DNA of 41,309 nt from Candidatus Pacearchaeota archaeon (GTDB lineage Archaea > Nanobdellota > Nanobdellia > Pacearchaeales > GW2011-AR1): positions 1-41,309 of the forward strand of contig JAGLQO010000012.1 in assembly GCA_023136775.1 (NCBI GenBank), written 5' to 3'. Below the pieces are notes generated by a model. It saw nothing but the letters and a program-made list of their open reading frames with translations. It was not told the DNA's origin and made no database searches. Below, piece after piece: positions 1 through 41,309 of the stretch (position 1 is the first letter of the stretch; the number at the start of each line of letters is the position of its first letter). The position numbers were made by a program, and so were the translations under genes.

Positions 1-100
1 ATTGTTTTTCATCCCAATAAAAAGAAGTTATTCCAAAAGCACTAGCGAATGAAATTAGGATTATCCCGAGCATTAAGCTTGATATTATTTTTGTATTCAT
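1..100 (-). CDS. Secreted membrane-anchored protein, N-terminal fragment (third cassette copy)
   Basis: This is the first 33 codons of a gene reading leftwards off the contig. The ATG is at 98-100, one base after the stop of the gene at 102-1004. Seen: the fragment matches the start of the complete gene at 1073-1597 with about two base differences in 100, one of which changes Val to Ile in the signal peptide. It encodes a hydrophobic signal segment followed by the same mature start (SFYWDEKQ). Inference: it is a further copy of the same partner protein, so the two-gene cassette continues beyond the contig edge. The function is unknown. The cut is a contig boundary and not a sign of a broken gene. 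Confidence 0.8.
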   Translation of the reverse strand, partial: MNTKIISSLMLGIILISFASAFGITSFYWDEKQ

Positions 101-101
101 C

Positions 102-1004
102 TTACGATATGGATATTGACCATGGACCTCCGGTACTTGTTGTATAATCTTGTTCTGTTAAGTCTGTGTTCATTGCTTCTAGACAATAGAATAGTTGTTC
201 TTGTCCAGTTGAGCCGTCGTTTAGAGAATGGTTTCCTTTTGGAAGAGTTGCTCCTGTAACTCCTATTGCAGTGCCATTTGCCATTGTTGTTCCAACGCTA
301 CAAGCTGCAGCTGTATGAACTGTGAAATTTCCACCATAGATTATTTTTGAATCATCGGTTTCACCTACTAAGTTTATTGCTGTTACTGTTAATCCTCCAG
401 AGATTATCTCGTCATTTCCGGTGTTATTAATTAAGGCATTTTGATCGGCAAGAGTATCTGTGGTGGCTGCGGATGTTGCTCCCGAGAATGAGAGTGCATT
501 CGGTGCGAATGTCATTGCTGTCGTTTCTCCAAGAGTAAAACTGCTTCCTAGATCCTCTGTTGAGGCATCATTTACGTCTGTTATAGTAACATTAATTGTC
601 CATGATCCAGCACCATCGAAGTACCATATACCTATTGTACAAGTATAATTTGCGGTTGTTCCATCAATATCTTCTATTAGTGAGCAAGAGGTAGTTCTTG
701 TTACTTCTCCTCCTTTTTGGAAGGAGGCTATGGCAGTCGTGTCGTTAAGATTTGTGACTCCATCGGCGTCACTTGCTTGGAAGTTAAATGTGACTGGAGA
801 GGATCCATCTTCACTAATTGATTGAGCAGAGATTGTGCTCACTCCTTCAATAGCGGGGGCACTATTTCCTAAAGTAATACTTATATTATGTGTGCCCGTA
901 GTTGCTCTTCCTGTAAAGTCAAGCCAATCTAGTATTCCAGCTGAAACTATAGAGACTGATAACAGTAATAGTACAGGTATTATGTATTTTATTTTTGTAT
1001 TCAT
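102..1004 (-). CDS. Secreted Ig-like surface protein, cassette copy 1
   Basis: A 300-residue protein with an N-terminal signal peptide (hydrophobic LLLLSVSIVSAG), then a DFTGRATTGTHN segment of the kind common just after the membrane in DPANN surface proteins. A beta-rich, Asn/Thr-rich region follows with many N-x-S/T sequons and a few Cys. It ends abruptly at GPWSISIS with no C-terminal membrane anchor. Its paralogue at 1599-2501 is near identical over long blocks. The last Ig-like part of the 1630-residue protein at 2741-7633 is also homologous, sharing the WYFDGAG, TTAMTF and EQLFYCLEAMN motifs. It is followed after one base by a membrane-anchored partner gene, so the pair is probably co-translated. 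Exported surface role is inferred; the specific function is unknown. Confidence 0.8.
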   Translation of the reverse strand: MNTKIKYIIPVLLLLSVSIVSAGILDWLDFTGRATTGTHNISITLGNSAPAIEGVSTISAQSISEDGSSPVTFNFQASDADGVTNLNDTTAIASFQKGGEVTRTTSCSLIEDIDGTTANYTCTIGIWYFDGAGSWTINVTITDVNDASTEDLGSSFTLGETTAMTFAPNALSFSGATSAATTDTLADQNALINNTGNDEIISGGLTVTAINLVGETDDSKIIYGGNFTVHTAAACSVGTTMANGTAIGVTGATLPKGNHSLNDGSTGQEQLFYCLEAMNTDLTEQDYTTSTGGPWSISIS

Positions 1005-1036
1005 GTTTTTATCTATTTTTATTTGGTTTTGATTTT

Positions 1037-1058
1037 AATTAAATGGTTACGCGAATAT
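1037..1058 (-). promoter_or_regulatory. Promoter-like element before cassette copy 1
   Basis: On the minus strand an ATATTCGCGT block, two variable bases, CC(A/G) and then a TATA-like TTTAATT lie about 33 bases upstream of the start at 1004. The same arrangement occurs at 2531-2552 before the second copy. This spacing would place transcription start roughly ten bases before the ATG. The ATATTCGCGT block is conserved while neighbouring bases differ, so it may be a BRE extension or regulator site. The assignment is from pattern and spacing only. Confidence 0.5.
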
Positions 1059-1072
1059 GTTTTGTATTTGTT

Positions 1073-1597
1073 TCATTTACTTCTTTTTGTCTTTTTCTCT
1101 TTGATTAGAAGAATGACTAATCCAGCTATTACAATGAAAGCAATTCCTCCAATTATCCAACCAAACGTCATGGGAATTTCTCTTTCTCTTGAAACTGTTA
1201 CAAAGAATGATTTTTCGACTGATCCAGTCATTTGAAGCATCTCTGCACCTTGACTGACTTGTTCAGTAAAGGAAACCCTTATCTCATAATTATCCCCAAT
1301 TTTGGCGTTTTTTGGAGCAGTAATTTCAATATCAACAGGCATTTCTTTTTCTCCAAAAGGAACAGTATAAATTTCGTTATCAAGTTTCGCAATCTTTTGA
1401 CCTTTAGTTATTATAGCCTTTAAGGTTATGTCTTTGTCTCCAACCATATTTTGAAGTAGCAGTTCTACGTTCCTAGTTTCTCCAGCATACATTTCTAATT
1501 GTTTTTCATCCCAATAAAAAGAGGTTATTCCAAAAGCACTAGCGAATGAAACTAGGATTATCCCGAGCATTAAGCTTGATATTATTTTTGTATTCAT
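1073..1597 (-). CDS. Membrane-anchored secreted protein of the duplicated cassette
   Basis: A 174-residue protein starting at the ATG at 1595-1597, one base after the stop of the upstream gene. A start 12 codons earlier would overlap that gene and add charged residues before the signal peptide, so it was not chosen. Seen: a signal peptide (LMLGIILVSFASAFG), a beta-rich extracellular domain of about 120 residues, and one C-terminal membrane helix (WIIGGIAFIVIAGLVILLI) ending in a Lys/Arg-rich tail. This is a typical N-out, C-in topology. The fold resembles small archaeal Ig-like/NEW3-type domains, but I do not recognise a named family. It is always paired with the 300-residue protein and may anchor it to the cell surface (inference). 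Confidence 0.8.
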   Translation of the reverse strand: MNTKIISSLMLGIILVSFASAFGITSFYWDEKQLEMYAGETRNVELLLQNMVGDKDITLKAIITKGQKIAKLDNEIYTVPFGEKEMPVDIEITAPKNAKIGDNYEIRVSFTEQVSQGAEMLQMTGSVEKSFFVTVSREREIPMTFGWIIGGIAFIVIAGLVILLIKEKKTKRSK

Positions 1598-1598
1598 C

Positions 1599-2501
1599 TT
1601 ACGATATGGATATTGACCATGGACCTCCACCACTTGTTGTGTATGATTGTTGTGTCAGGTCTGCGTTCATTGCTTCAAGACAATAGAATAGTTGTTCTTG
1701 TCCAGTTGAGCCGTCGTTTATTGAATGGTTTCCTTTTGGAAGGGTTGTTCCTGCAACTGCTACTGCAGAGTCGTGTGTCATTTGTGTTCCAACGCTACAT
1801 ATATTTGCCGTATGAACTGTGAAATTTCCAGCATAGATTAACTTTGCACTATCAGTTTCACCTGCTAAGTTTTTTGCTGTTACTGTTAATCCTCCAGAGA
1901 TTATCTCGTCATTTCCGGTGTTATTAATTAAAGCATTTTGATCGGCAAGAGTATCTGTGGTAGCTGGGGATGTTGCTCCTGAAAATGAGAGTGCATTCGG
2001 TGCGAATGTCATTGCTGTTGTTTCTCCAAGAGTAAAACTGCTTCCTAAATCCTCTGTTGAGGCATCATTTACATCTGTTATAGTAACATTAATTGTCCAT
2101 GATCCAGCACCATCGAAATACCATATATCTATTGTACAAGTATAATTTGCGGTTGTTCCATCAAGGTCACCAACTAGTGAGCAAGATGTAGATCTTGTCA
2201 CTTCTCCAGCTCTTTGGAAGGAGGCTATGGCGGTTGTGTCGTTAAGATTCGTTACTCCATCGGCGTCACTTGCTTGGAAGTTGAATGTAATTGCAGAGGA
2301 TCCATCTTCTGTTATGGATTGTGGAGGAATAGTGCTTACTCCTTCAATAGCGGGGTTAATATTTTCTAGCTCAATGCTTATGTTATGTGTACCTGTAGTT
2401 GCTCTTCCTGTAAAGTCAAACCAATCTAGTATTCCAGCTGAAACTATAGAGGTTGAAAATAATAAAAGTATAGGTAGTGTATATTTTATTTTTAAGTTCA
2501 T
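1599..2501 (-). CDS. Secreted Ig-like surface protein, cassette copy 2
   Basis: A 300-residue paralogue of the protein at 102-1004, of the same length and offset by exactly 1497 bases. Signal peptide (LLLFSTSIVSAG), DFTGRATTGTHN segment, beta-rich body with N-glycosylation sequons, and the same abrupt GPWSISIS end. The central part is almost identical at DNA level to copy 1. The region corresponding to residues about 205-260 is more diverged (for example KLIYAGNFTVHTANIC against KIIYGGNFTVHTAAAC). The uneven similarity fits gene conversion or recent tandem duplication followed by local change. The partner gene follows after one base. Surface-exposed role inferred; precise function unknown. 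Confidence 0.8.
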   Translation of the reverse strand: MNLKIKYTLPILLLFSTSIVSAGILDWFDFTGRATTGTHNISIELENINPAIEGVSTIPPQSITEDGSSAITFNFQASDADGVTNLNDTTAIASFQRAGEVTRSTSCSLVGDLDGTTANYTCTIDIWYFDGAGSWTINVTITDVNDASTEDLGSSFTLGETTAMTFAPNALSFSGATSPATTDTLADQNALINNTGNDEIISGGLTVTAKNLAGETDSAKLIYAGNFTVHTANICSVGTQMTHDSAVAVAGTTLPKGNHSINDGSTGQEQLFYCLEAMNADLTQQSYTTSGGGPWSISIS

Positions 2502-2740
2502 TTTATATTTAGAGATGAAGTATTAGTAATAATTAAACGGCGACGCGAATATATGCAAGTGTGAATCCTTTGGGATTCATGGACGGGGTTTAGGGACGGA
2601 GGTAACAGGTGCGCTTCGTGAGGTATCGGGTATCGGGTTTGAGGTAACAGGTGGGGTACATTATTGCGCTGTTTTTCAGCGCTTTTGTTTTTGGATTGTT
2701 TTAATGATTTAATTTTTTGTCTTATATAATGTAATTGTAA
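2502..2740. other. Intergenic stretch with promoter, hairpins and short direct repeats
   Basis: Positions 2531-2552 hold the minus-strand promoter-like motif for the gene starting at 2501. Beyond that is a GC-richer patch. A hairpin at 2562-2579 has arms TGAATCC/GGATTCA and a 4-base loop. GAGGTAACAGGTG occurs twice, at 2599-2611 and 2641-2653. GGTATCG occurs twice in tandem at 2622-2635. A hairpin at 2666-2682 has arms GCGCTG/CAGCGC and a TTTTT loop, followed on the plus strand by a T-rich tract. No gene is visible. The patch differs in composition from the flanking AT-rich genes. Confidence 0.6.
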
Positions 2741-5700
2741 TTATTCAGATTTCTTCTTTGCTCTGTCGATGAATGTCCAAATTGTTTTTGAGTTCTTTCC
2801 AAGTAATTCTGCAATCTCTTTGTTCTTCATTCCATTGTTCTTCAGGTACAGAGAAATGGATTCCAATATGCTCAAATTTTCTTTCTCAAATATGCTTACT
2901 GGAACTTTAATATCGGTAACTTCAGGTGGGAAGATTTCTGCATCAGCGTTGTGATAACTTGTCCAAATCGTTCTTGGGTCTCTATTTAGAGCAGAAGCAA
3001 TCTCGCTTAATTTCATATCTTTTTCGTCTTTCAAATATCTACAAATTGCTTCTAATGCATTTCTAGATTTGAAGATTGTCGCGGGGATTTCGTTTTCTTT
3101 TGTCAGTTTCGTTTCGAACTGTTCGAAGATTCTCTCGCTTTCTAAGAATTCCAAGAACTCTGGATTTTTTAGTAACTCAGGTTTTTCTAAATATAATGAT
3201 TGTTTTTTCTTTTTCTTAGGTTTTGTAATTCTTAATGCTGCTAATAATAGTGTAATTGTCCAGGCACCAGATGCTGTGGTCGAATAGGTTTGTGCGGTTA
3301 GGTCTGCGTTCATTACCTCTAGACAATAGAATAGTTGCTCTTGTCCTGTCGAGCCATCGTTTAGAGAAAAGTTTCCGATAGTAAGTGTTGCTCCTACTAT
3401 TCCTATTTCTGTTGCATTTTGCATTGGGGTTCCGACACCACAAGCTGCAGCTGTATGAACTGTGAAATTTTCTGCATAGATTGCAAAAGATGAAACAGTT
3501 TCTCCAACAAGGTTGGTTGCGGTTACTCTTACATTTCCTGTTGAAATTTCATCATTACCAGTATTGTTAATTAATATTGATTGGTCAGCTAAAACATTTG
3601 TATCGGCAGGGGAAGATATTCCCGAAAAAGATATTGAAGAAGGGGAGAATGTCATTGCTGTTGTTTGTCCGAGGAGAAAAGAAGTTGACGAATTTTCTGC
3701 ATATCTGTTTGTGGTGTCTGAAATAGATGTATTGATTGTCCAATCTCCTGCTCCATCGAAATACCACATATCGATTGTACAGGAAAAATTTGCAATTGTT
3801 TCGTTTATGTTCCCAGTTTTTGTACACAATGTTTCTCTTGTGGTTTCTCCAGTTTTTTGAAATTTTGCATAGGCTGTTGAATCGTTGATATCTGTTGTTC
3901 CGTCTAAATCTGTTACTTGGAATGAGAATGTTATTGGAGTTTCCCCTGCTTCTGTAATTGATTGAGGTGAGATTGTGTCTATGTGGGAAATTGTTGGGGT
4001 GTTTTGTTCTGAATAGTCTACGTGTAAATATACATAATCTATCGTCATGTCTTCAGGTCCAGCGGTATCATCGTTATCAATTTGTAGCCATATTCCATTT
4101 GATAGTTGTGTTGGAGTTATTTCACTACAGTCAAGCGAATTTCTTGTTTCTGTTACATCTTCGGGAGCTGAAACTACACTGCATATAATTGTTCCGTCTC
4201 TAGAATCTCTAACATAAATGTTCCAAGTTCCGGATAGAGTTCCCGATGAATCATAATATAGTGTTGCTGAGTTTATGGTTGGGATATCAGAAAGAGTTTG
4301 AAAAGGTGCATCAATATGAATTCCTTTTCCGAGAGCGAAACTGGTTCCTTCATCTGTAGATATTGCATCGAAACAAGGAGTATTTGCAACATTGTTTATA
4401 TCACAAGAAGTTACGGTGAGGTTTGAGAAGCCTGGAGAGCTTTCTATTGTTAGTTCGCTAGAGTTTATTTGACTGGAATTTAACAATCCATCAGACAAAG
4501 TTATTCCACATTTCCAAATGTCATTTTCGGAAGTATTCCCAGCGTCAAGAATTGCCACGAAAGCAGTTTCACTTGGATAATTATTATTGAAATTTTGTGT
4601 TAAAAATAGATTGCTATTATTGTACCACTGAACTGTTACATTTAAATTGTCAGAATTAGGGTCGGAGATTGTCGAAAAACAATTCAAATCTTGAGTGGTA
4701 AAATTTGTTCCGTCTGTTGAATTTATCGATGGGGTAGGATTTGTTGGGGCTAGGTTGACAGTTGGAGTGGTTACGTTTACCCAGAATGTTTTTGAAATTG
4801 AAGAGTAGTTTTGAGAAGTTTCATAAGTACAAGTTATATTTTCTAAACCTTCTGTGCTAAAGGTTGTTAGATTTTGTATTGGAGAATTTCCTTGATTAAT
4901 TAAGAGTCCATGTTTTTCTAATTTTAATATTGACGAGGAGTCTCCAAATATTGTTGAACAGTTTAGATATATCTGAGTTCCCGCTTCTACTGTTATATTT
5001 GATTCAGAATTGTTTAAATATAAAGATATTGAGGAAGTGGCTTTGTTAATTGTGTATGTTTGGATTATTGTTTGGTTGACATTTTCTTCGGTTCCATTTC
5101 CGTATGATATCCATGAATAGTTGTGTACGTTTGCAGGTAAGCTTAGAAATTCTTTTGAATATGTGTCTCCATTTTGTATGGGGGTATAATCTATTTCGTC
5201 TAGGTTTATGTAGACAGTTGTGTTTGTGTTTGTTATTGTGGAGTTAAATTCGTAAGTTGTTGATGGGGAATAGGTTGCTGGGTCTGAGGGGTTTTCTGTA
5301 AGGCTTGAGAATTGAGGATAAGTTGTGTCGGATTGAATTTCTATTGTTAGTTCGCTAGAGTTTATTTGACTGGAATTTAACAATCCATCAGACAAAGTTA
5401 TTCCACATTTCCAAATGTCATTTTCGGAAGTATTCCCAGCGTCAAGAATTGCCACGAAAGCAGTTTCACTTGGATAATTATTATTGAAATTTTGTGTTAA
5501 AAATAGATTGCTATTATTGTACCACTGAACTGTTACATTTAAATTGTCAGAATTAGGGTCGGAGATTGTCGAAAAACAATTCAAATCTTGAGTAGTAAAA
5601 TTTGTTCCGTCTGTTGAATTTATCGACGGGGTAGGATTTGTTGGGGCTAGGTTGACAGTAGGTTCTTCGTAGTCTACGTATAAATATGCATAATCTATTG

Positions 5701-7633
5701 TTACGTCTTGTGGCCCAGCTCCATCGTCATTGTCTATTTGTAACCAAACTCCGTTTAGTAATTGCGTAGGGGTTATTCCGCTACAATCTATTGAATCCCT
5801 TGTTTCTGTTTCATATTCTTGGGCTGGGTCAGAACTGCAAAGGGTTGTTCCATCCCTAGAATCTTTAATATAAACACTCCATGTTCCAGATAGCATTCCT
5901 GACGAATCATAATATAGCGTTGCTGAGTTTACGGTTTCTACATTGCTAAGGGTTTGAAGTGGTACGTCAATATGAGCGTTTTTAGTAAATGCAAAATTGG
6001 TTGAGCCGTCTGTAGATATAGCGTCAAAACAGGCAGTATTTGCTGCGTCGTTAAGGTCACAGGAAGTTGCTATTAAATTTGTTACTGGGTCTATGATGTG
6101 ATCGAATTCTATACTTCCTCCAATTATTTTTAAGTCAAAGACATCTTGGATTCCTTGGAGTTTTGTCAATAAAACTTTGTTGTATTCGTTTGAATTTATG
6201 TTTTCAAATTTTGCAATTAATTCGTTTTGATTTAATTCATAAATTTCTATTTGAGGATTTCCCGAAGTTATTCTAGGAAAAATAGTTATGTCTTTTGTAC
6301 TGTCTAGGTCTCGTTCGAATGTCACTCTTGCATATTCGCCATCGTTTATTTCTGGAGTCCAGATGTCGTCTAATTCTTTAGCTTCCTCGTAGATATTTTT
6401 AATAAATTCTCTGTTGTTATCGAGGTGTTCAGCTTTTGTTATTATGATTATTTCATATGTTTGAGTTGATAAGTGAGGGACTGTCCATTCTATGTAGTCG
6501 ATGAACCCGTCGCTGTCCAAATCAAAACTTTCAAAATCGACTTTTGTTTGTGTGTTATTTGCAAGGTGATATAAATAGATAGAGTCATTTGGAACCTTGA
6601 TGTCGAGTTCTGTATAAGTTAAGATTTCTTCGTAGGCGAGTTCATCGGCTGCTGATATTTGGATTTTCTTCCCCCTCTCAGTTTTTGTTTCTTTTGAGGT
6701 TGGAGCTTCGGTATAAAATTCTATTGCAATTTCCGTTTCTTTTATTTTTGTTAAATCAATTATTTTTTCTTGTGGAGTTTCTGTTATGATTTCTTCTAAG
6801 TCGGTTTCTTGAATCACTTGTCCAGTGATTGTAAATTCGGTTGCCCATTCCCAAAACTTTGTTAGAATTCCTTTTCTTTTATCGACTTCAGTGGTTACTT
6901 GTCCAGTTAAAATTCCTGTTCTTATTTCTTCTTTTGAACTTGTGTTTACAATCTCGTTATAGGTAATTAACTCTTCTAGAGATTCTTCGATTTCTTGAGC
7001 TGTTAATATTGAAATATTATTTGAGGATTTTGGGAGGGTTAAGGTTTCGTTTTTTGATTTGTTAAGTTTAATTTTTTGAATCCATTTTACTGGACGATTA
7101 ATTATTATTTTTGATTTTGTCGTCGTTATTTGTTCTTTTGAAATTTTTGTCTTCGGTGTTACAATCTTTGTCTCGGTTGAAATTTCTTCGGTGATGTTTA
7201 TTATTTCTGTTATGTTTTTAGTCGTATTTGTTTCTGGGGTTATATTGTCTACGGCAAGTCCTGTAAATTGTGGATTTGTTGCGAAGAAAATTAAAGCAAA
7301 GATTAGAAAGATTGCTGCTAGGCCTGTAATAATTATTTTTTTATTTTTATGAGAGTTCTTTTCTTTTGTGATTTTTTGATTGCAAATTTTTAGAAGGGAT
7401 TTGTAATAATTATGATACTCCTCGAAGTAAATCATCCATTGTTCGTATGAACGATTTTTTAGCATTTCGTTTAATAGTTCATGGAATTTGGAAGTAGATA
7501 TTTTATTATTTTTTAATTGTTGTTGGAGTGAAATATGATGAGTTCTAAGTTGTCGTTTTTTCTTTTCTAGGTGAAGGATTTTTTCTTCTAAGGATTTTTT
7601 TTCAGAAAATAACTTTTTTAGATTAGTATTCAT
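2741..7633 (-). CDS. Giant membrane-tethered Ig-like surface protein with C-terminal tandem HTH
   Basis: A 1630-residue protein preceded by a strong GGGAGG ribosome site. Seen, in order: a cytoplasmic Lys/Glu-rich coiled coil (residues 1-95); a membrane helix (about 99-118) followed by FTGLAVD; a Thr/Glu-rich stretch with LTGQV and ITGQV; a YIEWTVPHLS...ITKAEHLD domain (about 340-520) that I recognise as frequent in DPANN surface proteins; two copies of a jelly-roll-like DSSG..SGTW module ending in IDNDD; a nearly identical duplicated Ig-like domain; and a domain homologous to the secreted proteins at 102-2501. A hydrophobic stretch of only about 12 residues and a KPKKKKKQ run follow at about 1461-1478. 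Two HTH units at about 1516-1628 share the NRDPRTIWTSY/GKNSKTIWTFI pattern. DNA-binding-type domains at the end of a surface protein are odd. Topology after the Lys run is uncertain. Confidence 0.8.
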   Translation of the reverse strand: MNTNLKKLFSEKKSLEEKILHLEKKKRQLRTHHISLQQQLKNNKISTSKFHELLNEMLKNRSYEQWMIYFEEYHNYYKSLLKICNQKITKEKNSHKNKKIIITGLAAIFLIFALIFFATNPQFTGLAVDNITPETNTTKNITEIINITEEISTETKIVTPKTKISKEQITTTKSKIIINRPVKWIQKIKLNKSKNETLTLPKSSNNISILTAQEIEESLEELITYNEIVNTSSKEEIRTGILTGQVTTEVDKRKGILTKFWEWATEFTITGQVIQETDLEEIITETPQEKIIDLTKIKETEIAIEFYTEAPTSKETKTERGKKIQISAADELAYEEILTYTELDIKVPNDSIYLYHLANNTQTKVDFESFDLDSDGFIDYIEWTVPHLSTQTYEIIIITKAEHLDNNREFIKNIYEEAKELDDIWTPEINDGEYARVTFERDLDSTKDITIFPRITSGNPQIEIYELNQNELIAKFENINSNEYNKVLLTKLQGIQDVFDLKIIGGSIEFDHIIDPVTNLIATSCDLNDAANTACFDAISTDGSTNFAFTKNAHIDVPLQTLSNVETVNSATLYYDSSGMLSGTWSVYIKDSRDGTTLCSSDPAQEYETETRDSIDCSGITPTQLLNGVWLQIDNDDGAGPQDVTIDYAYLYVDYEEPTVNLAPTNPTPSINSTDGTNFTTQDLNCFSTISDPNSDNLNVTVQWYNNSNLFLTQNFNNNYPSETAFVAILDAGNTSENDIWKCGITLSDGLLNSSQINSSELTIEIQSDTTYPQFSSLTENPSDPATYSPSTTYEFNSTITNTNTTVYINLDEIDYTPIQNGDTYSKEFLSLPANVHNYSWISYGNGTEENVNQTIIQTYTINKATSSISLYLNNSESNITVEAGTQIYLNCSTIFGDSSSILKLEKHGLLINQGNSPIQNLTTFSTEGLENITCTYETSQNYSSISKTFWVNVTTPTVNLAPTNPTPSINSTDGTNFTTQDLNCFSTISDPNSDNLNVTVQWYNNSNLFLTQNFNNNYPSETAFVAILDAGNTSENDIWKCGITLSDGLLNSSQINSSELTIESSPGFSNLTVTSCDINNVANTPCFDAISTDEGTSFALGKGIHIDAPFQTLSDIPTINSATLYYDSSGTLSGTWNIYVRDSRDGTIICSVVSAPEDVTETRNSLDCSEITPTQLSNGIWLQIDNDDTAGPEDMTIDYVYLHVDYSEQNTPTISHIDTISPQSITEAGETPITFSFQVTDLDGTTDINDSTAYAKFQKTGETTRETLCTKTGNINETIANFSCTIDMWYFDGAGDWTINTSISDTTNRYAENSSTSFLLGQTTAMTFSPSSISFSGISSPADTNVLADQSILINNTGNDEISTGNVRVTATNLVGETVSSFAIYAENFTVHTAAACGVGTPMQNATEIGIVGATLTIGNFSLNDGSTGQEQLFYCLEVMNADLTAQTYSTTASGAWTITLLLAALRITKPKKKKKQSLYLEKPELLKNPEFLEFLESERIFEQFETKLTKENEIPATIFKSRNALEAICRYLKDEKDMKLSEIASALNRDPRTIWTSYHNADAEIFPPEVTDIKVPVSIFEKENLSILESISLYLKNNGMKNKEIAELLGKNSKTIWTFIDRAKKKSE
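4441..5659 (-). repeat. Near-identical 322-bp internal duplication
   Basis: Positions 4441-4762 and 5338-5659 (offset 897) match with only a couple of base changes. Each encodes one Ig-like domain with SDPNSDNLNVTVQWYNNS and NDIWKCGITLSDG motifs, inside the 1630-residue protein. The stretch between the copies is not repeated. The near identity points to a recent duplication or ongoing gene conversion. Confidence 0.85.
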
Positions 7634-7683
7634 AAGAACCTCCCAGCGACGTATCTAGACCAATCTCTATAGAAAACTCTATT

Positions 7684-7702
7684 TGTGCGAAAAAATCGCA
7701 CA
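7684..7702 (-). promoter_or_regulatory. Hairpin in the leader of the 1630-residue protein gene
   Basis: A perfect 7-bp inverted repeat, TGTGCGA and TCGCACA, with a 5-base homopolymer loop lies about 50 bases upstream of the start at 7633. It sits between any upstream promoter and the GGGAGG ribosome site. It may be an mRNA leader hairpin or a protein-binding palindrome. The sequence does not decide between them. Confidence 0.45.
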
Positions 7703-7733
7703 TTTCTTGCAAATAACACCTAATATGTAGGAA

Positions 7734-7741
7734 AAATATAG
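7734..7741 (+). promoter_or_regulatory. TATA-like box before the candidate structured RNA
   Basis: AAATATAG, preceded by an A-rich BRE-like GGAAA, lies about 25 bases before the first strong hairpin at 7763. This is the normal archaeal TATA-to-start distance. No protein gene follows on this strand for over 1.7 kb. Confidence 0.4.
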
Positions 7742-7761
7742 TTATAAGCTTTGGGCTTACG

Positions 7762-7953
7762 TTGACATTTTTCCATGGTCGGAAAAATCGTCAGGGGAAA
7801 TCCACACAGGATTTCTAATCCAGACCACTTACCGACTTTGTCGCAGACGGTCTGATGTTTTGAGGGAATTTATTCTAAATTCCCGTTGTTCGGAGTATTT
7901 CTCCATAAGAAATTGCAACATCTGCGGACGCTGCATTTCTCATGGAGTTTTTT
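7762..7953 (+). ncRNA. Candidate structured non-coding RNA (five consecutive hairpins)
   Basis: Hairpins read along the plus strand are: 7763-7793 (12 bp with one bulge, arms TGACATTTTTCC/GGAAAAATCGTCA); 7797-7815 (7 bp GAAATCC/GGATTTC); 7821-7854 (CAGACC/GGTCTG enclosing CGAC/GTCG); 7864-7884 (perfect 9 bp GGGAATTTA/TAAATTCCC); and 7901-7947 (about 15 bp, CTCCAT...ATGGAG with small internal loops). Six T residues follow directly at 7948-7953, a terminator-like end. A TATA-like box sits the right distance upstream. The stretch is GC-richer than its surroundings and has no ORF. I see no RNase P, SRP or tRNA signature. The strand is inferred from the T-run and TATA-like box. Confidence 0.5.
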
Positions 7954-8039
7954 AAATTTGAATCGAATGAAACGAATGATATAGTTGGATAGGTTGCTTG
8001 TCGTGGATTTTTTATTTTTGGAGTTTGTGATTTTATAAA

Positions 8040-9227
8040 TTAAAATGGTAGGTAAAAAATAATTGTTGGGATTAGGATTGATGCCATTAGTAGGTTTCTT
8101 TTGGTTTCTAGCTCGATGCAGGTTAGTCCGAGGAGGGTGGAGACAATTAGAACTAGGAGTCCTAGGATCCCTGTGAAATAAATTGTGATTAGGATTAGAA
8201 AAATTAAAATGGTGTAGGAAATTTTTGTGTAATTTATTTTGTGAATTTGTTTGGCAATTGTTTTTGACGAAAATAAAGTTAAGGGAATTGCTAGGAGGGA
8301 GGTTAGGATGATTGTTATTAGGATTGTTATTAGGTTTCTCGAGGATATATTTAGAATTTGAGAGATTGCGGCGGCGGTTCCTGTTCTGGTTTTTTGAAAA
8401 AGATAAAGCGTTAGAAATGAAGTTGACATTATGAGGGTGTTAATACTTCCAAGTAAAATCATGAATTGTTCGTTGTTTAACTTTTTGAAAATTGATGAAG
8501 AAATAATTGCGGCTTGACTGCTTCCGAGTCCTGGAAGAAGTGAACAAATTGGAGAAATTAAAATTGTCGCTAAAGTTGGTTTTATTAATTTAGATTTTTT
8601 AATAGAGAAGTTTTCTATGATTTGTTTTGGAGGAATTGATTTTGTTTTGATTGAGTGAATTATGGTAGAGGTCCCGAAAAGTCCTGTTAAAAGTGGAAGG
8701 AGTGGATTTGGTAAATTTAAATTAAAAGTTGACATTCCTAAGAATCCAGCGAGGAGGAATATTAAAATTGAAGTTGTTTTATTTGATTCGTTTAACAGCA
8801 AAAAAATTGAAATCCAAATTAAAATGAATCCCATCATTTGTTTAATTATTGGATAAATTTTAGGAATAATAAAAAAGAAAATTGGAATAATTATTATTAA
8901 TGAAATGATTGCTATGACAGAACCAGTTAAAGTTAATTTTGTTGCATGGTGTCCATGACCTTTTAGTAAAAATTTGTGTCCAGGCAAAATTCCAAGGCAA
9001 GTGTCTGAATCTGGAGCTCCGAGGAATATTGATGGAATGAAATTTAGAAAGGTATGAGTAATTGAGGTCGCTGTTATAAAAATTAGAAAATATGATGTTG
9101 GTAATTTTAAGAGTATAGGAATTGAAATTATTGATGTGGCGATGAGGTTCGTATGGATTCCTGGAGTTAATCCTGTGAGTGTTCCAGCGATAATTCCTAT
9201 TAAAAATGAAAATATTGTTCCCAACAT
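8040..9227 (-). CDS. TctA/DUF112-type tripartite tricarboxylate transporter permease
   Basis: A 395-residue, very hydrophobic protein with about ten membrane helices. Two signature loops support the family: LTGLTPGIHTN near residue 20 and LLPGLGSSQAA near residue 230. They are the inverted-repeat PG-rich loops of TctA-like permeases, and FLGAPDSDTCLGILPGH after the first repeat fits as well. Bacterial TctA works with TctB and a periplasmic binding protein; neither is visible nearby, as is usual for the archaeal stand-alone DUF112 members. The substrate cannot be read from the sequence. The gene is transcribed away from the sensor gene at 9490 and shares the 262-bp upstream region with it. Confidence 0.75.
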   Translation of the reverse strand: MLGTIFSFLIGIIAGTLTGLTPGIHTNLIATSIISIPILLKLPTSYFLIFITATSITHTFLNFIPSIFLGAPDSDTCLGILPGHKFLLKGHGHHATKLTLTGSVIAIISLIIIIPIFFFIIPKIYPIIKQMMGFILIWISIFLLLNESNKTTSILIFLLAGFLGMSTFNLNLPNPLLPLLTGLFGTSTIIHSIKTKSIPPKQIIENFSIKKSKLIKPTLATILISPICSLLPGLGSSQAAIISSSIFKKLNNEQFMILLGSINTLIMSTSFLTLYLFQKTRTGTAAAISQILNISSRNLITILITIILTSLLAIPLTLFSSKTIAKQIHKINYTKISYTILIFLILITIYFTGILGLLVLIVSTLLGLTCIELETKRNLLMASILIPTIIFYLPF

Positions 9228-9489
9228 TAAAGAGTTAATGGAATTTTTTTATTGAAGTTTATTTTAGTTTTGGGATAAATATTTGTTTTTTAGTTAAATA
9301 ATTTATTAGATTGTGACAAGTGGGTTTTTTTGATATGATGATTATATCGACGAGGATAAAGTTTAAATATTTTTTTGATTAAATGAATTTGACCTTGTCT
9401 TATATTATACTTGTCAATAGAAGGATTTGGGTTCAAATTTACAAAACATTTATATACTAATTAATTAATATTTATTTAGAGGGGATAAA
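9228..9489. promoter_or_regulatory. Divergent promoter region
   Basis: Lies between the permease (minus) and the chemosensor (plus). For the plus gene, a TATA-like CATTTATATAC follows an A-rich BRE-like stretch about 35 bases before the ATG, and GAGGGG serves as ribosome site. A small palindrome TTGTGACAA occurs at 9311-9319. No gene seen. Confidence 0.5.
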
Positions 9490-10770
9490 ATGAGGATAAA
9501 ACAGAAATTAATTATAGCATCTTTAGCATTGACTATTATTCCGTTATTAGTTTTGGGAATTTTTTCATTTAATCTTGTTAGTAGTTCTGTTGATGGGAAT
9601 GTTGAAGAAAAGTTAATTGATCAATCTAAGAGTTGGAAATTATTGGTTGAATCTTATAATAGTGAAATTGAAGCCCAAGAAATTGCCGCAAGGCAGACGG
9701 CTAATGATATTGTGACTGCACAAGCAAAAGCAACTTATGAATTGATTGAAAAATCATTGGATGATGGTGGAAGGGTTTTGAGTAGTAGTGAGTCAGCTGA
9801 TGTTTTAACTCGTATGAGTCATCATACCGTTGGTGAAACCGGCTATATTTGGGTTCTTGATTATGAAGGTAATTATATTTTATCTTTAGACCAGTTAAGA
9901 GATGGTGATAATATTTGGATGGCGAAGGATTTTGATGGTAATTATTTGGTTCAAGATTTGGTTAACAAAGGAAAAGCTGTTCAGGGTTCTGAAATAGCAT
10001 ATCATTCTTATTGGTGGGCTAATGAGGGTGAAGAAGTGCCTAGAGAAAAAATTGCCGCAATGATTCATTTTCCAGAATTAGAGTGGGTTGTTGGTATTTC
10101 AACTTATTATGATGATTTAGTTGATATGAATTATCGTGAAACAACTATGGAAAGTGTGAAGAATTTGGTTGCGCAACAACAGGTTGGAGCAACAGGATAT
10201 ATTTGGGTAGTAGATAGTGACGGAGTTTATCAAGTTTCAAAAGATAGATTAAGAGATGGTGAGGATATTAATGAGGCTAAAGATGCCGATGGAGTTTTAT
10301 TTATTCAAGAGGCCGTAAAGAAGGCAAAAGCTGCAGGAGATGATGCAGATTTACAAAAATATCCTTGGAAAAATATTGGTGAAAATACTGCAAGATTAAA
10401 AATTGCAGGAGTTAGTTATGTTAGTGAATGGGATTGGATTATTGGAGTGAGTGCTTATTATGATGATTTTGAAGAAACAAGAGAAATCGCAAAAGCAGTT
10501 ATTATTTTGATTTTACTAACCATGTTAATTAGTGGAATTGTATCTTTCATGATTGCTATCCGTATTTCAAAACCTTTGACTCGATTAAAAGGTGTTGCTG
10601 ACGAAATTACAAAAGGTAATTTAGATGTTGAAATGCCTGAGATTAAGACTAAGGATGAAATTTATGACCTTAATGAAGGAATTAAGGGAATTTTAGCAGC
10701 AGTTGAATTTTTAACTGGTGAAGTTGAAAAAGCTAATCCTTCAAAGAAGGGAGGAAAAAAATCAAAATAA
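9490..10770 (+). CDS. Double-Cache membrane chemosensor with HAMP but no signalling domain
   Basis: A 426-residue membrane sensor. Seen: membrane helix 1 (about residues 8-30); an extracytoplasmic region with two sCache_2-like repeats, each with TGYIWV, a Tyr/Asp-rich strand, LRDG and then WVVGIS or WIIGVS (about 115-215 and 230-330); membrane helix 2 (about 333-355); and a HAMP domain (about 356-410) ending in a coiled helix. Classical receptors continue with about 250 residues of methyl-accepting hairpin. Here the protein stops after a Lys-rich tail (KKGGKKSK). The signalling hairpin is encoded separately at 12064-13122, so the receptor is probably split. Cache domains of this type often sense small organic acids, but the ligand cannot be read. 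A small gene follows after one base. Confidence 0.85.
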   Translation: MRIKQKLIIASLALTIIPLLVLGIFSFNLVSSSVDGNVEEKLIDQSKSWKLLVESYNSEIEAQEIAARQTANDIVTAQAKATYELIEKSLDDGGRVLSSSESADVLTRMSHHTVGETGYIWVLDYEGNYILSLDQLRDGDNIWMAKDFDGNYLVQDLVNKGKAVQGSEIAYHSYWWANEGEEVPREKIAAMIHFPELEWVVGISTYYDDLVDMNYRETTMESVKNLVAQQQVGATGYIWVVDSDGVYQVSKDRLRDGEDINEAKDADGVLFIQEAVKKAKAAGDDADLQKYPWKNIGENTARLKIAGVSYVSEWDWIIGVSAYYDDFEETREIAKAVIILILLTMLISGIVSFMIAIRISKPLTRLKGVADEITKGNLDVEMPEIKTKDEIYDLNEGIKGILAAVEFLTGEVEKANPSKKGGKKSK

Positions 10771-10771
10771 G

Positions 10772-10939
10772 ATGGGAGCAAAATTGGTTGAATATTACGG
10801 TAAGGCTAAAGAAAAGGGTGGAGTTACTGCTCAAATAAAATTAGCTACGATAACAAAGATGTCTAGTCAAAAGGCTGGAAGCGTTCCAGATTCTCCTGAA
10901 AACATTAAGATTTTTGAGGATGCTATGTCTCAAATATAG
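10772..10939 (+). CDS. Small unrecognised protein downstream of the sensor
   Basis: A 55-residue protein whose ATG lies one base after the sensor stop (TAAGATG), so translational coupling is likely. It is soluble, rich in Lys and Ala, and has no membrane segment or Cys. A PDSPENIKIFEDAM segment near the C-terminus looks like a helix start after a Pro-rich turn. I do not recognise the family. The coupling to a HAMP-ended sensor makes a receptor accessory or linker role possible, but that is inference only. The reading frame is intact and ends just before the convergent region. Confidence 0.6.
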   Translation: MGAKLVEYYGKAKEKGGVTAQIKLATITKMSSQKAGSVPDSPENIKIFEDAMSQI

Positions 10940-11102
10940 TTGAGGTTTTATTTTTATTAATTATCTATTTTAAGCGGTGTAGCGTGTTTTTATTATGATT
11001 GTATAAATTGTTAGATATCTATAATCTTTTATTTGGACGTTCCTATTGGCTTTTGAGATGCCTTTTAGCTCCTGTCTAATAGTTATATTTTAATATTTAA
11101 TT
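10940..11102. terminator. Convergent T-rich terminator region
   Basis: Lies between the plus-strand small gene and the minus-strand cheW. T-runs occur on the plus strand (TTTTATTTTTATT just after the stop at 10939) and A-runs give T-runs for the minus strand near 11090-11110, as expected for archaeal oligo-T termination. No gene seen. Confidence 0.45.
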
Positions 11103-12062
11103 TTAAAGAAATGGACTTTTGTTTGAGACTTTTTCATCTTTAGCCTTAGTAACTTTTTCATCTTCAGCTTTTTCTTCTTTTATTGCCTCAACAATTTCAT
11201 CAACAGCTTTTTCATCAACTACAACTTCTTTTTTTATTACTGGTTTAATAACTTCTATTTCTTTTTCAACTTCTTTAACAATTTTTTCTTCTTTGACTGC
11301 TTCGGCCTTTTCTTCTTTAACTGCTTCAACTTTTTCATCCTCTATTGCTTCTTTTTTTACCTCTTCAACAATTTCATCTTTTTTAGCTTCAGCTTTGTTT
11401 TTTTCATCTTTTTCTATTATTTCCTCTGCGAGTTTTTCAATTTCTTTTTCATTAACAATTGACTTTTCGTCTTCTTTAACTGTTGTTTTTTCTAGTGTGT
11501 TTTTTATTGGTTGAATTTTCTTACTTTCTTTAAGAGACTCTTTTAATTCTTTTTCATCAAGAAGATTTTCAATATTTAAAATTATAATTAATCTTTTTTC
11601 TAAAACTGCAACTCCGGTCAAGTAATTAAGATGAATTTTTTTGGAAAGAATTGATGGAGGATTTTTAATATATTTTTCATTTATTTTTGTAATTTCATTT
11701 ACTTTATCTATTAATAATCCAAATTGTTCACCATTAATTTCTGTTACTAAAATTTGTTTTCCGTCGGTGTTTTCTAAATTAAATTTTTCACCAAGGTCAA
11801 TAATTGAGATAATCTTTCCCCTAACATTAATTAATCCAGAAATAAAACTTGGAGAGTTCGGAATTTTTGTAATTTCAGGTTTTTCTATTATTTCTCTTGT
11901 ATTGTGGATTTCTATAGCATATTCTTCATCTGCTAAATTAAAGACAACTAATTGTTTTTCGTTTCCCGACGATTCCTCTTTATTTATTTCAGTTATATCG
12001 GAATTTATTAGTAAAGATTCGCTTGAAGAATTATCACTCGATATTTTATCCTCGGAATTCAT
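11103..12062 (-). CDS. cheW: CheW coupling protein with long Glu/Lys-rich tail
   Basis: A 319-residue protein. Residues about 35-175 form a CheW domain: LVVFNLADEEYAIEI, TREII, ITKIPNSPSFISGLINVRGKIISIIDLG, and the C-terminal GVAVLEKRLIIILNIE strand. CheW links CheA to receptors in the cytoplasmic array. The remaining ~145 residues are a low-complexity charged tail of KEEKAEAVKEE-type repeats, predicted to be a long helix or disordered. Usual CheW is about 150-180 residues, so the tail doubles the length. The gene starts one base after the stop of the soluble receptor gene, forming a two-gene operon. The tail could tether the array to another partner (inference). A CheV is excluded because no receiver domain is present. 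Confidence 0.9.
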   Translation of the reverse strand: MNSEDKISSDNSSSESLLINSDITEINKEESSGNEKQLVVFNLADEEYAIEIHNTREIIEKPEITKIPNSPSFISGLINVRGKIISIIDLGEKFNLENTDGKQILVTEINGEQFGLLIDKVNEITKINEKYIKNPPSILSKKIHLNYLTGVAVLEKRLIIILNIENLLDEKELKESLKESKKIQPIKNTLEKTTVKEDEKSIVNEKEIEKLAEEIIEKDEKNKAEAKKDEIVEEVKKEAIEDEKVEAVKEEKAEAVKEEKIVKEVEKEIEVIKPVIKKEVVVDEKAVDEIVEAIKEEKAEDEKVTKAKDEKVSNKSPFL

Positions 12063-12063
12063 T

Positions 12064-13122
12064 TTAACTGACGAGTTTTAATAACTCCTGGTTTTTTTCG
12101 TTAACTTCTGTTAGTGTGATTATTTCTGTCTTTGCTATGGAAGAAACCTCTTTTGCTCCAGCCATATTTTGTTGTGCTGTTGCAGACATTTCTGTCATTG
12201 AGTTAACTGTTTGTTGACTTCCTGCACTTAATTGTTCTGTTGCTGCAGAAATTTCTTGAATTTGAGTAGAAACGCTATTTACATCAGTTGCAATTTCTCC
12301 TAAAGATTTTAATGCAGTATTAATTGTTATTGCTCCTTCATTGATTTTTTTATTTGCCTCACCCATGGAGTCAGCTGCAACCTTAGTGTCTTCTTGAATA
12401 TCATTTACTAAATTAGAAATTTGATCTGCGGCTTGTTTCGATTCTTCCGCTAGTTTTTTTACTTCTTCAGAAACTACTGCAAAACCCCTTCCGGCTTCTC
12501 CTGCTCTTGCTGCTTCAATTGCAGCGTTTAATGCAAGAAGATTTGTTTGATTGGAAATATTTGTAATAAATCCAATTATTTTACTTATTTCAGTTCCTTT
12601 TTCACTTAAAGTTTTTATTGCAGAGGTTGAGCCCGCGAATGTTTTTTTTATTTCCTCTGTTTGTTCAATTGCTTTTTTAGCAGCAGCAGTTCCATCTTTT
12701 GCCTTTTCATTTACCTTTCCTGAAGTTGCTGCGACTTCCTGGGTGGTGGCGGAAATTTGTTGAATACTTGTACTCATTTCCATTGTAGCTTTTCCAACCT
12801 CTTCTGTCTTTTTTGTTTGCTGTTCGCTTGCTGTTGCTATTCCTTCAATTGTTTCAGCAACTTGTTGAAATACAGCATTGACAGTTTCGGAAGAAGAAGC
12901 CATTTCAGTTACGAGTGTTTTAATTTTTTGACTTTTATCTTCTGTGCTAAGTTCTTCTGTTTCGGATGGCCCTACATTTGTTTTAGATTCTTCCGTACTT
13001 GATTCTTTTGTCTCAGATGGTTCTACATCAGAGTCTTTTGTCTCTTTCTCAGAATTTTTCACCTCTGTTTCGGAATTGTCTTCGTAAGCTTTCCCTCCAG
13101 ATGTTCTTGATAAATTTACCAT
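12064..13122 (-). CDS. Soluble methyl-accepting chemotaxis signalling protein
   Basis: A 352-residue cytoplasmic protein with no membrane segment and no sensory domain. The first ~75 residues are disordered and Ser/Glu/Thr-rich. The rest is a methyl-accepting hairpin with the hallmark tip: [19 protein letters not shown] and [18 protein letters not shown] (about residues 190-235). Glu/Gln/Ala-rich flanks could carry methylation sites. There is no C-terminal NWETF-type tether. It is co-transcribed with cheW and lies convergent to the HAMP-ended membrane sensor. Two readings fit: the output half of a split receptor working with that sensor, or an independent cytoplasmic receptor. A TATA-like GGTTTAAATATTC lies about 35 bases upstream. 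Confidence 0.9.
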
Positions 13123-13186
13123 ACTCTTTTTTCTATATTTATTATTGTTTTTGAATATTTAAACCTTTCTTTAAATTTTGGGAATT

Positions 13187-13972
13187 TTAAAGAGCGGTTA
13201 TTTCTACTGATAATTTTTTTGCAATTTCTTTATATTTTTTTGCAATTTTTGATTTGGGATTATGATGAGAAAGTGGTTTTCCTGCAGCTTGAGATATAAA
13301 AATATCTTCTGAATAAGGTAATGTAAAAACGGGTTTGTTTAAATATCTTTCAACATCGGCTTGTATTTCTTTTCCGTAATTTCTTTTCCATGGTAGAGAA
13401 GTATCATTTGATTTTGTTACAAGTGCCATTGATATGTTTAAATTGAGATCTAGTTTTTTAAAAAAATCAAAAAAAGATTCATTAAAGATTGATAAACTTT
13501 CTAGTGAAAATACTCCCACGTCGAGAACCATAACTATTTCATCTGCCGCTATTAAACCATTGATTATAAAATGCCCGTGAGAAGGGGGAGTGTCTATTAA
13601 AATAAAATCATAATATTCTTTTATTTCTTTAATTGCGTTCGTTAAAATTAATGCTTCAGATTTTCCATCATATGTTTTTATATTTGCCATCGATAAATTA
13701 TGGTTTGTTGGTGCTATATGAAGATTTTCAAAATTTGTTTTTAAAATTATACTTGTCATAAGTTCTTTTCTGTCCATTATGTGGAGCATATGAGTTTCTA
13801 GTTTTTGGTTGTTTATTCCTAGTCCAGAAGTTGCGTTTCCTTGTGGGTCTAAGTCTATCACTAAAACCTTGTGTCCTTCTTTTGCTAAAGCACCTGCGAT
13901 GTTTATACAAGAAGTTGTTTTTCCAGTACCACCTTTGTAATGAGCAAATGTTATTATTTTTGAGTCCCTCAT
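13187..13972 (-). CDS. ParA/MinD-family ATPase in chemotaxis locus
   Basis: A 261-residue P-loop ATPase of the deviant Walker A type. Seen: KGGTGKTT with signature Lys13 and Lys18, Walker A' IDLDPQGNATSG, and DFILIDTPP. Such ATPases position plasmids, septum factors or chemoreceptor clusters (ParC in Vibrio, PpfA in Rhodobacter). No ParB or centromere-like repeats are nearby. The gene sits directly upstream of the mcp-cheW pair and divergent from the receiver genes, which favours a role in placing or partitioning the array (inference from context). A TATA-like ATTTAAAT lies about 28 bases before the ATG, suggesting a nearly leaderless transcript. No C-terminal amphipathic membrane helix of MinD type is obvious. 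Confidence 0.8.
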   Translation of the reverse strand: MRDSKIITFAHYKGGTGKTTSCINIAGALAKEGHKVLVIDLDPQGNATSGLGINNQKLETHMLHIMDRKELMTSIILKTNFENLHIAPTNHNLSMANIKTYDGKSEALILTNAIKEIKEYYDFILIDTPPSHGHFIINGLIAADEIVMVLDVGVFSLESLSIFNESFFDFFKKLDLNLNISMALVTKSNDTSLPWKRNYGKEIQADVERYLNKPVFTLPYSEDIFISQAAGKPLSHHNPKSKIAKKYKEIAKKLSVEITAL

Positions 13973-14207
13973 TTTCTATTCTAGAAGCATTAGCATTTAA
14001 ATACTTTTAATTATTTGTAAAATTTATTTTTGTTTAATAAGGGTGATAAAATATTGATGAATTTTTAATATGCCGACGACAATTGTTTATATAATATAAT
14101 TATCATTATGAAAGTTTGGGAAAAATGGTAAAAATATTTCTTTAAACGTCAGAGCAGAATATGTTAATGGAAACATTTAAATATTAAGAACTTCTTTTTG
14201 GTATAAG
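13973..14207. promoter_or_regulatory. Divergent promoter region between parA-like and receiver genes
   Basis: For the plus strand, GGAAACATTTAAATATT has its TATA at 14176-14183, about 25 bases before the ATG at 14208, which implies a leaderless message. For the minus strand a TTTAAAT box lies near 14000. The middle is AT-rich with no gene and no clear palindrome. Confidence 0.5.
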
Positions 14208-14570
14208 ATGGTGAAAATATTAACGATTGAGGATTCTATTTTTGAGAGGAAGGCTATAATGGGGCTTTTGAAGAAGGGGGGATATGAGGATGTTATTGAG
14301 GCTGAGAATGGATCTGAAGGTATTGAAAAATATAAACTTGAAAAGCCAGACCTTGTTTTATTAGATTTAAGACTTCCTGGAGAACCTGCTGGGTTAGATG
14401 TATATAAAGAGCTTAAAAAAATCAATATGAGTGTTAAGTGCATTGTTGTTAGTATATTAAGAAAGGAAGCTGCTATAAAAGAGGCGCTTGATTTGGGTGT
14501 TGCAGCCTATGTTGTAAAACCAGTTACTGAAGAAAAGTTGCTTCCTGAGGTAAAGAAGTTGTTAGGATAA
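14208..14570 (+). CDS. Single-domain response regulator, CheY-like
   Basis: A 120-residue stand-alone receiver. Acidic pocket E8/D9, phospho-acceptor D53 in LVLLDLRL, a Ser in place of the usual Thr (VVSIL), and the conserved Lys in VVKP. The loop after D53 is unusual: PGEPAGLDV instead of a P-x-x-G-x-D pattern. The D/E pocket and KP motif suggest it is phosphorylatable. Its stop overlaps the start of the next receiver gene by one base (TAATG), so the two are co-translated. As one of two adjacent receivers it could be the output regulator or a phosphate sink for CheA (inference). Confidence 0.8.
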   Translation: MVKILTIEDSIFERKAIMGLLKKGGYEDVIEAENGSEGIEKYKLEKPDLVLLDLRLPGEPAGLDVYKELKKINMSVKCIVVSILRKEAAIKEALDLGVAAYVVKPVTEEKLLPEVKKLLG

Positions 14571-14929
14571 TGGTAAAAATATTAGTTGTTGATGATAGTG
14601 CGTTTATGAGAAAGATTCTTATTAATACTTTAAAGAAAGAGGATTATAATGATATAGTTGAGGGTGAGAATGGTGTTGAAGCCGTTGAAAAATATAAATC
14701 TGAAAAGCCAGACTTGGTTCTTTTGGATGTTGTTATGGAGAAAAAAGAGGGTATAGATGCATTAAAAGAGATTATGGCGATTGATGTTACTGCAAAAGTA
14801 ATTATGGTTACTGCTGTTGGGCAAGAGCAGATGGTTAGAGAGGCAATGTCTTCAGGAGCTAAAGGGTATATTGTAAAACCATTTAATGCTGAGAAGGTAA
14901 TAGAAACGATTAAAGGGCTTCTTGGATAA
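14570..14929 (+). CDS. cheY: CheY response regulator
   Basis: A 119-residue receiver with every canonical feature: VVDDSAFMR (D8, D9), phospho-acceptor D53 in LVLLDVVM, the Thr of VTAVGQE, and the Lys of IVKPF. This is a better match to chemotaxis CheY than its upstream neighbour, particularly DDSAFMRK. It should take phosphate from CheA and carry the signal. In other archaea CheY-P binds CheF at the archaellum, but no CheF or archaellum gene is present here, so its target is open. The two receivers share the DYNDIVEGENG-type stretch and probably arose by duplication. Confidence 0.88.
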   Translation: MVKILVVDDSAFMRKILINTLKKEDYNDIVEGENGVEAVEKYKSEKPDLVLLDVVMEKKEGIDALKEIMAIDVTAKVIMVTAVGQEQMVREAMSSGAKGYIVKPFNAEKVIETIKGLLG

Positions 14930-14951
14930 AATTATAATTTTTTTAATGTAT

Positions 14952-14965
14952 AGATATTTAAATAT
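14952..14965 (+). promoter_or_regulatory. Promoter of cheB
   Basis: A TATA-like ATATTTAAATATTC is centred about 27 bases before the cheB ATG in the 56-base gap after cheY, which predicts a leaderless cheB transcript. Confidence 0.45.
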
Positions 14966-14985
14966 TCTTTAACTTATTTATTTGT

Positions 14986-15996
14986 ATGGGTGAAAATATA
15001 AAGAAGGTTTTGATTATTGATGACAGAGGAGATTATGTTAATTTTTTGAAAGAAACTCTTGAGGAGACAGGCAAAGTAAAAATAACTATTGCAACAAAAT
15101 ATTTTTCAATTTTAAGTCAAATAAGTTTGGATTTTGATGTAATTTTATTGAATATTAAAATAGAGAAAATTTCTGGTCTTGATGTTTTATATCAGATAAT
15201 GCAGAATAACCCAACGCCAGTTATTGTTATGACGGGAGATTCTGATTTTAGTTCAGAAGAAACATTAACGGCTTTAAAATATGGAGCAGTAGATTTTTTA
15301 GAAATTAATAATAATATGAATTTTTTAAAAAGAGAAAGAGAAAAATTAATTGCATTAATTAAGTCTGCTTCTTTGATAAATGTAAAGAAAACATTTTTTA
15401 GAAAAGTTAAAGAGTTAAAAAAAGTTACAAAAAGTTCTGATAAAATTGTTGTCTTGGGATCTAGTACTGGAGGTCCGAGCGTAGTTACTTCTATCTTGGA
15501 GTCATTTCCTGAAGATTTTCCGACCCCCATTTTTATCATACAGCATATGGGAAAGAATTTTACTAGAATTTTTGCAAGTAGGTTGAATAGATTATGTAAG
15601 GTTGTTGTTAAGGAGGCGGAGCATAAGGAGGAAATAAAAAAAAGTATTGCTTATGTTGCCCCCGGAGGATTTAATTTGGAGGTTTCTAGGTTTGGAAATA
15701 AAAATATTATTCTTTTGACTGAAAAAAAATCTTCATTGACACCCTCAATAGATTTAGCAATTTCTTCAATAGCTAAGATATATGAGGAAAAAACTGTAGC
15801 GATTATTTTAACTGGAATGGGGTCTGATGGGTCCAGGGGAATTGATTTGGTTAAAAAGTATGGAGGAAAAGTTATTGCTCAAAATAAAAAATCTTCTGTT
15901 GTATTTGGTATGCCAAAAGTTGTGATTGAACAGGGTAATGCTGATTTTGTTCTTTCGGAAAATTTGATTAGTAAAAAGATTAATGAGTTGTTATAA
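14986..15996 (+). CDS. cheB: CheB methylesterase with a receiver lacking the phospho-acceptor Asp
   Basis: A 336-residue protein: an N-terminal receiver (1-125) and a C-terminal CheB methylesterase/deamidase (about 150-336). The catalytic Ser160 lies in GSSTGGP, His187 in QHMG, and Asp in GMGSDGSRG, so the esterase looks intact. The receiver keeps the metal-binding D12/D13 but has Asn56 (VILLNIKI) where the phospho-Asp should be. The usual Lys-Pro motif is missing (FLEINNN instead). Activation by CheA phosphorylation is therefore unlikely, or Asn56 mimics a fixed state. The role is demethylation of receptor glutamates. No cheR partner methyltransferase is in the window. Confidence 0.9.
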   Translation: MGENIKKVLIIDDRGDYVNFLKETLEETGKVKITIATKYFSILSQISLDFDVILLNIKIEKISGLDVLYQIMQNNPTPVIVMTGDSDFSSEETLTALKYGAVDFLEINNNMNFLKREREKLIALIKSASLINVKKTFFRKVKELKKVTKSSDKIVVLGSSTGGPSVVTSILESFPEDFPTPIFIIQHMGKNFTRIFASRLNRLCKVVVKEAEHKEEIKKSIAYVAPGGFNLEVSRFGNKNIILLTEKKSSLTPSIDLAISSIAKIYEEKTVAIILTGMGSDGSRGIDLVKKYGGKVIAQNKKSSVVFGMPKVVIEQGNADFVLSENLISKKINELL

Positions 15997-16134
15997 TGTT
16001 GTGGCAATTTGTTTTGTTATTTTGAATATTATTGATAATAAGAAGCTAATCTAAAGAAATTATTAATAGATGTGTCAAAACAAAAGGTTTATATGGGTTT
16101 TTATATATTAATTTTTAATTGGGAGAATTAGGGG
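15997..16134 (+). promoter_or_regulatory. Promoter of the cheA operon
   Basis: A TATA-like GGTTTATATGGG lies at about 16087-16097, preceded by TGTGTCAAAAC. GGGAG precedes the tandem ATGATG start at 16135. No gene seen in the gap. Confidence 0.45.
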
Positions 16135-16470
16135 ATGATGGATAATTTAAAAGAACTTTTTAATAAAGAGATGACTAATGGTTTTTTAGTTATTGAAAAT
16201 TTTGTAATAAAATTTAATTCTGATGGTTCAAGAGAGGATTTTTTATGTGATTTAGATAATGTTTTACATAAAATTCAGGGAATGCTTCTTCAGGCTGGAT
16301 TGATGGATTCTGGAGCAACGATTCAAAAGCAAAAAACAATTTTTAAAAAAATGTTTATGGATAAAACTGAAGTGGATAAAAAAGCTATAAAAATATTAGA
16401 GGAAGATATTGAATTAGTAAAAAAAGCATGTGTAGAATTTGTTGAATCGAAAAAGGAGCTTATTATTTAA
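16135..16470 (+). CDS. Small helical protein, possibly an Hpt-like domain
   Basis: A 111-residue, mainly alpha-helical protein at the head of the cheA operon. A NVLHKIQGMLLQAGL segment around residues 44-58 resembles the histidine helix of phosphotransfer domains (AH-x-L-K-G). The His and Gly positions fit, but the Ser-rich follow-up typical of CheA P1 is absent. It could be a stand-alone Hpt relay or a degenerate CheA-associated helper. It is not a CheR, since there is no SAM-binding motif, and not a recognisable CheF. The cheA start follows after 8 bases, so the two are probably co-expressed. Assignment is weak. Confidence 0.45.
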   Translation: MMDNLKELFNKEMTNGFLVIENFVIKFNSDGSREDFLCDLDNVLHKIQGMLLQAGLMDSGATIQKQKTIFKKMFMDKTEVDKKAIKILEEDIELVKKACVEFVESKKELII

Positions 16471-16478
16471 TTGTTAAG

Positions 16479-18146
16479 ATGGCGGTTGATGTTTTGTCAA
16501 AAGAAGATATGAAAGAGTATATGAATGATTATATGAGTGAGGCCGAGGATCATTTGCAAAATTTAAATGATTCTCTTTTGAAACTTGAAGAAAATAATGA
16601 AGACATGGAAGCCATAAATCAATTTTTCAGAAGTGCTCATACATTGAAAAGTAGTTCTGCGGCTATGGGTTTCCAAAAGATTTCTGATTTGGCTCATAAG
16701 GTTGAAGATGTTTTGAGTAGACTTAGAAATGAGGAGATAGTAACTAGTTCTAAAATTATGGAAGTGTTGTTTAAGTCGGTTGATGGGCTTGAATTCATGA
16801 TTGGCAACGCTGTAAAAGGAAAGACTGATGAATTTGATACTTCGATTATTATTGTAAATTTAGGTAAAATATTAAAGTTGGAAAAAGGTAAAGAAGAATT
16901 TTTAGTGATTCAAGAAGGCGGAGGAGTTACTGGTAAAACTGGGCGATCTGGAGGTTTGAAGTCTATAAAAGTTGATGTTGAAAAACTTGATAAGTTGATG
17001 GATTTGGTGGGAGAGTTAATGATTAACAAAATGAGATTGGAAGATGTGATTGGTAAAGAAATTAAAAAATTGAAAAAAGAAGGAGCCTATGAGTTAAAAA
17101 AACAATCTCATATAATTTCCGCGATAAAGCCGAGTGTAGAAACACTTGGAAATATTATTTCTGATTTACAATATCAAATAACTCAATCTCGTATGGTTCC
17201 TTTTGATCATATTTTTAAGAAGTTTCCTCGTATGGTTCGGGATTTGGCTACAACGGAAGGAAAGGATATTGATTTTGTTATTGAGGGCGGAGAGATTGAA
17301 CTTGATAGAACTGTTCTAGATAAGATTGGGGAGCCAATAATTCATTTGCTTAGAAATGCGATAGATCATGGAATTGAGAGTGAGGATGAAAGGAAAAAAT
17401 CAGGAAAAGGAAAAGCTGTATTGAAACTTTCTGCGAGAAGAGAAAGAAGTAATGTTTTGTTGGTTATTGAGGATGATGGAAGAGGTTTTGATCCTGAATT
17501 TATTAAAAGAGTTGCTGTAGAAAGGGGTGTTGTATCCCAGGGTGTTGCTGATGGGCTTAGTTTGGATAAGATATTAGATATTCCATTTCAGCCGAAATTT
17601 TCAACTGCTAAGACAGTGACTGAGATTTCTGGAAGAGGGGTTGGGCTTGATGTCGTTAAGAGGAATGTTGAATCTTTTAATGGAGAGGTAAAATTAGAAA
17701 CTGAAAAAGGAAAGGGAAGTAAATTTATTTTGGAGTTGCCGTTGACGTTGGCGATTATTCAGTGTTTTGTCGTTAAGGTTGCAGATCAAATATATAATAT
17801 TCCTATATCTAATATTGTTCGTTCTGTTGAAATTAATGATCAGGATGTGATGACTATTGGGAATGGAGAGGTTATTTTGTTTGAAGAGGATAATGTTCCA
17901 TTGGTTAGGTTAAGAGAATTATTTAAATTAAATTCCGAAGATAAAAAGGATAAAGGAGGTACTGTAATTATTGTCGAGAAACTTGGAGAAAGAGTTGGTT
18001 TGATGGTTGATGAGATAGTAGAGGAAAGGGAAGTTATATTAAGACTACTTGATAAATCTTTAAAGCAGCTAAAAGGTTTTGCGGGGGCAACCATTCTTGG
18101 AAATGGAAATCCTGCATTGATTTTGGATATTGCAACGTTAGTATAA
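16479..18146 (+). CDS. cheA: CheA histidine kinase
   Basis: A 555-residue cytoplasmic kinase. Seen: a P1 Hpt domain with phospho-His54 in RSAHTLKSSSAAMG; no clear P2 CheY-docking domain (a short Gly-rich linker at about 135-165 instead); a P3 dimerisation helix pair (about 165-235, KLMDLVGELMINKMRL); a P4 ATPase with N box LLRNAIDHGIE, DDGRGFD and GRGVGLDVV; and a P5 CheW-like domain with LPLTLAII and the closing ATILGNG...LILDI. It is about 100 residues shorter than E. coli CheA because P2 is missing. It phosphorylates CheY and couples to receptors through CheW. It is followed after one base by cheC. Confidence 0.95.
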   Translation: MAVDVLSKEDMKEYMNDYMSEAEDHLQNLNDSLLKLEENNEDMEAINQFFRSAHTLKSSSAAMGFQKISDLAHKVEDVLSRLRNEEIVTSSKIMEVLFKSVDGLEFMIGNAVKGKTDEFDTSIIIVNLGKILKLEKGKEEFLVIQEGGGVTGKTGRSGGLKSIKVDVEKLDKLMDLVGELMINKMRLEDVIGKEIKKLKKEGAYELKKQSHIISAIKPSVETLGNIISDLQYQITQSRMVPFDHIFKKFPRMVRDLATTEGKDIDFVIEGGEIELDRTVLDKIGEPIIHLLRNAIDHGIESEDERKKSGKGKAVLKLSARRERSNVLLVIEDDGRGFDPEFIKRVAVERGVVSQGVADGLSLDKILDIPFQPKFSTAKTVTEISGRGVGLDVVKRNVESFNGEVKLETEKGKGSKFILELPLTLAIIQCFVVKVADQIYNIPISNIVRSVEINDQDVMTIGNGEVILFEEDNVPLVRLRELFKLNSEDKKDKGGTVIIVEKLGERVGLMVDEIVEEREVILRLLDKSLKQLKGFAGATILGNGNPALILDIATLV

Positions 18147-18147
18147 A

Positions 18148-18765
18148 ATGGGAAAAAAAATTGATTCGTTTGGAGTAGATATATTAAAAGAGGCTGAAAA
18201 TATTGGGGCTGGAAGTGCGTCTACTGCTTTGTCTAATTTAACTGGGAAAAAAATAAAAGTTAAAGCTGAAGATCTTAAAATTATTTCTTTAGATAATATT
18301 TATGATCTTGTTGGTGGTCCAGATGTACCTTCTGTTGGAATGATTCTTGGAATAAGCGGTGGGGTAGATGGGAGCATTCTTCTTTTTGCTTCTAAAAAGG
18401 ATTCATTAGCACTTTCAGATATAATTCAAAAAGAGAACTTGGGAGATGCCGCAGAGTTAGGATCTGTGGATATGGATGCTATTCAGGAAATGGGAAATAT
18501 TTTAGTTGGAGCTTATTTGACTGCACTTTCTACTTTGTCTGGTATGAATTTAATAGAATCAACTCCAAATTTTATAACGGGCAAAGCAAAGAAGATTGGA
18601 AATTTTATAAAGAAAGAATATAGGGATAAAATTAATTATGTTTACGTCTTTGAAACTTTGCTTAATATTTCTGGTAAAAAAATTGAGGAAAAAATTGTAT
18701 TGCTTTTGACTAATGATTCTTTTAATAAGTTGTTTAACACTATGATTGAGAAAAATTTAAAATGA
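18148..18765 (+). CDS. cheC: CheC CheY-P phosphatase, both sites intact
   Basis: A 205-residue CheC-family protein. Both pseudo-symmetric active sites keep the Glu...Asn pair: E15/N18 in KEAENIGAGSAS and E114/N117 in QEMGNILVGAYL. CheC removes phosphate from CheY-P and binds CheD, which it inhibits or recruits. It starts one base after cheA and its stop overlaps the next cheC gene (ATGA), giving tight co-expression. Of the three CheC-like proteins in this window it is the only one with both sites complete, so it is the likely main phosphatase. Confidence 0.92.
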   Translation: MGKKIDSFGVDILKEAENIGAGSASTALSNLTGKKIKVKAEDLKIISLDNIYDLVGGPDVPSVGMILGISGGVDGSILLFASKKDSLALSDIIQKENLGDAAELGSVDMDAIQEMGNILVGAYLTALSTLSGMNLIESTPNFITGKAKKIGNFIKKEYRDKINYVYVFETLLNISGKKIEEKIVLLLTNDSFNKLFNTMIEKNLK

Positions 18766-19397
18766 CCCCCAATAAAATAAATTCGGGTAATATGGATGCT
18801 CTTAGGGAGGTTTTTTCTATAGGTGCTGGTCATGCTTCTGGGGCATTATCTGAAATGACCGGAAAAAAAATAACGGTTGCCTTTCCTTCTGTTAAAGCAT
18901 ATAAAATTGAGGATATCACTTACTTGTTTGGTGCTCCTGAGACGCTGGTTGCTACGGTTTTTTTGAATATAGATGGAGTTTTTGAAGAAAAGAAAGGTTC
19001 AATGTCTGTCGGGAATTTTATTTTAATGTTCGAAAAAGATGTTGCAGCTAATTTTTCTAGTTTAATTCAAAAAAAAAAAGAAGTTGAGTTGGATTTGATG
19101 GCATTGGATTCATTGAAAGAAACTGGTAATATTTTGAGTGGCAGTTGTTTAAATGCTATTTCGGAATTTTTGGATTTTAAACTTATAGAGTCACTTCCAA
19201 GAGCTAAGGTGGATATGTTGGGTTCAACATTAGATTCATTTCTAGCAACTTTTGCAGGTGATGTTGATAAGGTTTTGCTTTTTAGAACATCTTTTTTAAT
19301 CGAATCAAAAAATATTGAGAGTTATCTTTTTTTGTTATTTGATCCAGAAGTTCTCACTCATATAGTTAAAAAAATTCAGAAGATTCAAAATGACTGA
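18762..19397 (+). CDS. cheC: Second CheC, one site degenerate
   Basis: A 211-residue CheC paralogue. The first site has E16 but Ser19 instead of Asn (REVFSIGAGHASG). The second site is intact, E120/N123 in KETGNILSGSC. It probably keeps phosphatase activity from one site. The start overlaps the upstream cheC by four bases and the stop overlaps cheD by eight bases. A division of labour between the two, such as CheD binding against CheY dephosphorylation, is plausible but not shown by the sequence. Confidence 0.9.
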   Translation: MTPNKINSGNMDALREVFSIGAGHASGALSEMTGKKITVAFPSVKAYKIEDITYLFGAPETLVATVFLNIDGVFEEKKGSMSVGNFILMFEKDVAANFSSLIQKKKEVELDLMALDSLKETGNILSGSCLNAISEFLDFKLIESLPRAKVDMLGSTLDSFLATFAGDVDKVLLFRTSFLIESKNIESYLFLLFDPEVLTHIVKKIQKIQND

Positions 19398-19857
19398 GAA
19401 AATTAATGTTAGAATGTCTGAATGCGAGATGGCATCGGGGGACGTTATTTTAGAAACATTAGGTCTTGGAAGTTGTGTTGCTATTTGTATTTATTCTAAG
19501 GAAAAAAAATTGGGTGGCTTGGCACATATAATGCTTCCGCATAGGATTAATTATGAAATAACTGAATTTAGGTTTGCGGATGAAGCTATCTTTTTTATGT
19601 TAAAGGATTTTAAAAAAAACGGATGTGAGAATAAAGATTTGGTTGCAAAAATTGTTGGAGGTGCTTCTATGTTTGAGGGCTTGTCTAATCATATTGGACA
19701 GGATAATGTGGAAACAATAAGAGCAGAGTTTGAAAAGCAAGGAGTTAAAATTGCAGCAGAGGAAGTTTTTGGGAATCATGGAAGATCTATTTGGTTTGAT
19801 CTAAATGACGGAGATGTGGTTGTCAGTACGGTTTACGGCGCCACTGTGGAGATTTAA
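19390..19857 (+). CDS. cheD: CheD chemoreceptor glutamine deamidase
   Basis: A 155-residue CheD. Catalytic Cys29 lies in LGLGSCVAI, His46 in GGLAHIMLP and Thr23 just before, matching the Thr/Cys/His arrangement of the family. GGASMF follows. CheD deamidates selected Gln residues of receptors and in turn is regulated by CheC. Two CheC genes lie immediately upstream with overlapping frames, which agrees with a CheC-CheD adaptation module. The target is presumably the soluble receptor at 12064-13122, which has Gln-rich helices. Confidence 0.95.
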   Translation: MTEKINVRMSECEMASGDVILETLGLGSCVAICIYSKEKKLGGLAHIMLPHRINYEITEFRFADEAIFFMLKDFKKNGCENKDLVAKIVGGASMFEGLSNHIGQDNVETIRAEFEKQGVKIAAEEVFGNHGRSIWFDLNDGDVVVSTVYGATVEI

Positions 19858-19858
19858 G

Positions 19859-19987
19859 ATGGTTGAGGAGGAAAATGGTGGGAATATAGATTCTGTTGCG
19901 AATAAATATAATCTTTCTGGTAAGAAGTTGAGTCAGGATGAGATTGATAAGATTGTTAAGGGATATGCGAAAGGTGATAAGAAATAA
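19859..19987 (+). CDS. Micropeptide with FliM/FliY-like CheY-binding motif
   Basis: A 42-residue gene starting one base after the cheD stop, with GGAG about nine bases upstream as ribosome site. The peptide is polar and charged. Its C-terminal half reads KLSQDEIDKIVKGYAKG. LSQDEID is the hallmark of the N-terminal CheY-P-binding peptide of bacterial FliM and FliY (for example LSQDEIDALL in Bacillus FliY), followed here by Ile-Val instead of Leu-Leu. CheC belongs to the same superfamily as FliY, which normally carries this tip fused to its CheC-like domain. Inference: a detached CheY-docking peptide acting with the upstream CheC proteins. A chance match in a short sequence remains possible. 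Confidence 0.55.
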   Translation: MVEEENGGNIDSVANKYNLSGKKLSQDEIDKIVKGYAKGDKK

Positions 19988-20088
19988 TTATTTTGATTTT
20001 TGTTTTGGAATAAATGGATTGGGTTTATGATTCAAAAATAAAATAGCCACTAGCTCATTTCATTCGCACACAAACGGACAACGTCCGT

Positions 20089-20149
20089 GCACAAACCTGC
20101 GGTGCTTTTTTTGCAAATTTCAAAAATCCGGTTGATGAGGGATTTTTTT
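20089..20149 (+). terminator. Paired terminator-like hairpins after the chemotaxis operon
   Basis: The first hairpin (20089-20105) has a short 4-bp stem and a T7 tail. The second (20122-20147) has an 8-bp perfect stem, a 10-base loop and a T-rich tail. In archaea T-runs alone can terminate, so the hairpins may instead stabilise the mRNA end. Confidence 0.4.
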
Positions 20150-20332
20150 GTGTCATTTGTAGACGGCGTTTACTTTTTAAAATTATAATTTTTTATGAAG
20201 TGAAAATGTTAGATGTTTTTTTGAAATTATATTTGTCGACGCTGTTGTTCGGATGATGTATATACTATAAAATATATATTGTAGTTATTCTGAAAAAATT
20301 AGGACATTATTTTTATAATATTTGTAGGAAGT

Positions 20333-20362
20333 TTTATAAACTTTGTACATTTTTAAAATGTA
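20333..20362 (+). promoter_or_regulatory. Hydrogenase operon promoter with palindromic operator
   Basis: TTTATAAA (20333-20340) is the TATA box. A perfect 17-base palindrome, TACATTTT-T-AAAATGTA (20346-20362), fills the space between it and the expected start near 20363. Outer AACTT/AAGTT bases extend the symmetry imperfectly. A repressor bound here would block the initiation complex. The regulator is unknown; NikR, encoded at 28490, is one candidate, though the palindrome does not resemble the E. coli NikR site. Confidence 0.5.
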
Positions 20363-20391
20363 AGTTGTAGAATAACTTAAAAAAGTGGTAG

Positions 20392-20556
20392 ATGGCAAAA
20401 AAAGAAAAATGCAAGGAAATTATGGTGAAGTTGTTTGGTCCCGCTACTGGTAATTTAGTTGATTCTATGAGTGAAGATGATTGCGTTGCGAAGTGTAAAG
20501 ATAAGGTCAGTAAATTTTTGGGTGAAGAAAAGGCAAAGGTTTTTGATAATTTATAA
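20392..20556 (+). CDS. Small Cys-containing protein leading the hydrogenase operon
   Basis: A 54-residue acidic/basic helical protein with three Cys (one near residue 7, two in EDDCVAKC at about 29-36), LFGPATGNLVDSM and a closing FLGEEKAKVF. The spacing of the Cys pair (C-x3-C) could bind a metal or form a disulfide, but no standard cluster motif is complete. It is the first gene after the promoter and lies 43 bases before the hydrogenase small subunit, with a GGTAG ribosome-like site. The family is not recognised. A role in hydrogenase assembly or electron transfer is only a context guess. Confidence 0.6.
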   Translation: MAKKEKCKEIMVKLFGPATGNLVDSMSEDDCVAKCKDKVSKFLGEEKAKVFDNL

Positions 20557-20599
20557 AAGTGGTAAATAAAAAAATGCAAATAAAAAAGGTGATAAAAAA

Positions 20600-21496
20600 A
20601 TGCAGGAATTAAATCTTATTTGGATACAGGGTGAAACTTGTGATGGGGACTCAATGTCAGTTATTGATGCCACTAATCCAGATTTTTTAACTTTTTTAGA
20701 AAGATATAAAATTAATTTGTTATATCATCCAACTTTAAGTCCTATTTATGGTGATGAAGCTACTAAATTATTTAATAAGTGTTTGAGTGGGAAAACTCAA
20801 GTGGATATTTTTATTTTTGAGGGTGCTATTCCAATGAATGAAGGTTATGGTGATTTCATGGGTGGAAAGAGTGTTCGTAAATTTGTTGAAAATTTTGCGT
20901 CTAAGGCTCAAGTAACAATTGCTATTGGAACTTGTGCTTGTTTTGGAGGAATTCCTGCAGCAGAGCCTAATGAATCTGGTTCAGTTGGATTACAATTTAG
21001 TAAGCGTGAAAAAGGTGGTGCTCTTGGAAAAGATTATATGTCTGGACTTGGGTTTCCAGTGATAAATATTCCTGGATGTCCTACTCATCCCGATTGGGTT
21101 ATTAATACAATACTTTCTTTTAGACTTGGAAAGCCAGTAGTTCTTGACGAATTTAATAGACCTAAGGATTATTTTGGAGAGACAGTTCATCGAGGTTGTA
21201 AACTTTGTGAATATCATGAGAGAGGATTATGGGCAAAGGACTTTACAGAAGTTGGTTGTTTAGCATCAAGTCTTGGATGTAAAGGAAGGACTACTAATGC
21301 AGATTGTAATATTAGATTATGGAATGGGGTTTCTTCATGTACTAGATCTGGTTCACCATGTATTGGATGTTGTGATCCCGGATTTCCAGAATCAATGTTG
21401 CCATTCAATAAAGAAACTTTGAATTTACCCCCATCAGTTTTAGAAGAAGTAAATGAAAGAAAGCAAATTTTGGCGGAGGATATTAAAAATGCTTAA
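20600..21496 (+). CDS. [NiFe] hydrogenase small subunit, Asp-ligated proximal cluster type
   Basis: A 298-residue electron-transfer subunit with no Tat signal and no C-terminal membrane helix, so it is cytoplasmic. The proximal-cluster motif reads ETCDGDSMS: Cys14 is followed by Asp17 where most small subunits have a second Cys. The rest of the cluster ligands look present: TCACFGG, PGCPTHP, HRGCKLC, then the Cys-rich CNIRLWNG...CTRSGSPCIGC block for the distal and medial clusters. CDGDS is typical of group 1h (actinobacterial-type) hydrogenases, where an Asp ligand replaces Cys. The gene overlaps the large subunit by eight bases. No diaphorase, cytochrome or Hdr subunit follows, so the redox partner is unknown. 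Confidence 0.9.
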   Translation: MQELNLIWIQGETCDGDSMSVIDATNPDFLTFLERYKINLLYHPTLSPIYGDEATKLFNKCLSGKTQVDIFIFEGAIPMNEGYGDFMGGKSVRKFVENFASKAQVTIAIGTCACFGGIPAAEPNESGSVGLQFSKREKGGALGKDYMSGLGFPVINIPGCPTHPDWVINTILSFRLGKPVVLDEFNRPKDYFGETVHRGCKLCEYHERGLWAKDFTEVGCLASSLGCKGRTTNADCNIRLWNGVSSCTRSGSPCIGCCDPGFPESMLPFNKETLNLPPSVLEEVNERKQILAEDIKNA

Positions 21497-23000
21497 ACGT
21501 ATAATTGATCCATTAAACAGAGTTGAAGGAGATATGGCTATTGAGGTAAGTATCGGTGCAGACAATGTAGTTAAAGATGCTAAAGCAATTGGTTATGTTT
21601 ACAGAGGATTTGAAAATATTTTTATTGGAAAGCGACCATTTGATGCAATGAGAATGTCTCAAAGAAGTTGTGGGGTTTGTCCTGTTTCGCATGGTACTGC
21701 AGGAGCTTATGCTATAGAGAATGCTATTGATTTTAAGATTCCGAGGAACGCTGAACTTATTCGAGATATTGTTCTTGGAGCTAATATAATTGTAAGTAAT
21801 GCAACACATTTCTATTTCATGTGGGGTCCAGATTTAGTTGATAAATCCTATAAGGACTATGAGCTTTATCCTGAGTTGGTTAAGCGTTTTGACCCCTTGA
21901 AAAGTCCACACTTGAAAAGAGTTTTAACTGAGGCTAGAATTCCTCTTCATAGTGTTGTTGCTACTTTTGGTGGGAAATTTCCTCATCCAGCTCATGCAAT
22001 TCCTGGAGGAGTTACATGTGTTCCAAAACATATTGAATTGATAAAGGCTAATACATTTTTGACGGAAGTTAAGGCTTTCTTTGAGAAAGAAATTTTGAAT
22101 GGAATTACTATTGATGAATGGAAGAATGTAAAATCTGTTAAGGATTTATTAGAGTTAATGAAAAATGAAAATTTCGCAAATAGTGATATTGGAGTTTTTA
22201 TTAAAGTGGGGCAAGATCTTGGACTTCATAAGCTTGGTGAAGGTAGTCCGAAGAACTTTTTATCCTATGGTTTTGGATTTAATAGTGATGGTTCAATGTT
22301 ATTCAAGAGAGGACTTGTCGAAAATGGAAAATATAAGACAGTTGATCCTAAAATGATTACTGAAGATACAAGTAAATCTTATTATGAAAATGAGAAGAAC
22401 GCAAGAAATCCAGTTGATGGAATTACTAAGCCTTCTGTTAATAAAAAAGGAGCGTATACCTGGATTAAGGCACCAAGATACAATGGCAAGGTTATTGAGG
22501 CAGGACCATTAGCTAGGAATATTGTAAATAAGGATCCCTTGATTATGGACCTCGTTAAAACTTTTGGTGTTAATACATTTACTCGGACACTTGCAAGATT
22601 ACATGAATGCTTATTAATTCTTCCAAAACTTATTGAGTGGGTTGATGAAATTGATTTATCAAAGCCGTTTTACCACCCATTCCCTGAGATTGCTGAGGGT
22701 GTTGGGATAGGTCTTGTGGAAGCTCCTCGGGGCGCACTTGGTCATTTTGTTAAGATAAAGGATGAAAAATGTTTAAGCTATCAAATAATAACTCCAACTA
22801 CTTGGAATTGTTCTCCAACGGATTCAAAGAAAGAGCATGGCGCTGTAGAGCAAGCGTTAATGGGAGTAAAGCTGAAAGATAAGAATAGTAGTATTGAATT
22901 AGCACATATTGTTAGAGGTTTTGATCCCTGTATTTCTTGTTCTATTCATGCTATTGGTAATGAGAAAAAACCGCTCTTTGTTTCTAGAGTTATGAATTAG
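21489..23000 (+). CDS. [NiFe] hydrogenase large subunit
   Basis: A 503-residue catalytic subunit; the ATG overlapping the small-subunit stop is chosen because DPLNRVEGD then lies at residues 7-15, as usual. Nickel ligands are in the L1 motif R-S-C61-G-V-C64 with His68, and in the L2 motif DPC481-x2-C484-x2-H487. A 16-residue tail (AIGNEKKPLFVSRVMN) follows His487 and would be removed by the protease encoded next door at 23068 after metal insertion. The active site looks complete. It splits or takes up H2 in the cytoplasm. Pairing with a CDGDS-type small subunit suggests relation to groups 1h or 2, but a phylogeny is needed to place it. Confidence 0.93.
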   Translation: MLKRIIDPLNRVEGDMAIEVSIGADNVVKDAKAIGYVYRGFENIFIGKRPFDAMRMSQRSCGVCPVSHGTAGAYAIENAIDFKIPRNAELIRDIVLGANIIVSNATHFYFMWGPDLVDKSYKDYELYPELVKRFDPLKSPHLKRVLTEARIPLHSVVATFGGKFPHPAHAIPGGVTCVPKHIELIKANTFLTEVKAFFEKEILNGITIDEWKNVKSVKDLLELMKNENFANSDIGVFIKVGQDLGLHKLGEGSPKNFLSYGFGFNSDGSMLFKRGLVENGKYKTVDPKMITEDTSKSYYENEKNARNPVDGITKPSVNKKGAYTWIKAPRYNGKVIEAGPLARNIVNKDPLIMDLVKTFGVNTFTRTLARLHECLLILPKLIEWVDEIDLSKPFYHPFPEIAEGVGIGLVEAPRGALGHFVKIKDEKCLSYQIITPTTWNCSPTDSKKEHGAVEQALMGVKLKDKNSSIELAHIVRGFDPCISCSIHAIGNEKKPLFVSRVMN

Positions 23001-23067
23001 TTGAGGTTTATTTTTTAATTAAGGTTATCACCGAAATATTTAAAATAATCTTTTTAGATAATAATGT
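23001..23067 (+). promoter_or_regulatory. Gap with T-run and internal promoter before the maturation genes
   Basis: A TTTTTTAA tract just after the large-subunit stop could terminate. A TATA-like ATATTTAAAATAA lies about 30 bases before the protease start, so the hyp genes may have their own leaderless transcript. Confidence 0.4.
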
Positions 23068-23532
23068 ATGAAGGTAAAAATAGTGTTTATTGGAAATCCT
23101 TTTGGAGGAGACGATGGAATTGGACCTCATTTGTACAATGAGTTAAAGGATTCTTCAGAACTCAGTGGGTTTGAATTATTAGAACTTGGTGTTATTGGGT
23201 TTGATTTAGTTTCTTATGTTGATGATGGAGATAAATTGATAATTATCGACGCTATTAAGTCTGATGAGAATATTGGAAAAGTTGAGATTTTGGAAGAAAG
23301 TGATATGATACCTAATTTTAAGGTTGTTTCTCAGCATGATTTTGGAGTTGAGCAAACGTTTGCTATCCTTAGACATTATAAGCCTGGGTTAGAAAGTTTT
23401 AACGTTGTTGGAGTTAATGTGAAAGATATTGATGCGTTTTCGGATGTATTGTCTGAAGAAATATTGGGAAAAATACAAGAGATTAAAAAAGATGTTGTTA
23501 GTAAAATATTAAATATTGCCGAGGATAAATAA
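23068..23532 (+). CDS. Hydrogenase maturation protease (HycI/HyaD family)
   Basis: A 154-residue protease. GNPFGGDDGIG near the N-terminus carries the first metal-sensing acidic residue, IIIDAIKSDE the second, and SQHDFGVEQTFAIL includes the His. These are the three nickel-recognising positions of the family. It cuts the C-terminal tail of the hydrogenase large subunit after His487 once nickel is in place. It lies directly downstream of that subunit and one base before hypC. Normal length for the family. Confidence 0.88.
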   Translation: MKVKIVFIGNPFGGDDGIGPHLYNELKDSSELSGFELLELGVIGFDLVSYVDDGDKLIIIDAIKSDENIGKVEILEESDMIPNFKVVSQHDFGVEQTFAILRHYKPGLESFNVVGVNVKDIDAFSDVLSEEILGKIQEIKKDVVSKILNIAEDK

Positions 23533-23533
23533 G

Positions 23534-23764
23534 ATGTGTTATGCCATACCTGCGAAGATTATTGAAATTACTGGTGATATGGCTCGCGTGGATTATGGTG
23601 GAGTTATGAAGGATGTTAATATTAATTTAGTTGATAATTTATGTGTTGGTGATTTTGTTTTGATTCATGCTGGGTTTGCGATAGAAAAATTAAACAAGAA
23701 AAGTGCATTGGAATCACTTGAAATTATAAAGAGAGAGCTTAAGAATTTGGAAGATGGAGAATAA
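23534..23764 (+). CDS. hypC: HypC hydrogenase chaperone
   Basis: A 76-residue HypC. The ATG at 23534 gives the required N-terminal Met-Cys (MCYAIPAKI), whose Cys2 carries the Fe(CN)2CO group with HypD and delivers it to the large subunit. The closing HAGFAIEKLN is also typical. The start lies one base after the protease stop and the end overlaps hypD by 11 bases. Confidence 0.95.
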   Translation: MCYAIPAKIIEITGDMARVDYGGVMKDVNINLVDNLCVGDFVLIHAGFAIEKLNKKSALESLEIIKRELKNLEDGE

Positions 23765-24791
23765 AGAACTTATACAAAAATATTTAGATGAGATAGTGAT
23801 TAGTGCGAAAGAGATTGGGAGAGATATTATTTTGATGGAAATTTGTGGGGGACATACAAATCTTATTATGAAATATGGTATTCGTGATATTTTGCCTAAG
23901 AATATTAGATTGATTTCTGGACCTGGATGCCCGGTTTGTGTTAGTTCGCAATATGATATTGATTGTATGATTGAGTTGGCATATCGCGGAATTCCGATTG
24001 CTACTTATGGAGATATGTTGCGTGTTCCTGGAAGTAAGTATAGTTTGGATGATGCGCGTGCAAAATATGGTAAAGTTTTTGAAGTTTATTCAGTCCAGGA
24101 AGTTTTGAAGTTAAAGGAAGAATATCCTGATATTGTTTTTTTTGGGATTGGTTTTGAGACGACTGCTCCAATGACTGCATTTTTATTAAAGAATAACGTT
24201 TGTGTCTATTCAGTCCATAAAGTTGTTCCTCCGGCTATGCTAGCCCTTGCTGATGAGGATTTGAAGGTGGATGGGTTTATTGACCCAGGTCATGTTTCAA
24301 CTATAATTGGTAGAAAGGCTTATGATGTTGTTCCTGCTCCTCAAGTCATTGCGGGATTTACTCCTGAAAGAATTTTGAGAGCCATAAGTGTTTTATTGGA
24401 ATTGATAAAAAATAATAAGGGTGTTGTAATTAATGGATATCCTGAGGCGGTTAGTGAAGAGGGAAATAAAAATGCACAGGATTTATTGGAGAAATATTTT
24501 TATATTGCGGATAGTAAATGGAGAGGGCTTGGCGAGCTTCCAAAATCTGGGTTAGAAGTGTTTGATGATGCATTAAATGCAAAGATAAAATATAAAGATA
24601 TTTTGAAAGATGTTCCTGAGCCTGTAAAAACTGGATGTAGATGTGGTGAGGTTTTGAAGGGACTTATCGAGCCGTCACAATGTCCATTATATAAAAAAGT
24701 ATGTACTCCTGAGTCTCCTGTTGGGGCCTGTATGGTTTCTGAAGAGGGGGGCTGTGCTATTGCGTTTAGGTATGGTAAAGAAAATGAATAA
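23754..24791 (+). CDS. hypD: HypD iron-cyanide assembly protein
   Basis: A 345-residue [4Fe-4S] protein. Seen: CGGHTN near the N-terminus; GPGCPVCV with the redox Cys pair; GFETTAP; and the C-terminal cluster ligands GCRCGEVL, CPLYKKVC and GACMVSEEG. HypD with HypC assembles the Fe(CN)2CO unit of the active site. The stop overlaps the start of hypE by eight bases (ATGAATAA). Length and order match standard archaeal hyp operons. Confidence 0.95.
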   Translation: MENKELIQKYLDEIVISAKEIGRDIILMEICGGHTNLIMKYGIRDILPKNIRLISGPGCPVCVSSQYDIDCMIELAYRGIPIATYGDMLRVPGSKYSLDDARAKYGKVFEVYSVQEVLKLKEEYPDIVFFGIGFETTAPMTAFLLKNNVCVYSVHKVVPPAMLALADEDLKVDGFIDPGHVSTIIGRKAYDVVPAPQVIAGFTPERILRAISVLLELIKNNKGVVINGYPEAVSEEGNKNAQDLLEKYFYIADSKWRGLGELPKSGLEVFDDALNAKIKYKDILKDVPEPVKTGCRCGEVLKGLIEPSQCPLYKKVCTPESPVGACMVSEEGGCAIAFRYGKENE

Positions 24792-25761
24792 AGAAAATGT
24801 TGGGCTTTCTGCTGGGTCGGGCGGGAAGGAAATGAGTGAATTGATTAGTAGTTTTGGGTTTACTAATAGAGGTAATTGGGAAAATTGTGATAATGATTCT
24901 GCAACTTTGAATATGGAAGATGAGAAAAAATTAGTTTTTACAAGTGATTCTTTTGTTGTTGATCCGTTGTTTTTCCCAGGTGGGAATATTGGACATTTGG
25001 CATTCTGTGGGACGGTAAATGATTTGTCTGTTATGGGTGCGACTCCCTTGGGCTTGTCTTTAAGTTTAGTGATTGAAGAGGGATTCCCTCGAGAAGATTT
25101 GGAAAAAATTATTAGTTCGATAAAAAAATTATCTGAGGAATATGGGATTCCAATTGTTACTGGAGACACAAAGGTTATGCCTAAGGGTAAAATTGATAAA
25201 ATTATTATTAATGTTTCTGGGGTCGGGGTTGTCAATGACAAGGATGTTTTAACAAAGGAAATTAATGTTGGAGACAAATTAATTATTTCAGGAGGGATTG
25301 GTGAACATGCTGTTTCGTTGTTGTCAAAACGATTTGATTATACTACGGATGTCGTTACTGATTCTAAGCCTTTGATTAGGGAACTAGAAGCAGTTAGGGA
25401 TTTGGTAAAAGTTGCGAAGGATCCTACTCGTGGAGGTATTGCGGCTATTTTAAATGAGTTGTGCGAGAAGTGTAATATGGGAATGCTTCTTGATGAGGAT
25501 TTGATTCCTGCGAAACAAGAAGTTGTAAAGGTTACAGAAATGCTTGGAATAAATTTATATGAACTTGCGTGCGAGGGTCGTTTCGTTTGTATTTCTTCAG
25601 TTAAGAATGCTCAGAATGTTGTTGATAAATTAAAAAAGTTTAATTCTGATGCGGCAATAATTGGAGAAATAACTTCAGGAAATCAAGTGATTGTTAAAAC
25701 AATTTTGGGTAAAAGAATTTTGCCTGTTCCGACGGGACGACTTGTTCCGAGGATTTGTTGA
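24784..25761 (+). CDS. hypE: HypE carbamoyl dehydratase
   Basis: A 325-residue protein starting at ATG 24784, which overlaps the hypD stop; an earlier start would extend into hypD without family support. Seen: AGSGGKEM near the N-terminus; FTSDSFVVDPLFFPGG; GTVNDLSVMGA, the ATP-binding region of the PurM/AIRS fold; RGG; and the obligatory C-terminal PRIC, whose final Cys accepts carbamoyl from HypF and is dehydrated to thiocyanate. HypE makes the cyanide ligands. The hypA gene follows after two bases. Confidence 0.95.
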   Translation: MNKENVGLSAGSGGKEMSELISSFGFTNRGNWENCDNDSATLNMEDEKKLVFTSDSFVVDPLFFPGGNIGHLAFCGTVNDLSVMGATPLGLSLSLVIEEGFPREDLEKIISSIKKLSEEYGIPIVTGDTKVMPKGKIDKIIINVSGVGVVNDKDVLTKEINVGDKLIISGGIGEHAVSLLSKRFDYTTDVVTDSKPLIRELEAVRDLVKVAKDPTRGGIAAILNELCEKCNMGMLLDEDLIPAKQEVVKVTEMLGINLYELACEGRFVCISSVKNAQNVVDKLKKFNSDAAIIGEITSGNQVIVKTILGKRILPVPTGRLVPRIC

Positions 25762-25763
25762 AG

Positions 25764-26114
25764 ATGCATGAGTCTGCAATTGTTGGAAATTTAATAACGA
25801 CGATTTTAGAGGAAAGTGAAAAATTGAAAAGTGTCGACGAGGTAATATTGGAGCTTGGAGATTTAACAACTTACAAAAAGGAAGCTATTGAATTTTATTA
25901 TGATTCTATGAAAAATCATTATCCAGTTTTGGCTAGTTCGGTTTTGATTATAAATGTTATTCCTGGAGAAGTTGAATGTTTGGATTGTAAAAAGACTAGT
26001 ATCATCACTGAAAAATTTATGATTTTTTGTCCAGAATGTAATTCCAGCAACGTTAATATTATAAAGGGAAGGGATTTTGTAATAAAAGATATTAAGGAGA
26101 AACAAAATGTGTGA
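25764..26114 (+). CDS. hypA: HypA nickel insertion protein
   Basis: A 116-residue protein. ATG 25764 gives the essential N-terminal Met-His-Glu (nickel-binding His2), so two TTG codons upstream were rejected as starts. The zinc domain shows CLDCKK and CPECNS pairs about 25 residues apart. HypA delivers nickel to the large subunit with HypB. The C-terminus overlaps hypB by eight bases. Nickel supply is presumably under the NikR encoded at 28490 (inference). Confidence 0.93.
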   Translation: MHESAIVGNLITTILEESEKLKSVDEVILELGDLTTYKKEAIEFYYDSMKNHYPVLASSVLIINVIPGEVECLDCKKTSIITEKFMIFCPECNSSNVNIIKGRDFVIKDIKEKQNV

Positions 26115-26829
26115 AGATTGTGGTTGCGAAGTTGAGAAAGAAAATCATTTAGAGGAAAAAAAAGTTGTTAATGTAAATAAATCTATTAATGAAATTAATG
26201 ATCATTTGGCACATTGTATTTGGCATGCTTTGAAAGATAAGGAAATTTTTTGTATTAATTTGCTTGGGTCTCCTGGAGCTGGGAAGACAACTGTTATTGA
26301 GGGTTTGAGTAAATTTATTTCTCCCTCGGAGATTGCAGTTGTTCAAGGGGATTTGGAATCTGATATTGATAAGAAGCGACTAGAAGAAAGTGGGATTTAT
26401 ACATATCAAATTAATACACATTCGGGATGTCATTTGAATTCTGATATGGTGAATAAGGCTTTGATTAGTATGAATCTTGAAGGTAAAAAATATTTAATTA
26501 TTGAAAATGTTGGAAATTTGGTTTGTCCTGCGGGAGTAAAAATTGGTCAGCATATGGATTGTGTTGTTAGTTCAACTACCGAGGGAAGTGATAAGCCTAA
26601 AAAATATCCTGTGATTTTTATAGACGCCAGTGTTGTGATAATTTCAAAATCGGATCTTATTGACGTTGTTGATTTTGATGAAGAGATGTACTTGAGGGAT
26701 ATAAAAAATATAAATCCTAAAGTTAGGATAGTTAAGACTTCTAAAAAAGATGCTAGTTCATTTAAAGAATTAGCACATGTTTTAGAGCATAAGAGAGAAC
26801 ATGTTTTGGGACATAGTCATAAACATTAA
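26107..26829 (+). CDS. hypB: HypB nickel GTPase
   Basis: A 240-residue GTPase. The N-terminal MCEDCGC is a Cys-rich nickel site like the CTTCGC of E. coli HypB. P-loop GSPGAGKTT, VQGDLESDID, the metal-binding SGCHL and ISKSDLIDV nucleotide motif follow. The tail is His-rich (HVLEHKREHVLGHSHKH), which may store nickel. It drives GTP-dependent nickel handover with HypA. It is the last gene of the compact hyp run, followed by a 135-bp gap. Confidence 0.95.
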   Translation: MCEDCGCEVEKENHLEEKKVVNVNKSINEINDHLAHCIWHALKDKEIFCINLLGSPGAGKTTVIEGLSKFISPSEIAVVQGDLESDIDKKRLEESGIYTYQINTHSGCHLNSDMVNKALISMNLEGKKYLIIENVGNLVCPAGVKIGQHMDCVVSSTTEGSDKPKKYPVIFIDASVVIISKSDLIDVVDFDEEMYLRDIKNINPKVRIVKTSKKDASSFKELAHVLEHKREHVLGHSHKH

Positions 26830-26964
26830 TTTGGAGTAGCATTTTTTTGGTATTTGAAAGTTACTTTGCATTCTTGATTTTTAAGGAATTTAATATAAAT
26901 AAAAGTGTTACGAATATTAAAATCGTGACAAAACATTTAATAAGTATTCTTCTTTTGATGGGCT
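26830..26964 (+). promoter_or_regulatory. Promoter region with imperfect inverted repeat
   Basis: GTTACGA (26907-26913) and TCGTGAC (26923-26929) form an inverted repeat with one mismatch, just before a TATA-like AAACATTTAATA. The 10-mer AGTGTTACGA at 26904-26913 recurs as its complement TCGTAACACT at 28438-28447 before nikR. A nickel- or hydrogenase-linked regulator site is possible. Confidence 0.4.
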
Positions 26965-28068
26965 ATGACAATTGATAGTGTAAAAATGTTTGAGAGAATT
27001 GGTTTTGTGAAAAATGATATGAATGAAAGAATGGATCATTTAGAGATGATGAAAAATAAGAGTGAAATTATTATTGATGAAAAATACATTGAAGGACTTT
27101 ATAGAATTGAGGAAAATGACTATCTTAATATTTTATTTCTTTTTGATAGAATAGATAGATATGAATTGAAATCTCAAAATTATGATGGAGAGGTAAGAGG
27201 TGTTTTCTCGTCGAGAAGCCCATTTAGACCAAGTCGTATTGGGACAACCACTGTAAAACTTTTGAGCAGAGATAAAAATAAGTTAATTGTTGAGGGATTG
27301 GACGCACTTAACGATACTCCTGTTTTGGATATAAAACCATTTGTCCCTGTTTTTGATGATTCTAAATTACAGGAAATTTCTTTGAATAGGGATAAAAATT
27401 CACCAAGAAAAAAGTTGACAGAATTAATAAAAAAAGGAGATAATGTTTCTTTGTTGTTGGAGTCGGGAAAATTACATGGTCACTTTTGTTTAGGTCTTGC
27501 TCTTGGAGTTATGGCGTCTAGTTATGCTATGAAAGAACTTGCGTTAACTAATAGTGGAATGGAGGAAGTTATAGTTATCACTGAAACTAATAATTGTATG
27601 AGTGATGGGGTGCAGTTTGTTACAGGATGTACATTTGGAAATAATGCCTTAATCTTTAAGGACTTGGGAAAAAGTGCTTTTACGTTGGCGAGAAGAAATG
27701 GAGAAGGACTTCGGGTGACCGTAAAAAATAACTTTAGAGATAAGCTGTCTAATAATAGTCAGGAATTTTTTGGTTTGTTTGAAAAAATTGTTAAAAACAG
27801 ACAGGGAACAGATGAAGAAAAAATGAAATTTAAAATGCTTTCACAAAAAGCATCTTTTGATTTACTAGGGGTTCCTTTTGAAGATGTTTTTAATGTGAAA
27901 AGAGTAAATGTTGAAATACCTAAATTTGCACCGATTCATGATAGTATTATATGTGAAAAATGTTCGGAGAATACAATGTCGACGAGAACTAAGGGCAATT
28001 TGTGTTTAGAATGTTCTGGAAGTAAAATCATGGAATTGAATGGTAGCGGAATTGTTTCTTTAGAATAA
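26965..28068 (+). CDS. TsaA/TrmO-like domain fused to FmdE-like domain
   Basis: A 367-residue two-domain protein. Residues about 8-135 resemble TsaA/TrmO (UPF0066): IGFVKND, RSPFRPSRIGTTTV and LDALNDTPVLDIKPFVP. TrmO methylates t6A37 of tRNA with SAM. Residues about 165-310 resemble FmdE: GHFCLGLALGVMAS, ETNNCMSDGVQ and TGCTFGN, a likely metal site (His/Cys). A C-terminal zinc ribbon CEKC...CLEC follows. FmdE was named from formylmethanofuran dehydrogenase operons but stand-alone members have other, mostly unknown, metal-related roles. The context of hydrogenase and nickel genes suggests metal handling and not tRNA modification. The fusion itself is seen; its function is inferred. Confidence 0.75.
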   Translation: MTIDSVKMFERIGFVKNDMNERMDHLEMMKNKSEIIIDEKYIEGLYRIEENDYLNILFLFDRIDRYELKSQNYDGEVRGVFSSRSPFRPSRIGTTTVKLLSRDKNKLIVEGLDALNDTPVLDIKPFVPVFDDSKLQEISLNRDKNSPRKKLTELIKKGDNVSLLLESGKLHGHFCLGLALGVMASSYAMKELALTNSGMEEVIVITETNNCMSDGVQFVTGCTFGNNALIFKDLGKSAFTLARRNGEGLRVTVKNNFRDKLSNNSQEFFGLFEKIVKNRQGTDEEKMKFKMLSQKASFDLLGVPFEDVFNVKRVNVEIPKFAPIHDSIICEKCSENTMSTRTKGNLCLECSGSKIMELNGSGIVSLE

Positions 28069-28097
28069 ATTTTATATTAGTTTTAGATGATATCTTA

Positions 28098-28376
28098 TTA
28101 TTCGAATAAGCTTACGACGTAGATATATTCTAACTTTTCGGTTCCTTTGTTTATCACGTTGTGTTTTTTATTTTCAGGCACAAAATATGTTTCACCCGCT
28201 TCAACTTTAAATTCATTGCCTTCGTTAACTAAAGTTGCAGTTCCTTTTAATATAATGATAACCTCTTCTCTTTTATCGGTGACATGTTCGCCCACTTCTT
28301 CTTCGGGTTTTAAAATTACTCTACCTGATTTTAGTACTTTACTTACAGGTGGTTTTATTATTGATGTGTAGTCCAT
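28098..28376 (-). CDS. Small cupin-domain protein
   Basis: A 92-residue single cupin. ATG at 28376 was chosen because it begins the conserved fold; an upstream start would add 23 residues lying in the promoter zone. Motif 1 GEHVTDKREEVIIILKG and motif 2 AGETYFVPENKKHNVIN give metal-binding His/Glu positions, as in phosphomannose-isomerase-like or sugar-binding cupins. Substrate unknown. It is divergent from nikR and shares its upstream region, which might mean co-regulation by nickel (inference). Confidence 0.75.
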   Translation of the reverse strand: MDYTSIIKPPVSKVLKSGRVILKPEEEVGEHVTDKREEVIIILKGTATLVNEGNEFKVEAGETYFVPENKKHNVINKGTEKLEYIYVVSLFE

Positions 28377-28489
28377 TTTATTTATTATATTATTAGTTGA
28401 ATGTTTATTTAAATGCTTTGGCACGTATTTAAGAAATCGTAACACTTTTATATATGTAAAATAATGTTTTATTATGAGGTTGAATTTTT
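28377..28489. promoter_or_regulatory. Divergent promoter of cupin gene and nikR
   Basis: For nikR, a TATA-like CTTTTATATATG (28446-28457) follows TCGTAACACT (28438-28447). For the cupin a TATA-like ATTTAAATAAAC lies near 28406 on the minus strand. TCGTAACACT is shared with the region before 26965. Confidence 0.45.
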
Positions 28490-28891
28490 ATGGAGAATAT
28501 TATTAGGAAAGGGATTGCTTTTGATCCTGACCAGTTGAAGAAATTTGATAAGTTAATTTCTAAAAAAGGTTATGCAAATAGGTCTGAGGCTATAAGGGAT
28601 TTAATTAGAGTTGAGCTAATTAGCGACGAGGTAAAAAGTCCAGAGAAGAAAAGTAATGGAACTTTGACTGTTGTTTATAATCATCATGAACATCATGTGC
28701 AACATGAGTTAACTCATTTTCAACATCATCAAGGAGATTTGATTAAGAGTACTTTACATGTGCATATGGATAAAAATAATTGTATGGAAGTTATGATACT
28801 TTGTGGAAAGGTTAAAAATATTAAGAAATTTGCTGATAAAGTGATTGCCGCTAAGGGTGTTAAGTATGGAAAATTAGTTGTTGTTAATTAG
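28490..28891 (+). CDS. nikR: NikR nickel-responsive regulator
   Basis: A 133-residue ribbon-helix-helix plus ACT-like regulator. N-terminal GIAFDPDQLKKFDKLI...YANRSEAIRDLIR is the DNA-binding RHH. The C-terminal domain carries the nickel ligands: His-rich HHEHHVQHELTHFQHH, then LHVH...NNC, with His, His-x-His and Cys in the places seen in E. coli NikR. It represses or activates nickel uptake and hydrogenase genes. Its location beside the hydrogenase/hyp cluster supports that role. No nickel transporter gene is visible in the window. Confidence 0.93.
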   Translation: MENIIRKGIAFDPDQLKKFDKLISKKGYANRSEAIRDLIRVELISDEVKSPEKKSNGTLTVVYNHHEHHVQHELTHFQHHQGDLIKSTLHVHMDKNNCMEVMILCGKVKNIKKFADKVIAAKGVKYGKLVVVN

Positions 28892-29395
28892 GTCTGTTTT
28901 TTGTTTTGTTTAGTAGTATTTGGAAGTTGATTCGTATTTATTATTATAGATTATTTTTTGAAAATTACATATTTAATACAAGAGGCAGGAAGACAATTTT
29001 GCTCGTGGCACCTTCACGAATATATTGGTAAAAAGTTGGGGCATGCTAATTTTGGGGATTTGATGGATTTAAGGCAGGGGAAGGAAGACAAAAGACAGGG
29101 CGGCAAATTTATCCACGGATTAACACGGATTCTCACGGATTGGGGGGCAATGATTTTGAGAGTGGGTTTTTTCTTTTTTGAAATTTCTTTCCATGAGAAA
29201 TTAGATTGTCAGAAGTGTGGTGAGGTCTCAAACGATCCCCAATTAGGGACGACCTTGCTAGCTCCCAGATCCTGTTGGCCCCGGGCGGGATCGGCACGTG
29301 AAGTGACGAATGAAATGAGGAGTGAACTGTATTGTATACTCGAATCGGAGATTCGATTAATGACGTGATTTATTTTTATTTTTTGGTTTGGTGAT
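28892..29395. other. Gene-free GC-rich island with repeats and hairpins
   Basis: A 504-bp stretch between nikR and hypF. Seen: CACGGATT three times at 10-base spacing (29114-29121, 29124-29131, 29134-29141); a CGTG/CACG hairpin near 29005-29018; a GATCC/GGATC stem enclosing a GC-rich loop near 29268-29292; CGAATGAAATGAG at 29307-29319; and a perfect CGAATC/GATTCG hairpin at about 29340-29354. The 29220-29310 part is far richer in G+C than the rest of the contig. An open frame across it starts at TTG and has no ribosome site or family features, so it is not called as a gene. CACGGATT-type triplets are seen in other environmental genomes (recollection). Confidence 0.55.
29114..29141 (+). repeat. 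Three CACGGATT units at 10-bp spacing
   Basis: Three identical 8-mers separated by two variable bases each, inside the GC-rich island. One helical turn between units would place them on the same DNA face, as for a multimeric DNA-binding protein. It is too short to be a CRISPR array. Confidence 0.6.
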
Positions 29396-31594
29396 TTATT
29401 GATTAGAATTGATTTCTTTGTTGTTGATTAGATTTGCTAGGTAGGCTTGTCCGTAGCAAAGTCCTCCGTCTCCGCAGGGGATTTCTTTATTTATTAAGAC
29501 GCCTTCTTCTATCATGTATGAAGTTATCATGTTGTTGTATGCGACTCCACCCGATAAGACTATAGGTTTTTTCTTTTCTTTTGCAATTTTTAATGTACCT
29601 TTTGCAATATACATTTGCGCCGTTGCTGCTAATCTCTTTTTGTCTTCGTTTAGATTTTTTATTAAGAATTTAAAAAGATGGGTTGTTGAAAGTATTTTTT
29701 TCTTTTCTTTTTCTATGAATACTGGTTCTAATTTAAAGGGGTTTGTTGCATAACTTTCTAATAGCATTGCGGGTCTTCCGTCGTAGGTTCGTTTTTCGCA
29801 AATCCCGAGTAGTGCTGCTGTTGCATCTAAAATTCTTCCCGCACTTGTTGTCGTCGAAATATTGAAATTTTGCTCTAATTGTTTTAGGTAAATTTTTGTC
29901 TCTTCTAGGTTGAATAAATTTAATTCATTTAGTTTTTCTTCATCTAAGAATTTTGATAAAATTCCAAAGAGCATTTTTTTTGGATAGATGGTGCTCGAGT
30001 CTCCACCTAATTGAGGTTGTTCTTCTAGGTGTCCAATTCTTTGAAAATTTATATGGTTTTTGACATCGAAAATTTCTCCTCCCCAAATATTTTTGTCTTC
30101 TCCATATCCGAGACCGTCAAGTGCGATTCCAATGTAGTCTTTCAAGTTGTGTTCTGCTGCTACGCTTGCGACGTGAGCTTTATGATGTTGTATTGGAATT
30201 AATTTTGAGTTATATTTTTCTTTTAATTCTTCTGCGAATTTTGTTGTGTTATATTCTGGATGTAAATCGCAGGTAATTATTTTTGGATTTAGTCTTGTCA
30301 TTTCTAGGAGTTTGAAAACGGTGTCTTTTAGGAATTCGAATGTTGCTAGTTTTGATGTGTCTCCAATGTATTGAGATAGGAATGCATTTTTGTTTTTTGT
30401 TGTACATATGCAATTATTTATTTCAGAGCCGAGGGCTATTGTGTCTTTTGTGATTATTGGGAGGCCTATAGGAATAGGGGTAAATCCACGAGACCTTCTT
30501 AGGTAAAATGATTTTTCTTTGATAGTTTTTATTACGGAGTCATCACATCTGTTCACAATTTTTCTTTCATGTGTTAGGAAGTGCTTGGTTATTTTTTCTT
30601 TTGTCGCAACGGGTTCTCCTGGAATATTACAAGATGTCATAAGCAAAACTTCTTTTTCTTCTAGGAAATCAAAAATCAAATGATGAAGTGGTGTGTATGG
30701 TAGCATTGCTCCGATAGTATTCAGCTCAGATATTTCTTTGAAGTCATTGTTATTTTTCTTCTCTAATACCACGATTGGTCTTTTTGGGTCTTCTAATAAT
30801 AATTTTTCTTTTTCTGAAATGTTTGCGAATTGTTTTATTATTTCTATGTTTTTCGCTATTATCGCGAAAGGTTTGTTTGGGCGATTTAAGAGTTTTCTTA
30901 CTTTTTTTACTGTTTCGTTGTCGGCGAGCGAACAAACGTGAAATCCCCCGATTCCTTTTATTGAAACAATTTCTCCCATTTTTATTAGAGAGATGGTTTC
31001 TTTTATTGTTTCTAAGTCTGTTGATTTTGTTATATTTTTGCTATTACTGATTAGTTTTAATTTCGGTCCACAATTTTTGCATGCAATTGTTTGTGCATGG
31101 TATCTTCTGTTTAGTGGATCGGTGTACTCTTTTTTGCATTCTTCGCACATTTGGAATTCTTTCATGGAGGTTAGATGTCTGTCGTAGGGGTAATTTTCAA
31201 TCATTGAAAATCTTGGTCCACAATTTGTACATGTGATAAAGTAATAATTATGTCTTCTATTTGTTTTGTCTCGTAGTTCTCTTAGGCAGTCTTCGCATGT
31301 GAAAATATCGGCTGGGAGTATGGTTTCTCCTTTAGATGTTGTGCTTTTTAAAATTGAAAAATCGTCATAAATTTTTGATTCTATTTTTTCGCATTTGGAT
31401 TCGTAGATTTTTGCCAAAGGTGGCAAATCGTCTAATCTCTCTATAAAGTTCCTATCGTTAATTATAATTTCTACTCCACTTCCGATATTCTTAACAGAAC
31501 CCGTAAGGCTGTTTTCTTTTGCTTTTCTGTAAATATAGGGTCTAAATCCGACACCTTGGACAATTCCTTTGACAAAAAATTTGTACATAGTCAT
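29396..31594 (-). CDS. hypF: HypF carbamoyltransferase
   Basis: A 732-residue protein with all HypF modules: an N-terminal acylphosphatase domain (GIVQGVGFRPYIY); two zinc fingers (CEDCLREL...CTNCGPRFS and CEECKKEY...CKNCGPKL, about residues 100-180); a YrdC-like domain (about 190-370, GIGGFHVC...LNRPNKPFA); and a Kae1-like domain with HHKAH, DGLGYG and LSGGVAYNN. It makes carbamoyl-adenylate from carbamoyl phosphate and transfers it to the HypE C-terminal Cys, supplying cyanide ligands. It lies on the opposite strand from hypCDEAB, separated by the island. An alternative start two codons in is possible. Confidence 0.95.
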   Translation of the reverse strand: MTMYKFFVKGIVQGVGFRPYIYRKAKENSLTGSVKNIGSGVEIIINDRNFIERLDDLPPLAKIYESKCEKIESKIYDDFSILKSTTSKGETILPADIFTCEDCLRELRDKTNRRHNYYFITCTNCGPRFSMIENYPYDRHLTSMKEFQMCEECKKEYTDPLNRRYHAQTIACKNCGPKLKLISNSKNITKSTDLETIKETISLIKMGEIVSIKGIGGFHVCSLADNETVKKVRKLLNRPNKPFAIIAKNIEIIKQFANISEKEKLLLEDPKRPIVVLEKKNNNDFKEISELNTIGAMLPYTPLHHLIFDFLEEKEVLLMTSCNIPGEPVATKEKITKHFLTHERKIVNRCDDSVIKTIKEKSFYLRRSRGFTPIPIGLPIITKDTIALGSEINNCICTTKNKNAFLSQYIGDTSKLATFEFLKDTVFKLLEMTRLNPKIITCDLHPEYNTTKFAEELKEKYNSKLIPIQHHKAHVASVAAEHNLKDYIGIALDGLGYGEDKNIWGGEIFDVKNHINFQRIGHLEEQPQLGGDSSTIYPKKMLFGILSKFLDEEKLNELNLFNLEETKIYLKQLEQNFNISTTTSAGRILDATAALLGICEKRTYDGRPAMLLESYATNPFKLEPVFIEKEKKKILSTTHLFKFLIKNLNEDKKRLAATAQMYIAKGTLKIAKEKKKPIVLSGGVAYNNMITSYMIEEGVLINKEIPCGDGGLCYGQAYLANLINNKEINSNQ

Positions 31595-31720
31595 AGTGTC
31601 TGTTAATATTTACTATATTTAACTATTTTTGTTTGGATAAGGAAGATTAATTTAATGTCTAGCATTTGCAATAAGGTTTATATATTCAATCGTCTAAATT
31701 CAATTATTAAAAGGAATAAA
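31595..31720. promoter_or_regulatory. Divergent promoter region, hypF and CheC-like gene
   Basis: For the plus strand, GGTTTATATATTC has its TATA near 31676-31687, about 35 bases before the ATG at 31721, and AAGGA is the ribosome site. No gene seen. Confidence 0.45.
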
Positions 31721-32326
31721 ATGGTGGAATTAGACTCTTTTCAAAAGGATGCATTAAAGGAAATTGGAAGTATGGGTGCTGGAAAGGCTTCTGCTGCTTT
31801 GTCTGATTTGGTAAAAAGGAAGGTTTCATTAACAACTCCTGAGATTTCTTTGGCTAAAACATCTGAAATTGCTGGATTAATTGGTGGAAGTCAACAGTTG
31901 GTGGTAGGCAGTTATAGTGCATTGGAGGGGGATGTTTCTGGGCGTATTTTACTTGCTTCTCCGACAAAAAGTGCTATGTATTTAGTGGATTTGGAGGCTG
32001 GCAAAGAACTTGGAACAACGACAAATGTTGATGAGGCGGCTAGTGAGAAACTTAAAATAATAGGGGATACTGTTTCAAAGTGTTATTTGGAGTCTTTGAC
32101 TGAATTTTTACAAATGAATGTAACGAGGTCTCCAGAAAGGATCGTTTCTACTTTTGGGGAATCTTTGGCAGATTTGATTCTTTTAGGGATTGAAGAAGAA
32201 TATGCACTTTTTGTTAATACAAACTTTACTATTCCAGATACAGAGATTCAGGGAAAGTTTATTATGTTGATTGCTATAGATTCTATAGATAAGATGATTG
32301 AGGCAATAAAGAAGCAATTAGGTTAA
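31721..32326 (+). CDS. CheC-like protein with both active sites degenerate
   Basis: A 201-residue member of the CheC family; ATG 31721 places the family start LKEIGSMGAGKAS at the usual distance. Site 1 has E14 but Ser17 for Asn. Site 2 reads LKIIGDTVSKCYL, with Ile113 for Glu and Asp116 for Asn, so neither site has the catalytic Glu/Asn pair. It is probably a non-catalytic CheY-binding or scaffold protein. It is followed after four bases by a degenerate KaiC-like gene and then a KaiC protein, not by chemotaxis genes, which suggests a link between CheY signalling and a KaiC-type output (inference). Confidence 0.8.
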   Translation: MVELDSFQKDALKEIGSMGAGKASAALSDLVKRKVSLTTPEISLAKTSEIAGLIGGSQQLVVGSYSALEGDVSGRILLASPTKSAMYLVDLEAGKELGTTTNVDEAASEKLKIIGDTVSKCYLESLTEFLQMNVTRSPERIVSTFGESLADLILLGIEEEYALFVNTNFTIPDTEIQGKFIMLIAIDSIDKMIEAIKKQLG

Positions 32327-32330
32327 TAAT

Positions 32331-32867
32331 ATGGTTGATTTGAAGGAGAATATTGGAGAAGGGCAGATTGTAGTTCTTGTTATTCCAAATGAGAAATATA
32401 CAAAAAAAATCGTAGATGTTGCTAGATTTTTTTCTGAAACTACAAATTCTTTGTGTTATGTAAGTTTGAACAAATTATATAATTCCCTAACTGTCGCTTT
32501 GACTAAAGAGGGAATAGATCACGATAATTTTTTATTTATGGATGGTATAACAAAATCTGCCAATCCTCAGGCAGAAGAGGCAGATAATTGCATGTATTTG
32601 AAATCTTCTTCAAATTTGACGGAACTTAGTATTTTACTCGATAGAGTTATGCAAAGTGGCAAATTTGACGGATTTTTATTTGACTCGCTTTCTACGATAT
32701 TGATATATAATCAAGGCGAGGCTGTTTCTAAATTTACACATGATTTAATTAACAAGATAAGAGCTCATAATACTACTGCAGTTTTTACGGCATTAGAGGG
32801 TGATACTAAATCGGATTTATTGAAGGAGATTAGTATGTTTGTCGACGGGATTGTTCATTTAGACTAA
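32331..32867 (+). CDS. KaiC/RecA-like protein without a Walker A motif
   Basis: A 178-residue protein that reads like half of a KaiC ATPase fold. CYVSLNKLYNSLTVALTKEGI matches the CLFMSFEESEERLIEHMEMFGW stretch of the KaiC protein at 33085. FDGFLFDSLSTILIY is the Walker B strand, and MFVDGIVHLD fits the closing strand. There is no P-loop, so ATP hydrolysis is unlikely. Probably a pseudo-ATPase partner of the neighbouring KaiC protein, or a CheC-linked adaptor. It resembles archaeal proteins described as Walker-A-less RecA-like. It shares an operon with the CheC-like gene (4-base gap). Confidence 0.65.
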   Translation: MVDLKENIGEGQIVVLVIPNEKYTKKIVDVARFFSETTNSLCYVSLNKLYNSLTVALTKEGIDHDNFLFMDGITKSANPQAEEADNCMYLKSSSNLTELSILLDRVMQSGKFDGFLFDSLSTILIYNQGEAVSKFTHDLINKIRAHNTTAVFTALEGDTKSDLLKEISMFVDGIVHLD

Positions 32868-33084
32868 GAATGTCGAGATTTGTTCTTATAATATTCTGAG
32901 TTGTGTGTTTAATGTGTGACACATGTTTATCATATTTGACTATTGTTTATGACAGTTATTAATGAAACACTTAGGTATATGTCACATAAGTGTGTGACAC
33001 AACATTTATAAATATGTATTTCCTCTATAATAGATGATTGGGAGTGATGTATATCATTTTTATAGTCTGTAATCAGGTAATAAA
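32868..33084 (+). promoter_or_regulatory. Operator array and promoter of the KaiC gene
   Basis: Three odd-length palindromes precede a TATA-like TTTATAAATA (33005-33014): ATGTGTGACACAT (32912-32924), TATGTCACATA (32978-32988) and TGTGTGACACA (32991-33001). The last two are centred 13 bases apart and end just before the TATA box. The consensus is TGTGnCACA-like. A regulator dimer array is likely. The gene itself encodes a winged HTH, so autoregulation is possible. Confidence 0.6.
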
Positions 33085-34887
33085 ATGAATGAGAATAACG
33101 ATAAAAAACTAAATATTATTGCGGATCTTTTGAAGATTCACGGAGAGGGTTTAACGATTACAGACGTTATGCATAAGACGGGATTTGCTCGACATACTGT
33201 TCTTACTAGGTTGTTTTTTTTGATGGGAAGTGGGAATGTTTCTATGCGTCGTATAAATATGGCGAAGTTGCATTATTGGATTGGAGAGAAGGAAAAGGAA
33301 AGTGAAAATGTGAAAATGATATCTTTGGAGGAGAAACACATAAAGAAGGTTTTGGTTTCTCCGGTGGCAACTGGGACAAAGGAAGTGGTTTCTCATGTTA
33401 GTGATAAGGAAAAAGAATTAGAAAAAAGGGAGCGCGAATTAGAGTTGCGAGAACAGGAACTTGAGAAGAGTATTAAAGAGAAAGAATTAGAGAAAAAAGA
33501 GCGTGAGTTAGAACTTCGAGAAAAAGAGTTGGTGAATGCAGAAGAGACTAAGGAAAAAGTCGAGGAAAAAGTCGAAAAAGTCGAGGAAAAAGCTGAGAAG
33601 GAAGTCGAAAAAGTCGAGGAAAAAGTCGAAAAAGTTGTAGAGAAAATTGATAAAATTGAGGAAAAAGCTGAAAAGACAAAAGAAAAAGTCGAAAAAGTCG
33701 AAGAAAAAACAGAGGCAAAAACTGAAAAAGTCGAGGAAAAAGTCGAGGAACTTGCTAGTTCTGTTGAGAAGGTTAAATATGAAATTAAGGGGGCTCCTGT
33801 GGCTAAAAAGAAGGAAAAGCTTGATATGGTTGCCATTAAGAAATATATTCGTGGAAATGCACCGCTTAGTAGTATTCAGGGTGTTAAAGAGCCAATTGTC
33901 AAGAAATCAGTTGATAAGGAGTCGGAAAAGGCGCCTTTGGCTGCGGTAAAAAAGTCTGAGCCAGTTTCTGGAAAGCTTAATATGGAAAATGTTAAGGAAG
34001 AGCTGAGAACTCATGTTAAGACTGGGAAGTTGAATAAAAGTCAGGCTCAGGTTTTGGAACAACGTGCTCCTATTTCGCATGTTGTTGAAGGAACTGCTCA
34101 TCCTGAGAAGAAAGATCGTAAAACAGCTGCTAAAAAGAAAAAGGAGTTTTTATTAACAGGAGTTCCAGGTTTTGATGGTTTATTTGAAGATACTAAGGGT
34201 ATTCCAAAGGGGGCTGCTGTTTTAGTTGCTGGAGGAGCTGGAAGTGGGAAGACGTTGCTTTGTTTGCAAACTATGATTAATCGTGCTAATTTGGGAGAGA
34301 AATGTCTTTTTATGAGTTTTGAGGAAAGTGAGGAGCGTTTGATTGAACATATGGAAATGTTTGGTTGGAATCCTAAGGAGTTGATTGAGAAGGGAACGCT
34401 TTTACTTAAAAGGTTTAATCCTTATGAGATTACTCGGAGTGTTGATGCGTTATTGATGAAGGCGAAGGGTGAATTATTGATTGAAGTAGACCCGATTGTT
34501 TTCCCAGAGGGCTTTGAGCCAGATATTATTGTTGTTGATTCTTTGACTGCGATTGCTTCTGCGTTTACGGCTAAAGAAGACAGTTATAGAATTTATATTG
34601 AACAGTTATTTAGGTTCTTTGAGGAGCTTGGTTCTACTGCATTTTTGATTACTGAGACTAAGCAGATTCCGACGGTTTACAGTACTACAGGTGTTGAGGA
34701 GTTTTTAGCGGATGGGGTTATTGTTATTTATAATTTTAAGAGAGGAAATACTCGAGAAAATGCTTTGGAAGTTTTAAAAATGCGGGGAGTAAAACATCAA
34801 AAGAAGATTGTTGCCATGAGGATTAACGACAATGGTATCACTGTTTATCCCGACCAGGAGGTTTATGGTGGTATTGAAGACAAGTAG
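33085..34887 (+). CDS. Winged-HTH, coiled-coil and KaiC ATPase fusion
   Basis: A 600-residue protein. Residues about 8-70 form a winged HTH (LTITDVMHKTGFARHTVLTRLFFL). About 105-230 is a highly charged coiled coil of KELEKRERELELREQEL and KVEEKVEK repeats. A linker of about 120 residues follows, with repeated PLSSI/PISHV-like patches. Residues about 350-600 form a single KaiC domain: LLTGVPGFDGLFE, Walker A GGAGSGKT (383-390), catalytic FEESEE and Walker B DIIVVDSL. The ATPase looks active. Single-domain archaeal KaiC proteins often pair with signalling or archaellum machinery. The HTH and the operator array suggest a transcriptional role. Downstream lies a giant surface-protein gene, a possible target. 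Confidence 0.85.
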   Translation: MNENNDKKLNIIADLLKIHGEGLTITDVMHKTGFARHTVLTRLFFLMGSGNVSMRRINMAKLHYWIGEKEKESENVKMISLEEKHIKKVLVSPVATGTKEVVSHVSDKEKELEKRERELELREQELEKSIKEKELEKKERELELREKELVNAEETKEKVEEKVEKVEEKAEKEVEKVEEKVEKVVEKIDKIEEKAEKTKEKVEKVEEKTEAKTEKVEEKVEELASSVEKVKYEIKGAPVAKKKEKLDMVAIKKYIRGNAPLSSIQGVKEPIVKKSVDKESEKAPLAAVKKSEPVSGKLNMENVKEELRTHVKTGKLNKSQAQVLEQRAPISHVVEGTAHPEKKDRKTAAKKKKEFLLTGVPGFDGLFEDTKGIPKGAAVLVAGGAGSGKTLLCLQTMINRANLGEKCLFMSFEESEERLIEHMEMFGWNPKELIEKGTLLLKRFNPYEITRSVDALLMKAKGELLIEVDPIVFPEGFEPDIIVVDSLTAIASAFTAKEDSYRIYIEQLFRFFEELGSTAFLITETKQIPTVYSTTGVEEFLADGVIVIYNFKRGNTRENALEVLKMRGVKHQKKIVAMRINDNGITVYPDQEVYGGIEDK

Positions 34888-35058
34888 GCGAAATGGTGTT
34901 ATTTTGGAAGATATAAAAGGAGGCTGTGTTTAATATAATATTATGAACGGGATAGTTGGGAGACTAGTTGCGTACGCATTGATTTTTGTTTTTGGATTTG
35001 GTCTAGTGCAGACTGACGTGGATGGGTGCAGGCAGAAAATAAAAGGAGGAAGGGTTTT
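34888..35058 (+). promoter_or_regulatory. Promoter of the giant surface protein unit
   Basis: A TATA-like GATATAAAAGG lies at about 34909-34919, about 28 bases before an ATG at 34943. A strong AAAAGGAGGAAGG ribosome site at 35041-35053 serves the GTG start at 35059. Confidence 0.5.
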
Positions 35059-35068
35059 GTGGCATTAG
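34943..35068 (+). CDS. Small leader ORF with one hydrophobic helix
   Basis: A 41-codon frame whose ATG sits at the expected transcription start for the TATA box upstream, so it could be a leaderless first cistron. It encodes one hydrophobic stretch (LVAYALIFVFGFGLVQT) then a polar tail with one Cys. Its stop overlaps the start of the giant gene by 10 bases. It could be a small membrane protein or simply a translated leader. The family is not recognised and the gene status is uncertain. Confidence 0.4.
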   Translation: MNGIVGRLVAYALIFVFGFGLVQTDVDGCRQKIKGGRVLWH

Positions 35069-38000
35069 GGATAAATAGGTTGAGGGAGAAAAAGGGTTAT
35101 ACCTTTTTGTTGACTCGGATTTTTGCAGTGCTTGTGTTGTCGATTTTGTTTGTTTCGGCTGTGAATGAGTCGATTGAGTATGTTAATGAGAGTTTATCTA
35201 TAAATTTGTCCCCTGATGTTTCAAATTTGATTATTGATAATGTTTGTGACGGAGAGTCTTTGATGAATATTTCTAGGGAAAATTATTCTGTTGATTTGGT
35301 GGACAGCTCTGGTGAGAAGTTGGAGTTTGAGATTAGAGTTGAGAAGAGTTCTAGTAGTAATTCTTTTTCGATTGCTTCTAGCAGTTTGCCCGTTGTTGAG
35401 ATTATCTTGGAAGATTCTCCCGTTAAGGGATTGATTTTTGATAATTTGAATTTGGATGTTGGAGGTTCCCTAGGAATTGATGATGTTTCGGAGGATATTG
35501 AAGCTCCTGTTGGAAAATGGGCTGAGGTTTATGCTATTGATCCTGAGGATTTGGAGTTTGATTCGGCTGAGGTTAGTGTTGTTGCGACTGGGTCTAAGTT
35601 GTATAAGTGTAAGGATTGGGTTTTTGGTGAGGCTCGGTGTGCTGGAGATTGGGTGTTTTTTATGGATGTTGTTCCGGGGCAAGAATATACTTTTACTTTG
35701 ACTCCAAACGATCCGGGTTTTGGTGAAATTGTTGCCATCGATGCTGTTCACTTGGGAGAGGATTATAGTTTTATTTCTAATATTTACGATGATGTTGCTG
35801 TTGTTGACGGTGTCTGGAGTGAGGCAGTTTATGAGGGTGAGGTTGTTAGGGTTGATTTTGAGGAGGATTTAGTAGATGGGAACGTGATTGATGTTGTTGT
35901 TCGTAGTAATTCGACTTTGGCCTATTTTGAGGTTTACGAGGCTGGGACTGATAATTTGGTTGGGCGATCTGGTGCAGTTAATGGAGTTGAGTTGGTTTAT
36001 ACTATGGTTTCGGGCTTGAGTGAACCGACGGACAGTTTTGATTTGAAGGTTGTGAAAGTTGTTTATGACGACGAGGATAATACTTCTAGTGTCGATATGA
36101 GCGCATATTCTTTTTTAGAATTTGATTTTATTCATGATGATTATATTACTTCTAGTCAGGCTGATGGGTTTTTTGTTTATGAGGAATTAAATATTCAGGC
36201 TCCGAGATATAGGACTTGGGATGAGAGTAATGCTTTTAGTGCTGAATTGATTGATGCTGGAACTGTTAGTGGGAATATACTTTGGACGGTTGTGAAGGGG
36301 AGTCATGAGAGGGATGAGATGATTGTTGGGACGCAGGATAATGCGAATGACGTTAATGTTCAGGTTTATGGTAGTAGTTGGGGTAATTTGTTGGAGGTTA
36401 GTTCGGATGTTGTTAATTCTGCTTATCGTGCTTTTGATATTGAATATGAGGGTGTTTCTGGAGATGCTTTGATTGTTTATGAAAATTCGAGTGCTGCGAA
36501 TTCTGTCTTGACTTATCGTATTTGGAACGGGACGGGTTATTCTAGTGAACAGACTTTGACTACGCTTCTCTCTAATGCTGTTCATTGGGTTTCTTTAGTT
36601 TCTAAGACTGGGACGGATGATGTTATGCTTTTGGCGCATGATAGTGCGAGTAGTTTGTATGCTGTTCCTTGGAACGGGACGGCCTTTGATCTTACTCGGG
36701 ATATTATTTTGTCTAGTGGAACTGTGTCTAGTACGAAGCAACATTTCGATTTTGCGTGGGAGGGTTCTAATGGGGATGGGTTGGTTAGTTATGGAGAGGG
36801 GAATAATTTAGCCTATAGAAACTATACTTATTCTAGTGGTTCTTGGGGTTCTGCTAGTACTATTGCGCTTGGTAATGGGCTTAATGGGGTTAGGATGTGT
36901 AGTGATGTAAATAGTGATTATATTGGAATGATTTGGGTTGACGCGGGGGCCGATGTTAATGCTAGTATGTGGAATGGTGCAACTATAATTGGAGGGTTAA
37001 GCCCAGATACAGGAGTTGAGATTAATGGGGTTAATAATGTGAATGTTGATTGTGCTTGGGAGACTAGTGGCGAGGTTGCTTTGTTTGGTTTTATTGACAG
37101 GAATCAGCTTTCTATGGATTATTTTACTTTTACGAAATCTGGAGAATCTTGGAGTACTACATCTTTGACTTCTACGGGCGTGCTTGCAAATTTTGCGACA
37201 GACGATACTGCGGGGCTGAGGTTTGTTGAAAATCCGGTGACTGACGAGATAATGGTGGTGGGGCAGGATATTGCTGAGGATGTTGATGTTGTTCGGTGGG
37301 ATGGTTCTGCGTTTCAGACTATTTCGTCTTCTCCTGTTGAGTCTGCTACGGGAGTTTTGAATGGTGCTCAAGAGAGTGCCATGTTTGATTGGTATCGTTA
37401 TGATCCTTCGCCTTTTGTGAAGGATTTGACTTTGGTTGATGGGACGGTGTATAATGCAACGGATAGTGTAAATATAACTTTTAATGTGACGGATAATATT
37501 GAGATCGATGATGTTTTTGTGGATGTGATTTTTCCAAATAGTACGATTGTGAGGTATGGCGTTAGTAATTCTAGTTCGGTTTATAATTTGACTTTTAGTG
37601 ATAGTGATTTGATTGGGAATTATGTTGTTCGGGTGATTGCAAATGATACGAGTATTTATCAAAATGTAAATTCAAGTGAAACTGTGAGTTTTCTTGTGGC
37701 TGAGTGGAATAAGCCCAATGTTAGTTTAATTGTTCCTACTTTGAATAGTGAATATAATATTTCTGATAGTCTTGAGATTGCTGTTGATGTTACGGATGAC
37801 AATTCCGTCGACTATGTTTTTGCTAATATTACTTATCCAAATTCTACCATTGTTTCCTTAGAACTTAGTTATTCTTTTGGGGATAAATATAATTCCTCTT
37901 TTGTTGTTCCTGCTCTTTTGGGTGATTACGATATAGTTTTTGTTGCCAATGATTCTAGTGGAAATATTAACTCTAGTGTGGAAAGTAATTTTAGTGTTTC

Positions 38001-41000
38001 AGACGTTGTCGCTCCTGTTGTTTTGGATTTGGGTTGTAATCCTTCGAGTTTGAATTTGAGCCAGAATGTTATTTGTAATATTTCGGTAACCGACGACGTT
38101 TCTATTGATATTGTTTTTGCTAATATTACTTATCCTAATTCCACTGTTGTTTTTATGGAAGTGAATAATGTAACTGATAATTATTATTTTTCTTTTAGTG
38201 GGACTTCTTTAACTGGGCAATATAATGTTAGTTGGTTTGCCAATGATTCAAGCGGGAACGTTGGAGTTAATTCTAGTTCGTTTATTGTTTCGGATGTTGT
38301 TGTTCCCGAGGTTTCTGGGATTGTTCCCACTTTAAATAGTGAATATAATATTTCTGATGTGATTGAGATTGCTGTTGATGTGATGGATGATTTGGAAGTG
38401 GATTATGTCTTTGCTAATTTAACTTTGCCTAATTTAACTTCGGTTATTTTGCCGTTGAGTTTTGCCTCTGGAGATAAATATAATTCTTCTTTTGTTGTCC
38501 CTGCTCTTTTGGGAAATTACGATATAGTTTTTATTGCCAATGATTCAAGCGGTAATATTAACTCTAGCGTGGAAAGTAATTTTAGTGTTAGTGATGTCGT
38601 CGCTCCTGTTGTTTTGGATTTGGAATGTAACCCTTCGAGTTTGAATTTGAGCCAGAATGTTATTTGTAATGTTTCGGCAACCGACGATGTTTCTATTGAT
38701 ACTGTTTTGGCTAATATAACTTACTCTAATGGAACTTCGGTTACCGTTGCTGTTTCGAATGTAACTGACAATTATTATTTTAGTTTTGCTTTGACTTCTT
38801 TAATTGGGCAATATAATGTTAGTTGGTTTGCTAATGATAGTTCTGGAAATGTTGGAGAGAATTCTAGTTATTTTATTGTTAGTGATGTTATTGTTCCTGT
38901 GGTTTCTAGTGTTTTGCCTACTTTGAATAGTGAATATAATATTTCTGATAGCTTTGAGATTGCTGTTGATGTGACGGATGATTTGGAAGTGGATTATGTT
39001 TTTGCTAATTTAACTTTGCCTAATTTAACTTCGGTTATTTTGCCGTTGAGTTTTGTCTCTGGGAATAAGTATAATTCTTCTTTTGTTGTCTCTGCTCTTT
39101 TGGGTGATTACGATATAGTTTTTGTTGCTAATGACTCTAGTGGGAATGTTAACTCTAGCGTGGAAAGTAATTTTAGTGTTAGCGATGTCGTCGCTCCGAG
39201 AGTGGATATATTGGACCCAAGTATTGGGAGTAATTTTTTGCAAAATGATGATGTTCTTTTGTCTGTTGATGTGATGGATGATATGAATGTTTCATATGTC
39301 TATATTAATATGACTTATCCTAATTTGACTGTGATCAATATTCCTTTAACTGATGATAATTTTGATGAGATATATAATATTACTTTTAATGACACCAATA
39401 AAACTGGGACCTATGATATTAGCGTGTTTGCTAATGATTCTTCGGGAAATATTAATGCGACTGAGGTTCGGAGTTTTAATATTCAGGAGTCTGATGCTCC
39501 TTTGGTTAGTCTGATTGGTCCAGCTAATAATGCTAGACTTAATTCGAATGATGTTACTTTGGTTTGTGATTCTACAGACGCGGGAGGTTTGGCCAATGTG
39601 ACGCTTTACCATAATATTGGCCAGGCGTTTGGAGCTAATGAAACTCGAGATATTTCTGGGAGTTCTAATAGTAGCAACTTTACAATAAATGATGTTTCTG
39701 ATGGAACTTATATTTGGAATTGTATAACTAGAGATACTTTTTCTAATGAAGCTTTTGGGATTGTAAATTTTACATTTACTGTTGATACGGTTCTTCCGGT
39801 TGTTAGTTCGGTTTCTCCATCGGTTGGAAGTGTTTATAATATTTCCAATGTTGTTGAAATTTCTGCTGACGTTACGGATGATGAATCTGTTGACGAAGTT
39901 TTTGCCAATATTACTTTTCCCAATTCTACTGTTGTTCAATTGAGCTTGACTTATTCTTCTGGAAATAAATATAATAATTCTTTTATTGCTTCAGTTTTGT
40001 TAGGTGTTTATGATGTTTTGATTATTGCTAATGATTCTTCGGGAAATATTAATGCGACTGAGGTTGGAGGATTTAATGTAACTGACGTTGTTGTTCCTAT
40101 TGTTTTGGATTTGGAATGTAACCCTTCGAGTTTGAATTTGAGTCAGAATGTTATTTGCAATGTTTCGGTAACCGACGATGTTTCTATTGATACTGTTTTG
40201 GCTAACGTTACTTACTCTAATGGAACTTCGGTTACTGTTGCTGTTTCGAATGTAACTGATAATTATTATTTTAGTTTTGCTTTGACTTCTTTAACTGGGC
40301 AATATAATGTTAGTTGGTTTGCTAATGATAGTTCTGGAAATGTTGGAGCGAATTCTAGTTCGTTTGTCGTTAGCGATGTTGTAGTTCCTGTGGTTTCTAG
40401 CGTTTTGCCTACTTTAAATAGTGAATATAATATTTCTGATAGCTTTGAGATTGCTGTTGATGTTACGGATGATTTGGAAGTGGATTATGTTTTTGCTAAT
40501 CTAACTTTGCCTAATTTAACTTCGGTTATTTTGCCGTTGAGTTTTGCCTCTGGAAATAAATATAATTCTTCTTTTGTTGTCCCTGCTCTTTTAGGTGATT
40601 ACGATATAGTTTTTGTTGCTAATGATTCTAGTGGGAATATTAATTCTAGTGTGGAAAGTAATTTTAGTGTTTCAGACGTTGTTGCTCCTTTAATAGAATT
40701 TACTTTGCCGGTATCTAATTCAGTTTATAATATTTCCAATGTTGTTGAGATTGCTGTTGATGTTACGGATGATTTGGAAGTGGATTATGTTTTTGCTAAT
40801 CTAACTTTGCCTAATTTAACTTCGGTTATTTTGCCGTTGAGTTTTTCCTCCGGAGATAAATATAATTCTTCTTTTGTTGTCCCTGCTCTTTTAGGTGATT
40901 ACGATATAGTTTTTGTTGCTAATGATTCTAGTGGGAATATTAATTCTAGTGTGGAAAGTAATTTTAGCGTTAGTGATGTCGTCGCTCCTGTTGTTTTGGA

Positions 41001-41309
41001 TTTGGAATGTAACCCTTCGAGTTTGAATTTGAGTCAGAATGTTATTTGCAATGTTTCGGTAACCGACGATGTTTCTATTGATACTGTTTTGGCTAATGTT
41101 ACTTACTCTAATGGAACTTCGGTTACTGTTGCTGTTTCGAATGTAACTGATAATTATTATTTTAGTTTTGCTTTGACTTCTTTAACTGGGCAATATAATG
41201 TTAGTTGGTTTGCTAATGATAGTTCTGGAAATGTTGGAGAGAATTCTAGTTATTTTATTGTTAGTGATGTTGTTGTTCCTGTGGTTTCTAGTGTTTTGCC
41301 TATAGATGG
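35059..41309 (+). CDS. Giant repetitive Ig-like surface protein, 3' end missing
   Basis: An uninterrupted frame of at least 2083 codons from a GTG start with a perfect GGAGG site, running off the contig. The N-terminus (REKKGYTFLLTRIFAVLVLSILFVSAV) has a basic stretch and one hydrophobic helix, a signal or pilin-like start. Residues about 40-780 are unique, beta-rich and include WNGT/WDGS-type repeats at about 450-750 that look like a beta-propeller. From about residue 790 come Ig-like modules of about 100 residues in two alternating types. One starts NPSSLNLSQNVICN and the other PTLNSEYNISD, both ending in a NDSSGN loop. The protein is acidic, with very few Lys and a high density of N-x-S/T sequons, pointing to a glycosylated S-layer or adhesin-like protein (inference). 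Confidence 0.85.
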   Translation, partial: MALGINRLREKKGYTFLLTRIFAVLVLSILFVSAVNESIEYVNESLSINLSPDVSNLIIDNVCDGESLMNISRENYSVDLVDSSGEKLEFEIRVEKSSSSNSFSIASSSLPVVEIILEDSPVKGLIFDNLNLDVGGSLGIDDVSEDIEAPVGKWAEVYAIDPEDLEFDSAEVSVVATGSKLYKCKDWVFGEARCAGDWVFFMDVVPGQEYTFTLTPNDPGFGEIVAIDAVHLGEDYSFISNIYDDVAVVDGVWSEAVYEGEVVRVDFEEDLVDGNVIDVVVRSNSTLAYFEVYEAGTDNLVGRSGAVNGVELVYTMVSGLSEPTDSFDLKVVKVVYDDEDNTSSVDMSAYSFLEFDFIHDDYITSSQADGFFVYEELNIQAPRYRTWDESNAFSAELIDAGTVSGNILWTVVKGSHERDEMIVGTQDNANDVNVQVYGSSWGNLLEVSSDVVNSAYRAFDIEYEGVSGDALIVYENSSAANSVLTYRIWNGTGYSSEQTLTTLLSNAVHWVSLVSKTGTDDVMLLAHDSASSLYAVPWNGTAFDLTRDIILSSGTVSSTKQHFDFAWEGSNGDGLVSYGEGNNLAYRNYTYSSGSWGSASTIALGNGLNGVRMCSDVNSDYIGMIWVDAGADVNASMWNGATIIGGLSPDTGVEINGVNNVNVDCAWETSGEVALFGFIDRNQLSMDYFTFTKSGESWSTTSLTSTGVLANFATDDTAGLRFVENPVTDEIMVVGQDIAEDVDVVRWDGSAFQTISSSPVESATGVLNGAQESAMFDWYRYDPSPFVKDLTLVDGTVYNATDSVNITFNVTDNIEIDDVFVDVIFPNSTIVRYGVSNSSSVYNLTFSDSDLIGNYVVRVIANDTSIYQNVNSSETVSFLVAEWNKPNVSLIVPTLNSEYNISDSLEIAVDVTDDNSVDYVFANITYPNSTIVSLELSYSFGDKYNSSFVVPALLGDYDIVFVANDSSGNINSSVESNFSVSDVVAPVVLDLGCNPSSLNLSQNVICNISVTDDVSIDIVFANITYPNSTVVFMEVNNVTDNYYFSFSGTSLTGQYNVSWFANDSSGNVGVNSSSFIVSDVVVPEVSGIVPTLNSEYNISDVIEIAVDVMDDLEVDYVFANLTLPNLTSVILPLSFASGDKYNSSFVVPALLGNYDIVFIANDSSGNINSSVESNFSVSDVVAPVVLDLECNPSSLNLSQNVICNVSATDDVSIDTVLANITYSNGTSVTVAVSNVTDNYYFSFALTSLIGQYNVSWFANDSSGNVGENSSYFIVSDVIVPVVSSVLPTLNSEYNISDSFEIAVDVTDDLEVDYVFANLTLPNLTSVILPLSFVSGNKYNSSFVVSALLGDYDIVFVANDSSGNVNSSVESNFSVSDVVAPRVDILDPSIGSNFLQNDDVLLSVDVMDDMNVSYVYINMTYPNLTVINIPLTDDNFDEIYNITFNDTNKTGTYDISVFANDSSGNINATEVRSFNIQESDAPLVSLIGPANNARLNSNDVTLVCDSTDAGGLANVTLYHNIGQAFGANETRDISGSSNSSNFTINDVSDGTYIWNCITRDTFSNEAFGIVNFTFTVDTVLPVVSSVSPSVGSVYNISNVVEISADVTDDESVDEVFANITFPNSTVVQLSLTYSSGNKYNNSFIASVLLGVYDVLIIANDSSGNINATEVGGFNVTDVVVPIVLDLECNPSSLNLSQNVICNVSVTDDVSIDTVLANVTYSNGTSVTVAVSNVTDNYYFSFALTSLTGQYNVSWFANDSSGNVGANSSSFVVSDVVVPVVSSVLPTLNSEYNISDSFEIAVDVTDDLEVDYVFANLTLPNLTSVILPLSFASGNKYNSSFVVPALLGDYDIVFVANDSSGNINSSVESNFSVSDVVAPLIEFTLPVSNSVYNISNVVEIAVDVTDDLEVDYVFANLTLPNLTSVILPLSFSSGDKYNSSFVVPALLGDYDIVFVANDSSGNINSSVESNFSVSDVVAPVVLDLECNPSSLNLSQNVICNVSVTDDVSIDTVLANVTYSNGTSVTVAVSNVTDNYYFSFALTSLTGQYNVSWFANDSSGNVGENSSYFIVSDVVVPVVSSVLPID
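37690..41309 (+). repeat. Tandem ~300-bp Ig-module repeats
   Basis: NPSSLNLSQ-type modules occur near 38041, 38632, 40123 and 41014. NSEYNISD-type modules occur near 37741, 38331, 38920 and 40420, with a variant at 40720. Blocks 40451-40680 and 40751-40980 are nearly identical at exactly 300-base offset. The segments from 40122 and 41013 match at 891-base offset. Intermediate modules at about 39200-40080 are more diverged. The pattern indicates recent module duplication. The last eight or so bases of the contig (after 41301) no longer match the expected next module. Confidence 0.85.

Follow-up and report, generated by a model that had tools for sequence, protein, structure and literature searches.

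A CheC–pseudo-KaiC–KaiC gene cluster beside a giant surface-protein gene: a candidate signalling unit of DPANN archaea

KaiC-type ATPases have been put forward as central hubs of archaeal signalling, with inputs and outputs that are mostly unknown in the field; as laid out by Makarova, Galperin and Koonin in 2017, these hubs reportedly include inactivated KaiC homologues (iKaiC) and receiver partners. What, then, could a CheC-like gene be doing in front of two KaiC-like genes and a giant surface gene? This is the situation found in the stretch of 41,309 nucleotides analysed here (hereafter, the window), which belongs to a genome (G000) of 1.2 Mb in 38 contigs, 87.5% complete. An earlier note, made from the sequence of the window, had proposed a signalling unit in which CheY input through CheC modulates a KaiC switch that controls transcription, perhaps of surface proteins. 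Our genome comparisons favour a functional unit whose input, CheC or a receiver, would feed a pseudo-KaiC and, through it, a KaiC ATPase; its likely output is surface proteins.

The three genes lie in a row just before the giant surface gene (Table 1), as the note had described them; the true start of the giant gene is probably 30–40 nt downstream of position 35026. Giant Ig-like surface genes are frequent among these archaea. The first protein of the row, CheC3, has 201 aa (223 aa if an upstream ATG at 31655 is used) and is homologous in sequence to CheC, with matches to the Pfam CheC family (3.9e-7, over the cut-off) and to Thermotoga CheC 1xkr (1.7e-19). Calling it non-catalytic, as the note did, appears fair: this homology ties it to the CheC/CheX/FliY phosphatase family, from which it differs in having neither of the two ExxN catalytic motifs intact, the corresponding positions reading KEIGS and KIIGD. 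The second motif is missing in 10 of the 11 CheCs linked to a pseudo-KaiC, whereas it is kept in all nine chemotaxis-operon copies, which argues that the linked CheC is a specialised paralogue; the first is kept in 9/11, the exceptions being the window copy (lost) and that of locus L121 (truncated there). The source genome holds four CheC motif matches, all on the contig of the window. A viral origin of CheC3 was considered and rejected, as the 23 pattern matches among viral contigs included no relative.

Pseudo-KaiC (178 aa) follows CheC3 after 4 nt. It matches Pfam DUF7504 (1.1e-7, 32.9 bits for a cut-off of 27) and, under the cut-off of that family, Pfam KaiC (1.5e-5); a Walker A motif (GxxGxGK[ST]) was sought in its sequence and alignments and was not found. 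Its AlphaFold2 model, computed from a 28-row alignment, reaches a pLDDT of 94, and the top PDB matches returned by Foldseek are KaiC-type/RecA ATPases, PH0284 (2dr3, 5e-7) coming first, then KaiC, with ArlH (4yds) lower in the list. Judged from the model and the alignments, this protein, announced as a P-loop-free KaiC-like one, is of the inactivated KaiC (iKaiC) type, combining the predicted fold with the loss of the P-loop.

The third protein (600 aa) is indeed the full KaiC ATPase with winged HTH and coiled coil that had been described: it carries a KaiC domain (residues 358–591; Pfam PF06745, 4.7e-49) with the Walker A motif GGAGSGKT, a charged, coiled-coil-like middle region (about residues 105–235) and an N-terminus (about residues 1–66) that models as a winged helix with moderate confidence (pLDDT 77). 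When this N-terminal model was compared with the PDB, winged-helix domains came out best, none of them at E <= 0.001. The protein shares the KaiC ATPase fold and Walker A motif with the cyanobacterial KaiC clock but has one KaiC stretch plus an HTH instead of two tandem KaiC domains, and it scores 45.6 bits as an ArlH equivalog, for a cut-off of 215 bits. In Haloferax volcanii, the CirA/CsmR network, which affects motility and cell shape, also brings together a KaiC-like regulator and a winged-helix regulator, but the available excerpt of that paper (PMC13286277) places them in separate genes and describes no CheC or pseudo-KaiC partner.

Table 1. Coordinates of the genes and sites of the window discussed in the text.
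Feature	Position	Strand	Basis or remark
CheW and cytosolic MCP signalling protein	11103..13122	-	chemotaxis set
Two stand-alone CheY-like receivers, candidate input	14208..14929	+	homology to receiver proteins
CheB	14986..15996	+	chemotaxis set
CheA	16479..18146	+	chemotaxis set
CheC1, CheC2, CheD (chemotaxis-operon copies)	18148..19857	+	chemotaxis set, motif table
CheC3, a CheC paralogue in which both phosphatase motifs are degenerate	31721..32326	+	Pfam CheC, 1xkr, motif table
Pseudo-KaiC (DUF7504-type), RecA/KaiC fold without Walker A	32331..32867	+	Pfam, alignments, AlphaFold model
Palindrome TGTGTGACACA, operator-like site 1	32913..32923	.	one of 3 in the 1.2-Mb assembly
Palindrome TATGTCACATA, operator-like site 2	32978..32988	.	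pattern search of the assembly
Palindrome TGTGTGACACA, operator-like site 3, abuts the TATA-like box	32991..33001	.	pattern search of the assembly
Putative archaeal TATA box ATTTATAAAT	33004..33013	+	read from the sequence; inference
wHTH–coiled-coil–KaiC protein (HTH-KaiC)	33085..34887	+	Pfam, Walker A, structure model
Walker A GGAGSGKT of the KaiC domain	34231..34254	+	HTH-KaiC residues 383–390
Gene of a giant surface protein with signal segment and Ig-like repeats, truncated by the contig end	35026..41309	+	open frame

Co-occurrence of these genes in relatives, on which the idea of a unit hinged, was found. In a sample of the phylum, 11 of 371 genomes have a CheC match, and CheC adjoins pseudo-KaiC in eight of the 11 (G000, G135, G199, G200, G212, G217, G246, and G271), to which loci L113 and L121 can be added; in G246, both are naturally fused in one protein (L102; pseudo-KaiC at residues 15–181, CheC at 213–417), an arrangement found once. 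We reject chance adjacency of CheC and pseudo-KaiC on the strength of this conserved gene order and the fusion. Among the seven genomes other than G000 that have the pair, six encode a wHTH protein (about 178 aa) downstream, and a KaiC of 658–900 aa could be read in five of these six; the contig of G200 stops inside the next gene and the cluster of G271 is arranged differently. The pair is followed by the wHTH protein, KaiC and a two-TM protein in L117, L118, and L112/L099, with surface genes where the contig is long enough (farther downstream in L117 and L118), and by the same three proteins in L115/L098; in L114, they are located nearby. The two-TM protein that comes after KaiC has about 500 aa and two hydrophobic segments (L095, L096, L098, L099, L114). 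In the other CheC-type clusters, no HTH is fused to KaiC, which means that linkage of KaiC to DNA is not a general trait. The named records of these clusters, obtained in a scan with an alignment of five CheC-linked pseudo-KaiC rows, belong to Woesearchaeota (several families) and to one Nanoarchaeota MAG, where the order is CheC–pseudo-KaiC–286 aa–KaiC.

CheC3 might instead be an extra adaptation phosphatase or a CheD sink, the KaiC genes being independent neighbours within an archaeal signalling island. There are indeed Che genes on the contig of CheC3, the linked CheCs of relatives retain one intact ExxN motif, and a promoter gap divides CheC–pseudo-KaiC from HTH-KaiC in the window; however, the adjacency recurs across several families, a pseudo-KaiC–CheC fusion protein exists, receivers replace CheC beside the same pseudo-KaiC family, and the window CheC3 itself is devoid of both motifs. 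We consider this explanation highly improbable.

The replacement of CheC by receivers is seen close to the source genome, in relatives that lack chemotaxis genes. No CheC match was found in the 72 nearest genomes and, since close relatives do without any CheC, the latter would be one of several interchangeable inputs. Pseudo-KaiC homologues are present in 18 of 73 genomes, repeatedly beside stand-alone receivers and histidine kinases. The receiver-type clusters (loci of G008, G021, and G038, and a second G000 locus split over contigs C13 and C25) contain receiver(s), pseudo-KaiC, a histidine kinase, a Cache protein, hemerythrin and a KaiC that is 57–66% identical to the window HTH-KaiC; hemerythrin and KaiC form a single fused protein in L056 and L059, and two separate ones in L057 and L058. 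A giant surface gene is part of the clusters of G008, G021, and the second G000 locus, not of that of G038, and the two-TM protein encoded after the giant gene is homologous to the CheC-type one (hhalign 98.6%, E 1e-15). Considering the best 30 pseudo-KaiC loci, CheC, a receiver or KaiC lies within about 1.5 kb in 26. The CheY input postulated in the note thus finds indirect but good backing in gene content, receiver-domain proteins holding the place of CheC where CheC is absent.

The window also carries a chemotaxis set (Table 1), which includes a ParA-like gene and is followed, upstream of CheC3, by [NiFe] hydrogenase and Hyp genes, NikR and HypF. A survey of 352 genomes stated that DPANN are without chemotaxis systems (PMC9680633), and cheAWCDBY was reported from Nanohaloarchaeota (PMC9765267). 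The likeness to the archaeal chemotaxis–archaellum pathway (CheY–CheF–ArlCDE, ArlH) resides in CheA, CheY, CheB, CheC, CheD, CheW and MCP, all present in the window, and in having a KaiC-family protein on the output side. The difference is that the window KaiC is HTH-linked, with surface genes as neighbours, and that nine Che-bearing genomes (eight of them at least 90% complete) have neither CheF (PF04283, 0/9; the M. jannaschii, H. volcanii, and M. acetivorans controls were positive) nor an ArlH over the cut-off of 215 bits (0/9; four controls were over it). The usual archaellum output is thus missing, and ArlH or the archaellum as output of the module is not supported.

Outputs other than surface genes are possible, since G000 has type II/IV secretion (pilus-type) ATPase loci with class III signal-peptide-like pilins, and in L106 a weakly class III-like protein comes after the receiver–CheC–pseudo-KaiC genes. 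The module could, on this basis, control type IV pili or twitching, an archaellum-independent motility output, rather than Ig-like surface proteins. However, it is the Ig-like surface genes that adjoin the module, while pilus genes do not, in the window or in most relatives, and we regard a pilus output as improbable.

How HTH-KaiC itself is controlled can be approached through the 217-nt gap ahead of its gene. As this gap holds a TATA-like box and three palindromes, CheC3–pseudo-KaiC on one side and HTH-KaiC on the other are probably two transcription units. The pattern TRTGTSACAYA has three copies in the whole 1.2-Mb assembly (both strands), all within 89 bp upstream of HTH-KaiC, a count that speaks of uniqueness more than of significance because the pattern was derived from the same three sites; the reversed pattern, used as a control, gave one match per strand. 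Such palindromes suggest a dedicated local regulator, most simply wHTH-KaiC itself, and hence autoregulation. Six relatives have a different repeated motif, GTTATCGTAA, in the gap ahead of the wHTH gene, in most cases around −12 and in most around −65; it has 13 matches (with at most two mismatches) versus 2.2 ± 1.4 in shuffles, for a motif picked post hoc from the same gaps. The scan of the whole assembly found no copy of TRTGTSACAYA near the giant surface gene, and direct transcriptional control of the latter is therefore unsupported.

The link to surface proteins is supported by gene order and by stand-alone homologues of the HTH that immediately precede a surface or membrane gene at three places (G014, G030, and G000:C19). 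In G014, the homologue comes directly after the KaiC gene; in G030, it precedes a pseudo-KaiC and a receiver. In addition, a small RHH-like frame, read from the sequence, lies between KaiC and the giant gene in G008, G021, and G000:C25. What does not fit direct transcriptional control is the restriction of the palindromes to the module's own promoter, and the surface-output reading is further weakened by the commonness of giant genes and by the weak likeness of the window giant to those of relatives (about 27%, in Ig-like, Asn/Ser-rich sequence).

The confinement of the palindromes to that promoter would suit a post-translational surface apparatus, in which KaiC would sit ArlH-like at the membrane, on the cytosolic tails of the two-TM and giant proteins, and drive their assembly or display, with CheC/pseudo-KaiC gating KaiC directly and the HTH only autoregulating the operon. 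A two-TM protein with a cytosolic coiled segment does accompany KaiC in both cluster types, and KaiC is without HTH in most relatives, with DUF5752-like or hemerythrin N-termini instead. Harder to reconcile with such an apparatus are the small DNA-binding protein (RHH or wHTH) that repeatedly precedes the giant gene, the fusion of the window KaiC to an HTH, and the fact that KaiC gives no sign of membrane association; we hold it to be rather unlikely.

Our preferred reading, to which we grant slightly better than even chances, is that the module links phosphorylated CheY to a KaiC-type ATPase switch by which cell-surface proteins are controlled. CheA would phosphorylate CheY, and CheY~P would be recognised by CheC3, probably now a binding adaptor and not a phosphatase; CheC and pseudo-KaiC would work as one input unit, since their genes are neighbours and, in one relative, joined into one. 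Pseudo-KaiC, a KaiC fold without P-loop, would dock on or poison the KaiC ring and thereby bias the ATP-bound or phosphorylated state of wHTH-KaiC, which would autoregulate via the three palindromes and adjust how the surface proteins encoded downstream are expressed and/or assembled. Here, we infer the physical interactions, the direction (sign) of control, the adaptor role of CheC3 and the split between transcription and assembly. Of the signalling unit first proposed, co-occurrence, receiver substitution and surface-gene order thus speak in favour, and the absence of the palindrome at the giant gene speaks against.

These comparisons suggest that chemotaxis-type signals control surface display instead of swimming in these archaea, and raise the question of what purpose chemotaxis systems serve in those small archaea in which CheF and ArlH were looked for and not found. 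More tentatively, and with somewhat less than an even chance in our estimate, a class of DPANN archaea may have re-plumbed the bacterial-type chemotaxis pathway, from CheA/CheY through a CheC adaptor and pseudo-KaiC to a KaiC switch that would set how giant surface adhesins are expressed or displayed, and not to a swimming motor. If true, the result would be a sensory-adhesion system whose inputs, CheC or two-component, are interchangeable, and which would serve, for example, host or surface attachment.

The hub proposal and the links between iKaiC and receivers are already known from Galperin 2018 (PMC5847659), where iKaiC–REC and REC–DUF835 fusions are tabulated. Like these hubs, the clusters described here would couple KaiC ATPases and P-loop-less KaiC homologues to receiver domains; they differ in that the partner in the window is a CheC of the chemotaxis system, and in that the recurring operon ends in surface proteins and occurs in Woesearchaeota and other DPANN. 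A literature search for Woesearchaeota together with KaiC, whose coverage ended short of the 2017 hub paper, returned no mention. A conserved operon in which the input (CheY through CheC, or receivers) and the output (surface proteins) can both be identified, and which also has a pseudo-enzyme as adaptor, a KaiC as switch and a DNA-binding part with candidate operators, would make the hub proposal directly testable in vitro. The module may also have been assembled more than once, judging from the trees: the window pseudo-KaiC groups with the CheC-linked copy of Nanoarchaeota (99/97), and the window KaiC groups weakly (81/91) with receiver-linked KaiCs from its own family and not with the KaiC found in the other CheC-type clusters.

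The pseudo-KaiC family, that is, KaiC-fold proteins without a Walker A motif, is widespread across the phylum sample, where it was found in 121 of the 371 genomes at E <= 1e-10. In one relative (locus L106, 132-2242), consecutive genes code for a receiver, a CheC, a pseudo-KaiC and a protein weakly resembling the class III signal-peptide type.

Where relatives encode the wHTH protein by a separate gene, GTTATCGTAA is repeated in the gap 5' of that gene (loci L117, L118, L114, L098, L099 and L101), close to the start codon and again about 53 nt farther upstream; this motif is a candidate operator for that wHTH protein.

In receiver-type clusters, KaiC comes with a hemerythrin domain, either fused to it or encoded by a neighbouring gene, and oxygen is a possible input. 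Hydrogen-linked sensing is hinted at by four loci, the window and three others from Woesearchaeota, where chemotaxis/CheC genes adjoin genes for [NiFe] hydrogenase, Hyp proteins or NikR. The Cache-HAMP membrane protein and the cytosolic MCP signalling protein of the window may form a split chemoreceptor; they are listed below with other window proteins.

Features of the window and of relatives' loci (L-numbers)
Feature	Window	Relatives
Hydrogenase/Hyp/NikR next to chemotaxis/CheC genes	20600-31594	L098 8634-16224; L100 1-9727; L118 1-1293
Hemerythrin fused to or beside KaiC		L056 6032-7492; L059 2-1405; L057 7733-8140
Cache-HAMP membrane protein, without signalling domain	9490-10770	
Cytosolic MCP signalling protein lacking both a TM segment and a sensor	12064-13122	
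111-aa protein between CheB and CheA, family unassigned	16135-16470	
1630-aa protein with a sigma-70 region 4/HTH-like domain at its C-terminus; a single TM segment is predicted	2741-7633	
Two similar secreted proteins near the 1630-aa protein	102-1004, 1599-2501
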